A stretch of DNA of 52,787 bases, taken from positions 1 through 52,787 of the forward strand of contig JADCIX010000060.1 of NCBI GenBank assembly GCA_020247545.1. Direction: 5' to 3'. The stretch's first letter is position 1, and every line of letters begins with the position of its first letter. The notes beneath the pieces are model-generated. The model was not told where the DNA came from. It saw only the letters and a list, made by a program, of their open reading frames with translations, and did not search any database. The DNA comes from Rhodocyclaceae bacterium. GTDB lineage: Bacteria; Pseudomonadota; Gammaproteobacteria; Burkholderiales; Usitatibacteraceae. This document shows, piece after piece, positions 1 to 52,787 of this stretch. Position numbers and translations under genes: made by a program.

Positions 1-291
1 ACCCGAGTAGGCAGCCAATGTATCGAAGAAACGGATGTGATGAAGAAACTTGGAACAGGAGCGGTATCTGAATTAACCTGATCGCATCAACAGCGAGAAA
101 TTCGTTCGCTTACTTGACACAGGCCAGCTAATGGGTGACCCGAATTCACTAGACGGTTACGGCGGAAGCGAAACGCGTTGTGTGAAGTCCATCATGCCCT
201 CGGCCACGTCGCCCGGCAAGGCACCGACGACATGGCTGACGATGCTGTCGGCTAGCAGGGCGTTCAGCGTTTCGCCTGCCTTTGTTCCCGA
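1..291. other. Left flank, no supported gene
   Basis: I see no gene here that I can support. Reading leftward past the TAG stop of the barrel gene at 294-292, the same frame stays open for about 44 codons to a TAA near 159-157. No start, ribosome-binding site or family motif supports it as a gene. It could be a decayed C-terminal extension or chance. The first 150 bases have stops in the frames I checked and hold no clear hairpin terminator. Confidence 0.4.
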
Positions 292-3200
292 CTAACGCGT
301 TTCGAGTCGGCTAAGAGTGCGATTGGTGTTCTGATCCCTGCCGACGATCACGCGTTCGTCAAATTTAAAGCGCAGCCGCAAGAACCCGCCGCGGCTGGTG
401 TAGTCCGATCCGCTGAGGTCGGCATCCTTGAAGCCTGCCCAGTTCACGCCGAAAGACAACCAGAGATTCTGCTGTAGAGCATAACCAACCTCAGCCCCTT
501 GCGCCCATTGGCGTGATCGACCACCGCTTGATTGTAAGACACTGGTCATCACACTAACATCCCACTTCTCAGTCAGGTCGTAGGTCAGACGACCACCGAG
601 CAAGGCGGCACGGTAGCCACCGAATGTATCGCTCTGCCACTTGGCCGCAATTCGACCGGTGGCCCACCACGCGCGAGTCGGATGGTAGTTTGCATGCAGA
701 GAAACGATATGCGCCCGCTCATTGATCTGCGGCGCAATCTCGGGGTTACGCTCAATCTTATACTCGTACTTGGATAACAGATCAAGTCGATTGTCATCGA
801 CTGGTCGGTAGGCAAAACCAATTTGGACACGGTCCTGCAAATGCGCGCCAGGCAGATTTTTCGCGTCGCTCCAAAGCAAGTAGTTACGCAACAGCAACGT
901 CCAATCATGATCAAGTTTCCGGGCAACGGTGAATGTCGATAACCATGAATCTTGCCCATCGGTTTCCGGCGTGAGCTGATTGTCGCCTGCAGTGCGATAT
1001 TCAAGTTTTGTTGAGGCTTTCCAAAGCGGATTAGCAGCGTATTCCAAACCACCGCTAATTGCGGTAGCGGTCTGACCGGCACCCGTGACGACCGTCAGGC
1101 GTTCAACACTGGTGGTTGCGCGCAGCCCTGCGGCCAGATCAAAACCGTTGCGTACGCCGGATGCAAGCTGCAAATCGCGTGCCTCCGCGCTTGCCTGATC
1201 AATGGCGTCACGCATGCGATACTCGGTAAAGAGCTGTCCACCCGGCATATAGCTCGTATCGACTCCAAACACAAACGCACGGCTCTTTTCGGCAGGATTC
1301 AACGCAAAGCTGGACGCAAGACCGCGTTGGCTCTCGTATCGGGCATAGAGCTTGCTGCGTTCCGAAAGCAGGTAGTCCGCACCAAGAGTCCAGCGGTTCT
1401 TTTCGGCATCATTCGTACCGCGCTCAACCTCCGCTCTTGCGCTTGCTCGCTCTGTCAGACGAAGGAGCGCTCGCACGAAGGCACTTTGACCGTCGAGATT
1501 GCTCCCAGTGTTGGACGCAGAGTTAGTTTCAAAACTACTACCTGGATTGACGACGAGGTTGCCAGTCACGGGGTTAACCGCGCCGCCGCCCGCACCAAAG
1601 AAGCCTCCTCCCGTGCCGCCGAGTCCGGTGGTGCTCAACACGGTGTTCGCTGCACCGGAGATTGCCCCCGACTCGCGGACCGACCGTAACCCGCCGCCAA
1701 GTTCGATCCCAGTACCGAGTTTCAAGCTAGCGCCTATTTCGCCGGCTTTGCGCTCGCTACCATTCACTTGATTTTCGGAACGGATCGCTTGACTGAACAC
1801 ACTGAGCACATCATTGACCTTAAACGTTGCACGTGCTGCGGCTTCCTTGCGTCCGCCATTGAGAGTCGCCGCCGCATTGTTGAACGTTGGATCAGATCTT
1901 CCGACCATGGCGCGAACTTCCAATTGCTCGTCCTTATGGCGAAGCTCTAACCGGGCCGCACCGCCCTCCACCTCGCCGCTGCGTGTCGCAAGCCCGGGAC
2001 GAGTCACCGCATTTACACCATCGATGGTGTTAACAACAGACTGGCTCCGGGCAACTTCTGCGACCAACATAGTCTTGTAATTGATACTCCATCCAACATT
2101 CGCGCTGCTCAAACGATAGGGGACCAGTGGATTCTTGTCTTCGACATAGCTACCCCCCACCGAAACCGAGGTGCCTAATTTAGCCTGTGCATCCACGCCA
2201 TACAGCCAATATTCCGCTCCCCCCTGATCAAACTCATAAGTCACACGCAACGATACCGGGTTGAAGTTTGAATCCAGCGCAGGCAAGGGCTGCCTCAACA
2301 AAATACGGCCTGAGAACGGTTCAAAGGTGTAGTCTGCAAGCCGATTAAGCAACGTCGTGCGCAGGATTACCGACGGCTGATTGCGGTCACGAACAATAAC
2401 CTCAACACGCTCACTATTTTCGAGTGCGGTATTGTTGGCGAGTGTGAAAGGTCCAGAGATACCCTGACCGCGGAACTCCTCAATCATCTGACGCAGGGTA
2501 TCCTTCGTCGCAAACAGATTCGCAACGACCGTGGGTGTTTCGTAGTGCCACTTTGCACCGGTCGTGGTTCGACTGTACTGCCCTAGGTCACTTACGCGTA
2601 GCGCCGCTGCATTGGCAGCCGAGAGCAGCTCGGCTGTCCCGTCAGCGGTTCTGAAATCTCCATACAGCAGGTAGCTCTTGTTCTTATCTACTCGAACGTA
2701 AAGCTTCTCGGCCGACCGCGCTTCGAATCCCCGCACGGCGCTATCACCGTAGATCGGATAGAACTCGTCCGGCTTAATGTCACGCAGCAGTCTTGCACGG
2801 GTTTCTTTGTCTGAGTCATAGGCCGCAGTTAGCAGGTAATCACCGCGGATTTTTCCCTTGAGAAACGCCGCAACGCGCAAATCGGCGCGACCACGGTCGC
2901 CATTGAACTCTCGAGAAAATCGTCTGATTTCTCGCTCAAAACCGTCATCGAAACGTGCCTGCTGTACAGATGACTGTGATAACCGCCTTACGCTGACCAC
3001 GCCCTCAATGAGACCGGCGGAAATCCACTCGCGTAATTCCGGCACATAAGTAACCACCCCGTTTGCCTCATGTTCGCCCGCCGTCACGCGGACCCGAACG
3101 TCTTGCGGTTCACTCGGCGCAATCAGTGTGAATGCTGCCGTCCCGTTTTCTACCTTGATCTGAATTCCCCGCGTCAGTCGGTCGAGATCGAGCCTCTGCG

Positions 3201-3621
3201 GGCCGCTCCCATCTGTTGCCGCACCCGGCAGCAACACGCTACCGCCGCTAACTTCAAGAGTTGCATAGGCGACCCCCATCAGCGGTAGTTTGCGCTTGTC
3301 AAACAGCCGGATATTGAACCGCGTGGCCCCCTGACCGTCGGCGACAAACGCATTGCGAAAGACTTCGATGACAATGCCACCGACCCGTGCGTTTTCTGCA
3401 AAATCCACAACGCCCAAACGGGTGCTGATCACCTGCGGCTGCGCGTCTGGCAAATTTGTTCCCGTGTCCGATAATGCGTTGACTGGCAAAGGGTCGAAGC
3501 GTGGTACCGCCCAAGCGGTATTGCCAGACAGCCATAACAAAAGGCCCAAACATGCAGACGCCGTCGGGACAATGCGGGCGGGTTCCGAACCGAGTCTATA
3601 CGGGTGGCGATTATTTTCCAT
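292..3621 (-). CDS. Predicted outer-membrane beta-barrel protein, partner of the giant upstream protein
   Basis: I place the start at the ATG ending at 3621, giving about 1109 residues. A longer in-frame reading to 3897 is possible, but its extra N-terminus is basic and unlike a secreted protein. From 3621 there is a good signal peptide: a hydrophobic stretch at about residues 19-33 and a likely cleavage after Ala38 (NTAWA). An Ig-like beta domain follows to about residue 190, ending near GVVTYVPELREW. The rest, about 900 residues, is alternating polar and hydrophobic strands rich in aromatic and Arg/Glu pairs, as in large outer-membrane barrels (for example GGFLRLRFKFDERV near the end). The start overlaps the stop of the preceding gene by 11 bases (ATGGAAAATAA), so translation is probably coupled. 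I do not recognise an exact family. No TonB box or OmpA-type peptidoglycan domain is evident. Export or surface display of its neighbour is inference. Confidence 0.75.
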   Translation of the reverse strand: MENNRHPYRLGSEPARIVPTASACLGLLLWLSGNTAWAVPRFDPLPVNALSDTGTNLPDAQPQVISTRLGVVDFAENARVGGIVIEVFRNAFVADGQGATRFNIRLFDKRKLPLMGVAYATLEVSGGSVLLPGAATDGSGPQRLDLDRLTRGIQIKVENGTAAFTLIAPSEPQDVRVRVTAGEHEANGVVTYVPELREWISAGLIEGVVSVRRLSQSSVQQARFDDGFEREIRRFSREFNGDRGRADLRVAAFLKGKIRGDYLLTAAYDSDKETRARLLRDIKPDEFYPIYGDSAVRGFEARSAEKLYVRVDKNKSYLLYGDFRTADGTAELLSAANAAALRVSDLGQYSRTTTGAKWHYETPTVVANLFATKDTLRQMIEEFRGQGISGPFTLANNTALENSERVEVIVRDRNQPSVILRTTLLNRLADYTFEPFSGRILLRQPLPALDSNFNPVSLRVTYEFDQGGAEYWLYGVDAQAKLGTSVSVGGSYVEDKNPLVPYRLSSANVGWSINYKTMLVAEVARSQSVVNTIDGVNAVTRPGLATRSGEVEGGAARLELRHKDEQLEVRAMVGRSDPTFNNAAATLNGGRKEAAARATFKVNDVLSVFSQAIRSENQVNGSERKAGEIGASLKLGTGIELGGGLRSVRESGAISGAANTVLSTTGLGGTGGGFFGAGGGAVNPVTGNLVVNPGSSFETNSASNTGSNLDGQSAFVRALLRLTERASARAEVERGTNDAEKNRWTLGADYLLSERSKLYARYESQRGLASSFALNPAEKSRAFVFGVDTSYMPGGQLFTEYRMRDAIDQASAEARDLQLASGVRNGFDLAAGLRATTSVERLTVVTGAGQTATAISGGLEYAANPLWKASTKLEYRTAGDNQLTPETDGQDSWLSTFTVARKLDHDWTLLLRNYLLWSDAKNLPGAHLQDRVQIGFAYRPVDDNRLDLLSKYEYKIERNPEIAPQINERAHIVSLHANYHPTRAWWATGRIAAKWQSDTFGGYRAALLGGRLTYDLTEKWDVSVMTSVLQSSGGRSRQWAQGAEVGYALQQNLWLSFGVNWAGFKDADLSGSDYTSRGGFLRLRFKFDERVIVGRDQNTNRTLSRLETR

Positions 3622-6600
3622 CGCGGCCTCGTGATGAATCGACAGGCGGTGGTTTTTCGGCCGGAGGCGGTGACGACCCCTCACCAGCATTGACTTGCGA
3701 ACGTACGGCGGGCTGATTCGCGGAGTCTGTGGCCTGCTTGGGGTTCGCCATCGACTTCGACTCAAACTTGAGCACCGTACCACCAGCCCGTTCATTTTCT
3801 GGAGTTGCCGACCCACCCTTTGCACGCCGCGCCTTGACTTGCTCAAGAACCGGATTCGAGCAACTACCCTCGGCAAAATCAGCGCGATGTAGCTCACCGG
3901 CCTTCAGGTCAACAAACAAGCTGCCAGCATCACCAACGTTACGGTTGCTGGTTGTTGTCAGACGCGACCCGATTGGTAGTGTCGTGTTGTCGACCTTCAG
4001 GACATGCGTTTGGGGCTTCAATCCGCAGTAGCTGTACTTACCTTCAATATCGGAAACGAGGAATGTGCCATCTTCAAAGTACAGACGCACCCCAGGAATA
4101 CCAAGCTCGTCCTTGTCCTGGACATGGTTGTTATTGCAGTCAACAAAAATTTTTCCTATGACACACGCATCTTTGGTGAACACTCCACCTGTGACGCGAA
4201 TACGATACTGCGCCACGTTCGAGGTGGTCTGCCCACTGCGAGCTTGGGCGCGGTTGATGCCGTCACCTTCGGCCGCACCCACCCCGATCCTGACGCGATA
4301 TGTGAATTGCAGTGTCCCACCGGCAGTCAGATTCGGCAGATTGAACGTGATCACCGAGCCTTCACCACCTTGTGGGTCGGGTAACACGGTTGTACCCAAC
4401 TGGAAAGTGCCACGGATGTAGCGGAAGCCGGCTGGGAGTCGATCCACCACTTGCAATCCCGATAGCGGCGGTCCTGCCCACTGGGAGACGCTTATGGTGT
4501 AGAGCACAGAGTCGCCGATTTCGCCAACCTGCCGGTCACCGATTTTCGAAATCGAAATCATTGGTGCCGCATTTGGGTCTAGCGGGATATGGTTATTGAA
4601 TACCTCGAAATGCCCACTGCCGCCCAACAACACAAAGTGGTAGGTAATTGATTGATTGCCCGTCGGCGGCGTCGGCTGCGGCTGCACATAGAAAATGCTA
4701 CCGACGCCAACCGGAGTCTGTAATGTCGGCGCGGCGGGAATTCGGGTCGACGGTGACTGATAGCCGCCAGGCGGCGCAACCCCCAGCCTGAAAAGACAAG
4801 ACCTCGGGGCATCGGCAGAAAGCAAGAACTTGTAGAACCCGTCGGGTCCAACCGCCATGCGCGGGTTACCAGCTGCGTCGTACTGACCATAACCTTCGTA
4901 GGCGATCACATGACGTTGGGGATCGTACCCTGCACATGCACCCTCGGGCTTCAGCGTGACGATGGCACCGCGAACCGGTAGACGGGTGGTTGAATCATAG
5001 ACCACCCCATTCGGTTCGATTGGCAGACTTTGCTCAGCGCACGTTACTTGGTTGGGGAAGGTACCAGGCGGCATCACGATATCTAGCGCCGATTGACGGT
5101 TACCCAGTTCGCTGCCCGTCTCGCTACCACCGCATGCTTGCCGAACACGACGCTCACCGTTGACTGGTCCGGCGAAAATGGCCCTGCCCTCGCTGTCACG
5201 GAACTGGATGCGATAGGCGCGACCCGGCATTAGGTTTTCCACAAGGTAACGACCATCGGTGCCAGTGCGCACCGTGGCGACAATGTTGTTGCCCCCCGGG
5301 AGCGTAGGGTCCAGCACCTCGACGATCCAATCTGGGAAGTCCTTGTCGAGCCCTGGGTCGTAAATGCGCCGCCCAAGAGACGTCAGTCCACCATCAAGCC
5401 ACACGCGCCCGCCAAGAGCCACCGGGAACTCGACGCGCGTTTCAACGATGCACGCGTTGTGTACTGGTGGATTTGCCTGCGCTGGACAAGTCGGCGCTTC
5501 GCGAACAATGGTACGGAGGTCCTGTTGGGTCACGACACGGAGCGGATCGCCAAAGGGATCGCTTTCGGCAGGTTCCGCACCGCCACGCACCAGCACGGCG
5601 TTTCGCAATGGAGAGAATGAACTCGCGCCTACTCCAACCTTTACCCGAACCGTGATTCTGTTCGGGTTGATGGCGTTAGGGGCGATGACAGCCGATGATC
5701 GGCATGTCAGAAACACTAAAGCATCGACGCTGCATGTCCATCCAGTACCCGTCGGAACACCTTCAATTTCGAATCGTTGCGGCACTGGTGTGAGCGGCAG
5801 GACATCGTAAACTACGTACTCGCCTTGCGATGAATCCACGCCCGCATTTCTAACCGCTATCTGGTACTCGTAACGACCGCCCTCGACAAACAGTGTGCTA
5901 CTCACAGTCTTGCTGACAACTAAATCAGGCGTTGCGGGTCTCTCACCAAAATTATTGTTGATCGAGTTCTGGCCTGCGGCCAACGCGATAGCGGAAATGA
6001 CCGACGGTAGCTCCGACAGCGCCGTTGCCGTACCGCCGCTACTCCCGGGTGTGGTAATGCCATTAGTCGTACCAAACGGCTGCGCCGGTTCCGTTAATCG
6101 ATAGATGCCCGGACGCAGATTAACAAAGCGGTAATTGCCAAGGGCGTCCGTCACTGTTGTTTCATTGACTGCATTGCCTAACTCGTCCGTCCCGCTCAAA
6201 ACAATCGTTACTCCGGCAATGCCGAGTTCTCCGCCATCCGGCACCCCGTTGTTGTTGGTGTCAACGTAGACACGACCCGAAATCGTTCCTCGCGCCAACT
6301 CACCAAAATTGTTGTTGATCGAGTTCTGGCCTGCGGCCAACGCGATGGCGGAAATGACCGACGGTAGCTCCGACAGCGCCGTTGCCGTACCGCCGCTACT
6401 CCCGGGTGTGGTAATGCCGTTAGTCGTACCAAATGGCTGCGCCGGTTCCGTTAATCGATAGATGCCCGGACGCAGAATAACAAAGCGGTAATTGCCAAGG
6501 GCGTCCGTCACCGTCGTCTCGTTAACCGCATTGCCCAGTTCGTCTGTCCCGCTCAATACGATCGTCACGCCGGCAATGCCGAGTTCTCCGCCATCCGGCA

Positions 6601-9600
6601 CCCCGTTGTTGTTGGTGTCAACGTAGACACGACCCGAAATCGTTCCTCGCGCCAACTCACCAAAATTGTTCCCGGTCGATCCCTGCGCCCGCGAAAGTGG
6701 AACGGCGGAAATCGACGAGGGGAGCACGGAAACTGCGGTTGCTTGGCCACCTGTGCTTCCCGGCGTCGTAATCCCATTCGACGTGCCTGGCGGCTGATTG
6801 GTCTGCGTGACGCGATATACGCCTGGAGACAGATTGATAAACCGATAACGTCCCGCCGCGTCGGTCGTTGTTGTTGCGGCGACTTCCTTCCCGTTCGTAT
6901 CAACCCCGGTAAGCACAATAGTCACGCCCGCAATACCGAGCTCACCTCCGTCTTGGAGACCGTTGTTGTTGGTATCGATATACACAACCCCGTCAATGAA
7001 ACTCACGGGCGGATTGGCAGCACAAGTAGGTGTTCCCGGTAGGTACGAAACAACGCCACTGACCGTCGGGTTGATCTGAAACAACACCCTCATTTCCGGT
7101 CGCAAGCCGTCTGCGATCTGGCTCCACTGCCCATCAACGAACTGCCAGCCTGGCCACGCCGTCGGGTTGCCGGCCGTGTCTACCTCTGTCCCCGGCCAGA
7201 GCAGAGAACCTGAATACGGTTGATTGGTCAGTATACGAACCACTTCGCCGTTGATTTTCTGCCAGGTAATCGTGAGAGGGCTGTCTAGCGGAAGACCGCG
7301 CGAACTGATCGAATAGTCAACGAACAAGGTATCACGTGTACACCGAGGAGTCACAGAGCCGAGCACGATCTCCTTTAGTACTTCGCCAAAGTTATAACCG
7401 GTGAAATTCTGGCCGGAATTCACCACGATTCCTGTTACGCTGTTAACACTCGGCGACCCTCCTCCGGAACCAACGTTAGTGGCACCATTGCCGTAGTCAG
7501 GCGGTTGAGTTTCGCTTACGTCGTAGGTGTCCGGAAAGAGATTGGAAAAAACATAATTGCCGCCCGCGTCCGTTGTCGTGGTAATCGCCAGCCCACTTGT
7601 TCCTGTAAGGGTGATGACCACCCCCGCCAATCCTGCTTCCGAAGGATTCCGTATGCCATCACCGTTGGCATCCACATAGACAGACCCCGCAATCGAACCC
7701 AACCGAAGTTCGCCGAAGTTATAGTCAATCGCCGTATCGGCGGGCCCCAGAACCAAACCCGTGAATTGGTCATTCACATTGCTGGTGCCACGCCTGACGC
7801 CGCCAACAGTACCAATCGACTCGGCACCATCGACATAATCAGCTGGTTGGGACACTTCGCGGATCGTATAGCCCGCTGGATTACTTGTCACTAATCCAAG
7901 GAAGCTATAAGCGCCTGTCGTATTGGTAAGCGTCGTTCGATCGACCGTTGCGCCACTCGAATCGATTCCAGTCAATCGAATAGTCACACCTGCTATACCC
8001 GGCTCGCCTATATCGCGCAAGCCGTTGCCATTCAAGTCTTCGTACACCGCGCCGGAAATAGACGTCGTCAGTTCGCCAAAATTGAAATTGATTCCAGTCT
8101 CATTTTCTCGGACAGTGATATTGAACGTATCCAACGGCGTGTTTGTTGCTGCGGTCGCAAAGCCAGTACCTAGATTGTTCGCACCTTGTGAAGCGAACGG
8201 CGGCTGCGTCTCGATGATCCGGTACGTACCAGGCCGGAGGTTGGCAAAGGTATATTGACCATTAACGTCAGTCGTAGTGGTTAAGGAGATGGCATTGCCG
8301 TCGATGTCGGTGCCGGTCAGGGTAATGGTCACCCCAGGTAGCGCGGGATCGATACCAACATCCCGAACGCCGTTGTTATTTGAATCTGCATAGACAAAGC
8401 CAGAGGCACTGGACGGTCGAAACTCGCCGAAGTCATACCCAGTTGCATTGGTGGCGACCGAAAAACGAATCCCGGTAATCGCATCATTTCCGACCACGTT
8501 CGTCGTGGCACCAATGAGTGGCGTCAAGTCAACACCGGCAAACGGGGTTAGCGTTCCAGCAGCTTGCCGACCATCAACAAATGCGCTCGGCTGTGTTTCG
8601 GTGAGCGTATAGCCCGCCGCGTTCGGCAGCTTCAGGCTACTAAATACATAGCTGCCGACGCTATCCGTCAATGCCGCCAATGAGATCGCCGTACCGTCGG
8701 CAGCCGTGCCGGATAGTGTCACTGTCACCCCAGCAATACCGGTTTCCCCTGCTTCACAGCGCCCATTGTTAATGGTGCCGCCACCAGCACCGTTATCAAT
8801 ACACACCCGGCCCGCAAGGCGCGATGGTCGCAGACCAAAGTTATTGCCCAGAGAGGTGCCACCGGAGCCTATCGCGATGCTATTCACTACGGGTGCGGTC
8901 GAGCCCCCGGCAACTGAGCCCGCCGACACGGTAGTGGTCGTCACCCCAGCACGATCGGTGAAGTTTGTCGAAAGCGACTGCGGCCCCTGAACGGCAGCCC
9001 CGGTGTTGGTATAGGCTGCGACCGGCCCCTCAGTAACGTTGTAAATGCCGGGCAACAGGTTTGCGAAGGTGTAATTGCCAGACGTATCGCTGGTTGCCGT
9101 CGCGGTTACCGTATTGCCGTTCAAATCGGTACCCGTCAGGGTGATAACAATTCCGGGCACACCCGTGGTCTCGCCAACATCGCGAATGGCATTGCCATTT
9201 TGGTCAAGGAACACGGCGCCGGAAATCTGCGCGACGCGCAATTCGCCGAAGCTGTTGTCCTGAGAGATCTGATTACTCCCTACCACCACACCTGTGATGC
9301 GATCCGTTGCGGCGTTCGTTGTGCCCGTTGAGACACCGCCAGCCGAGTAGCCGGTTGCGCCGGCAGCGTTGCTCGAGTTTGGGATCACATTCGCTGGTGG
9401 CGGCGGACCCGCACCGATTTGTCCGCGAATCTCTTTTCCATCAAAGTATCCTGCGGGCTGGGCGACCTGCTCGACGGTGTAGCCTGTGGTGTCCGACGGC
9501 GGCACGTTGAAAACATATTCGCCCGTCGTATCTGTGCCGGCCGTCTGGTTAACCGCTTGGCCAAAAATGTCGGTGCCGGTTATGCGGATGTTGACGCCGA

Positions 9601-12600
9601 CAATTGGTGCCTCACCCGCCTCGCGTTGACCATTGTTATTGTTATCTTCATACACGAATCCGCGCACGACGGCGGGTCGCAACTCGCCAAAATCAAAACC
9701 TGCTGCGTTGGTTGCGCGGGTGAAGCGGATACCGCTGATCGTATCCGTATTGGTTGCTGTAGATGCTGTTCCCGCGTTCGCACCTGCATCCGGTGGACCG
9801 GCCTGAATCAGCGTTAGCGTTCCGGGAGTTTGTTTGCCATCAAGCAAGCCAATTGGTTGTGTTTGGGTCAACGTGTAGCCGGTGGCATTCGGTAGCGGCA
9901 CATTCGCAAAGCTATACGCACCGGTTGCATCCGTTATCACACTACGATTAACAGCTGTCACGCCATCTGAAGCGAGTCCAGTTAGTGTGACTGTGACGTT
10001 ATTGACGCCCACCTCACCGACATCACACCTGCCATTGTTAGCATTGGCACCTGCGCCTTCGTCCAAACAAACACGACCACTAATCACACTGCCCAGTACG
10101 CCAAAGTTATTACCCTGCGAAGAACCGTTAGGGCCGATGGCAATAGTGTTCACCACCGGTGACGTGGTTCCGCCCGCACTAGAGCCGTTACCAACAGTGG
10201 TGGTCGAGCCACCGCTTCGATTTTGAAAATTCAGGCCAAGTGCGTTGGGGCCTTGAACCGCACTGCCAGTGTTATTGAAGTTTGTTGCAGCGCCCTGTGC
10301 GACTGCGTAAGTCCCCGGCAAAAGATCTGCGAATATGTAGTTCCCAGATGCATCGGTGGATACGGTGCGCGAGACCGCATTACCGTTGAGGTCAGTACCG
10401 GTGATGGTCATGACCACGCCGGCAACACCGACTGTCTCACTGACATCTTTGCTCGCGTTGTTGTTCTGGTCAAAATAAACCGTTCCACTGATGGACGCCG
10501 GCAACACTTCACCGAAGTTATTGTCGTGGTTGGTCTCCCCAGCAACAACAACGCCGGTGATGACATCAAACGTACCGACGGGTATGGCGGTCGTTCCAGG
10601 TGCCACTCCAGCTGCGGTGTAGTTGATAGCACCTGCGCTGTTACTGGAATTGGCGATTACGTTACCCACTGGCGGCTCACCCGCCGCAACTTGTCCGCGA
10701 ATCTCCTTTCCATCAAAAAACCCGGCTGGTTGTGAAACCTGTCGAACCGTGTATCCAGTTGGGTCTGACGGCGCTACCGTAAAGGTGTATTGGCCATTGA
10801 CGTCGGTCGTCGCACTGAGGGATACCGCGTTACCGATGATGTCGGTGCCGACCAACTGCATCTGCGCACCGGCGATACCTGGTTCACCAGCCTCCTTCTG
10901 CCCGTTATTGTTGCGGTCATGATAAACATATCCACTGATCGTAGCCGGTGGAATTTCTGCAAAGTCAAAATTAATCGCATTTGAGCCAGCCGTGAGCACC
11001 AATGCTGGAATGGTGCTTGAGACCTGTCCCGTATTAAGAGCAGCGCCTACCGTACCCCCGTTGCCACTTCCAGGAGTGCCGTTAGTAATACCATTTATGA
11101 ACCCGGCCGGTTGCGACTGAACAAGTGTGTAGCCGCTCGAATTTGATGGCGGGAGATTGGCAAATATATAGTCGCCGCGTGTTGCGCCAATGGCGTTGTT
11201 GGTCGTTGTGGTACGACTCACCGCGTTACCGTAAAGATCGGTGCCCGTCAGCGTGATGGTGACGTTCCCAATCCCTTCATCTTGGGTAGAGGTAGTGCCA
11301 TCCTGCAGGCCATTATTGTTACGGTCGCGGAATACGCGCCCGCTGATAGATGCCGACTGAATTCTCGAGTTCGACGACGCCGAATCGTTGCCGCTAACAA
11401 GATCAATCGAAAACGCTTCATCGGTGACCGTGTTGCGTCCTGGCGAAACCGTGGCGGTATTGGGGAGATTGGTCGGCGTATAAGGTCCTGCGAAAAAACC
11501 CTCTTTGGCTCTCGCGAATATCGTGACCGTCACCGTGTTGTTGACGTCGGCACTACCCGGGAACGCCGCTGACCCGCCTGTCGCGTTGGCAATACAAGAC
11601 ACGGTTTGAATCTGCCCCACCACGGTGATCGATGATGGAGTCGCAGTACAGCTGACATTTTGCGCGGTGAGTCCTGAACCCGTCACAAACGAACCCACGC
11701 TGATCGACGGCGCATTTGACCCAGTCGCGATGAACTCAAAGTTAGCAGGCAAGACGTCGGCGACGCGCATCTGCGGCGTTGCAGCTGGGCCGAGATTTTT
11801 CAACACGAGGTCGTAACGAATCGGTTGATTGATATCCGCAGATTGGGCAGTCACCGTTGTTTTGCTAATCGTGAGATCCGTCTTGGGAAACACCACATCG
11901 TTTACCGACGCTAAGTTGTTTCCGGCAACTACGGGGATGGGGCTGCACGCACCAGAACTTTCGAAATTCACGGACTCCTCGCCGCACACGCGTGCGGAGT
12001 TACCGAACGAAACCGGGGTAATCGCGATACCGCTCATGTTCAAAACCAGCTCAAAATTCACTTCTCTCGCCGCGTCAAGAAAATTGCCGGTACTCGTGTC
12101 GTCTGGGGCGACCCCCGCCAGTACACAGATGACATCTGCGTTCGCCGCAGCTTGCGCACAGCTCACTGAAGCGTTCTTCGACGTGTCGATGGTGTAACCC
12201 GCCTCCGCCGCTACTGCATTTACGTTCTCGACTGATGCCAGCGACAGTGTGAAGCCGGCTGGGACAGACAAGACGTCCGTCACGCGGACCTTTTCCGTTC
12301 GTGACGGCCCATTGTTCTGAATACGGAAGCGATAGCGAAGTGGATCGCCGATCCCAAATGCGGTTTGCCCCCCCGGTAACACCCGCGTTTTACGTTGCTG
12401 TAAATCGAATCGCGGTACCTTAATGTCGAAGGTGACCGCTCGGGAATTGTTGCTGGTTGAACTGGCGTCGTTACATGACGTCGAAACCAAACCGTTGGTC
12501 ACAGTTTCAGTTTTGAATTCGCAGTTGCTTGCCGTGTTTAGTGATACCACAGCGGTATTGGTTTCACCTGGATAGGCAACGTCGTTAGGTCCAGTTGGCA

Positions 12601-15175
12601 GTACACCGACTTTTCGCGGGCGAACCGTGATCAAAATCGAACGGACAGCGTATCGATTGATTGTGGTTAACGTCGTACATGAAAGCGCCCCGGTCACGAG
12701 GTTGGACGCCGAGCAGTCCATCGTTCCACCGACAGCACCCGCAATCGATAAGACCTGATATTTCGCCGGATCAATGTTGTCGGTGATGGTCATTGCACCT
12801 GACACATTGTTGGGGCCGAGATTTTGCGCTGAGACTGTAAATTCAAGCAGCTGGCCAATACGGGGGGACGTAGCGGTATTCGTAGGATTAAGCGTCTTGG
12901 TCGTCAGCGCGATATCGACGCGTGGCAGCACTGTTGCGGTTGCAACACTCGAGAGTTGCCCGCCGCTGCTCGCGGTCAGGATCGCATCGGGTGACGTGAG
13001 TGTGCCGGTATTGGAAAGCGTACCGCCGTCAAACGGGCGGTCAACCCTGAACGAGACTTCAATCGTGGTACCCGGAGCCACGTTAGTGAAGGCGCACGAC
13101 AGCGAACCAGAACTTCCAGCCGGGAGATTCGGACATGTACCTGCGGCGGCACCCGCCGTCACGCTGGTTGTCACAGAAATTGCAGGCGTCACATAACTGG
13201 GAGCCGGCGCGCCGGGTGACGTTACATTGAGCAATCCCGGAATATTGTCGGTGAGCAATAGTGTCGGAATAACAGCCTGCGTTGGATTGGTCCCGGTGGT
13301 TGGTGTCGTGATGACCATACGCCAGTAAACGCTGTTGTCTGCTCCACCAATGGTCGATGTCGGTCCGTAGGAGGCGCCATCGACCGAGGTAGCCTTGATA
13401 ATGCTCGCCTGCGCCAGCCCAGTCGTTACTGGCGTTCCGATGACCGATTTGCTATCACAGTCATTCCCGCTGACGCTATCCGCCGGTAGCGGGCCAGTAA
13501 GCCCCGACTGAATCATCCCAGTTGCCCCGGTACAGACGGTATTGGTTAATGTGACCGGCGTGATAATTGCGGCGCGAACGCGCGTCGTAAGTGTCACTGC
13601 TGGTTCATTGGTCGCCACGTTCAACGTTCCGGCAGCGACTTTGGTGCAGGTCACGCGGCGCAAGCCGACCGAAGGCGAGTTATCAACAGCACTGCATGTC
13701 CAACCAGCACTCACGCTCACATACTCTTCGTCCATCGACATAGTGTCGACGAAGAAGAGCGGGTTCGCACCCGCGCCGACGGTGTAGACAGCCGGGGAAA
13801 TTCCTTCATTGCGCAACACGATGGTGTTGACGATGTTGCTGCCAGCCGCTAGTGGGCCACCCGACTTTGTCTTGGTTGCACGCAGGTCCGCGAACGGCAC
13901 AGCGACGGCATAAGGAATGAGCAACATGTTATTGGCAGGATTGGTATCGCCAAACCCGACCGGCGGCGAGACCTCGACGCCGAAATTCCCGCCACCCGCA
14001 GTTGCGGGCATGGTGAGTGGAATGTTGAACGTTTGCGTCGCCCCCACGGCGACGGCTCCCGTGGTGCAAGTGATTACCGTACCCGTAACGCCATTGACCG
14101 TGCCGGCACCGCTATTTACGCACCCGGCAGGCAGAGTCCCGATGGTGAAGCCGACCGGTATCGCGGCGCGCACCATGCCACCGGTCGGTGCGTTGGTTGG
14201 GCCAGCGTTGTTATAGGCAACCACCAAGGTTTGCACGGAATCCGTCTGCACACTGCCAGATGGAAAAATCGAGCCGTTGGGACGCAAATCACTACCCACT
14301 TCAACCACATAACCAAAGTTGACGAGGTTATTGGCGAGATTCAGATCAATATAGTCGATACCACCCGAGGCGATGTTGGCTGCATTGTTAAAGGTCCCAA
14401 CGCTATTGGCAACACCGGTGATATCGATGCTACCCAGCGCACTGGCCAACACAGGCCCTGAAATCGTACAGGTCACCGTGCGAGAAGTATTCGCCGCTGA
14501 AGCACCATTGCATGCCACCGCAGCGCCGTTGCTGGCGGTAATCGAGCTCACACTAAAGTCAGTAGCGGTGCCTGGAAGGTTGTCGGTTACCACAACTGTT
14601 GCACCAATCGGGATATCGTCCGCCACCCCATTAATCGGGTTTATGGTTGGCGTTAATCGGAATGTGGCCGACTGGCCGGCGATCGGATTGCCCGCGGGTG
14701 CTGCTTTCGTTTTCGCAACTTGCAGGTCGCCGGCAGTGCGTACGTTGCTGGTACTGGTCGCGTTCGAGCCACCAGTTGCCGTTGCAGTAAGGACCACGCT
14801 ACCGGTGGATGCCCCACGAACTTGAAAATTGATCGTCCCCGTGTCACCAAGAGCACCAGGCGGAATGGCACATTGCACCGCTGGTCCGGCAATCGCAGTG
14901 CAAGGCGCGACAACTGTCGGCGGATTGATAGATAGGGTTGCGGGAATAGGGACAGTGATTGTAGCGGCCGCTACGTTCGTCCGAGTGTAGTCAAGCCCGA
15001 CCGTTGCGTCCTGGCCTCGACCGATGTTGGCCTGCACATTAACCGCGTTGACCGTCACCTGTGCGCATGTGATGTTAGGTACTGCAAGTAACGCCGCTGC
15101 CATCGTCAGCGCGAACACAGATCGACTAACAAGCCAGCCCCTACTGACGACGGCGTCAATTCCACAAATTTTCAT
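3611..15175 (-). CDS. Giant secreted multidomain protein with DUF11 and SdrD/Cna-B-like repeats
   Basis: This gene encodes 3854 residues from the ATG ending at 15175. A TTG 57 bases upstream is in frame but has no ribosome-binding site, while AGGGG lies 12 bases before the chosen ATG. A signal peptide runs to about residue 38 (NITCA, then Gln). Residues ~40-1270 hold about eight DUF11-like beta domains, with motifs such as DLTISKT, NNGPS and DVLPANFEF. Residues ~1274-3080 hold thirteen SdrD/Cna-B-like modules, each opening SGxVYxDxNNNGxxDxGExG, a pattern expected to bind calcium, and ending NNFGE. A unique Cys-containing insert of ~125 residues lies between modules 10 and 11. The C-terminal part has more DUF11-like domains, two carboxypeptidase-regulatory-like folds and a last module (CVIGKIFVDCNNN) ending LKAGELHRADFAEG, then a disordered tail. 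There is no LPXTG anchor. It is probably a surface adhesin or matrix protein working with the downstream barrel; that role is inference. Confidence 0.85.
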   Translation of the reverse strand: MKICGIDAVVSRGWLVSRSVFALTMAAALLAVPNITCAQVTVNAVNVQANIGRGQDATVGLDYTRTNVAAATITVPIPATLSINPPTVVAPCTAIAGPAVQCAIPPGALGDTGTINFQVRGASTGSVVLTATATGGSNATSTSNVRTAGDLQVAKTKAAPAGNPIAGQSATFRLTPTINPINGVADDIPIGATVVVTDNLPGTATDFSVSSITASNGAAVACNGASAANTSRTVTCTISGPVLASALGSIDITGVANSVGTFNNAANIASGGIDYIDLNLANNLVNFGYVVEVGSDLRPNGSIFPSGSVQTDSVQTLVVAYNNAGPTNAPTGGMVRAAIPVGFTIGTLPAGCVNSGAGTVNGVTGTVITCTTGAVAVGATQTFNIPLTMPATAGGGNFGVEVSPPVGFGDTNPANNMLLIPYAVAVPFADLRATKTKSGGPLAAGSNIVNTIVLRNEGISPAVYTVGAGANPLFFVDTMSMDEEYVSVSAGWTCSAVDNSPSVGLRRVTCTKVAAGTLNVATNEPAVTLTTRVRAAIITPVTLTNTVCTGATGMIQSGLTGPLPADSVSGNDCDSKSVIGTPVTTGLAQASIIKATSVDGASYGPTSTIGGADNSVYWRMVITTPTTGTNPTQAVIPTLLLTDNIPGLLNVTSPGAPAPSYVTPAISVTTSVTAGAAAGTCPNLPAGSSGSLSCAFTNVAPGTTIEVSFRVDRPFDGGTLSNTGTLTSPDAILTASSGGQLSSVATATVLPRVDIALTTKTLNPTNTATSPRIGQLLEFTVSAQNLGPNNVSGAMTITDNIDPAKYQVLSIAGAVGGTMDCSASNLVTGALSCTTLTTINRYAVRSILITVRPRKVGVLPTGPNDVAYPGETNTAVVSLNTASNCEFKTETVTNGLVSTSCNDASSTSNNSRAVTFDIKVPRFDLQQRKTRVLPGGQTAFGIGDPLRYRFRIQNNGPSRTEKVRVTDVLSVPAGFTLSLASVENVNAVAAEAGYTIDTSKNASVSCAQAAANADVICVLAGVAPDDTSTGNFLDAAREVNFELVLNMSGIAITPVSFGNSARVCGEESVNFESSGACSPIPVVAGNNLASVNDVVFPKTDLTISKTTVTAQSADINQPIRYDLVLKNLGPAATPQMRVADVLPANFEFIATGSNAPSISVGSFVTGSGLTAQNVSCTATPSSITVVGQIQTVSCIANATGGSAAFPGSADVNNTVTVTIFARAKEGFFAGPYTPTNLPNTATVSPGRNTVTDEAFSIDLVSGNDSASSNSRIQSASISGRVFRDRNNNGLQDGTTSTQDEGIGNVTITLTGTDLYGNAVSRTTTTNNAIGATRGDYIFANLPPSNSSGYTLVQSQPAGFINGITNGTPGSGNGGTVGAALNTGQVSSTIPALVLTAGSNAINFDFAEIPPATISGYVYHDRNNNGQKEAGEPGIAGAQMQLVGTDIIGNAVSLSATTDVNGQYTFTVAPSDPTGYTVRQVSQPAGFFDGKEIRGQVAAGEPPVGNVIANSSNSAGAINYTAAGVAPGTTAIPVGTFDVITGVVVAGETNHDNNFGEVLPASISGTVYFDQNNNASKDVSETVGVAGVVMTITGTDLNGNAVSRTVSTDASGNYIFADLLPGTYAVAQGAATNFNNTGSAVQGPNALGLNFQNRSGGSTTTVGNGSSAGGTTSPVVNTIAIGPNGSSQGNNFGVLGSVISGRVCLDEGAGANANNGRCDVGEVGVNNVTVTLTGLASDGVTAVNRSVITDATGAYSFANVPLPNATGYTLTQTQPIGLLDGKQTPGTLTLIQAGPPDAGANAGTASTATNTDTISGIRFTRATNAAGFDFGELRPAVVRGFVYEDNNNNGQREAGEAPIVGVNIRITGTDIFGQAVNQTAGTDTTGEYVFNVPPSDTTGYTVEQVAQPAGYFDGKEIRGQIGAGPPPPANVIPNSSNAAGATGYSAGGVSTGTTNAATDRITGVVVGSNQISQDNSFGELRVAQISGAVFLDQNGNAIRDVGETTGVPGIVITLTGTDLNGNTVTATATSDTSGNYTFANLLPGIYNVTEGPVAAYTNTGAAVQGPQSLSTNFTDRAGVTTTTVSAGSVAGGSTAPVVNSIAIGSGGTSLGNNFGLRPSRLAGRVCIDNGAGGGTINNGRCEAGETGIAGVTVTLSGTAADGTAISLAALTDSVGSYVFSSLKLPNAAGYTLTETQPSAFVDGRQAAGTLTPFAGVDLTPLIGATTNVVGNDAITGIRFSVATNATGYDFGEFRPSSASGFVYADSNNNGVRDVGIDPALPGVTITLTGTDIDGNAISLTTTTDVNGQYTFANLRPGTYRIIETQPPFASQGANNLGTGFATAATNTPLDTFNITVRENETGINFNFGELTTSISGAVYEDLNGNGLRDIGEPGIAGVTIRLTGIDSSGATVDRTTLTNTTGAYSFLGLVTSNPAGYTIREVSQPADYVDGAESIGTVGGVRRGTSNVNDQFTGLVLGPADTAIDYNFGELRLGSIAGSVYVDANGDGIRNPSEAGLAGVVITLTGTSGLAITTTTDAGGNYVFSNLFPDTYDVSETQPPDYGNGATNVGSGGGSPSVNSVTGIVVNSGQNFTGYNFGEVLKEIVLGSVTPRCTRDTLFVDYSISSRGLPLDSPLTITWQKINGEVVRILTNQPYSGSLLWPGTEVDTAGNPTAWPGWQFVDGQWSQIADGLRPEMRVLFQINPTVSGVVSYLPGTPTCAANPPVSFIDGVVYIDTNNNGLQDGGELGIAGVTIVLTGVDTNGKEVAATTTTDAAGRYRFINLSPGVYRVTQTNQPPGTSNGITTPGSTGGQATAVSVLPSSISAVPLSRAQGSTGNNFGELARGTISGRVYVDTNNNGVPDGGELGIAGVTIVLSGTDELGNAVNETTVTDALGNYRFVILRPGIYRLTEPAQPFGTTNGITTPGSSGGTATALSELPSVISAIALAAGQNSINNNFGELARGTISGRVYVDTNNNGVPDGGELGIAGVTIVLSGTDELGNAVNETTVTDALGNYRFVNLRPGIYRLTEPAQPFGTTNGITTPGSSGGTATALSELPSVISAIALAAGQNSINNNFGERPATPDLVVSKTVSSTLFVEGGRYEYQIAVRNAGVDSSQGEYVVYDVLPLTPVPQRFEIEGVPTGTGWTCSVDALVFLTCRSSAVIAPNAINPNRITVRVKVGVGASSFSPLRNAVLVRGGAEPAESDPFGDPLRVVTQQDLRTIVREAPTCPAQANPPVHNACIVETRVEFPVALGGRVWLDGGLTSLGRRIYDPGLDKDFPDWIVEVLDPTLPGGNNIVATVRTGTDGRYLVENLMPGRAYRIQFRDSEGRAIFAGPVNGERRVRQACGGSETGSELGNRQSALDIVMPPGTFPNQVTCAEQSLPIEPNGVVYDSTTRLPVRGAIVTLKPEGACAGYDPQRHVIAYEGYGQYDAAGNPRMAVGPDGFYKFLLSADAPRSCLFRLGVAPPGGYQSPSTRIPAAPTLQTPVGVGSIFYVQPQPTPPTGNQSITYHFVLLGGSGHFEVFNNHIPLDPNAAPMISISKIGDRQVGEIGDSVLYTISVSQWAGPPLSGLQVVDRLPAGFRYIRGTFQLGTTVLPDPQGGEGSVITFNLPNLTAGGTLQFTYRVRIGVGAAEGDGINRAQARSGQTTSNVAQYRIRVTGGVFTKDACVIGKIFVDCNNNHVQDKDELGIPGVRLYFEDGTFLVSDIEGKYSYCGLKPQTHVLKVDNTTLPIGSRLTTTSNRNVGDAGSLFVDLKAGELHRADFAEGSCSNPVLEQVKARRAKGGSATPENERAGGTVLKFESKSMANPKQATDSANQPAVRSQVNAGEGSSPPPAEKPPPVDSSRGRDGK
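5943..6656 (-). repeat. Two tandem near-identical 357-bp units inside the giant gene
   Basis: The units are 5943-6299 and 6300-6656, and each encodes a complete 119-residue SdrD-like module (modules 13 and 12 in protein order). By eye they differ at about 19 bases. About 14 of these fall in a 58-base block (6155-6212 against 6512-6569) and are silent. Outside the block only five differ, one of which changes the protein (Ile against Asn in RFV(I/N)LRPG). A third, diverged module starts at 6657. Confidence 0.9.
8416..10945 (-). repeat. Three-module super-repeat, two copies of about 1.26 kb
   Basis: Modules 2-3-4 (10945 to 9676) and modules 5-6-7 (9675 to 8416) of the giant protein correspond one to one. 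Modules 2 and 5 share FDGKEIRGQ and NVI(A/P)NSSN. Modules 3 and 6 share NNTG or TNTG then AVQGP, and AGG(T/S)T(S/A)PVVN. Modules 4 and 7 carry the variant opening GRVC(L/I)D with NNGRC in place of NNNG. The copies are diverged at DNA level, so this is an old duplication of a three-module block. Boundaries are approximate. Confidence 0.8.
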
Positions 15176-15284
15176 ACAGAAAGGCAACCCCTGCGTCCAA
15201 AAAATAGGCGCTTCAATTTTCTTGTGATCCAAACGTACGCTTAAGTTGAGTACGCATCTAAGAGCTTGGACTTTCCAAATATTC

Positions 15285-15409
15285 TCGCTGAAAACCGTCG
15301 CTGAAAATCGCGGAACATTGCCAAGACGTGATAACTATCTATGAGATCTATGAGAAAAGCGCTTGTGCCGCATTAATTAGACACCTCTCGTACAGCGGAT
15401 GTTAATTAG
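15285..15409. repeat. Cluster of short direct repeats upstream of the giant gene
   Basis: The AT-richer stretch before the giant gene holds three repeat pairs. A 13-base tandem pair (TCGCTGAAAACCG then TCGCTGAAAATCG) lies at 15285-15310. A perfect 9-base tandem pair (ATCTATGAG twice) lies at 15337-15354. An 8-base pair TTAATTAG lies at 15373-15380 and 15402-15409. It sits 110-235 bases before the ATG, where a promoter and regulator sites are expected. I could not pick a convincing -35/-10 pair. The rest of 15176-15600 shows no gene. Confidence 0.55.
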
Positions 15410-15599
15410 GCAAATACTAGCTATTCATCGAGCTATCTCGTTTCGTTCACAAGAGGGGGAGCGATTCAGGAAAGAATGTTTACAGCATCTGCTAATTTCC
15501 AACGGTCGCATCTTCCCTTGGCGTTTCCCGCCTAGGATGCAACGCAGTCAATTGCTAGTTTTCTCGGCAATCTCGTCGGGCTATGATGGTGAGATTGGC

Positions 15600-16475
15600 C
15601 GTGTGTAGCGGTTGCAAAAATAGGGTTCACCGTTCCGGCATTTATTAATCCAACCAATTCCAGCGCGTCCGCATTGATGATCAAAAAACACTTTGATGTA
15701 TTCAGCACGAGTCCCTCCATGCGTCCGATAGCGCCAATGGAAGGCGCGCTGCCTCTTCAAACTGTCGAACCAGTTATGCGTCGGCGCATGACCCCTGCAA
15801 TTACCCTAATGACGCTTGCTTGATGCCGCCTTCCTATCTGCGATAAACGCTTGGCCGTCATAGCTTCAATACTGGTTGCCGTGATCGCCATGATGAATCA
15901 TCCCAGGCTTTGGCTTGCGTTTGAAGCGCACCATGCGAATTGCATTTCGCGCCAGCTTCTTGGTCAGTAGCGGGTGCATCGCATCACCGACAATCATTCG
16001 GCTATCCAAATCCATCACCACCTCCAGACACAACCAACCACCAGCGGTCGGAATCTAGCTAATGTCGGTCGTCCACAACTAATCCGGCGCGGTCGTCTGA
16101 AATTGGCGCTTGAGTACATTCTGGGCTATCGGAACAAATGGTGCGCCGGGTTTTTTGTGGCGCGGTAGCGGCGTTTATGCCTGGCATGGATACCATCGGC
16201 CGGCATCAGCTTACGAACTCACTTCTTGCTCACCGGCAGGCCACCGCGCCTTGATTTCTCGGGCCATCTACAGCGAACCAAAGGCCACATCAACTTGGCA
16301 TGGGTAGCGCGAATAACGGCCCCCAACCGTGACATGGTGCCCCAAAACTTGGCTGGTTGTCGACCCTGCGCGCCGCGCTACTACATTACCACTCTCACTC
16401 ACCTTCAGTACGTCGCACATGGCGCTGCGACCCTCCGAGGCAGCGGTTGTACGCCGACATTTCACGCGTAGCAAC
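15600..16475 (-). pseudogene. Decayed IS3-family transposase (OrfB, integrase core)
   Basis: No open frame remains, but the reverse strand carries the IS3 OrfB plan in order across shifting frames. Near 16390-16440 there is an N-terminal MCDVLKVSESG match to the usual MCRVLxVSxSGYY. Near 16080-16200 come RKLMPADGIHARHKRRYRAT and, in another frame, PIAQNVLKRQFQTTAPD. At 16057-16080 is the integrase opening LWTTDIS followed by a stop. Then come IPTAGGWLCLEVVMDLDSR and, at 15870-15897, HHGDHGNQY holding the second catalytic Asp, again followed by a stop. Near 15660-15775 is NWFDSLKRQRAF with YIKVFFDHQ, the region around the catalytic Glu. Several stops and frameshifts mean it is inactive. OrfA is not visible: the epimerase gene starts where it should be. 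Ends are approximate and I could not find terminal inverted repeats. Confidence 0.8.
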
Positions 16476-16519
16476 ATGCCGCTCAAAGAATTCCCCCAAG
16501 CATTAGGTAAAGTACGGCA

Positions 16520-17533
16520 ATGCATAAAATTCTCGTTACCGGCGCGTCCGGCTTTATTGGCCATGCCCTCGCCCTGCACCTGCTCGCCCGCGGCGACATT
16601 GTTATTGGTATTGATAACCTCAACGACTACTACGATGTTTCGTTGAAGGAGGCTCGTTTAGCCCAGCTGGCCGCACATGCCGCCTTTACGTTTATAAAAG
16701 CGGATATCGCCAATAAATCCACGATGGAAGCTCTCTTTGCCGACCATAACTTTGATGCGGTGGTTAATCTAGCCGCACAGGCTGGTGTGCGCCACTCGTT
16801 AATCGACCCGCACGTTTACGTTGAGGCCAACTTGCAAGGCTTTGTGAATGTTTTGGAGGGCTGCCGCCATGCCAAGGTGCGGCATCTCGTGTTCGCCTCA
16901 ACCAGTTCAGTGTATGGCTTGAATAGCACCCTACCTTTCGATGAATCGCACAACACCGATCATCCGGTGAGCCTTTACGCGGCCACCAAAAAAGCCAACG
17001 AGCTTATGGCACATAGCTATGCGCATTTGTTCGGCATTCCGATGACGGGGTTGCGCTTCTTCACCGTTTACGGGCCGTGGGGTCGCCCGGATATGGCTCT
17101 CTTCAAATTCACCAAGGCGATCTTGGCCGGTGAAACCATCCAAGTGTTTAACCATGGCAAGATGGTGCGGGACTTCACCTACATCGATGACATCGTTGAA
17201 GGTGTCGTTCGGCTGATTGACCGCCCGGCAACACCGGACAAAAATTGGTCCAGCGCCCACCCAACACCCGAGACAAGCAGCGCGCCCTACCGAATTTTTA
17301 ACATCGGTAACAACGAGCCGATCGAGCTGATGCGTTACATCCGTGCCATCGAGTTAGCGACAGGCAAAAAGGCAAACATGGAGATGCTGCCTATTCAGCC
17401 GGGTGACGTGCACGCCACTTCGGCCAGTGTTGCGCGCCTCGAAGCGCACATCGGATTTAAACCACAAACAAAGGTGGAGGATGGTGTGGCGAAGTTTGTG
17501 GATTGGTATCGCGGGTATTACCAGCCTGGTTGA
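16520..17533 (+). CDS. UDP-glucuronate 4-epimerase-like NAD-dependent epimerase
   Basis: This is a 337-residue short-chain dehydrogenase-type sugar-nucleotide epimerase of normal length. The Rossmann motif GASGFIG (Gly8, Gly11, Gly14) binds NAD. The sequence IDNLNDYYD at residues 31-39 is typical of the UDP-GlcA 4-epimerase branch. The catalytic set is Ser/Thr in STSSVYG (127-133) with Tyr153 and Lys157 (YAATK). The [16 protein letters not shown] stretch is also typical of this branch. It would interconvert UDP-glucuronate and UDP-galacturonate in the cytoplasm for surface polysaccharide. AGGTAA lies 10-13 bases before the ATG. No other polysaccharide gene is adjacent, apart from the mutase at 51-52.6 kb. 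It directly follows the decayed transposase and may have been repositioned with it. A GalE-type 4-epimerase is the main alternative. Confidence 0.88.
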
Positions 17534-17849
17534 GCCGGGCGATCGCTGGCGCATTTGGGATTAGTAGTGAAATCAGTTTTATTGACTGTCAACCAATATT
17601 TGCATTGCGGGGCGCAGCCGGCATCGCCTGAACACTCAGTACGTCCGCTGTAGGCGGACCGTTCGCTTGTGTTCTTTAGCCTGAATATTTCATGGCTCGC
17701 CGGTTGCTTAGAAGGACATTGCCTCTGGGCAATTGGCAAACCAATTTGGCTCGTTTCTCTCTTGCTGTGGATGCGGGCTGCGGGTTCGCTCGCCCACTCG
17801 CCCGCTTTCGAACACGCCCCATGAAATGTTCAGGCCAGCAGCACTCGCG
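17534..17849. other. Gap between convergent epimerase and hexR, no gene seen
   Basis: I see no supported gene. The only clear structure is a perfect inverted repeat at 17643-17659 (GTCCGC, 5-base loop, GCGGAC). It lacks a T-run, so it is a weak candidate for ending the epimerase transcript. Confidence 0.4.
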
Positions 17850-18722
17850 TTAAGCATCTTCCGTGCGCCGGTCAGCAATCACCTCTTTTGCGCGTTTTAG
17901 TCGTTTAGCTAACGCAGGTCCGCGCGCCACCGCAACCCCCACCGACAGCACATCAAGCAACACCAAATGCACCATGCGAGACGTCATCGGCGCATAAACA
18001 TCGAGATCTTCACGAACATCCGCAAACAATACTACCGTCGCTAAGCGCGCTAGGGGTGAGCCGCTTGCCGTGATGGCAATCACGGATGCCCCAGCGTCCC
18101 GAGCGATTTCCGCGCTGCGAATCAGTTCGCGGGTGCGGCCGGTGCCGGAGATGGCTACCACCACATCTTGTTTGCCAAGCAGCGATGCCGCCATCGCGTG
18201 GATGTGAGGATCGGAGTATGCGACCGCTGGCACCCCTAACCGAAAAAATTTGTGTTGGGCGTCCAAGGCAACGATCCCGGAATTACCCAAGCCATAAAAC
18301 TCAATTCGGTTCGCTTCCGCGAGTAGTTTTGTTGCCCGTGTAAGCGCGTGCGGATCAAGGTGGTTTCGCACACTGACTAAGGCAGCGATGCCGCGATCAA
18401 ACACCTTAGCACCCACCTCGGCCATCGAGTCTTGCATTCCCACATCATGGTGAACGAACGGCACTCCGAGCGCGAGGCTTTGTGCGAGACGCAACTTGAA
18501 ATCCCGATATCCGTTGAAGCCGACCGCCACACAGAACCTCGCCACCGTCGGCTGGCTGACACCACACTTGGCTGCGATGTCAGGGAACGACAAACTGATT
18601 ACCAAATTAGGATGGCGCAGTACAAACCTGCCCACCAATTTCTCTGAAGGTCGCAGCGTGTCGATCAACGCCTCAATACGATCCAACAGTGTAGTTGACG
18701 CAACTGGCGCTTTTGGCGGCAT
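17850..18722 (-). CDS. hexR: HexR, RpiR-family regulator of central sugar metabolism
   Basis: The 290-residue protein has the RpiR-family plan. An N-terminal helix-turn-helix spans about residues 15-90 (SFPDIAAKCGVSQPTVARFC). A SIS sugar-phosphate-binding domain spans about 125-260 (FYGLGNSGIVALDAQHKFFRLG and VVVAISGTGRTREL). HexR proteins sense 2-keto-3-deoxy-6-phosphogluconate and repress edd, zwf and related genes until it accumulates. The identification rests on the fold plus its position, divergent from edd-eda-zwf. Upstream, one palindrome overlaps its own probable -35 box and another overlaps the edd promoter, so autoregulation is likely. No strong ribosome-binding site precedes the ATG. 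Confidence 0.92.
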   Translation of the reverse strand: MPPKAPVASTTLLDRIEALIDTLRPSEKLVGRFVLRHPNLVISLSFPDIAAKCGVSQPTVARFCVAVGFNGYRDFKLRLAQSLALGVPFVHHDVGMQDSMAEVGAKVFDRGIAALVSVRNHLDPHALTRATKLLAEANRIEFYGLGNSGIVALDAQHKFFRLGVPAVAYSDPHIHAMAASLLGKQDVVVAISGTGRTRELIRSAEIARDAGASVIAITASGSPLARLATVVLFADVREDLDVYAPMTSRMVHLVLLDVLSVGVAVARGPALAKRLKRAKEVIADRRTEDA

Positions 18723-18774
18723 ATTTTTTTAACGAGGTCTGAGATTGCGGCATATATGCATACTCAACGACTTT

Positions 18775-18791
18775 TTGTAGATTGTCAACAG
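18775..18791 (-). promoter_or_regulatory. Probable HexR operator over the hexR -35 box
   Basis: The sequence TTGTAGATTGTCAACAG shares the left nine bases and most of the right half of the perfect operator at 18884-18900. On the reverse strand it contains TTGACA (18788-18783), which fits a -35 box for hexR. The best -10 at 17 bases is a weak GAGTAT (18765-18760). The overlap predicts negative autoregulation. Confidence 0.65.
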
Positions 18792-18872
18792 CTAATAACC
18801 GCAGGCTCCTTGTTCGACCTGCTTCCGTCTTGCGTTTGCACAGGAGACACCCATGAGGCCACCACAATCAAC

Positions 18873-18901
18873 TTGACAGAAATTTGTAGATTTTCTACAA
18901 T
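18873..18901 (+). promoter_or_regulatory. edd promoter with embedded HexR operator
   Basis: A near-perfect sigma-70 promoter is visible: TTGACA at 18873-18878, a 17-base spacer, and TACAAT at 18896-18901. Transcription should start near 18908, about 42 bases before the edd ATG. A perfect palindrome, TTGTAGA-TTT-TCTACAA, lies at 18884-18900 and covers the spacer and nearly all of the -10. It resembles the TTGT...ACAA pattern described for HexR sites, so bound repressor would block RNA polymerase directly. Confidence 0.85.
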
Positions 18902-18949
18902 TTCGCTTGTTTCCATCGTCAGCCATTCCAATTGGTTCGGAGTTATGGC

Positions 18950-20797
18950 ATGCGTACTCATCCCACACCACACCCCACAGTCGCGCGCATTACGGACGAC
19001 ATTTGCCAACGAAGCCGATCTTTCCGCGCCCGGTATTTGGCGCATGTAGCCGCCGCGAAACACGCCGACCCCGCCCGCAGCCGGATCTCCTGTACCAACT
19101 TGGCGCACGCTTTTGCTGCCGAGGCACCTAACGACAAATTGGTTTTGCGCGAAATTCGAGCACCGAATATTGCTATCGTGTCCGCCTACAACGACCTGCT
19201 TTCCGCACATCAACCGCTGGCGCGTTTTCCGGACATCATCAAGCACGCCGCTCGTGACGCGGGTGCCACTGCGCAATTTGCAGGCGGTGTTCCGGCCATG
19301 TGCGATGGTGTGACTCAGGGGCAAGCGGGTATGGAGCTGTCGTTGTTTTCACGCGACATCATTGCCCAGGCCACGGCTATTGCCTTGTCGCATAACGTAT
19401 TCGACGGCGTCTTGTGCCTTGGTGTGTGTGACAAGATTGTGCCGGGGCTTTTGATCGGCGCGTTGCAGTTTGGTCATCTGCCCACTATTTTTGTACCGGC
19501 GGGGCCGATGATCACCGGCCTGTCTAATGACGAAAAATCAAAGATTCGCCAGCAGTTCGCCGAAGGCAAGGTTGACCGTGCAGGACTGCTTGAAGCTGAA
19601 AGCCGCGCCTATCACGGTCCGGGCACCTGTACCTTCTACGGCACTGCCAACAGCAACCAAATGCTTATGGAAGTCATGGGGCTGCATTTACCCGGCTCTG
19701 CGTTCATCACGCCAAACACGCCTTTGCGGGATGCGTTAACTGCAGAGGCCACCAAACGTGTTGTCGCCCTCACGCATCTTGGCACCGAATACACGCCCAT
19801 CGCAGATATTGTGGATGAGCGCTGCATCGTCAACGCCATCGTCGGCTTGCTCGCCACCGGCGGCTCGACCAACCATACTATCCACATCATCGCCATCGCG
19901 CGTGCAGCTGGCATTATCATCAATTGGGACGACTTTGACGCTTTGTCCGCCGTGGTACCCCTGCTAGCTCGTATCTACCCGAATGGGAGTGCTGACGTGA
20001 ATCACTTTCATGCGGCCGGTGGCGCGGGGTTTGTGATTCGGGAGCTTTTGTCGGTTGGGTTGTTACACGAAGACGTAGCGACGGTGGCAGGTCGCGGACT
20101 CGCACGTTACACCGAGGAACCCACCCTAAAAGCGGGCCGTATCGCCCGCCGAAGTGCACCTGCCACCAGCGGCGATGAGAGTGTTGTGCGAACGGCGGTG
20201 GCTCCATTTAGCGCCGATGGCGGCCTTCGTGTGTTGCGCGGCAATCTAGGCCGTTCGGTGATCAAGGTGTCTGCGGTCAAGCCACAACACCACATTGTCG
20301 AGGCACCCGCCATGGTGTTTGATGATCAGGACCACGTGCTGGCCGCGTTTAAGCGTGGTGAACTGCAAAAAAACTTTGTGGCAGTGGTTCGTTTTCAAGG
20401 GCCGCGCGCCAATGGTATGCCGGAGTTACACAAACTTACCCCCGCCCTGGGCTCGTTACAGGATGCAGGATTTCGCGTTGCACTTGTCACCGATGGGCGT
20501 ATGTCGGGTGCATCGGGCAAAGTACCTGCCGCAATTCACGTCTCACCAGAATGTGTTGCCGGCGGACCCATCGGCAAAGTGCGCAACGGTGACATCATTC
20601 GCCTGGATGTCGACGCTGGGACGCTGGAGGTAGTTGTTGACCCCGCCGAATGGGCCAAACGCGACATCGCTGCCGTGAATCTTGAAGCCAACCAATTTGG
20701 CTCGGGCCGCGAACTATTTTTTGCATCACGCGCAGCTGCGCTGACCGCGGAAGATGGTGCTGGCACTTTTGGCGTCATCCCTATTCCCGCAGCGTGA
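18950..20797 (+). CDS. edd: Phosphogluconate dehydratase
   Basis: This gene encodes 615 residues, the normal length for Edd. The enzyme dehydrates 6-phosphogluconate to 2-keto-3-deoxy-6-phosphogluconate in the Entner-Doudoroff pathway and needs a [4Fe-4S] cluster. Candidate cluster cysteines are Cys118 (MCDGVTQG), Cys160 ([10 protein letters not shown]) and Cys227 ([14 protein letters not shown]), all in IlvD/Edd signature segments. The C-terminal domain carries [22 protein letters not shown] chose the ATG at 18950 because GGAG sits 7 bases upstream. An upstream in-frame TTG at 18932 lacks such a site. It is the first gene of an edd-eda-zwf run driven by the promoter and operator just upstream. 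Confidence 0.96.
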
Positions 20798-20828
20798 CCC
20801 GCAGCGTCACCAATCGGGAGACAATCGC

Positions 20829-21497
20829 TTGACCCTTGCCTCGCCACACATCCGCGATATCCTTGCAGCAAGCCCGGTGATGCCTGTGATCGTACTGGAT
20901 CGCGTGGAAGATGCCGCGCCACTTGCTCGCGCTTTGGTTACAGGCGGTATCCGTGTTCTTGAAGTCACAATGCGTAGCCCGGCCGCGCTTGAATCTGTCC
21001 GCGCAATTCGACACCAGGTGCCGGAGGCGATTGTAGGTGTGGGTACCATCGTCACCGTCGCGGACTTCGATGCGGCGGTTGCAGCAGGTGCGGCTTTCGG
21101 CGTGAGTCCCGGCAGCAGTGATCACCTGTTGGCACATGTTGCGCAGCAGCAACTGCCGTTTCTGCCTGGTTGTATGACCCCTTCAGACTTGATGCGTGCC
21201 ATGGAAGCCGGGTTTGATGCGGTAAAACTGTTCCCTGCAAAGCAGGCCGGTGGTGTTGAGATGCTCAAAGCCCTCGGCGGCCCGTTCCCTAGAATTGCAT
21301 TTTGCCCAACTGGTGGCATCGACGCACTCTCCGCGCCTGACTACTTGAGGTTGCCCAATGTGGCCTGCGTTGGCGGATCGTGGCTTGCCCCAGCCAATCT
21401 CGTCAACAGTGGCGACTGGGAAGCAATTCGTCTAAGGGCTGTTGCCGCTTCTGCGTTGCGAGCAGTTGCCACCGCGTCTGGCAAGACATCACGGTAG
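20829..21497 (+). CDS. eda: KDPG aldolase
   Basis: The enzyme splits 2-keto-3-deoxy-6-phosphogluconate into pyruvate and glyceraldehyde-3-phosphate. I start it at the TTG at 20829, giving 222 residues, because GGGAGA (20816-20821) lies 7 bases upstream. An upstream in-frame ATG at 20754 would overlap edd and add 25 unlikely residues. With the TTG start the key residues fall at Glu45, Arg49, Thr73 and the Schiff-base Lys133 (AVKLFPA). To my knowledge these are the same numbers as in E. coli Eda, which supports the choice. The phosphate-binding CPTGGI motif is at 159-164. The gap from edd is 31 bases. Eda can also act as a 4-hydroxy-2-oxoglutarate aldolase. Confidence 0.96.
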   Translation: MTLASPHIRDILAASPVMPVIVLDRVEDAAPLARALVTGGIRVLEVTMRSPAALESVRAIRHQVPEAIVGVGTIVTVADFDAAVAAGAAFGVSPGSSDHLLAHVAQQQLPFLPGCMTPSDLMRAMEAGFDAVKLFPAKQAGGVEMLKALGGPFPRIAFCPTGGIDALSAPDYLRLPNVACVGGSWLAPANLVNSGDWEAIRLRAVAASALRAVATASGKTSR

Positions 21498-21566
21498 AAC
21501 TCCCGTAACCTTGTTTCCTTCAAACTCTCAACTCACTCGCGCCACCCCTCGAACGGACCAAACTCC

Positions 21567-23045
21567 ATGACTGCGACCCCATCCGCAACCACCCCGGAAT
21601 GCCGCGCTCTGGTATTGTTTGGTGCAACAGGTGATCTTGCCAAACGTATGTTGTGGCCTTCACTCTATGCACTCGACATCGATGGCCTATTGCCGAAAGT
21701 GTTTCAGTTAATCGGTGCGGCGACTTCAAAACAAACAGTTGATGAATTCCGGCAGAAAGTACGCGATGCAATTTTCACATCCGCAAATGCTAGCGTGTTT
21801 GATGAAGCCAAGTTTGCGGCTTTCGCAGCGCGGATTTGCTACGTAACTGTTGATATTCAGACCCCAGGCGGGTTAGATTCGGTAAAGCGTGCGCTGAGCC
21901 CCGGCGATGGTGGCGTGATGTATTACCTCTCCACTGGCCCCCAACTGTTTGGTCCGATCTGCCTGGCTTTACGCGACGCGGGGTTAATCGACCGGCACTC
22001 ACGAATCACGATTGAAAAACCGATTGGCACCAATTCCCGAACCGCTCATGAGGTCAATGAAGCCATCGGTGCGGCATTTGAAGAAAATCAAGTGTTTCGC
22101 ATCGACCACTACCTAGGCAAGGAGGCAGTGCAAAACCTACTGGCACTCCGATTCGCCAACGCGATCTTTGAGCCGTTGTGGAATGCCAGCGCAATTGAAC
22201 AGGTACAAATCACCGTGGCTGAAGCGGTCGGCGTTGAGGGGCGATGGGGGTTCTACGACAGCACTGGCGCGCTGCGCGACATGGTACAAAGCCACATGCT
22301 GCAACTGTTGTGCTTGGTTGCAATGGAGCCGCCGGCAGGGTTCACCCCTACCGCTGTGCGCAATGAAAAGGTAAAGGTCTTGTGGTCGCTGCACCCGATA
22401 ACCGCTGCCGATGTTGAGTCTCACACGGTGCGCGGCCAATACGTGGGCGGCTATAGCGCCGGACAGGCAGCAGTTGGTTACCTTGACGAAAAAGGCGCGG
22501 CGACGACCAGTGACACCGAGACTTTCGTTGCGCTCAAGGTCGGTATCGACAATTGGCGCTGGGCAGGTGTGCCTTTTTACATGCGCACCGGCAAACGGCT
22601 GGCCAAGCGCTGTAGCGAGATCATGATCCAGTTCAAACCCGCACCATTCAACATCTTTGCCGATATTGGTGCCAGCCTGTCGCCGAATGCGCTACTTATC
22701 CAATTGCAACCGGAGGAAATGATCACGCTCACCCTCATGCACAAAAAGCCCGGCATGAATGAAGTCAAACTTGCACAAGTCCCACTCAATTTGTCGATCG
22801 GTGAAACGTTCGGCCAGTCGCGCCGCCGCATTGCCTATGAACGGATGCTGCTGGATGTACTGCGCAACAACTCAGCACTGTTTGTGCGGCGTGATGAGGT
22901 CGAAGCGGCATGGAAGTGGATCGACGGCATCATCGACGGCTGGAAAAGCACCGGCTACACAGTAAAGCCCTATACTGCCGGCAGTTGGGGCCCTAGCGCC
23001 GCCATCGCTTTGACGGAACGCAACGGCCACTCTTGGAACGAGTAA
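21567..23045 (+). CDS. zwf: Glucose-6-phosphate 1-dehydrogenase
   Basis: The 492-residue protein matches the family length. It oxidises glucose-6-phosphate to 6-phosphogluconolactone with NADP or NAD. The nucleotide-binding motif FGATGDLAKR is at about residues 18-27. The substrate-binding signature RIDHYLGK is at 178-185. The catalytic His is probably the one in MVQSHMLQLL. It is the third gene after edd-eda, 69 bases from eda, with no palindrome or clear promoter in that gap, so it probably rides on the HexR-controlled transcript. The lactonase gene pgl, often adjacent, is absent here, and no glucokinase gene is seen. Confidence 0.96.
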   Translation: MTATPSATTPECRALVLFGATGDLAKRMLWPSLYALDIDGLLPKVFQLIGAATSKQTVDEFRQKVRDAIFTSANASVFDEAKFAAFAARICYVTVDIQTPGGLDSVKRALSPGDGGVMYYLSTGPQLFGPICLALRDAGLIDRHSRITIEKPIGTNSRTAHEVNEAIGAAFEENQVFRIDHYLGKEAVQNLLALRFANAIFEPLWNASAIEQVQITVAEAVGVEGRWGFYDSTGALRDMVQSHMLQLLCLVAMEPPAGFTPTAVRNEKVKVLWSLHPITAADVESHTVRGQYVGGYSAGQAAVGYLDEKGAATTSDTETFVALKVGIDNWRWAGVPFYMRTGKRLAKRCSEIMIQFKPAPFNIFADIGASLSPNALLIQLQPEEMITLTLMHKKPGMNEVKLAQVPLNLSIGETFGQSRRRIAYERMLLDVLRNNSALFVRRDEVEAAWKWIDGIIDGWKSTGYTVKPYTAGSWGPSAAIALTERNGHSWNE

Positions 23046-23818
23046 CGAATCACGCTTCGCGTATCAATCCGCTAGCCGGTAGTGCGTTCGGGTGAGGCAA
23101 TGGTGGTAGTACGCCGGGCAGCAACCTGACACGGGTGAGGGCTTGGTATCACGCGACCATCGCGCCGGTGGAGGCGACCTCGTGTGGGAGATCGGCTCCG
23201 GCGACTTTGAATGCCACAATGATAACGGCACATTCAACGCCGAACAGTTTCGTACCAACGCCGCGTCCGATCAAGTCAAAATGATCAGATCACACTCTCA
23301 CAAGGCACCAAGCCCGGGCACGGTGGAATACTCCAGGTTCGAAGGTGACGCCGGAAATCGCTAAGGCGCGTGCGGGGTGCCCATCGGAGCTTTCCGGCAA
23401 AACATTCGGCCTTCTCAACGCCGCGCGAGTTACTACACTTCTTGGTGCAGTTAGGTGAGTTATCCGGCGGCTCAACGATAATGGGGAAAGAGCCCGCGCC
23501 CTCGGTTGGCAAACTTAACCACCGATCCCGACTGAAGGCCCGCTGATGAAGTCGATACAGGTAGGGCACCCGAGTATCAGCGAGTAAACCTCACGTCTGC
23601 TCTGCGCTATTGTGCAATCGGTCATCCCACTGGTAGCCGCTGTGTCCCCTCGTCTGCGCAGAAATGCCTGTCGAAGTAAGGTTAGGCTACCCTCCCGGTT
23701 GATGCAGAAACGCATAGTCGCCATGAATTTTGTATGATTGGCATGGTTAGACTTATCTGGGGTAGCTCCGGCGCGGCAAAATGTTTAGGTAAAGTGTTAA
23801 CGTTGAGGTCAGGCTAGG
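23046..23818. other. 773-base region without a recognisable gene
   Basis: Short open frames exist on both strands (for example 23515-23724 leftward and 23143-23364 rightward), but none has a convincing ribosome-binding site, family motif or codon pattern. Stops interrupt all longer readings. I found no terminator hairpin directly after zwf and no transposase motifs. It may be decayed coding or element DNA. An unrecognised small RNA cannot be excluded. Confidence 0.45.
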
Positions 23819-25000
23819 ATGAGGCAACATAAGATTCCCGCCGTTTATATGCGCGGCGGCACCAGCAAAGGGATATTTTTTAAAGCAGAAGATTTACCTG
23901 CTGACAGCTATAAACGTGACCTCATTTTGCTCAGGGCATTGGGAAGTCCCGACCCCTACGGCAACCAGCTCGATGGGCTGGGCGACGCCAACTCGACCAC
24001 CAACCGGGTAGTGTTGGTCTCAACATCGTATCGCGACGACTGCGATGTTGACTTCATTTGCGGCCAGGTGGGCATCGACACGCCGACAATTGATTGGTCG
24101 GGCAACTTCGCCAATCTAGCGGCTGCCGTAGGCCCGTTCGCCATCAGCGAGGACTTGTGTGATGCGCCGGCCGAAGGCATGGCAACAGTGCGCATGTGGC
24201 AGGCCGGAATCGGGAAAAAAATCGTCGCGTACGTGCCTATGCACGGTGGCGAAGTGGTGGAGGAAGGCGATTTTGTTGATGACGGCGTTGCCTTTCCTGC
24301 GGCACAAATTCGCATGGAATTCCTCGATCCTGCCGCGGAGGATCTCACCGCGCCAGAGAATCTTTCGCATGTAGGATTGTTTCCGACCGGCAATGCACGC
24401 GATTTGCTTAACATCGCCCCCGGAGAGACCATCGAAGTGACGATGGTTGACGCCGGCAATCCCACGGTGTTGGTACTCGCCGAAGCATTGGGCCTCACGG
24501 CTACTGAAACCAAGGAAGCAATAAACAACAATACCGCGCTGCTCGCTCGAATTGAACTGATCCGCGCCGCCGCCGCCGTGGCCATGGGTATCGCCAAATC
24601 ACCAGAGGAAGCGACTGCACTGCACCCGCAATGCCCCAAACTCGCATTTATCGCCGAGCCAACTAGTTACTTGGCGTCAAACGGCTGCACGATCACTGCC
24701 GACCGTATCGACGTACTTGCGCGCATGGTCACAATGCAAACGCTGCATCATGCCCTACCCGGCTCCGGTGCCATTGCGCTAGCCGTCGCCGCAGCCTTTC
24801 CCGGCACCCTGGTGCACCGAATTGTTGGCTCCCACGACCTGCTAAAACCAGTGAGAATTGGCCATACATCAGGCATCTTGGCAATCAGCGCCGAGGCCAG
24901 CGACAGCATTGGCGGATGGCGCATCACCAAAGCCGTAATGAGTCGAAGCGCGAGGCGTTTGATGGCAGGATGGGTTTACGTGCCCGCGAAAATTCCCTAA
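23819..25000 (+). CDS. prpF: PrpF-family isomerase (2-methylaconitate isomerase-like)
   Basis: The 393-residue protein is full length for the PrpF (DUF453) family, which has a diaminopimelate-epimerase-like fold of two similar halves. It opens with KIPAVYMRGGTSKG, the family hallmark. Other family segments are GLGDANSTTNRVVLVS and FICGQVGI, holding a candidate catalytic Cys, then SGNFANLAAAVGPFA. PrpF converts the AcnD product in the methylcitrate cycle to 2-methyl-cis-aconitate. Here no prpB, prpC or acnD is next to it, so a related tautomerase role (GalD or LigU type) is possible. The AGG-rich stretch before the ATG supports the start. The gene stands alone, with a hairpin downstream at 25031-25062. 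Confidence 0.78.
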   Translation: MRQHKIPAVYMRGGTSKGIFFKAEDLPADSYKRDLILLRALGSPDPYGNQLDGLGDANSTTNRVVLVSTSYRDDCDVDFICGQVGIDTPTIDWSGNFANLAAAVGPFAISEDLCDAPAEGMATVRMWQAGIGKKIVAYVPMHGGEVVEEGDFVDDGVAFPAAQIRMEFLDPAAEDLTAPENLSHVGLFPTGNARDLLNIAPGETIEVTMVDAGNPTVLVLAEALGLTATETKEAINNNTALLARIELIRAAAAVAMGIAKSPEEATALHPQCPKLAFIAEPTSYLASNGCTITADRIDVLARMVTMQTLHHALPGSGAIALAVAAAFPGTLVHRIVGSHDLLKPVRIGHTSGILAISAEASDSIGGWRITKAVMSRSARRLMAGWVYVPAKIP

Positions 25001-25030
25001 CGTCTCGCCTCCCCGTGTAAACCAACGCGG

Positions 25031-25062
25031 CGCTGCCACGTTAAGTAAACACTGTGGCAGCG
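25031..25062 (+). terminator. Hairpin downstream of the prpF-like gene
   Basis: A 9-base perfect stem (CGCTGCCAC and GTGGCAGCG) with a 14-base loop follows the stop codon by about 30 bases. No T-run follows, so it may be a weak or Rho-assisted terminator or an mRNA 3' stabiliser. Confidence 0.4.
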
Positions 25063-25183
25063 GCACCCATCAAACAATTGGGTCGCCGTTGTAAAACCAC
25101 AAAGCAGGCCACAAAAAACTCGTGCGTGAACTTAGCGTCAGAAGTGCTCTAGCAGGACTCTCTTTTATAAAGGAAAATCGGAA

Positions 25184-25453
25184 ATGAAACTGATCAACAC
25201 ATCAAAGCTCTTGGTTGCATTGGCAATTGGTGCCCTCGGCGCGCCAGTGATCGTTAACGCCCAGACACCGGCGCCAGCTGCCCCGTCAGCAAAAACGGCA
25301 CCAGCAGCTGCACCGGCCGCACCTGCCAAAGTCGAAGCACCGGCAAAAGCGGACAAAGCACCTGCCAAAGCTGACGCAGCACCCGCTGATAAGCCAAAGA
25401 AAGCCAAGAAAAAAGCTAAAAAAGCTAAAAAAGACGCAACACCAGCTAAATAA
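25184..25453 (+). CDS. Small secreted Ala/Lys/Pro-rich protein
   Basis: The 89-residue protein begins with a clear Sec signal peptide: Lys2, a hydrophobic core at about residues 8-20, and a likely cleavage after VNA at 26. The mature part of about 63 residues is nearly all Ala, Pro, Lys and Asp, with repeated AKADKAPAKADA-like units. It ends in a dense lysine tract (KPKKAKKKAKKAKK). AAGGAAAATCGGAA before the ATG supplies the ribosome-binding site. The tail resembles histone-H1-like or acid-shock-like basic proteins, but the signal peptide places it in the periplasm or outside. Binding to envelope polyanions is inference. It is monocistronic, with a strong terminator 30 bases after the stop. 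Confidence 0.8.
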   Translation: MKLINTSKLLVALAIGALGAPVIVNAQTPAPAAPSAKTAPAAAPAAPAKVEAPAKADKAPAKADAAPADKPKKAKKKAKKAKKDATPAK

Positions 25454-25481
25454 TATAGCGTCTAAACCGTTACACCGTTGG

Positions 25482-25514
25482 AAACAAAAAGAGCGCGTGG
25501 CGCTCTTTTTGTTT
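25482..25514. terminator. Strong bidirectional intrinsic terminator
   Basis: A 15-base perfect stem (AACAAAAAGAGCGC with its complement) and a 3-base GTG loop lies between the convergent small secreted protein gene and ettA. A-runs on one side and T-runs on the other give a U-tract in both directions, so it should end both transcripts. Confidence 0.93.
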
Positions 25515-25530
25515 TGTGCGGTTGAAGACG

Positions 25531-27195
25531 TTACTTCAGCGCCTTAAAACGTACCCGCTTCGGCCGCGCGGCTTCCTCACCCAGGCGGCGCTTCTTGTCG
25601 GCTTCGTATTCATTGTAGTTGCCGTTGTAGAACACCCACTGCGAATCCCCTTCGCAGGCGAGGATATGTGTCGCCAAGCGGTCTAGGAACCAGCGATCAT
25701 GGGAGATAACCATGACGGTGCCAGCAAACTCTTGCAGTGCGTCTTCCAGTGCGCGTAGCGTCTCAACGTCCAAGTCGTTGGATGGCTCATCCAGCAGCAA
25801 AACATTGCCGCCCTTGAGCAGCGTGATCGCCAAGTGAAGACGGCCGCGCTCTCCACCGGACAGTTTCCCGACCAATTTCTGCTGGTCGCCACCCTTAAAG
25901 TTAAAGCGGCCAATGTAGGCACGCGACTGCATTTCGAATTTGCCGACTTGCAAAATATCGGAGCCGCCTGAGACCGCCTCCCAGACGTTTTTTTCCCCTT
26001 CGAGCGCATCGCGCGATTGGTCAACAAACGCCAGATTCACCGTCGGGCCGATCTTGATTTCGCCGGAATCCGGCGGCTCGGTGCCGCGGATCAACTTAAA
26101 CAAGGTCGATTTACCCGCGCCGTTTGGACCGATCACACCCACAATCGCGCCAGGTGGAATCTTCATCGACAGGTTGTCGATCAACACCCGATCGCCGAAT
26201 GACTTGGTCACGTTGGTGAATTCGATCACCTCATTGCCCAGACGCTCTGCCACGGGGATAAATATCTCACTGGTCTCATTACGACGTTGGTACTCGTAAC
26301 TTGATAACTCCTCAAATCGTGTCATACGCGCCTTGGATTTCGCCTGCCGCCCTTTCGGGTTCTGTCGCACCCACTCAAGCTCTTTCTTCAAGTTGCGCTG
26401 GCGCGCCGACTCCGACGATTCTTCTTTTTGCAGGCGATCGGTCTTTTGATCCAGCCAGCTCGAATAGTTACCCTTCCAAGGAATGCCCGATCCACGGTCA
26501 AGTTCCAAAATCCATTCGGCGGCGTTATCCAAAAAGTACCGGTCGTGGGTGACTGCGACCACGGTGCCGGGGAAACGTGCGAGGAATTGTTCGAGCCAGT
26601 CGACACTCTCGGCATCAAGGTGGTTGGTGGGCTCGTCGAGCAGCAACATATCCGGCTTGGAAAGAAGCAGTTGGCATAGCGCCACGCGGCGTTTCTCACC
26701 ACCAGACAACTTGCCGACCACCGCGTCCCACGGCGGGATACGCAGCGCGTCGGCGGCAATTTCCATCTGCGCCTCCGACGAGTCACCATCGCCGGCGGCG
26801 ATGATCGCTTCCAACTTCGCCTGTTCTTCGGCGAGTGCATCAAAATCCGCACCATCTTCCGCGTAGGCCACATAGACCTCATCTAGCCGCTTCTTGGCAG
26901 CCAACACGCCACCTAAACCGGCCTCAACGGCTTCCCGCACGGTTTGGTCGGGATTCATCAGCGGCTCCTGCATCAGGTAACCAATCTTGATGCCCGGCAT
27001 GGGGACGGCTTCGCCCTCGATTTCTTTGTCCACGCCCGCCATGATTTTGAGCAGGGTCGATTTGCCCGCGCCGTTGAGGCCCAGCACACCAATTTTGGCG
27101 CCGGGGAAAAACGACAGCGAGATGTCTTTAAGAATTTGGCGCTTCGGCGGAACAATCTTGCCGACGCGATTCATCGTGTATACGTACTGTGCCAT
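25531..27195 (-). CDS. ettA: EttA, energy-dependent translational throttle (ABC-F)
   Basis: The 554 residues match EttA length. It is a soluble ABC-F ATPase that binds the ribosomal E site and gates early elongation according to ATP/ADP. Two ATPase domains are complete. The first has GLNGAGKST (~39-47), LSGGEKRR and LLLDEPTNHLD. The second has GPNGAGKST, LSGGERGR and LLLDEPSNDLD. The first Walker A is followed by an arm-like insertion (~95-135), and a charged linker joins the domains (KGRQAKSKARMTRFEEL). The opening AQYVYTMNRVGKIVPPKRQIL is very EttA-like, which separates it from Uup and YheS. There are no membrane segments. GGAAAG precedes the ATG. Confidence 0.96.
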   Translation of the reverse strand: MAQYVYTMNRVGKIVPPKRQILKDISLSFFPGAKIGVLGLNGAGKSTLLKIMAGVDKEIEGEAVPMPGIKIGYLMQEPLMNPDQTVREAVEAGLGGVLAAKKRLDEVYVAYAEDGADFDALAEEQAKLEAIIAAGDGDSSEAQMEIAADALRIPPWDAVVGKLSGGEKRRVALCQLLLSKPDMLLLDEPTNHLDAESVDWLEQFLARFPGTVVAVTHDRYFLDNAAEWILELDRGSGIPWKGNYSSWLDQKTDRLQKEESSESARQRNLKKELEWVRQNPKGRQAKSKARMTRFEELSSYEYQRRNETSEIFIPVAERLGNEVIEFTNVTKSFGDRVLIDNLSMKIPPGAIVGVIGPNGAGKSTLFKLIRGTEPPDSGEIKIGPTVNLAFVDQSRDALEGEKNVWEAVSGGSDILQVGKFEMQSRAYIGRFNFKGGDQQKLVGKLSGGERGRLHLAITLLKGGNVLLLDEPSNDLDVETLRALEDALQEFAGTVMVISHDRWFLDRLATHILACEGDSQWVFYNGNYNEYEADKKRRLGEEAARPKRVRFKALK

Positions 27196-27361
27196 GTGCC
27201 GCTTTCCATCAATTATTTCGGTGAGGCGCTATTTTGCCAGTCGCAGACGCGCTGCGCCCACGGCGGTTGAAAGGTCGCATCCGCCACCCCTACGAACAAC
27301 ACCGACACACCCGCCATCTGCTGGGCGATTCCGAGCAAAAACGGCTGAAAACGCCCGCCAG

Positions 27362-27865
27362 ATGGCGACACCACAAGCTATCGCCAAAGTCATCGGCTTG
27401 GCCAATAATCGGGGCGTGCCAAGCAAATCCGATAAGCCGAGCCCCACGCCGAGGCCAGTTGCTCCGATAAACGAGCAGATCGCCACGCTTGAACTCGAGT
27501 GCAAATACCGGATGGTGAAAATCCGACAGGCCAGACACATGCGCGATGTGCTCCAGCTTGGGATGCTCGATATTCGCGGCGAGGTGGCGTCGCACCAAAA
27601 CGAAATACGCGGGTTACGACAGCTGCACATTGCCTGCGAAAATCGCATGCGTGAGTTGATGGGCTCTCATATGCTGGAACTGCGCGGCATGCGCGACCTG
27701 CAACTATTGATCCAGATGCGCAGCCATTTCCAGCATCGAGAGTGGGTGTATTTGAAAGGCACCTTCCCATTGATGTTCCGCGAAGCTGACTCAGAAGCGG
27801 AGCGCATCGAGCGACGCCTTGAACGCGAAGCCGAGCAACAGGGTCGTCGCCAACGGGGCAAATAG
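27362..27865 (+). CDS. Hypothetical protein with helical, charged C-terminus
   Basis: I do not recognise this 167-residue protein. The frame is open far upstream, antisense to ettA, so I took the ATG at 27362 (MATPQAIAKVIG), although its ribosome-binding site is weak. Residues 1-40 are Pro/Ser/Lys-rich and probably flexible. Residues ~40-165 look alpha-helical with heptad-like spacing (LGMLDIRGEVASHQNEIRGL) and end in a strongly charged stretch (EAERIERRLEREAEQQ). There is no signal peptide or membrane segment. The stop lies 3 bases before the amidase GTG, so the two genes are probably co-transcribed. An antisense frame (27229-27648) is Cys/Arg-rich and less protein-like. Confidence 0.55.
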   Translation: MATPQAIAKVIGLANNRGVPSKSDKPSPTPRPVAPINEQIATLELECKYRMVKIRQARHMRDVLQLGMLDIRGEVASHQNEIRGLRQLHIACENRMRELMGSHMLELRGMRDLQLLIQMRSHFQHREWVYLKGTFPLMFREADSEAERIERRLEREAEQQGRRQRGK

Positions 27866-27868
27866 ACG

Positions 27869-29251
27869 GTGCGCCAAGCCTTTTCTCCCAGTTCCGCAGA
27901 CCTCTATCGGCTTGGTTTGATTGACGCCATGGCCGCCATTACCGAGGGGCGCTTCACTGCGCATGACTATGTCGAAAGCTGTATTCAGCGCGCCATATCG
28001 ACCGAGGAGCGTGTCGGTGCATTCGTCCATTTTAACCCCGACCGTATACGCGCGCAGGTAAGGCCGCAAACCAGCGCATCCGGTCAACTCGCCAATATGC
28101 CAATCGGCGTCAAGGACATCATGGCCACACGTGGTGTTCCAACCGAGATGGGCTCAGCCGCGCTTATTGGTCCGTTTAGCGGCCACATCCCGAATTCCTC
28201 GGCCAAAGTTGTCGATAAACTCGCTGGCGAGTCAGCCATCATGTTTGGCAAGACCGTTACCACCGAATTTGCCTGGCGCGAGCCCGGCAAGACGCGTAAC
28301 CCTTGGCAGCTGCACCACACGCCGGGTGGTTCGTCGAGCGGCTCGGCGGCAGCAGTGGCTGCAGGTTGTGTGCCCGCAGCGCTCGGCACACAGACGTTTG
28401 GCTCAGTCATTCGGCCAGCGGCGTTTTGTGGTGTGGTTGGCTTCAAACCGAGTTTTGGCACGATCCCACGCACCGGCATTTACCCAATGTCGGATAGCCT
28501 AGACCAGGTTGGTGTGTTCACGCGAACTGTCACCGACGCGGCGCTACTCAGCGCTTGTTTGTGGACTGACGCGGGTACTGTGCAGCAACACGATGGCAAC
28601 ACAGTACCGCCCGCGCTAGCAGCTGGCTTGACGACACCGGACCAACGGCCACGACAAATTGCGCTCCTGCATACCTCACGATGGGACAGGGCGGATGCGG
28701 CGCAACAACAATTGATCAACGACACAGCCGCGCTACTTACCGAAGAAGGTGCCGACGTCACCCTACTCGAACTTCCCGCAGGGTTTGATGCCATTTGGGA
28801 TATCGCCGCGACCTTATGCGACGTCGAGGGTGCAGAAGTGAATGCCCAATTCATGGATGAGAATCCACCGCGTGTCAGCCGCCATATCTTGGAGTTGATC
28901 ACACGTGGCAGGGCGCGTCCGGCCTCCGATTACCAGCATGCAAAGGCCGCGCAACAATCACTCGTGCTTCAGTTTCACGAGTTGCTGGCACCGTTTGACG
29001 CGGTGTTGACTGCACCGGCACGCGGCGAGGCCCCGCCGGGGTTGGCTGACACCGGCGACGCGGTGTTCTGTATTCCATTTAGCGTGCTGGGTGGTCCTGC
29101 GATCACACTGCCCGCCGCAATGTCGGCCAACGGACTACCGCTCGGTATCCAACTGGTTCACCGCTGGGGAGACGATCAACGTCTGCTTGATACCGCACGC
29201 TGGATCGAACAGCGCCTCGCGCGTCCGCAGGTGTTTCCGTTGCTGCCCTGA
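27869..29251 (+). CDS. Amidase, amidase-signature family
   Basis: The 460-residue enzyme carries the Ser-cisSer-Lys catalytic set. Lys82 is in MPIGVKDI, the cis-Ser at 155/156 is in PGGSSSGSAAAVAAG, and the nucleophile Ser179 is in TFGSVIRPAAFCG. The family hydrolyses amide bonds of varied small molecules. GatA of the tRNA-dependent amidotransferase is a relative, but there are no gatB or gatC neighbours, so a catabolic or detoxifying amidase is more likely. It starts at a GTG 3 bases after the small hypothetical gene, with GGGG about 14 bases upstream. It converges on the hydrolase gene at 29283. Confidence 0.9.
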   Translation: MRQAFSPSSADLYRLGLIDAMAAITEGRFTAHDYVESCIQRAISTEERVGAFVHFNPDRIRAQVRPQTSASGQLANMPIGVKDIMATRGVPTEMGSAALIGPFSGHIPNSSAKVVDKLAGESAIMFGKTVTTEFAWREPGKTRNPWQLHHTPGGSSSGSAAAVAAGCVPAALGTQTFGSVIRPAAFCGVVGFKPSFGTIPRTGIYPMSDSLDQVGVFTRTVTDAALLSACLWTDAGTVQQHDGNTVPPALAAGLTTPDQRPRQIALLHTSRWDRADAAQQQLINDTAALLTEEGADVTLLELPAGFDAIWDIAATLCDVEGAEVNAQFMDENPPRVSRHILELITRGRARPASDYQHAKAAQQSLVLQFHELLAPFDAVLTAPARGEAPPGLADTGDAVFCIPFSVLGGPAITLPAAMSANGLPLGIQLVHRWGDDQRLLDTARWIEQRLARPQVFPLLP

Positions 29252-29270
29252 TCGACGGCGGTTTGTTCTT

Positions 29271-29293
29271 TTGGCACCGGCCCTAGGTGCCAA
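29271..29293. terminator. Inverted repeat at a convergent gene junction
   Basis: An 8-base perfect stem (TTGGCACC and GGTGCCAA) with a 7-base loop sits in the 31-base gap between the amidase and the leftward hydrolase and includes the hydrolase stop codon. No T-run follows on either strand, so a terminator role is uncertain. Confidence 0.35.
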
Positions 29294-30122
29294 GTAAGAA
29301 CTTTCGAACGACCGCAATCGAGTACGCATCTTGAAACATCGGCGCATGTCCTGTTGCGGCGAACGTGACGCCGGTAACGTTTGGCTTGGTGCACATATGC
29401 TCAAACGTTGACGCTAGCAGCAGGTCTGACTCTGCACCACGCGTCAACAGTACAGGGCACTGCACCGCATCCCAGAATTCCGACAGATCAACATCCTCAA
29501 TCGGCTGCTGTCGGAAGCTATCGCCGATCGCCGGGTCATAACGAAATTGCCACATGCCGGAACTTGTCTTTTTGATCAAGGGAAGGGTCAAGGTGTGCCA
29601 TTGGTCGTCGGTAAGCGGACCAAAGGGGCTCACCAAGCGCATCGCCTCTACGACCTCATCGACGCTGCGAAATAGTGGACTCACGCCGACATACATACCG
29701 ATACGTTCGAGTGATGCCTTGGGGATGAACGAGCCTAAATCATTAAGCACCATGCGGGTGATTGGTGTGTTTGGCTGCGCGGCGAGTACCATGCCGATAA
29801 TGCCGCCCATCGAGGTACCGAGCCAATGGACGGATTTCTGCCCTGTCTTGGCAATCACCCTCACCATGTCCGACACGTACTGCGGGTAGGTGTAATCGGC
29901 TTTGTTGACCAACCAGTCCGACTCACCCCGGCCAACCACGTCTGGGCATACCACGCGATAACGGTCGGCCAGCGCTTCCGCCATCACATCGAAGTCACGA
30001 CCACAACGTGTCAGGCCATGGACACATATCAACACGTTCGGATTTGCGGCGTCGCCCCATTCGGTGACATGTACCCGATGACTACCAGCGGAAGACTGGC
30101 AGGGCACAAAATAATTATGCAA
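29283..30122 (-). CDS. Alpha/beta-fold hydrolase
   Basis: The 279-residue protein has the alpha/beta hydrolase plan. An oxyanion HG motif is at 35-36 (CVHGLTRCG), the nucleophile elbow is GTSMGG with Ser104, an acid is likely in TRGAESDLL near 234, and the catalytic His is in ATGHAPMF near 259. [10 protein letters not shown] is a common family segment after strand 4. The substrate cannot be told from sequence. There is no signal peptide, so it is cytoplasmic. Its start overlaps the end of folD by 8 bases, making it the last gene of the folate run. A link to folate metabolism is not implied by the family itself. Confidence 0.85.
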
Positions 30123-31005
30123 GTCTGGTCTCCTGAAACCCGGTCGTGCTGGGAATACCTGCTGTGCGCTCGGCAGCCTTTAACGTATTACCGAGCAACA
30201 TCGTGATCGTCATCGGACCGACGCCCCCCGGCACAGGCGTAATGGCTGAGGCCACCAAGAGTGCTTCGGCATAGTCGACATCTCCACAAAGTTTGCCGTC
30301 TGGCAATCGATTGATACCCACATCGATCACGACCGCCCCCGGTTTGATCCAACCGCCTTTGACAAAATTTGGCCGACCGACCGCTGCCACCAAAATATCG
30401 GCACTGCGACAGAACGCCGGCAGATCCTGCGTCTTGGAGTGACATATGGTCACGGTCGCGCCCGCCTTTAGCAACAGCATGGCCTGCGGTTTACCGACAA
30501 TATTTGATCGACCAACAATCACTGCATGTCTGCCCTCGATTGGGACGCCCTCATACTCAAGCATCTTCATGACGCCATATGGAGTACACGGCGGGTAAGG
30601 GCTTTCATCAATCACCAGTGCGCCCATATTCGCAAAGTGAAATCCGTCAACGTCCTTTTTTGCCGAGATGGCTTCGATCACTGCACGATCATCCAACCCT
30701 TTTGGCAACGGCAGCTGCACCAAGATGCCGTGAATGTTGGGGTTGGCATTGAGTTGCTCGACGAACGCCGTTAGGGCAGCCTGTGTAGTTGCTGCGGGAA
30801 GGGGATGTACTTCCGAGTACATACCGATAGACTCACAAGCTTTGGCCTTGTTACGCACATAAACTTGGGACGCGGCGTCATCGCCCACAATCACAACCGC
30901 CAACCCTGGCCGAATGCCTTGGGAAAGCAGCCGGTCTACACGCAGCTTGTATTCCGAACGAAAAAAATCCGAGATCACCTTGCCATCAATAATTTTTGCT
31001 GTCAT
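30115..31005 (-). CDS. folD: Methylenetetrahydrofolate dehydrogenase / cyclohydrolase
   Basis: This 296-residue bifunctional enzyme interconverts 5,10-methylene-, 5,10-methenyl- and 10-formyl-tetrahydrofolate with NADP. The catalytic Tyr49-x3-Lys53 pair (YVRNK), the GILVQLPLP segment, the dinucleotide-binding GRSNIVGKP and the C-terminal PGGVGPMT signature are all present. The ATG overlaps the stop of fthC by 4 bases (ATGA), so the two are translationally coupled. Both act on the same one-carbon folate pool. Confidence 0.97.
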
Positions 31006-31631
31006 GTTATGAATGAGAGTTGTTGTGAAGGGGTGATCAATAAATCGATTGATACGTCATGCTCTGAAACCGGAACCTCATCGACTAACTGGCAATCAAA
31101 TGCTAGCGCTGCCAGCAGAGCAGCGGGTCGCCTTGCAGGCAACAAGCGATCATAGTATCCCTTGCCGTAACCAAGGCGATGGCCGCGACGGTCGAAGGCC
31201 ACACCAGGAACCAGCAAAAGGTCAACGATATCGAGCTGCACGGCGGCGCAAGAGGCTAGCGGTTCACGAATGCCCCACTTCCCCACTACTAAATCCGCTT
31301 CGCCATCAACTCGGTGCAGCGCGAGTAGTGATACATCAGGTGATGTTTGCGCGCTAACCATCCTCGGCAACACCACAACTTTTTCCTGCCTCAACGCTTC
31401 TGAAAAAATGGCATTTGTATCCACCTCAGTGCCAAAACTCATGTAAATCAGCACCGTCCTGGCATCAACAAAAGCGGGTAACGCCAATAGGCGCGAAACA
31501 CATCGCGCCGCATCCTCCGCGCGGCGGATGGTTGGCATCGCCTCACGCTGGTGGAGAACGGCCTCACGCAATAGAGACTTCGCCTCTATCAGATTTATAT
31601 TCGGTGCGGTATTTGGCGTGATCATGGACAT
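31002..31631 (-). CDS. fthC: 5-formyltetrahydrofolate cyclo-ligase
   Basis: The 209-residue protein fits the 5-FCL family (YgfA/FthC). It uses ATP to turn 5-formyl-THF into 5,10-methenyl-THF, which FolD then handles. The phosphate and folate-binding segments are visible: [12 protein letters not shown] near the N-terminus, [31 protein letters not shown] and the final DLLITP. The usual GGGYYDR appears as GKGYYDR. Two ATGs six bases apart could start it and neither has a strong ribosome-binding site. It lies 57 bases after mug in the same direction. Confidence 0.93.
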
Positions 31632-31688
31632 TTCGTTATTCTAGTCTGGGTGACGTCTCACGAAGCTCGCAAGGCACCCCAGCCACCC

Positions 31689-32225
31689 TCAGCCGCCTGA
31701 CTTCTCAGCGATGGTATCGGCTAACAATTGCCAAACACGGATATCAAAGAACTTTGTGGCAAGACCTGAAGGTGACGGCAACACAAACAGACGGGTGGTG
31801 CTGTTGCTTCCAATCCGCTCGGGCTGAAGGCCATAGTCAGGGTGGCGGTTTAACACTTCGCGCCCGGCATTTTTGCTGGTGAACGCCACAATCTTCGGTT
31901 GGTAATGCTCGATCTTTGCCAAGAACGCATCGGCATCAAACGCGTTGTCCGGCAATTGGGCGTCGGTGCCGCAGTGCACCTTACACAAGTCTGTCAGGCC
32001 GATTCCCAAATCGAGTAGCTGCGGATACTCCGAGGGCAAGAATCGGCGTGGCGTTATGCCCGTCTGATGCAGCGTCGGCCAAAACCGATTACCCGGTTTG
32101 GCGTAATAAGATTTTTCCGCGGCAGATTTTGTCGATGGCGCAGTGCCACAAAACACCAATCGTAACCCCGGAACCAGCAAGTCCGGCACCAAATAGTTAG
32201 TCGATGACGCTGCGCTCTCACCCAC
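31689..32225 (-). CDS. mug: Mismatch-specific uracil/thymine-DNA glycosylase (Mug-like)
   Basis: I start it at the GTG at 32225 (178 residues), which overlaps the pabBC stop by 8 bases (GTGGGTGA) and follows a G-rich ribosome-binding stretch. An in-frame TTG at 32258 is the alternative. The active-site region reads FCGTAPSTKSAAEKSYYAKPGNRFWP, in the Mug/TDG layout with the PGNRFW hallmark. The general-base Asn of E. coli Mug (GINPG) is replaced by the GTAPS form found in a related branch. A second motif, PSPSG, stands in for the NPSG-like loop. The family removes uracil or thymine from G:U or G:T mispairs. Confidence 0.85.
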   Translation of the reverse strand: MGESAASSTNYLVPDLLVPGLRLVFCGTAPSTKSAAEKSYYAKPGNRFWPTLHQTGITPRRFLPSEYPQLLDLGIGLTDLCKVHCGTDAQLPDNAFDADAFLAKIEHYQPKIVAFTSKNAGREVLNRHPDYGLQPERIGSNSTTRLFVLPSPSGLATKFFDIRVWQLLADTIAEKSGG

Positions 32226-34005
32226 TACCCCATCCCCCGTCTGGCTGCTCCATTTCAATTTTTAACTCGCCACGTAACCCGTTCACCCACCACACCGTGG
32301 TTGCGCGTTCCAAGTCAGATCTCGTCAACACCCGCTCGGCAACTTCGCCCCGAGCGATCAATTCGTCGCGCATGGTGCCGTTAAGCAGGCCAGCCGTTAC
32401 CGGCGGTGTGAACCGTTTGCCATTCAAGTCCAACACAACATTGGCGCGGATAAATTCGGTCAGCTCACCGCGTTCATTCCAAAGTAGTGTGTCCCATATG
32501 CCGTCCGGCGGCGCATGCAATTGGTAAGTTTCGCGGCGGGTGGTTTTGTGTTGTAAAAACTCGTCAACACTGGAGACCGGCGACTTGGCAAGGATTGCGC
32601 GTGGGTTGAGCGGTGGCGATTCGAGAGCAAACACTTCTACGCTAACGGCCCCATCTGGCTTGCTCGACAAGCGTATCCGCCAATCGCCGCTGGCATGTTC
32701 TCGGGCGAGGCTGGCGAGCGCTGATCGTGCTGCCGCCTCGTCAAAGGCAAACCGGAAGTGCCGCGCCGAGTTGGCCATCCTTGCCAAGTGGCGATCGAGT
32801 AGAACTAACTCACCTTCAGCCAGTCGGATGGTCTCGAATAAGTCAAACGGCTTTGACGCGCGCTGCACAAACCGCGTTTTGTATACCAACTCCGCCGCCT
32901 CACCTTCGACCGTAGAGTCAAAGGTGATACCACTACCAACACCAAAGGTAGCTTTCCGCGCCGATCCATCACCTTCGATCCAAACACTGCGGATGCCGAC
33001 GTTAAAACACGCCGCCCCACCCGGCTCAACCATACCAATCGCGCCGCAGTAGGCACCGCGCGGGCTTGCCTCCAAGTCACGGATCGCATGCATCGCTTCC
33101 ACCTTCGGCGCACCGGTTACCGAGCCGCATGGGAACAGCGCGCGGAACACGTCGTGTAGCGAAAATCCCGGCAGAAGTTTCGCTTGCACGGTGGAAGTCA
33201 TCGACCACACCGAGGGCAAGGCGTGCAATGAAAACAGGTATGGAACCTTGACCGAATGCAGCTCGGCAATACGTGAAAGATCGTTGCGCAGTAGATCCAC
33301 AATCATCAAATTCTCTGCGCGGTCTTTCGGGGAGTGGGTCAGCGCGACGGCGAGTGCGGCATCAGCCTCGGGCGAGTCGCCGCGCGGCGCGGTACCTTTC
33401 ATCGGCTGGGTGGTGACTTGTCCATCACGCAGGGAGAAAAAAAGTTCGGGCGACACCGACAACAACTGAAAGCCACCCGCATCAATAAATGCCTGATAAC
33501 CATTGGGCTGGCTGGCCTGAAGTGCGCGGTAAAAAGAGAGCGCGTCTCCGGTGAACGCCGCAGTTAACCGTGTGGTGTAGTTAACTTGATAAAACCGTCC
33601 ATCACGAATATCACGACGAATTGATTCGACACGAGCGGAAAACTCGCCAGCGGTGACGTCAGATACCCAATCTGCCAGCGTAAAGGTTGCCTCGTCGTCG
33701 GTGCGCAGAGTTGGGGTTGCGGGTAGCAACGTTGCGCCCGCAAACTCGGCAAACCAAACAAGCGGTGTAACAGCCGCCTGTGTCACCAAGGCGCGATCAA
33801 AAGCCGGTGCCGCCTCGTGCGCCACAAACCCTACACACCAGCGGCCACGGTTGGCGGCATCACAGACCGCATCCAACACCGGCGCGACTTGCTCAATGCG
33901 ATGGGCAATGTGCACCGCAATTGGCGCACAAAACTGTAGACGTTGCCGCTGTTCACCCGGCCGGGCGGGAAACAACGGAAAGTCGATTTCACAACGAATT
34001 GACAT
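32218..34005 (-). CDS. pabB: Fused aminodeoxychorismate synthase component I / 4-amino-4-deoxychorismate lyase
   Basis: The 595-residue fusion has two parts. Residues ~1-375 are PabB (chorismate-binding), with DGRFYQVNYTTRL, QPMKGTAPRG holding the active Lys, DLLRNDLSRI, FPCGSVTGAPK and VGSGIT. Residues ~378-595 are a PabC-like class IV PLP fold, with FDLFETIR, LLDRHLARM and a candidate PLP Lys in HKTTRRETYQ, ending in ELTEFIRANVVL. Together they would make p-aminobenzoate from chorismate with ammonia from a separate PabA, not seen here. It heads a leftward run with mug, fthC, folD and a hydrolase. A divergent 46-base gap separates it from the NTF2-like gene. Confidence 0.94.
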   Translation of the reverse strand: MSIRCEIDFPLFPARPGEQRQRLQFCAPIAVHIAHRIEQVAPVLDAVCDAANRGRWCVGFVAHEAAPAFDRALVTQAAVTPLVWFAEFAGATLLPATPTLRTDDEATFTLADWVSDVTAGEFSARVESIRRDIRDGRFYQVNYTTRLTAAFTGDALSFYRALQASQPNGYQAFIDAGGFQLLSVSPELFFSLRDGQVTTQPMKGTAPRGDSPEADAALAVALTHSPKDRAENLMIVDLLRNDLSRIAELHSVKVPYLFSLHALPSVWSMTSTVQAKLLPGFSLHDVFRALFPCGSVTGAPKVEAMHAIRDLEASPRGAYCGAIGMVEPGGAACFNVGIRSVWIEGDGSARKATFGVGSGITFDSTVEGEAAELVYKTRFVQRASKPFDLFETIRLAEGELVLLDRHLARMANSARHFRFAFDEAAARSALASLAREHASGDWRIRLSSKPDGAVSVEVFALESPPLNPRAILAKSPVSSVDEFLQHKTTRRETYQLHAPPDGIWDTLLWNERGELTEFIRANVVLDLNGKRFTPPVTAGLLNGTMRDELIARGEVAERVLTRSDLERATTVWWVNGLRGELKIEMEQPDGGWGSG

Positions 34006-34036
34006 CCCCTTATTCTAGAGGCCGCCAAGCCAGCTA

Positions 34037-34042
34037 TATAAT
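34037..34042 (+). promoter_or_regulatory. Perfect -10 box just before the NTF2-like gene
   Basis: TATAAT ends only 9 bases before the ATG at 34052, so transcription would start within a few bases of the start codon. That predicts a leaderless or near-leaderless mRNA. A good -35 at 17 bases is not visible (TCTAGA at 34014-34019). Confidence 0.5.
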
Positions 34043-34051
34043 TCGATCCAT

Positions 34052-34513
34052 ATGGCGCGCAAAATATTTCCCACGGCAGTTGACTGCGAACTCGCCTTCT
34101 ATGACGCTTTTGAGCGCGGCGACCTTAAGCTGATGATGGCTATCTGGTCCGACGAGCCGGACACGATTTGTGTGCACCCCCAAGGCCCCAGATTGGCGGG
34201 ATTTTCGGCGATTCGAGACTCGTTCGCCGAAATTTTTTCGCACGCCCCTACTGCAAGCAAGCCGCGCATCAAGGTAAGCGAACTACGCAAGCATCAGAGC
34301 CAGACCTTGGCCATCCATTCTGTGTATGAGTCATTTATTGCCGATCCTCCGCCCGCTTCGACCAGTAGCGAAGTTGTTGCCGCAGCTCCCATATTGGCGA
34401 CGAATGTCTACATGCTCACGCCCCGCGGGTGGCGCATGATCGTGCACCATGCGTCGCTGTCGCCACAGGGCACCGTTGCCGAAGAACAAGGTGTATCGCG
34501 GATCCTGCACTGA
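34052..34513 (+). CDS. NTF2-like / SnoaL-like domain protein
   Basis: The 153-residue protein fits the NTF2-like cone fold. It has an N-terminal helix pair (ELAFYDAFERGDLKLMMAIWSDE), a strand with CVHPQGPRLAGFSAIRDSFAEIF, and a terminal strand GWRMIVHHASLSP. Such proteins are small cytoplasmic binding or isomerase-like folds, and the ligand cannot be told. There is no ribosome-binding site but a perfect TATAAT 10 bases upstream. The stop is 7 bases before the binding-protein start, so the two may be co-transcribed. Confidence 0.75.
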   Translation: MARKIFPTAVDCELAFYDAFERGDLKLMMAIWSDEPDTICVHPQGPRLAGFSAIRDSFAEIFSHAPTASKPRIKVSELRKHQSQTLAIHSVYESFIADPPPASTSSEVVAAAPILATNVYMLTPRGWRMIVHHASLSPQGTVAEEQGVSRILH

Positions 34514-34520
34514 TGCGTCG

Positions 34521-36332
34521 ATGGGTTGGCAGATGATCTCCATTGTTGTTGGGTTACGCGGTTTGATGGTTGCGGCAGCCTTCACATTCCCCTGCGCAAG
34601 CGCAAGCCAGACCTACGTCGAAAAAGTGATCCGTACCGCGTTCCCGTCAGCAGAACGCGGATTTGACTGCGCGGCGGAATCCGACGAGGTCACCGGTACG
34701 CTCTGCGACAGCGTGTACGACTCACTACTGCAATACGACTACCTCGCACGCCCAGTCGTGCTTCAACCGCGTTCGGCTGCGGCGATGCCCGAGATCTCCG
34801 CAGATGGCCGCGTCTACACGTTCCGCATCAAGCGTGACATTTTTTTTACTGAGCACAAAGTGTTTGGTGGTGTACGCCGTGAACTGACCTCACACGACTA
34901 TGCCTACAGCCTTAAGCGATTGCTTGACCCCAAAGTCAAAGCGCAGTGGCAGTTTTTGGTCGAGGGTAAGTTTATTGGCCTTGACGAACTACAAGCCGAG
35001 GCCAAGAAGACTGGCAAGTTCGACTACGATAAACCCGTGCGTGGAATCGAGACACCGGATCCGTACACCCTCATCCTGCGCTTGAAAGAGCCGGACTACA
35101 ACCTCAACTACATCCTTGCGATGCCGGCGACGGCAGCGGTCGCGCGGGAAGTTGTCGAGTACTATGGGAGTGCGTTTGCGGAGAACCCGGTTGGCACTGG
35201 CCCGTTCATGCTGAAGGACTGGCGGCGCTCCTCACGCATTACGATGGTACGAAATCCAAATTATCGGTCGGAGGAGTTTTCGACCGTTGCCGACAAAGAC
35301 CCGCGTGACATAGAGATTGCCAACGCACTGCGCGGTAAAAAATTTCCGCAGATTGATCGAATCGAGATCTCAATCATCGACGAAGATCAGCCGCGCTGGT
35401 TGGCCTTTCTTAATAACGAGCACGACTACCTGCGCCCCGTGCCCGAGGTTTATGCAGATATTGCGTTGCCAGGTGGCAAGGTTGCGCCCAATCTCGCTGC
35501 ACGCGGAATCACGAAAGTCGCCAACGAACAGGCTTGGCTGGTCTACACCATGTTCAATATGCAAGATGCCATGATCGGCGGATATACGCCGGAGCGAATC
35601 GCGCTGCGCCGGGCGATGTCTATCGCCTACCCAGTAGCCGACGAGATCGCCATCCTCGAGAAAGGCCAATCCATCGAAGCGTTTTCGCCCATTGCCCAAG
35701 GCATGGCCGGATACACCAACGAACGTGCCACGTGGCACGAGTACAATCCTGCCAAAGCCAAAGCGTTACTGGATTTGTATGGCTACCTAGACCGTGACGG
35801 CGATGGCTGGCGCGAAGCGCCTGATGGCTCGCAATTGTCGGTCGACCTTGCCTCTTTCCCAGTATTGCGCGAACGTCAGCGCAATGAGTTATGGAAGCGG
35901 GCGATGGATGCGATCGGCATTCGGATGACCTTCCGGAAGATTGAAAAGTTACCCGATCTGCGTAAACAGGCGCAGGCCGGCAAGGTGCAGATGTGGACTT
36001 ACGGCTGGATTGCAGACTATCCCGATGGCGAGAATTTCTTGCAGCTGTTTTGGAGTAAGTCGATCGGGGGTGCCAACTATTCGATGTACAACAAGCCTGA
36101 ATACGACGCCTTGTATGAGCAAGTCAAGGTTATGCCTGACAGCCCGGCCCGCACTGAACGCTACCGGAAGATGGTGAAGATGTTGTGGGTGGATAATCCG
36201 TGGCGTGTGCATTACCTCCGGCAACGCACAGTATTACTGCACCCGTGGGTCATTGGCTACAAAAAACATCCTTTTGGTCATGAGCCGTGGCGTTATCTGG
36301 ACATTGACCTCACTAAACTGCCACGCCAATAG
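34521..36332 (+). CDS. Family 5 extracellular solute-binding protein (oligopeptide type)
   Basis: I start it at the ATG at 34521 (603 residues). A second ATG at 34533 is equally possible, and an upstream frame from 34449 overlaps the previous gene. The N-terminus is a signal peptide with a hydrophobic run and cleavage near CASAS. The mature protein has the SBP_bac_5 plan, with AMPEISADGRVYTFRIKRDIFF, YSLKRLLDP, GTGPFMLKDW, RALRRAMSIAYP-like text and WTYGWIADYPDGENFLQLFW. Such proteins deliver peptides or similar solutes to ABC importers. No permease or ATPase gene is nearby, so it is an orphan here. Its stop is 9 bases before gspC. Confidence 0.88.
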   Translation: MGWQMISIVVGLRGLMVAAAFTFPCASASQTYVEKVIRTAFPSAERGFDCAAESDEVTGTLCDSVYDSLLQYDYLARPVVLQPRSAAAMPEISADGRVYTFRIKRDIFFTEHKVFGGVRRELTSHDYAYSLKRLLDPKVKAQWQFLVEGKFIGLDELQAEAKKTGKFDYDKPVRGIETPDPYTLILRLKEPDYNLNYILAMPATAAVAREVVEYYGSAFAENPVGTGPFMLKDWRRSSRITMVRNPNYRSEEFSTVADKDPRDIEIANALRGKKFPQIDRIEISIIDEDQPRWLAFLNNEHDYLRPVPEVYADIALPGGKVAPNLAARGITKVANEQAWLVYTMFNMQDAMIGGYTPERIALRRAMSIAYPVADEIAILEKGQSIEAFSPIAQGMAGYTNERATWHEYNPAKAKALLDLYGYLDRDGDGWREAPDGSQLSVDLASFPVLRERQRNELWKRAMDAIGIRMTFRKIEKLPDLRKQAQAGKVQMWTYGWIADYPDGENFLQLFWSKSIGGANYSMYNKPEYDALYEQVKVMPDSPARTERYRKMVKMLWVDNPWRVHYLRQRTVLLHPWVIGYKKHPFGHEPWRYLDIDLTKLPRQ

Positions 36333-36341
36333 CGCCGACAA

Positions 36342-37181
36342 ATGCGTATCCCCTCCCCCCAGATCACCCACCTTGCCAACTTAACCAGCCTCGTGCTGGT
36401 GGTAGTGTTGGCTTGGCAGCTGGCATGGTGGGGCTGGCGGCTCGCTACCCCCGTGACGCAGATGGCAGAAACCGCTGACATCGCGCCGGTTGATCGCAGC
36501 CTCGCGCGAACCCTGCTGGGTGACCCGGGTGCGGTGGAACCGGTTGCGACTGGTGCAGCCGCGAATAACAACGGCATCCGCCTCAAAGGCGTGTTTGCCG
36601 TTGACGGCAAGACGCTTTCCGCCGCCATCATCAATACCGGCGGGCGCGATACCAGCGTTCGTGTTGGCGAGACCATTAGTGAGGGCGTCAAACTGGTCGA
36701 AGTGTCGGCGGCACAAATCGTGATCTCACGTGCGGGCGTGCGCGAAACCATCCCGATGGAGCGTATGAGTGCGTCGAACACCAGTAGCGGAAATACCGTG
36801 GCGGGCGCGGGTGCACGGCCCAACGCAGCGCCGCAGGCCACTTTCCGCCTGAACGTCGCCTCACAATCCCGCAATTCCTACAGTCTCTCGCGCAGTGAAC
36901 TTAACAACGTCCTTCAAGACCCGAATCAAATCAACTTCCTCGGCAATATCGCTCAAGCACCAGGCGGCGGCGTTCAGGTGAAGGACGCGCCATCCGGCTC
37001 ACTAGCGCAGAAGCTTGGTTTGCAAGTCGGTGACACTATCACCACCATTAACGGGCAACCGGTAACCGGGCCGGGTGACTTGGCGCGCTTCTATGGCCAA
37101 TTCGGCTCAACTAACAGTATTCGAGCGGAGATCAAACGCGGCGGCGCACCGTTATTGTTGACCTACGCGATCAATCCGTAA
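36342..37181 (+). CDS. gspC: Type II secretion protein GspC
   Basis: This 279-residue inner-membrane protein links the GspD secretin to the inner-membrane platform. It has a short cytoplasmic N-terminus, one membrane helix at ~13-31 (NLTSLVLVVVLAWQLAWWGW), and an HR domain at ~75-150 (IRLKGVFAV...SAAIINTGGRDTSVRVGETI). A Ser/Asn/Ala-rich linker and a C-terminal PDZ domain at ~200-279 (GLQVGDTITTINGQPV) follow. It begins 9 bases after the binding-protein gene and is separated from gspD by the lipoprotein gene. Confidence 0.93.
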   Translation: MRIPSPQITHLANLTSLVLVVVLAWQLAWWGWRLATPVTQMAETADIAPVDRSLARTLLGDPGAVEPVATGAAANNNGIRLKGVFAVDGKTLSAAIINTGGRDTSVRVGETISEGVKLVEVSAAQIVISRAGVRETIPMERMSASNTSSGNTVAGAGARPNAAPQATFRLNVASQSRNSYSLSRSELNNVLQDPNQINFLGNIAQAPGGGVQVKDAPSGSLAQKLGLQVGDTITTINGQPVTGPGDLARFYGQFGSTNSIRAEIKRGGAPLLLTYAINP

Positions 37182-37390
37182 TGTGCAATAACGGCGGGCG
37201 TTTTCGAGCATTTTTGCTTGGAGAAGCGCGCCGTGTAAAGGGCTAGGTCGACTAGTGTTCACCGCTGTTTGGCGATTCGGCGGCAATTCCCGCCGAAAGA
37301 TGCGTTCGCGATAGAATAGAGGCTGACTAATCCGCGCAAGCAGTACCCGCGCACCCGGAAATACGCGTCTACGTTAACGGAGTTGAAGAA

Positions 37391-38701
37391 ATGAAATTCA
37401 GTATGGGTCGTTTTAGTTCTACGGCAGCAGTCCGCTTGTTGCTTTCGAGCATCGCGATGGTTGCGATGTCTCTCCTTGCGACAGGCTGCGGCAAAAATGC
37501 GGCAAAAAGTGAAGATGCCTCGGTTCGCATGATCAACCTAGCACCTGAGTCTGGCAGCCTGAATGTCTTGCTGAACACCGAGTCCAGTAACTGGCAATCC
37601 AATGTAGCCTATAAGGCGAGCACAGAATTTAAGTCAATTGGTAACGGCTCGCAACGCGTCCGCATCAGCAATGCAGGTGGCGTGATTGTCGACACCACCA
37701 TTGGCTTCAGCGGACAGCGTAAACAATTGTTGGTGGTCTACGGCGGCCAATCAAGCGTCGGTGTAAGCGTTCTGCAAAACGACATCGCCGCATCAAGTCA
37801 AGGCAATTCGAAGTTGCGCGTCGTTTCCTACGCTGTTGGCCTCGCTGCCTTTGATGTCTACATGACAACGGCGACCGAAGACTACCGCACGGTCGAGCCC
37901 AAACTGCGCAACGTGACCGGTGGTATCTATGAAACACCGGTCGGCACGTACACGGTACGTTTGACCTCGACTGGCACCAAAGACCTGTTGTTTGAGATGC
38001 CAGCACGCGCCTTTGAAGACCGCAAGTACTACAACTTAGGGCTGTTTAACGAGGGCTCGGGCGCTTTGCCGAATGCGTTTTTTGTCACCCAAGACGATGA
38101 TACGGCACCAACCGTGCTGACCAGCACCGTCAGCCGAGTACGCGCCATCAACGCCCAAGCGACCAATGCAACAGTTAACGTACGTGTCGGTACAACACTT
38201 GCCTTCACAAATATCCCGTTTGGCGGTATCAGCAGTTACACCCGTACCACAGCTGGCGATGGCAGCGTGGCCTTCACTGACACAACCGCAGGTGCCACTC
38301 TTTCCGCCTTCAGCGGTACCTTTGCCGGTGGCCGCGACTATTCAGTGTTCTTGGCACCGGGTTTAGCCGGTGGCCCGGTTACCGCGTTCCGCACACTGGA
38401 TACTACCTTCCCGCCAAGTTCAGGCAAGGTACGTGTCCGGTTGGTGAATGCCTCCAGCGCAGCAGACTTGGCGCTGGCCCTGTCTTTCACGCCGACCACC
38501 CCGGCCGTGGCGACCCGCTCTGCCTCCAACTACATCGAAGTGGCGTCAGGCGCAGGCACCCCTGTGACCATCACGCAGGGTACGGCAGCCACACCGGTGC
38601 TTAGCCTGACCGGCACCGACCTTACAGCCGGCGCGACCTACACCTTTGTGGTCGGCGGTGTACCGGGTGCCTTGATCCTGACCGTGCGTCAAGACAACTA
38701 A
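37391..38701 (+). CDS. DUF4397-like lipoprotein inside the T2SS cluster
   Basis: The 436-residue protein has a lipoprotein signal peptide with lipobox LLATGC (Cys33). Two DUF4397-like beta domains follow, at ~45-235 and ~240-430, opening VRMINLAPESGSLNVLL and VRAINAQATNATVNVRV, with SVFLAPG and VRVRLVNASS later. DUF4397 domains are secreted or surface beta-sandwiches of unknown function. GGAG lies 8 bases before the ATG. Downstream is a terminator hairpin, so it can be expressed separately from gspD. Residues 34-35 are Gly-Lys, not Asp, so sorting to the outer membrane is expected. It could be a T2SS substrate or accessory, or an unrelated insertion. The location supports but does not prove a link. 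Confidence 0.82.
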   Translation: MKFSMGRFSSTAAVRLLLSSIAMVAMSLLATGCGKNAAKSEDASVRMINLAPESGSLNVLLNTESSNWQSNVAYKASTEFKSIGNGSQRVRISNAGGVIVDTTIGFSGQRKQLLVVYGGQSSVGVSVLQNDIAASSQGNSKLRVVSYAVGLAAFDVYMTTATEDYRTVEPKLRNVTGGIYETPVGTYTVRLTSTGTKDLLFEMPARAFEDRKYYNLGLFNEGSGALPNAFFVTQDDDTAPTVLTSTVSRVRAINAQATNATVNVRVGTTLAFTNIPFGGISSYTRTTAGDGSVAFTDTTAGATLSAFSGTFAGGRDYSVFLAPGLAGGPVTAFRTLDTTFPPSSGKVRVRLVNASSAADLALALSFTPTTPAVATRSASNYIEVASGAGTPVTITQGTAATPVLSLTGTDLTAGATYTFVVGGVPGALILTVRQDN

Positions 38702-38723
38702 CGTCAACTACCGCAGAAAACAC

Positions 38724-38743
38724 AGGGGGGCATTAGCCCCCTT
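38724..38743 (+). terminator. Hairpin terminator after the lipoprotein gene
   Basis: An 8-base stem (AGGGGGGC with GCCCCCTT, one G-T pair) and an ATTA loop lies about 22 bases after the stop. The following CATTTATTG is only moderately T-rich, so partial read-through into gspD is possible. Confidence 0.7.
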
Positions 38744-38949
38744 CATTTATTGCTGTTCAAAGCCCGCGCTGCCGCATCAAATCGCAGCCGAAAATTGTTG
38801 GTCGTTTGCGAGCTTGCGCGTGTCATTTGTCATAAAGCCGTAGTGTGCATATCGTACAATATCAGGCGCAGCCAGGTTACATTCACCTCCGGAATTCGCC
38901 GCCGAATTCACCACCTGAGTTCGCCCCCCATCCTGAGTCGAGATTGCTC

Positions 38950-41010
38950 GTGAAACTATCGCTAAACCGTCGGACCACCCTGCAGCAACGTTACGCGCCA
39001 AAGTTGATGCTGGTAATTGCTACCGCTGCCGCCTTGAGCCTGTCGTCAACGTCAGGCATCGCCCCGGCGGTTGCGCAGGACAACATCACGATGAGCTTTG
39101 TCAATGCCGACATCCGTTCGGTGATTGAAACCATCGGCAAAGCAACCGGCAAGAACTTCATCATCGATCCACGTGTCACCGGCAATATGAACATCGTTTC
39201 GCAGACGCCAGTCACCAAAGATCTCGCCTACGAAATCCTGCTATCGACCCTGCGCGTGCATGGCTTTGCGGCCATCGAAGAGCGTGGTGCGATCAAGGTC
39301 GTGCCGGAAGCGGACGCCAAGACCAGTGGTTCGCTAATGGCACCAGGTGTGGCAACAAAGGGCGACCGTATCGTCACGCAGGTGTTTGCACTACAAAACG
39401 AATCTGCGGCGCAACTGGCCACCGTGTTGCGCCCCTTGGTGGCGCAAAACAATTTTATCGGCGCCTATCCGGGTAATAACACTTTGGTAATTACAGATTA
39501 CGCGAGCAACGTCGAACGTATCCGCAAGATCATCAGCGCCATTGATGTTCCCGTAAGTTCCGACTTGCAAACAGTCAAATTACAATACGCCAGCGCGGTC
39601 GATATCGCCAACACCATGGTACGCCTGCTACCGGAAGCGTCGGCAAACCCATCCAACCCCGGTGCGCCCGCGAAGCTCTCAGTCGGCGTGGAGCCACGTA
39701 CCAATTCGCTGATCATTCGTGCCGATTCGCCGGCGCTTATCACTCGTCTTCGAGCGCTAGTAGCGCAGATCGATACGCCCACCGCCGCGAACGGCAACAT
39801 CAACGTGGTTTATCTCAAAAATGCTGAAGCGACCAAAATCGCCGAGACACTACGCGGTCTGATGGGCGGCGCATCCGCCAGCACCAGCGCGACGCCTGCG
39901 GCCAACAATACTGGCGCAGCCCAACCTAACCTGGTGTCTTCGAGCCCCGCCCCGGCGAGCAACATTCAAGCCTACGCCGCCACCAATTCACTCATCATCA
40001 CGGCACCGGACCATGTCTACAACGCGCTACGCAGTGTCATCGACAAGTTGGACCAGCGGCGCGCACAAGTTTATGTCGAAGCGTTGATCGTTGAGGTGAC
40101 CTCATCTGTTGCCGCCGAGTTTGGTATTCAATGGCAGGACTTAACCGGTGTCACCCGTGGTGGAGCGCAGGTGATCGGCGGCACCAACTTCGGTGGCCCC
40201 GGCACCAACATCATCACCGGCGCGCAAAATATCGGCACCATCGGCCAGGGCCTCAATATCGGCGTGGTGCGTGGGCAAGTGACGCTGCCCGGGATCGGCA
40301 CCGTGCTCAACCTTGGCGCACTGGCGCGCGCCCTTGAGAACGACCAGCGCGCTAATGTGCTGTCTACACCGAACATCCTCACGCTTGATAATGAAGAAGC
40401 CAAGATTGTGGTGGGCCAAAACGTGCCGTTTGTGACTGGTAGCTACACACAATCGACCAGCATTGCCACCAACCCGTTCCAAACCATCGAGCGTAAAGAC
40501 ATTGGTTTGACGCTACGGGTGACGCCGCAGGTTGCTGAAGGTGGTGCGGTAAAACTGAAAGTGTTCCAAGAAGTGTCAAGCGTGGTGCCGACCTCATCGA
40601 CCGTCCGTTCGGCTGATCTGATTACCAATAAACGCTCCATCGAAAACACCGTGCTGGTGGATGACGGACAGACCGTGGTGATCGGCGGCCTGATCTCGGA
40701 TGATGCCAAAAATGGCGACAGCCGCGTACCACTGCTTGGGGATATTCCTGTCATCGGCAACCTGTTCAAGTACCAGACTCGCAGCCGAGAGAAAACCAAC
40801 TTGATGGTGTTCTTGCGACCACTAGTCATTCGCGACAGCAAGATTGCGGCACAGCTGACCGGGTCGCGCTACGATTACATTCGCGGCGAACAAGCCGTCC
40901 ATTTGAAGGAAGCCGATTCTTTGTTGCCACCCGCCGGTGGCCCGCAGCTGTCGGTACTACCCCTGACAGCAACACCGCCTATGGAATCAAAGGCCGCTGA
41001 GAAAAAATAA
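38950..41010 (+). CDS. gspD: Type II secretion outer-membrane secretin GspD
   Basis: I start it at the GTG at 38950 (686 residues). This gives a basic n-region and a signal peptide ending APAVA before Gln. An ATG 105 bases upstream would add an unlikely leader. The N0 domain follows (MSFVNADIRSVIETIGKATG), then N1-N3 repeats (~115-350) with a Ser/Ala/Asn-rich break in N3 (SASTSATPAANNTG). The secretin domain ends in the signature VPLLGDIPVIGNLFKY and LMVFLRPLVIR. It forms the outer-membrane channel. gspE starts one base after its stop, so the genes are coupled. Confidence 0.96.
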   Translation: MKLSLNRRTTLQQRYAPKLMLVIATAAALSLSSTSGIAPAVAQDNITMSFVNADIRSVIETIGKATGKNFIIDPRVTGNMNIVSQTPVTKDLAYEILLSTLRVHGFAAIEERGAIKVVPEADAKTSGSLMAPGVATKGDRIVTQVFALQNESAAQLATVLRPLVAQNNFIGAYPGNNTLVITDYASNVERIRKIISAIDVPVSSDLQTVKLQYASAVDIANTMVRLLPEASANPSNPGAPAKLSVGVEPRTNSLIIRADSPALITRLRALVAQIDTPTAANGNINVVYLKNAEATKIAETLRGLMGGASASTSATPAANNTGAAQPNLVSSSPAPASNIQAYAATNSLIITAPDHVYNALRSVIDKLDQRRAQVYVEALIVEVTSSVAAEFGIQWQDLTGVTRGGAQVIGGTNFGGPGTNIITGAQNIGTIGQGLNIGVVRGQVTLPGIGTVLNLGALARALENDQRANVLSTPNILTLDNEEAKIVVGQNVPFVTGSYTQSTSIATNPFQTIERKDIGLTLRVTPQVAEGGAVKLKVFQEVSSVVPTSSTVRSADLITNKRSIENTVLVDDGQTVVIGGLISDDAKNGDSRVPLLGDIPVIGNLFKYQTRSREKTNLMVFLRPLVIRDSKIAAQLTGSRYDYIRGEQAVHLKEADSLLPPAGGPQLSVLPLTATPPMESKAAEKK

Positions 41011-41011
41011 C

Positions 41012-42472
41012 GTGGGTGCACACGAGGCAAAACAACGCGAAGTCGTCGAGGTCGCAGACCGGGCCGCAGTACGCCTGTTGCCGTACCACTTTGCCAAAGC
41101 ACGCGGTGTGATTACTGCACGCATATTGGCCAAACCCGATGGCAACGACGAGATCGAGGTTTGGTTGGCTCCAAACCCAGAATCCTCAACATTGGCTGAG
41201 GTGCGACGTTTGACAGGCAAAACCGTCAAACACGTTCTGCTTTCGACTGAAGAATTCCAAACGCGGCTCGCCAGAGCGTACGCTTTTGGTGAAGCGACAT
41301 CTGACGACCAAGTTGCTGACGCCGTTGCCAACATTACCTCCAATATTGAGTCCGAGGCAGATCTGGCGGCACTGACCGAGTCGCTCCCCGAAATCACCGA
41401 TCTGCTTGAAACTGAGAACGATGCGCCAATCGTCAAGCTTATCAATGCACTGTTGACGCAGGCTGTACGAGAGAATGCATCTGATATTCACCTTGAAATT
41501 TTTGAACGCCGGTCATTGGTGAGGTTTCGTGTGGACGGCGCACTGCGCGACATCGTTGAACCGCGCCGAGCGTTGCACGCAGCGCTGGTGTCGCGCGTCA
41601 AAGTGATGGCAGAACTCGACATTGCCGAGAAACGACTGCCCCAAGACGGTCGGATCACTCTGAAAATTGCGGGTCGCCCAGTCGATGTGAGAGTTTCCAC
41701 CCTACCCACCGGCCACGGTGAACGGGTGGTGCTTCGCCTGCTTGATAAACAGGCGGGGCGTTTGTCGCTCGACAGCCTCGGCATGTCTGCCAATACACTC
41801 GCGCAACTGGACAAACTGATCGAGCAACCGCACGGCATAATTCTGGTGACGGGCCCCACCGGCTCCGGGAAAACCACCACGCTGTACGCCGCCCTTTCGC
41901 GGTTAGATGCCTCGACGCGCAACATGATGACCGTTGAGGATCCGATCGAATACGATCTGGATGGCATCGGCCAGACGCAAGTCAACTCACGCATTGGCAT
42001 GTCGTTCGCCCGCGCACTGCGCGCCATCCTGCGTCAAGACCCTGACGTCATCATGATCGGCGAGATTCGTGATTTGGAAACCGCCGAAATTGCAGTGCAG
42101 GCTTCCCTGACAGGGCATCTCGTGTTGGCGACCCTACACACCAACTCTGCCGCAGGTGCGGTGACGCGCCTCGTCGATATGGGTATTGAACCGTACTTGC
42201 TGGCATCGACCTTGAGCGGCGTCTTGGCGCAACGCCTAGTGCGAAAGGTGGACCGGCAAGATAAATCCAAGTTCCGCGGTCGTACCGGCATCTATGAATT
42301 GTTGACCGTGAATGAAACTATTCGCAGTTTGATACACGATGGTGAATCCGAAGCCGAGATCGCCGTTACTGCAAGCCAGGCGGGAATGAAAACGCTGCGT
42401 GAAGACGGCATGCGTTGGGTGGAGAGCGGCGTCACCTCAATCGAAGAAGTGATTCGCGTCACGCGTGACTGA
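41012..42472 (+). CDS. gspE: Type II secretion ATPase GspE, lacking the tetracysteine segment
   Basis: This 486-residue cytoplasmic ATPase powers pseudopilus assembly. It has an N1E/N2E-like N-terminal part (~15-140), Walker A GPTGSGKTTT near 281-290, an Asp box (EDPIEYDLDGIGQTQVN), Walker B IMIGEIRDLETAEIA near 346-360 and a His box GHLVLATLHTNSA. In most GspE proteins a zinc-binding CxxC...CxxC subdomain lies between QRLVR and GYRGRTGIHELL. Here QRLVRKVDRQDKSKFRGRTGIYELL runs directly across with about nine residues, and the whole protein contains no Cys. The rest is intact, so it is probably active. It starts with GTG one base after gspD. Confidence 0.95.
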   Translation: MGAHEAKQREVVEVADRAAVRLLPYHFAKARGVITARILAKPDGNDEIEVWLAPNPESSTLAEVRRLTGKTVKHVLLSTEEFQTRLARAYAFGEATSDDQVADAVANITSNIESEADLAALTESLPEITDLLETENDAPIVKLINALLTQAVRENASDIHLEIFERRSLVRFRVDGALRDIVEPRRALHAALVSRVKVMAELDIAEKRLPQDGRITLKIAGRPVDVRVSTLPTGHGERVVLRLLDKQAGRLSLDSLGMSANTLAQLDKLIEQPHGIILVTGPTGSGKTTTLYAALSRLDASTRNMMTVEDPIEYDLDGIGQTQVNSRIGMSFARALRAILRQDPDVIMIGEIRDLETAEIAVQASLTGHLVLATLHTNSAAGAVTRLVDMGIEPYLLASTLSGVLAQRLVRKVDRQDKSKFRGRTGIYELLTVNETIRSLIHDGESEAEIAVTASQAGMKTLREDGMRWVESGVTSIEEVIRVTRD

Positions 42473-42510
42473 AGTGGCGAATGTGACCAAGCAACGTACT
42501 TGGAGCGAGC

Positions 42511-43755
42511 ATGCCCGGATTTAAGTTTCTTGCTTACGATATTGACGGACGTGAACAACGTGGCGTCATTGAATCGGACAGCCCGCGTCTTGCACGTTCC
42601 ACGCTCCGAGAGCAGGGATTGTTTCCGCTGGAAGTGGCACTCATTGAAGCGGCGAATGATGCTTCAAACAGCTCTGGCCTCACCCGCTTTGGCCGGAGGA
42701 CAGATTCGCTATCAACCGAGCAGCTCGCGGGTATCACCCGTCAACTCGCCACCTTGGTCGGCGCTGGACTCACCATCGAAGGTGCCTTAGGCGCACTCGT
42801 CGAACAAGCGGAAACTGAACGGGAACGCCAAGTGGTGGTGCAGCTACGCGCCAGCATTCGCGAGGGGCAATCGCTCGGACAAGCGATGGGGCTGTTCCCA
42901 CAGTCGTTCTCCGAACTGTATCGCACGCTGGTGGGTGCCGGTGAGACGTCTGGCAAATTGCCAGATGTGTTGCTCAAACTCGCCGACTATGTTGAGGGCC
43001 AACAGGCGATGAAACAGAAACTCATCACAGCGATGGTCTACCCTGCCATCGTTGTGGTGATATGTGCGCTAGTCGTCGTCGGGCTGATGTTGTACGTGGT
43101 TCCACAGGTTGTTGGTGTATTTGACGCCACCAAACAAACCCTGCCATTGATGACGCGCGCTTTGCTCGGTCTCTCGACCCTATTGAAACTCACTTGGTGG
43201 CTTTGGCTAATTGCCGCCATCGGCGTCACGATCACCTTCCGGCTGGCCATGAAGAAAATGGCACAACGTCGCCGTTTCCACGCGCTGCTACTGCGTCTGC
43301 CAATCGTTGGTCGTTTGATCCGCGTGCGTGAAGCTTCACAACTCGCGGCCACCTTATCAATCTTGGTCGGTAGCGGTGTGCCGGTACTGGCCGCCATGAA
43401 CGCCGGCGTCGGTGTGGTGAGTAATCTGCCGATGCGCGAAGCACTGGAACGCGCGGCCAATCAGGTGCGCGAGGGGGTATCACTTTCACGTGCGTTGCAA
43501 TCACAAAACACCAAACCCGCCCTCTTCCCACCGGTGATGTTGCATTTGGTGGCCTCAGGAGAGGCCAGTGGACGCCTTCCCGAAACTCTCTCCAGTGCGG
43601 CACGGCAACAACAACTCGAACTCGAAACCCGCACCACTCGATTGGCAGCATTGATCGAACCCGCCATGATCGTGGTGATGGGTGTGATCGTCCTGTGTAT
43701 CGTTTTGGCTGTGCTGCTACCAATTTTTGAACTTAACCAACTCGTCTCTCGTTAG
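42511..43755 (+). CDS. gspF: Type II secretion inner-membrane platform protein GspF
   Basis: The 414 residues are the normal length. Two repeated GspF/PilC-type cytoplasmic helical domains are visible. The first is at ~70-170 (QLATLVGAGLTIEGALGALVEQ ... YRTLVGAGETSGKLPDVLLKLADYVE). The second is at ~270-380 (ATLSILVGSGVPVLAAMNAG ... HLVASGEASGRLPETLS). Three membrane helices lie near 172-195, 222-240 and 382-405. It anchors GspE and the pseudopilus base. The start follows gspE by 38 bases with GGAGCG upstream. Confidence 0.96.
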   Translation: MPGFKFLAYDIDGREQRGVIESDSPRLARSTLREQGLFPLEVALIEAANDASNSSGLTRFGRRTDSLSTEQLAGITRQLATLVGAGLTIEGALGALVEQAETERERQVVVQLRASIREGQSLGQAMGLFPQSFSELYRTLVGAGETSGKLPDVLLKLADYVEGQQAMKQKLITAMVYPAIVVVICALVVVGLMLYVVPQVVGVFDATKQTLPLMTRALLGLSTLLKLTWWLWLIAAIGVTITFRLAMKKMAQRRRFHALLLRLPIVGRLIRVREASQLAATLSILVGSGVPVLAAMNAGVGVVSNLPMREALERAANQVREGVSLSRALQSQNTKPALFPPVMLHLVASGEASGRLPETLSSAARQQQLELETRTTRLAALIEPAMIVVMGVIVLCIVLAVLLPIFELNQLVSR

Positions 43756-43760
43756 TAATT

Positions 43761-44198
43761 ATGAAACCAAGAAATACCCTGCGCGGCAGCGGATTCACGC
43801 TCATTGAAGTGATGATCGTCGTGGTCATCCTCGGCATCCTGGCCGCAGTGGTCATTCCAAAAATTCTTGATCGCCCGGATCAGGCCAAGGTCACTGCGGC
43901 TAAAGCAGATATCTCGATCATCATGCAGGCGTTAAAGCTCTATCGCCTCGACAATGGTTTTTATCCATCGACCGATCAGGGTCTGCAGGCGCTGACGCAA
44001 AAACCAACCTCCAATCCGCAACCGGCTAATTGGAAACAAGGCGGCTACATCGAGCGCTTGCCGACCGACCCGTGGAAGACGCCGTACCAATATTTGAATC
44101 CTGGAATCAAGGGGGAGATCGACGTCTTCAGTTACGGCGCAGACAAACAAGCCGGCGGCGAGGGTAACGACGCCGACATTGGGTCGTGGGCACTCTAG
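43761..44198 (+). CDS. gspG: Major pseudopilin GspG
   Basis: The 145-residue protein is the main pseudopilus subunit. A prepilin leader of 11 residues ends in Gly11 before FTLIEVMIVVVILGILAAVVIP, with the conserved Glu at +5. The C-terminal domain has the GspG calcium-loop pattern (DNGFYPSTDQGLQAL, LPTDPWKTPYQYLNPG, DVFSYGADKQAGGEGNDADIGSW). It starts 5 bases after gspF. The prepilin peptidase gene is not in this window. Confidence 0.97.
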   Translation: MKPRNTLRGSGFTLIEVMIVVVILGILAAVVIPKILDRPDQAKVTAAKADISIIMQALKLYRLDNGFYPSTDQGLQALTQKPTSNPQPANWKQGGYIERLPTDPWKTPYQYLNPGIKGEIDVFSYGADKQAGGEGNDADIGSWAL

Positions 44199-44355
44199 TC
44201 TCGCGACCAGCACTCCGATCAGCAGATGTCAAAACCCAAGCAATCACGGGCAGTTTCAGCCAAAATTGTCCGAATCTGCCCGCCAATAGGCGACTTTGAC
44301 TCAAGTCCGCACCGATTGATCCGGCAACTTACATTGAATGATAGAAAGAACCCCC

Positions 44356-44427
44356 GCTCCCGCGTAGGCGGGAGCCTAATTACGTGGCAAGCGCGCCGTG
44401 AAATTGGGTCCCCGCCTTCGCGGGGAC
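44356..44427. repeat. Pair of REP-like hairpins in the gspG-gspH gap
   Basis: Two perfect 8-base stems with 4-base loops lie 32 bases apart. One is GCTCCCGC-GTAG-GCGGGAGC (44356-44375), and the other is GTCCCCGC-CTTC-GCGGGGAC (44408-44427). Their shared form suggests dispersed extragenic repeats rather than a terminator, since no T-run follows. They could slow read-through or protect the upstream mRNA. Confidence 0.75.
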
Positions 44428-44513
44428 AGGTGAAATTTGCGATTGATTCACGATGTTTAGTTGCCGCATCAATACGATCCCGCGTTTAAGGATGGTGATG
44501 GTGCGCCAGTCCC

Positions 44514-44608
44514 CCTCTCCCTCGATCCATCTGCTTCGCTCCAAGTGTGCCCTTGTCCCGCGTGGGGAGAGGAAAGCAAAGCCCCTCCCTTTTGATGAAG
44601 GAGCGTTT
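44514..44608 (+). repeat. Third inverted-repeat element reaching the gspH ribosome-binding site
   Basis: CCTCTCCC (44514-44521) can pair with GGGAGAGG (44565-44572) across a 43-base loop. Right after it, CTCCCTT can pair with AAGGAG (44598-44603), which is the gspH ribosome-binding site. The CCCTCTCCC...GGGGAGAGG form is common in dispersed intergenic repeats of Proteobacteria. gspH thus seems to start in or just after such an element. Confidence 0.55.
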
Positions 44609-45208
44609 GTGGAGAGCATACGACATCCATCGCAACTTGCCGCCGCACCGAAAAAAACACCCGCAGGGATCGCAGGCTTCACGCTGGTCGAAATCATGGT
44701 CGTCGTAGTCATCGTCGGCATCGCGTTATCGATTGCCGTTTCGAATCTGTTTGTGGGCGACGAGCAACGCGTGCGCATCGAGGCCGAGCGCATGCTGGTA
44801 TTGGTCGAAAAGACGCGTGATCAGGCGGTGCTATCGGGTTATCCAATCGCCATGCGCTTAACTGGCGATGGCATTGAATTTCTTGAGCGTGACCCAAACA
44901 CTGTCGAGCCAACTTGGCGCACCGCCGCCGCTGAGAGCCTGCGGCAACGAGCCTGGCGGGATGGCATTCGTGTCGAACTTACGGTGCTGAAGACGATGCC
45001 AAACGCGGCACGCAGCGCTGAGAGTAATTCGGTCGCCCTTTCTGCGGCGACTTCCGCGACCAATCCAGTCAACAATCCCCAACGCGAACAGATCGTCACC
45101 TTTCTACCCACCGGTATCGGTGTGCCATTTTCGATGCGGATTTATTCCGACCAATCCCAGCGCGTGATCGATGGTGATGCCCTCGGTAACGTCGCGTTTC
45201 GGCAGTAG
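44609..45208 (+). CDS. gspH: Minor pseudopilin GspH
   Basis: I start it at the GTG at 44609 (199 residues), since AAGGAG lies 5 bases upstream. A longer in-frame reading from 44453 runs through repeat DNA and would place the leader too far in. The prepilin leader ends at Gly23 before FTLVEIMVVVVIVGIALSIAV, with Glu at +5. The C-terminal domain contains RIEAERMLVLVEKTRDQAVLSGYPI and a final FLPTG...F, as in the GspH/FimT family. It is 410 bases from gspG because of the repeat elements. Confidence 0.9.
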   Translation: MESIRHPSQLAAAPKKTPAGIAGFTLVEIMVVVVIVGIALSIAVSNLFVGDEQRVRIEAERMLVLVEKTRDQAVLSGYPIAMRLTGDGIEFLERDPNTVEPTWRTAAAESLRQRAWRDGIRVELTVLKTMPNAARSAESNSVALSAATSATNPVNNPQREQIVTFLPTGIGVPFSMRIYSDQSQRVIDGDALGNVAFRQ

Positions 45209-45218
45209 GTAGATCAAT

Positions 45219-45650
45219 ATGCACCATTCCGATAATCACTCGCCTGCACGAACTTCGGGCTTCACACTCATTGAAGTGCTGATTGCGCTCGCGATTTTGT
45301 CTATCGCACTTGCAGCAGCAATGCGCGCCACGGCGATGGCAACTACCAGCGCCCAGGAATTGAAGTTGCGAACGTACGCGACCTGGGTCGCACAAAACCG
45401 CGCGGCGGAGATGACGGCGCGCCGCGTTTTTCCGGCAGTGGGGGTCGAGAACGGGCAAGCCGAAATCGCCGGTATAGCGTTTGGCTGGACGGCCAGCACC
45501 AATGAAACACCGAATAGTGCATTTCGCAAAGTCGAGATTGCCGTCACAGGTGCGAGTTCTCCGGCGGGTGCCCCGGACGGACGGAAGTTCGCAACCCTCA
45601 CCGTCTATCTCGCGCGTCCCGTCATTCAACCTAAACAAGGTGCTTCGTGA
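45219..45650 (+). CDS. gspI: Minor pseudopilin GspI
   Basis: The 143-residue protein has a leader ending at Gly14 before FTLIEVLIALAILSIALAAAM, with Glu at +5. It continues with the GspI pattern TYATWVAQNRAAEM and FRKVEIAV. It is part of the GspH-I-J-K pseudopilus tip. It begins 10 bases after gspH and its stop overlaps the gspJ GTG by 4 bases. Confidence 0.93.
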   Translation: MHHSDNHSPARTSGFTLIEVLIALAILSIALAAAMRATAMATTSAQELKLRTYATWVAQNRAAEMTARRVFPAVGVENGQAEIAGIAFGWTASTNETPNSAFRKVEIAVTGASSPAGAPDGRKFATLTVYLARPVIQPKQGAS

Positions 45651-46306
45651 GGTGCTACGCGAGGTGTCAGGGTCGGTATCGAGAATCAGGCTTCACGCTC
45701 ATTGAGGTGACGGTCGCATTGCTGGTGTTCGCGGTATTGACGCTGATCGGCTACCGGACAGTATCGAGCATGTTTGACGCTCGCCAACACCTGGCCGTGC
45801 AGACGAGCAAATTACGAGACCAAGCATTGTTTCTTACCCGCATTGAGTCCGACTTGGGCAGCATCTTGCCGCGCACGGTGAAGAACGCGGATGGTGTGTC
45901 CGAACCGGCCTTGAAAGTACTTGCCGCAGCATCATCGGCGATTGACCCTGTCATTGTGTTTAGCCGCTCGGGGTTCGCCGGCGCTACGGGCATCAACGCG
46001 GCGCCCCAGCGCATTGGCTACCGACTGAACGAGGGCAAACTCGAACTATTGATTTGGGAAGGCGTTGACGTGGCACCGCGCGCACAGCCCGCTGCCTATA
46101 CGGCACTGAATAACGTGCGTGAATTTCGCTGGCGAGTACTGGATGCCGGCGGAAGCTGGCGGACGGACTGGCCCACTCGCGACGACGGCAGCACAGCAAG
46201 TTTTGCCTCCACCGCACTACCCGCCGCACTCGAACTCACGCTGACACAAGGCGATACGCCCCCCATCGTCCGATTGTTTGCCCTTCGCGAGGTATCGGGT
46301 GGCTAG
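45647..46306 (+). CDS. gspJ: Minor pseudopilin GspJ
   Basis: The 219-residue protein starts with GTG overlapping gspI (GTGA). The leader ends at Gly15 before FTLIEVTVALLVFAVLTLIGY, with Glu at +5. The GspJ features RDQALFLTRIESDLGSILPR, GYRLNEGKLELLIWEGVD and REFRWRVLDAGGSW follow. It is part of the pseudopilus tip complex with GspI and GspK. Confidence 0.94.
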   Translation: MRCYARCQGRYRESGFTLIEVTVALLVFAVLTLIGYRTVSSMFDARQHLAVQTSKLRDQALFLTRIESDLGSILPRTVKNADGVSEPALKVLAAASSAIDPVIVFSRSGFAGATGINAAPQRIGYRLNEGKLELLIWEGVDVAPRAQPAAYTALNNVREFRWRVLDAGGSWRTDWPTRDDGSTASFASTALPAALELTLTQGDTPPIVRLFALREVSGG

Positions 46307-47291
46307 TCGTGCTCCATACCGACGTGATCGGTCGTATGCCTCACGGGCCCACCAACGAGGCGTCGCCATCATCACAGCCTTGTTGGTGGTGATGCTGGCC
46401 ACGACGGTTGCGAGTTATTTATTGGCGCAACAAGCGGAAGCTTTGAGCCGTGTCGAACGCGCCACCGAACGCGCACAGCTAGGCTTACACGCCACCACGA
46501 CGCTGGAATGGGCGCGGAGCGCGTTGGTGGTGCAGCAGAAGAACAGCACTTACGTTGCCCTCTCACAACCCTGGGCGCAGGGCCTCGTCGCCCGGCCGAT
46601 TGATACGGCGGTTGCCACCGGCTTGCTGCGAGATGCGCAATCGAAGTTCAACATCAATAATCTGGTGGGTGCCGACGGCAAACGACGTGAACCGGATGTT
46701 GATGCCTTCTCACGCTTGCTCAAGATTCTCAAACTAAACCCGAATATTGCAACGGCCGTTGTTGATTGGATCGACCGCGACGACGATGTCTCCACTCCAG
46801 GCGGCGCGGAAAACAACTACTACTGGTCGCAGGCCGGTTATGGCGCGGCCAATCGACCCATCAGCCAAGTGGAGGAACTGCTGCGTGTGAAAGGTATCGA
46901 CGAGACCACGCTGCGCAAACTATCGCCGTTTGTAACGGCGCTGCCGACCCCGAACGGCGAACGCACACGCATCAATATCAACACCACCTCAATCGAGATG
47001 CTTCAAGCGTTGTTCGCTGACGTTCCCGCCGAACAACTGCTCGAGACCATTCGTGTACGCGAGCTGCCGTTTATTGACGCCAAGGACATCGCCGAACGTC
47101 GCAAGCAGCTACCGGCGGCCATTGTGGAGCTGTTTCTTGACACCAAGAGCCGCTACTTCGAAGCCGCCCTTGCCATCACCGGCCAATATTCACAAATACG
47201 GCAAGTGGCGCTGCTACAGCTGCAAGCCGGAGGTGCCGGGGCGAGCAGCATTGCCTGGCCAGCTATAATTTGGGTCAAAGAAAACGGATAG
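46299..47291 (+). CDS. gspK: Minor pseudopilin GspK
   Basis: I start it at the GTG at 46299 (330 residues), which overlaps gspJ by 8 bases and has GAGG 6 bases upstream. The leader ends at Gly21 before VAIITALLVVMLATTVASYL. The usual +5 Glu is missing, as expected for GspK, which caps the pseudopilus. The large helical insertion shows DAQSKFNINNLV, VVDWIDRDDDVSTPGGAEN and the RININTTSIEMLQAL helix-hairpin-like region. Confidence 0.94.
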   Translation: MASRAPYRRDRSYASRAHQRGVAIITALLVVMLATTVASYLLAQQAEALSRVERATERAQLGLHATTTLEWARSALVVQQKNSTYVALSQPWAQGLVARPIDTAVATGLLRDAQSKFNINNLVGADGKRREPDVDAFSRLLKILKLNPNIATAVVDWIDRDDDVSTPGGAENNYYWSQAGYGAANRPISQVEELLRVKGIDETTLRKLSPFVTALPTPNGERTRININTTSIEMLQALFADVPAEQLLETIRVRELPFIDAKDIAERRKQLPAAIVELFLDTKSRYFEAALAITGQYSQIRQVALLQLQAGGAGASSIAWPAIIWVKENG

Positions 47292-47300
47292 TTTCCCGAC

Positions 47301-48596
47301 GTGACTCTTTACATCTATCTGTCTGATTCCGACCGCTTTGGTGTCGACCGCGCGGAAGCCTCGTCTTGGCCTACCGTCCGCTGGATCGTTAGTGGCGAGG
47401 CGGCCAACGCCAACGACACACCCGTACGCAGTGGCGAATGTAGGCTAAGTGAGCTCCCCGCTGCGAATCGAATCGTGGTGGTGGTACCCATCGGGCGGAT
47501 CGCATTCATCGATGCAACGTTGCCGAAGGTGTCGCAGCAAAAGCGCGAACAGCTACTCAATTTCGCCATCGAAGACAAGTTAACCATCGATCCCTCAACG
47601 GTGCACGCGGTAGTGATTGGTGAATCCGCCTCAGGCCCTCATCAGTACGTGGTGGCGGCCATCGACCGCGCATGGTTATCCGCCGCGCTCGCATGGTTGC
47701 AGTCGGCCGGAATCAAGCCGCAAGTCGTGGTCGCCGAGACCGCTTTGCAAAATGTTGCCGACGACGAATGGCTTATCGTGCTCAAGCAACGGGATAGTTG
47801 TGCGGTGCGCCCGGATGGACTTGCCTATGGCATCGACTACGACCGAGCCGATCTCAATGCGCCACCGTTTGCCTTGACGCTGGCGCTCAATGAAGCGGCC
47901 GCATCGGCCGGCTCGCGTGCCTTGCCATCGCGATTGCAGATATACACATCTACTGATATCGCTGCCGCCATTGATCAAGCAAGTTGGCAAAACAGTCTCA
48001 GCACGGGTAGCGTCGCGGGCCTTGTGCTGAGTGTTACCGCATTACCTCAGCCCATGTCGCCGAACGTGACCGAGCGAAAGCTATCAGCGTCTAATTTGCT
48101 GACCGGTGCCTTCAAGACCGTCAGCGAAGTGACGGTCGGACTCAGGCAATTCAGATTCGCCGCGCTGTTAGCGTGTTCGGCGCTCGCCTTGCACGTGACA
48201 ATGTTGTCGCTGGATGCTTGGCGCATGTCACGTGAGAGACAAACGTTGGAGACAGAACTCCGCAGCATATTCCTCGCCAGTTTCCCGCAAGCCACAGTGG
48301 TGGTAAACGCCCCGCTACAGATGGCACGCAACCTGCGTCAACTGGAAAATGAGCGCGGATTAAGCGCTGAACCGGTTGTGACACAGCTGGCGCTCGCGGC
48401 ATCAATCACACGCGACGTCGCAACGCAGATCTCAAACATCAGCGCCAAGGATGGTGTGTTGACCCTATCCTTTACAAACCTGGCCGCTGATCATCTCAGC
48501 GCAATTCGTATTGCGGCGGCAAGGTCTGGTGCAGCGAGTGTGGCCGAGTCTGGCGGGGACGTGTCACTCGTGATTCGCGCGATGGGTGATAGATGA
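47301..48596 (+). CDS. gspL: Type II secretion protein GspL
   Basis: The 431-residue bitopic protein recruits GspE. The N-terminal ~260 residues form the actin-like cytoplasmic domain (VVVVPIGRIAFIDATLPKV, REQLLNFAIEDKL). One membrane helix lies near 283-305 (FAALLACSALALHVTMLSL). The ~125-residue periplasmic ferredoxin-like domain ends VSLVIR. It starts with GTG 9 bases after gspK and its stop overlaps gspM by 4 bases (ATGA). Confidence 0.93.
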   Translation: MTLYIYLSDSDRFGVDRAEASSWPTVRWIVSGEAANANDTPVRSGECRLSELPAANRIVVVVPIGRIAFIDATLPKVSQQKREQLLNFAIEDKLTIDPSTVHAVVIGESASGPHQYVVAAIDRAWLSAALAWLQSAGIKPQVVVAETALQNVADDEWLIVLKQRDSCAVRPDGLAYGIDYDRADLNAPPFALTLALNEAAASAGSRALPSRLQIYTSTDIAAAIDQASWQNSLSTGSVAGLVLSVTALPQPMSPNVTERKLSASNLLTGAFKTVSEVTVGLRQFRFAALLACSALALHVTMLSLDAWRMSRERQTLETELRSIFLASFPQATVVVNAPLQMARNLRQLENERGLSAEPVVTQLALAASITRDVATQISNISAKDGVLTLSFTNLAADHLSAIRIAAARSGAASVAESGGDVSLVIRAMGDR

Positions 48597-49168
48597 ATGC
48601 CAGCCTAGGCCGCGCTCTTATTCCGCCGCTGCGTGATATGCGTAATCAAGCCGCCCGTCGCTGGTCGGGGCTGTCATGGGCCGGTCGTAGGGTCATCACC
48701 ATTTGTGCGGCACTACTGGCGATGGGATTGGGTTGGGCGCTGGTGTATGAGCCGCTCCAATCCAGCCTCGCCAAGAATCGCATTCGCATCCAAGAGCTGC
48801 GCGCTCAAGCCTCAATAATGCGCGGGCAGGCCGCCGCCGTTCAATCCATCCGCACCATGGCACCGGTCGCCGCAAGCGCAACACCAAGTGTTGCCGATGT
48901 CGCTGGATTGCAGGCTCTCTTCGGCCCGAGGACAATTGTGACGATTGCGATAAACCCATTGCCCCGCAACGCAACCGGTGTGGCCACATTTAAGATCGCG
49001 GTTGATCAAGCGCCCTACAGCCTATTGATAGATCGACTCGAACAGGCAACCAATCGATATCGTGTTCGTGTGTTGTCAATGGCGCTGGCGCGCAGCAGCG
49101 GCGCGCCCCCGCAAGCAACCATGCCCGCGTTGGTTTCCGGTGAAATCTTGTTGGTTGATTGGCAGTGA
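48593..49168 (+). CDS. gspM: Type II secretion protein GspM
   Basis: This 191-residue single-pass inner-membrane protein is the partner of GspL. It has a basic cytoplasmic N-terminus, one membrane helix at ~33-53 (VITICAALLAMGLGWALVY), a short coiled coil (LAKNRIRIQELRAQASIMRGQ) and a small periplasmic ferredoxin-like domain (QAPYSLLIDRLEQATNRYRVRVLSM). It overlaps gspL and gspN by 4 bases each, which suggests coupled translation. Confidence 0.9.
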   Translation: MNASLGRALIPPLRDMRNQAARRWSGLSWAGRRVITICAALLAMGLGWALVYEPLQSSLAKNRIRIQELRAQASIMRGQAAAVQSIRTMAPVAASATPSVADVAGLQALFGPRTIVTIAINPLPRNATGVATFKIAVDQAPYSLLIDRLEQATNRYRVRVLSMALARSSGAPPQATMPALVSGEILLVDWQ

Positions 49169-49974
49169 CGCGCCGGAACTTTGTCATCGTCGGGATTATT
49201 GCGTTCATAGCGTCCGTCATCGCCCTCATACCGGCGCGCATCTTTGAATCAGCTTTGAACAAAGCGCTCGCGCCCGTCGCGCAAGTGCGTAACACCAGCG
49301 GCACGATTTGGTCGGGAAGCGCGAGCGTGCAGCTGGACGGCGGCCAGGTCCTGCGGCAATCCCCCTCGACACCGGCCATCGAAGTTCCTATCCAATGGTC
49401 GTTTGCACCGACGAGCTTGATGCGACTTCGACTAGGATTTAATATCGTTGCTACCGGTCGCCATCTATTGGGCAAAACAACGGTAGAGGCCGGGTTGCTG
49501 AGTGTGCAGCTACGTAACGTAGACCTCCGTCTGGCAATCGAGAGCTTGTCACAGCTCAATAAAGACATCGCATTTCTTCGGCCGGCTGGCGAACTGCAAT
49601 TCTTGTCCGAGGGGCATCCATTGCAGGTCGACTACTTATCGCCAAACGCGATGGCAGGTCGCCTCAACTTCAAGGTCAGCCGTGTGCGAGTCCAGGCCAT
49701 CGCCGGTGTACCGCTAGGCGTTCCACTTGGCAGCTACGGCGGGCACTTAATCTTCAACGGCCAGCGCATCGTTTATCAAATCGAGAAGTCGTCCGGCCTG
49801 TTGTCGCTCAATGGCGGCGGGCACATGGTGCTAGGAAAGCCGAATGAGTTCAAGTACCAAGGTTTTGCCGCTGCCCTCTCCGGCAGCCCCGTTTGGCTGG
49901 CGAACGCCATCGGCACATTAGGCCGCGCAACATCCGACGGTCGTGTCAGCATCGACTACCAGACCACTTGGTAA
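49165..49974 (+). CDS. gspN: Type II secretion protein GspN
   Basis: The 269-residue protein starts at a GTG overlapping gspM (GTGA). An in-frame TTG six bases earlier is less likely. An N-terminal membrane anchor lies at ~7-25 (FVIVGIIAFIASVIALIPA), followed by a periplasmic beta-rich T2SSN domain (NTSGTIWSGSASVQLDGGQ, IQWSFAPTSLMRLRLGFNIVA). GspN occurs in only some T2SS clusters and is usually last, as here. Its exact role is not settled. Confidence 0.87.
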   Translation: MTRRNFVIVGIIAFIASVIALIPARIFESALNKALAPVAQVRNTSGTIWSGSASVQLDGGQVLRQSPSTPAIEVPIQWSFAPTSLMRLRLGFNIVATGRHLLGKTTVEAGLLSVQLRNVDLRLAIESLSQLNKDIAFLRPAGELQFLSEGHPLQVDYLSPNAMAGRLNFKVSRVRVQAIAGVPLGVPLGSYGGHLIFNGQRIVYQIEKSSGLLSLNGGGHMVLGKPNEFKYQGFAAALSGSPVWLANAIGTLGRATSDGRVSIDYQTTW

Positions 49975-49984
49975 GGCACGCAAA

Positions 49985-51013
49985 GTGGATAACGCGGCAC
50001 GCCCATTCCGGTACACCCCCTATCGCGCACCTTGGTGGCTCGGCGGAAGAAGCGGCGGCAGTTTTGGCGCTCACGCGCAGACGGTTTATCCGTCTTTGTT
50101 TGGCTCGCGCCCGCCTGTCACTTACACACGGGAACGCTGGGACACCACACCACACGGAATACCCGACGGCGATTTTATTGACGTAGACCGTCTAGCCTCA
50201 ACTGCCAACAACCGTCTGCGCCCAATGTTGGTGGTATTCCATGGGCTTGAGGGCAGCTCTCGAGGCATCTACGCATTGAACCTCATGGCTGAAGCTGAGC
50301 GCCGCGGCTGGCGGGGGTTGGTGCCACATTTTCGCGGCTGCAGCGGTGAAATGAATCGGTTGCCGCGCGCTTACCACTCTGGTGATGCGCCGGAAATCGA
50401 ATGGATACTACGACGCGCCAAGGCGGAAGCGGCAGATCAACCGCTATATGTTGCTGCAATTTCACTCGGCGGCAACGCCACCATGAAGTGGCTTGGCGAT
50501 GCGGGCAGCGAAGCGAGCCCGATCGTCACCGCAGCGGCGGCGATCTCCGCACCGCTGGATCTGATGGCAGCCGGTGCGGCGCTTGAGCGCGGCTTCTGCA
50601 AGATTTACACAAAAAATTTCCTGCGCACCATGAAGAAAAATGCGCTCGCCAAGCTGGCGAAACATCCGGGAATTTTTCGTCGGGATGTGGTGTGTCGGGC
50701 ATCTACGTTGCGCGAGTTTGACAATGAAGTCACCGCGCCGCTGCACGGCTACCGCGACACCGATGACTATTGGACGCGTGGCTCGGCAAAACCTGGCCTC
50801 ATCGATATACGCGTGCCATCGCTGCTGCTCAATGCGCGCAATGATCCGTTCTTGCCGGCATCGGCATTGCCCAATCACCATCAAGTGTCTTCGTTTGTGC
50901 ATTGTGACTTTCCCGAACACGGTGGCCACGTGGGCTTTCTCTGCGGTGCCTTTCCGGGCAATAGCCGCTGGATGGCGCGGCGTGTAGTCCATTTTCTTGA
51001 ATACGGCGATTGA
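49985..51013 (+). CDS. yheT: YheT-family alpha/beta hydrolase
   Basis: I start it at the GTG at 49985 (342 residues), with AAGG about 9 bases upstream. An earlier GTG at 49943 would overlap gspN by 32 bases. The YheT hallmark N-terminal YRAPWWLGG...AHAQTVYPSLF is present. The fold motifs are VFHGLEGSSRGIY, the nucleophile elbow AISLGGNATMKWLG, an acid in NARNDPFLP and the His in HGGHVGF. The family comprises poorly characterised esterase-like hydrolases. It follows gspN closely and may be co-transcribed, but no functional link to secretion is known. Confidence 0.88.
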   Translation: MDNAARPFRYTPYRAPWWLGGRSGGSFGAHAQTVYPSLFGSRPPVTYTRERWDTTPHGIPDGDFIDVDRLASTANNRLRPMLVVFHGLEGSSRGIYALNLMAEAERRGWRGLVPHFRGCSGEMNRLPRAYHSGDAPEIEWILRRAKAEAADQPLYVAAISLGGNATMKWLGDAGSEASPIVTAAAAISAPLDLMAAGAALERGFCKIYTKNFLRTMKKNALAKLAKHPGIFRRDVVCRASTLREFDNEVTAPLHGYRDTDDYWTRGSAKPGLIDIRVPSLLLNARNDPFLPASALPNHHQVSSFVHCDFPEHGGHVGFLCGAFPGNSRWMARRVVHFLEYGD

Positions 51014-51207
51014 GGGATTTATCCGCGCAAAAAGCTGGCACCTACAGATGCCAGCAGGTGAACACAGATAAACTCACGGAGTTGTTTAGCATCATTTTGG
51101 GTCACCGCCCTCTCTCGACGGCAGCTACGGCACCGCCGAATCCTTGTTCTGCGTTCATCATTATCCATCCGCAAGTCACCGAATTTTCTTCGATATATTG
51201 AGTACCT

Positions 51208-52590
51208 ATGAACACCATCGCCAGCGAAATCTTCAAGGCCTACGACATTCGCGGAATTGTCGGCAAATCGCTCACCGCCGAGGTTGTCGAGTTGATTGGC
51301 AAAGCGTTGGGCACTGAAGCCATCAAACGTGGCGGTACTGAAATTGTCATCGGCCGCGACGGTCGTCTATCGGGTCCGGATTTTGCCAAAGCCCTGGCGC
51401 GTGGCATGCAGTCAACCGGCGTCCATGTAGTTGACATCGGTGTTGTCGCCACCCCGATGGTTTATTTTGCGGCGATCGAACTAGGCGCACGCTCCGGTGT
51501 GATGATTACGGGGTCCCATAACCCGCCTGACTACAACGGTATCAAGATGGTGATTGAAGGGGAAACACTTGCGCTTGATGCCATCCAGTCCTTGTTGCGT
51601 GCCATTCAAGCAAATGACTTTACTGTTGCGGCGTCACCCGGCGGCTATCGCACCCTCAACATCAACGATAGGTATGTGAATCGCATTGTTGGTGACGTCA
51701 AACTCACGCGCAAAATGAAAATCGCCATGGACTGTGGCAACGGTTCGCCGGCAATCATCGCGGCGCGGTTGTTTGAATCACTCGGCTGCGAAATCGTACC
51801 GCTTTATTGCGATGTTGATGGCACCTTTCCCAATCACCATCCCGACCCTTCCAAGCCGGAAAATTTGCAGGATGTGATTCGCGCGCTGAAGGAGACTGAT
51901 GCGGAAATTGGTATTGCGTTCGACGGTGACGGAGATCGCCTCGGCGTGGTGACCAAAGATGGTGAGATTATTTTCCCCGATCGACAGTTGATGTTGTTTG
52001 CGGCCGACGTGCTGTCACGCGCCCCTGGTGGCACGGTGATTTTTGACGTCAAATGCTCACGCAACTTGGCACCGTGGATTCGTCAACACGGCGGCGTGCC
52101 GTTGATGTGGATGACCGGACACTCGTTGATCAAGCTCAAAATGAAAAAAGTAGATTCACCAATTTCCGGTGAAATGAGCGGCCACATCTTTATCAAAGAG
52201 CGCTGGTATGGCTTTGACGATGCTCTCTATTGCGGTGCAAGATTACTTGAAATTGTCAGCAAATTTGCCGATGCCAACGCACCATTAAAAGCGTTACCCG
52301 ATGCACTTTCCACACCGGAGCTGAATTGGAAACTTGCCGAAGGTGAACCGCACGCAATCATCAACGCGCTGAAAGACACGGCAAGCTTCACCGACGCCAC
52401 TGAGGTCATCACCATCGACGGATTACGGGTGGAGTATGCAGATGGTTTTGGGTTGGCGCGTGCTTCCAACACCACGCCCGTCATCGTGTTGCGGTTTGAA
52501 GCGGAGACTGAAGCCGGACTCGAACGGATCAAGGAAGACTTCCGGCGCGTGTTGCAAAGCGCCAAGCCAGACGTGCCATTGCCGTACTAG
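51208..52590 (+). CDS. Phosphomannomutase / phosphoglucomutase (AlgC-like)
   Basis: The 460-residue alpha-D-phosphohexomutase is the size of AlgC. The phosphoserine is Ser103 in TGSHNPPDYNGIK. The metal loop is FDGDGDRLGVV, the sugar-binding loop is GEMSGHIF, and the C-terminal phosphate-binding region includes RASNTTPVIVLRFEA. It interconverts hexose 1- and 6-phosphates, feeding GDP-mannose, UDP-glucose and polysaccharide synthesis, and would supply precursors to the epimerase at 16.5 kb. It stands alone, 194 bases after yheT, in a gap where I see no other gene. Confidence 0.93.
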   Translation: MNTIASEIFKAYDIRGIVGKSLTAEVVELIGKALGTEAIKRGGTEIVIGRDGRLSGPDFAKALARGMQSTGVHVVDIGVVATPMVYFAAIELGARSGVMITGSHNPPDYNGIKMVIEGETLALDAIQSLLRAIQANDFTVAASPGGYRTLNINDRYVNRIVGDVKLTRKMKIAMDCGNGSPAIIAARLFESLGCEIVPLYCDVDGTFPNHHPDPSKPENLQDVIRALKETDAEIGIAFDGDGDRLGVVTKDGEIIFPDRQLMLFAADVLSRAPGGTVIFDVKCSRNLAPWIRQHGGVPLMWMTGHSLIKLKMKKVDSPISGEMSGHIFIKERWYGFDDALYCGARLLEIVSKFADANAPLKALPDALSTPELNWKLAEGEPHAIINALKDTASFTDATEVITIDGLRVEYADGFGLARASNTTPVIVLRFEAETEAGLERIKEDFRRVLQSAKPDVPLPY

Positions 52591-52676
52591 TTATCATCGA
52601 AAAGAAACAAGCCAACCGCCCTATCCACGGGCATCTTCAAGCCGAAACGTGAATTCAACAGCAAATGTCGACGACC

Positions 52677-52699
52677 TTTAGGGGGTTGATTTAGGGGGT
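52677..52699. repeat. Direct repeat TTTAGGGGGT
   Basis: Two copies of the 10-base word start 13 bases apart (52677-52686 and 52690-52699), about 50 bases before the last start codon. They could mark the end of a mobile element or a regulator site. The other end lies outside the window. Confidence 0.5.
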
Positions 52700-52751
52700 A
52701 AGGTATCGAACGGCGGTACCCTTTTGTTTCTCAAGACGAAAGGACACTGCC

Positions 52752-52787
52752 ATGAAACGTTCGGACCTTACCCTAGACGAAAGATAC
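52752..52787 (+). CDS. Start of a cut-off gene, possibly an IS30-type transposase
   Basis: Only twelve codons are visible (MKRSDLTLDERY). AAAGGA lies about 10 bases before the ATG. The LTLDERY text resembles the N-terminal LTxEERYQI of IS30-family transposases, where a helix-turn-helix follows. The evidence is very short, so the family call is tentative. Confidence 0.4.
   Translation, partial: MKRSDLTLDERY

Follow-up and report, generated by a model that had tools for sequence, protein, structure and literature searches.

What holds a secreted protein of nearly four thousand residues, built largely of SdrD-like modules, at the surface of a Gram-negative cell? The question is raised by two overlapping reverse-strand genes near one end of a 52,787-nucleotide stretch of DNA (hereafter the window, which is a whole contig) from a Rhodocyclaceae bacterium, one encoding the giant and the other a predicted beta-barrel protein. 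An initial annotation, made from the letters of the sequence, had read the pair as a two-partner display or export system in which the barrel serves as the anchor. Here we find that the coupling of giant and barrel is close to certain, and that the two look like the halves of a little-known machine that holds a giant fibre at the cell surface. Their proximity in the window is not due to chance, for the pair is conserved well beyond the genus.

Both reading frames are present in the window (Table 1), and the stop codon of the giant gene (3611-3613) falls within the start of the barrel gene, as the overlap noticed at the outset requires. About 1.3 kb upstream of the giant (15233-16519) holds short ORFs only and no obvious gene. 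An RpiR-type regulator is found at 17850-18722 on the opposite strand, beside an Entner-Doudoroff-type set at 18932-23045, consisting of a dehydratase, a KDPG aldolase and a glucose-6-phosphate dehydrogenase. Further along, at 36342-47291, Pfam recognises a type II secretion cluster (C, D, E, F and K), with the gene of a DUF4397 protein between C and D. A sister genome, at 97%, has a split pair like that of the window; the gene-poor flanks (the 1.3 kb upstream of the giant, and 602 bases behind the sister's barrel) would fit a horizontal arrival of the pair.

Table 1. Features of the giant and barrel genes in window coordinates, with the accessory proteins of relatives in locus coordinates.
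Feature	Position	Strand	Basis
Giant secreted protein, 3854 aa	3611..15175	-	ATG at 15175; ORF, Pfam and module HMM
Giant signal peptide, residues ~1-38	15062..15175	-	By eye from sequence
Giant N-terminal region, DUF11 domains	11370..15060	-	Pfam
Four PF01345 matches over cut-off in that region	13928-14245, 12620-12883, 12173-12361, 11519-11878	-	Pfam
Giant stalk, thirteen SdrD_B-like modules (residues 1298-3079)	5939..11284	-	Module HMM; last modules nearly identical
Long C-terminal module common to giant and fused relatives, residues ~3386-3813	3737..5020	-	Sequence comparison
CTM (C-terminal module) core	3818..4198	-	Profile, 224 bits
Tail motif ATDSANQPAV, behind CTM	3704..3733	-	Motif confined to split forms
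Overlap of giant and barrel genes, 11 bases	3611..3621	-	Sequence
Barrel protein, 1109 aa	292..3621	-	ATG at 3621; ORF and AlphaFold2
Barrel-protein signal peptide, residues ~1-38	3508..3621	-	By eye from sequence
N-terminal Ig-like domain, residues ~80-193	3043..3384	-	AlphaFold2; profile also matches invasin 1cwv, weakly (E 0.028)
Predicted transmembrane barrel, ~38 strands, residues 199-1088	358..3027	-	AlphaFold2 and alignments to porins
Predicted plug-like beta domain between strands 6 and 7, residues ~365-445	2287..2529	-	AlphaFold2
Accessory proteins with short last DUF11	L107:18844-19293, L107:6307-6756, L113:19977-20426, L126:6141-6590, L120:19132-19581, L091:5372-5821, L092:5458-5907		

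The giant is what it had been taken for from its letters: the ORF, Pfam and HMM results agree on its length, DUF11 domains and thirteen SdrD/Cna-B-like modules, a signal peptide is recognisable by eye, and a scan of its sequence found no LPXTG motif, by which anchoring of that kind is ruled out. In Pfam, SdrD_B (PF17210) matches 15 stretches (E 3.1e-168) and DUF11 matches 7 (E 8.1e-28), while an HMM seeded from the giant's own modules and iterated finds thirteen strong SdrD_B-like modules (i-E 1.5e-28 or better) and a weaker fourteenth at residues 3293-3365. The DUF11 domains lie mainly in the first third, followed by the SdrD_B-like stalk, by further DUF11/Cna-B-like domains, and finally by the C-terminal module (CTM). 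All six DUF11 matches in the whole genome are within this one protein, which also has 42 cysteines, many of them closely paired. The sister's giant has 13 module matches to the 14 in the window, and the module lost or gained falls in the run of nearly identical modules. According to the sections consulted, DUF11 and SdrD_B are stalk domains of cell-surface adhesins (PMC12617251, PMC9210967), and DUF11 is one that forms isopeptide bonds (PMC12617251). A very long protein with repeated stalk domains is a trait of fibrillar adhesins that the giant displays; the Pfam scan gave no adhesive family on it.

The partner, which has a signal peptide by eye, had been recognised as a barrel-type protein, and AlphaFold2 predicts an Ig-like domain with an extended series of barrel strands behind it, residues 1-77 being modelled with very low confidence. 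It has no match over the cut-off in Pfam (the best, DUF2490, falls below it at E 3.5e-4) and none in NCBIfam, and as a single sequence it finds nothing in the PDB better than E 0.17; the profile of its family, however, matches the porin OmpT over 125 columns with E 1.1e-4. In both AlphaFold2 models counted, 38 strands are predicted, six of which precede the inserted domain, by our own assignment of strands and leaving out of the count a short strand at 235-239. The first and last strands of the predicted barrel both lie within the alignments to closed porins. The C-terminus, GGFLRLRFKF, resembles a BAM signal.

Evidence for coupling comes from the relatives. The annotation had asked whether the two genes always occur together, also as single proteins; they nearly always do, and are often one fused protein. 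In a first survey of 41 genomes, including the window's own, the barrel was present in 20, and most of the barrel genomes fetched encode it in a single ORF (1720 to 2565 residues in the complete cases) whose preceding CTM segment matches giant residues ~3386-3813 at 35-41% identity. Within the window's genus the other fetched copies are fused; the split pair occurs in the window and the sister, and one further genome (G040) has both kinds. Applying CTM and barrel HMMs to the best 80 of 284 named relatives gave 33 fused loci, 31 split ones with the giant ahead of the barrel and 9 in the reverse order (Lysobacter, Lautropia and kin). The other 7 have no CTM, and in each the contig stops short on the relevant side; in three of them (L060, L083, L095) another ORF begins downstream and runs off the contig. 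Whichever gene comes first, the CTM of split giants (39 distinct) ends 19-101 residues ahead of the stop. The Ig-like N-terminus of the barrel protein and the conserved C-terminal module of the giant, the two parts proposed to dock, are both real. The giants themselves range from ~1200 to >6000 residues, and the system is found in Janthinobacterium, Collimonas, Lysobacter and Sphaerotilus natans among others.

Linkage is nearly constant across the class as well. Among 274 of its genomes, 41 have a match to the barrel profile and 54 to that of the CTM, a number that includes weak matches to ordinary SdrD_B modules. Of 53 barrel places, 48 have a CTM: in 30 the two share a frame length, which is what counts as fused here (one genome, G061, with a single in-frame TGA at the barrel place, is scored as split), and in 18 the CTM is in another frame within 6 kb upstream. 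The underlying table has one row per barrel place and 80 CTM rows, with secondary pieces and some weak repeat rows left out. Among the five places with no CTM, one has a partial CTM at the contig end (G193), one starts at the contig end (G254), one is on a contig open at both ends (G078:C417), and one is an Ig-only match of 35 bits (G101). The clear exception is G068, where a protein of 624 residues (L167, G068:C90, 3689-5560) comprises the Ig-like part and the second half of the barrel; as a side reading, it may be a decayed or reduced form. Read from the other end, 27 CTM matches score 65 bits or more; 25 of these have a linked barrel, and the other two run off their contigs. At a threshold of at least 40 bits there are nine unlinked matches, these two included; the other seven score 42-52 and are probably fragments or SdrD_B modules of the ordinary kind.

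The association extends to much more distant organisms. A tblastn search found barrel matches in 25 plasmid records, of which we opened seven. The Acinetobacter haemolyticus plasmid has the fused form with an OmpA family gene directly behind it, and in Eleftheria, Croceibacterium, Devosia, Loktanella, Sulfitobacter and Roseivivax the giant is encoded just upstream of the barrel gene, with one small gene in between in Devosia. All six of these giants (four of the sequences partial) have a CTM near the C-terminus, at 76-181 bits with the longer model, that of Croceibacterium scoring 76.8 bits with a second piece of 23.0; all six partners match the barrel model. The linkage thus persists in these split loci at a barrel identity of ~23-28%. 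In the databases the plasmid relatives carry labels including 'DUF11 domain-containing protein', 'OmpA family protein', 'hypothetical protein' and 'TonB-dependent receptor', the last on the Devosia relative and on one more record listed.

Split and fused forms are old lineages, because in a tree of 83 barrels the 37 fused rows lie on one side of a branch with support 100 and the window lies among the split rows. The tree was made by a quick method with a midpoint root, from an alignment (A3, 83 rows) without incomplete or X-bearing rows. The idea that a fused gene was split recently, inside the genus, was considered and rejected on this tree, as the same branch parts the fused rows from the window. 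The nine reverse-order rows are likewise set apart, and two split rows (L032, L089) adjoin the fused side. Other characters follow the division. Of 49 fused proteins 48 have an extra Ig-like domain ahead of the barrel, and of 52 others only 1 does, counts in which some loci appear twice, under a genome handle and as a named record; the single non-fused case is a contig-cut locus (L111) that groups with the fused rows. Of 40 distinct split giants, 31 carry a TDSANQ-like motif in the tail behind the CTM, which is found in none of 40 fused proteins (shuffle mean 0.01), and an LPASG-like motif occurs in the linker of 32 of 40 fused proteins and of none of the 40 split ones (shuffle mean 0.28), both patterns having been chosen after inspecting the tails. 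Conserved cysteines are present in split CTMs and absent from the fused consensus; the alignment of the fused set (A4, 35 rows) again leaves out incomplete or X-bearing rows, and that of the CTM segments (A5) holds 47 of 78.

Beside the fused form there are accessory proteins that stop inside their last DUF11 domain, the match ending at profile position 84-96 of 114. Seven of eight accessory C-termini have a DUF11 match, two of them weak (E 0.0025 and 0.02), and all seven end early (Table 1). The domain appears to come without its last strand, and one could imagine donor-strand pairing of the kind known from pilus subunits.

A third part accompanies the pair in many relatives. OmpA-type domains bind peptidoglycan, and four proteins encoded downstream of the barrel that we scanned belong to the OmpA family (PF00691), with an N-terminal region that is helical by eye. 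Where the sequence continues for 1500 bases or more past the barrel, an OmpA-type ORF is found right behind it in 49 of 73 named loci: 26 of 28 with the giant first, 4 of 9 with the barrel first, 14 of 29 fused and 5 of 7 with no CTM. The ORF had to start between -500 and +300 bases from the barrel stop, and the model was built from such proteins. Any two of the three parts can be found on one chain: besides the giant-barrel fusions, one opened record each joins OmpA to the barrel (Eleftheria terrae L225:8366-12580, with the domain at 114-209, N-terminal to the barrel) and to the giant (Croceibacterium, at 1947-2012, behind the CTM). The C-termini of four other distant giants gave no recognised OmpA domain, leaving Croceibacterium as the one match in five. 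Beside the pair itself there is no OmpA gene in the 291 remaining bases of the window or in the sister's 602; the best match to the OmpA partner in the same genome is a 211-residue frame on another contig with 40% identity, a candidate only. Given that OmpA-type domains bind peptidoglycan, the giant probably has its CTM end in the periplasm, and the barrel its N-terminal side. Of the two-partner display proposed initially, then, the union of giant and barrel as parts of one system stands, natural fusions included, and the idea of the barrel as sole anchor gives way to an anchor that is probably barrel plus peptidoglycan.

Putting these observations together, we lean, with modest confidence, towards the view that the two genes encode one outer-membrane display unit, in which a wide barrel of usher-like build lets out, or holds, a fibre based on the CTM. 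Sec would carry both proteins, each with its signal peptide, into the periplasm, and BAM would insert the barrel protein as an outer-membrane pore of ~38 strands with a plug domain between strands 6 and 7, similar to an usher but larger. The giant would be a fibre of Ig/Cna-B-type beads, presumably adhesive, with the CTM as its base; the CTM would stay in the periplasm at the mouth of the barrel, where it meets the barrel's N-terminal side, while the beaded part exits via the barrel and remains attached at the base. A pore this wide could pass a folded Ig bead, as ushers are described to do for pilus subunits in the part of PMC11459180 consulted. In many relatives an OmpA-type protein or domain would tie the assembly to peptidoglycan, and in many, too, the fibre base and the barrel are one polypeptide where here they are made from two overlapping genes. 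A more general proposal, which we put forward tentatively and would rather doubt than assert, is that there is a widespread and unnamed class of outer-membrane machine with three interchangeable components: a fibre, a peptidoglycan binder, and a single-chain barrel of ~38 strands, derived from the usher pore or convergent with it. Such a barrel would pass Ig-type beads that are already folded and retain the last module in the periplasm, as a stopper fastened to peptidoglycan.

Export through the barrel has to be weighed against a purely passive role, in which the barrel is a membrane foot and the giant surfaces by another route, such as type II secretion, before docking on it. A fibre in the fused forms would still be anchored, and type II genes are indeed encoded in the window; however, they lie more than 20 kb from the pair, and where the fibre is fused N-terminal to the barrel, the other route would need to transport a passenger joined to an integral membrane protein, so we regard this as unlikely. 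It also seems improbable that giant, barrel and OmpA-type protein form a periplasmic tether between outer membrane and peptidoglycan, like OmpM or SlpA, with the giant never displayed. The N-terminal side of an even-stranded barrel is periplasmic, which suits such a tether, as do the OmpA-type genes next to the barrel in many relatives, the OmpA domains within one giant and one barrel protein, and the presence of the Deinococcus SlpA among the barrels listed by Foldseek. On the other hand, the length of the giants goes far beyond what the periplasm needs, the number of modules varies between close relatives, and their DUF11 and SdrD_B domains are those of surface-adhesin stalks. Finally, that the barrel is an unrelated channel merely travelling with adhesin genes is hardly credible, as it draws little support beyond the one lone half-barrel in G068 and is contradicted by the many fusions, by the occurrence of both gene orders and by the linkage kept in the distant plasmid loci.

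Among known systems, chaperone-usher pilus ushers (FimD, PapC; PF00577) come close: they too combine a barrel with a small beta plug, located between strands 6 and 7, and move Ig-type subunits out, and they share with the barrel protein the short stretch GPF/Y..L...V.RD. Pfam Usher has no match on the barrel protein at E 1 or better. We compared barrel profiles by HHalign with 13 ushers from relatives, using TonB receptors, LptD, and reversed and shuffled profiles as controls. The usher value rose from 12.5% for a profile of 17 rows to 70.8% for one of 83 and 88.2% for one of 117, the latter two alignments starting at the plug GPF/Y; the fused set A4 gave 13.1%, its alignment falling on the CTM instead of the plug. 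TonB receptors reached 7.7%, 25.5%, 77.7% and 80.4%, LptD at most 3.0%, and the reversed and shuffled controls less than 2%. With the plug region only, ushers gave 23-45% and controls at most 0.4%; residues 196-480 gave an usher value of 11.1%, and a GD..T stretch at the end of strand 5 aligns with the usher GDT at a loose setting only. The plug-domain profiles weakly favour ushers over the two other barrel families, which is a lead towards distant kinship and not proof of it. The differences are substantial, as FimD has 24 strands (PMC11459180, in the part consulted) to the ~38 predicted here, and the presumed substrate here is one giant chain. The same genome also has an ordinary usher (G000:C22:23955-25310, an 853-residue frame), and a classical chaperone-usher route may exist beside the giant-barrel system.

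Other known systems resemble the pair in part. Two-partner secretion and autotransporters (type V) likewise join a secreted giant to a barrel, in two genes or fused with an N-terminal passenger, but their barrels have 12 and 16 strands, far fewer than predicted here, and the TPS, POTRA and autotransporter families of Pfam have no match on either protein; on Pfam and NCBIfam together, membership of type V, T11SS/DUF560, TonB receptors and SLH proteins was ruled out. The SdrD_B modules (PF17210) are shared with the MSCRAMM SdrD of Staphylococcus aureus, which has the LPXTG wall anchor that is absent from the giant, and the NCBIfam score of 243 bits falls far below the cut-off of 2500. A likeness in build is offered by the DUF11 (CLIPPER) fibrillar adhesin of Acinetobacter silvestris, also Gram-negative, with a DUF11 stalk and an OmpA-like anchor; there OmpA is on the same chain, and the main text of that paper, as available, does not use the word 'barrel' (PMC12617251). 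No paper describing the giant-barrel pair was found, judged on the titles and the beginnings of abstracts of the entries listed, and PMC12282271 and PMC3206015, as far as their consulted parts go, deal with other systems.

In size, the comparison is with the widest barrels reported. SprA, the type IX translocon, is a very wide single-chain barrel of 36 strands (PMC9581022); the pair has no sequence match to it in Pfam/NCBIfam or the PDB, and its absence among the PDB fold matches listed is no exclusion. Type IX secretion is said to be specific to Bacteroidetes in the portion of PMC7463736 consulted. The SlpA/OmpM connectors share a very large barrel and a link from outer membrane to peptidoglycan, and SlpA differs in having 30 strands, a coiled coil and SLH domains (PMC9388160, in the section consulted), whereas the barrel protein here has no Pfam match to SLH, and AlphaFold2 predicts no long helix ahead of its barrel. 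The same section gives three Deinococcus outer-membrane barrels with a predicted 38 strands and no function (PMC9388160). If our strand count holds, the barrel would exceed SprA and equal these largest Deinococcus predictions. For named genera, the analysis supplies a defined and conserved base module together with the barrel that goes with it; should export through such a pore prove true, the system would deserve a class of its own, and meanwhile it is best filed under outer-membrane adhesin export and display.
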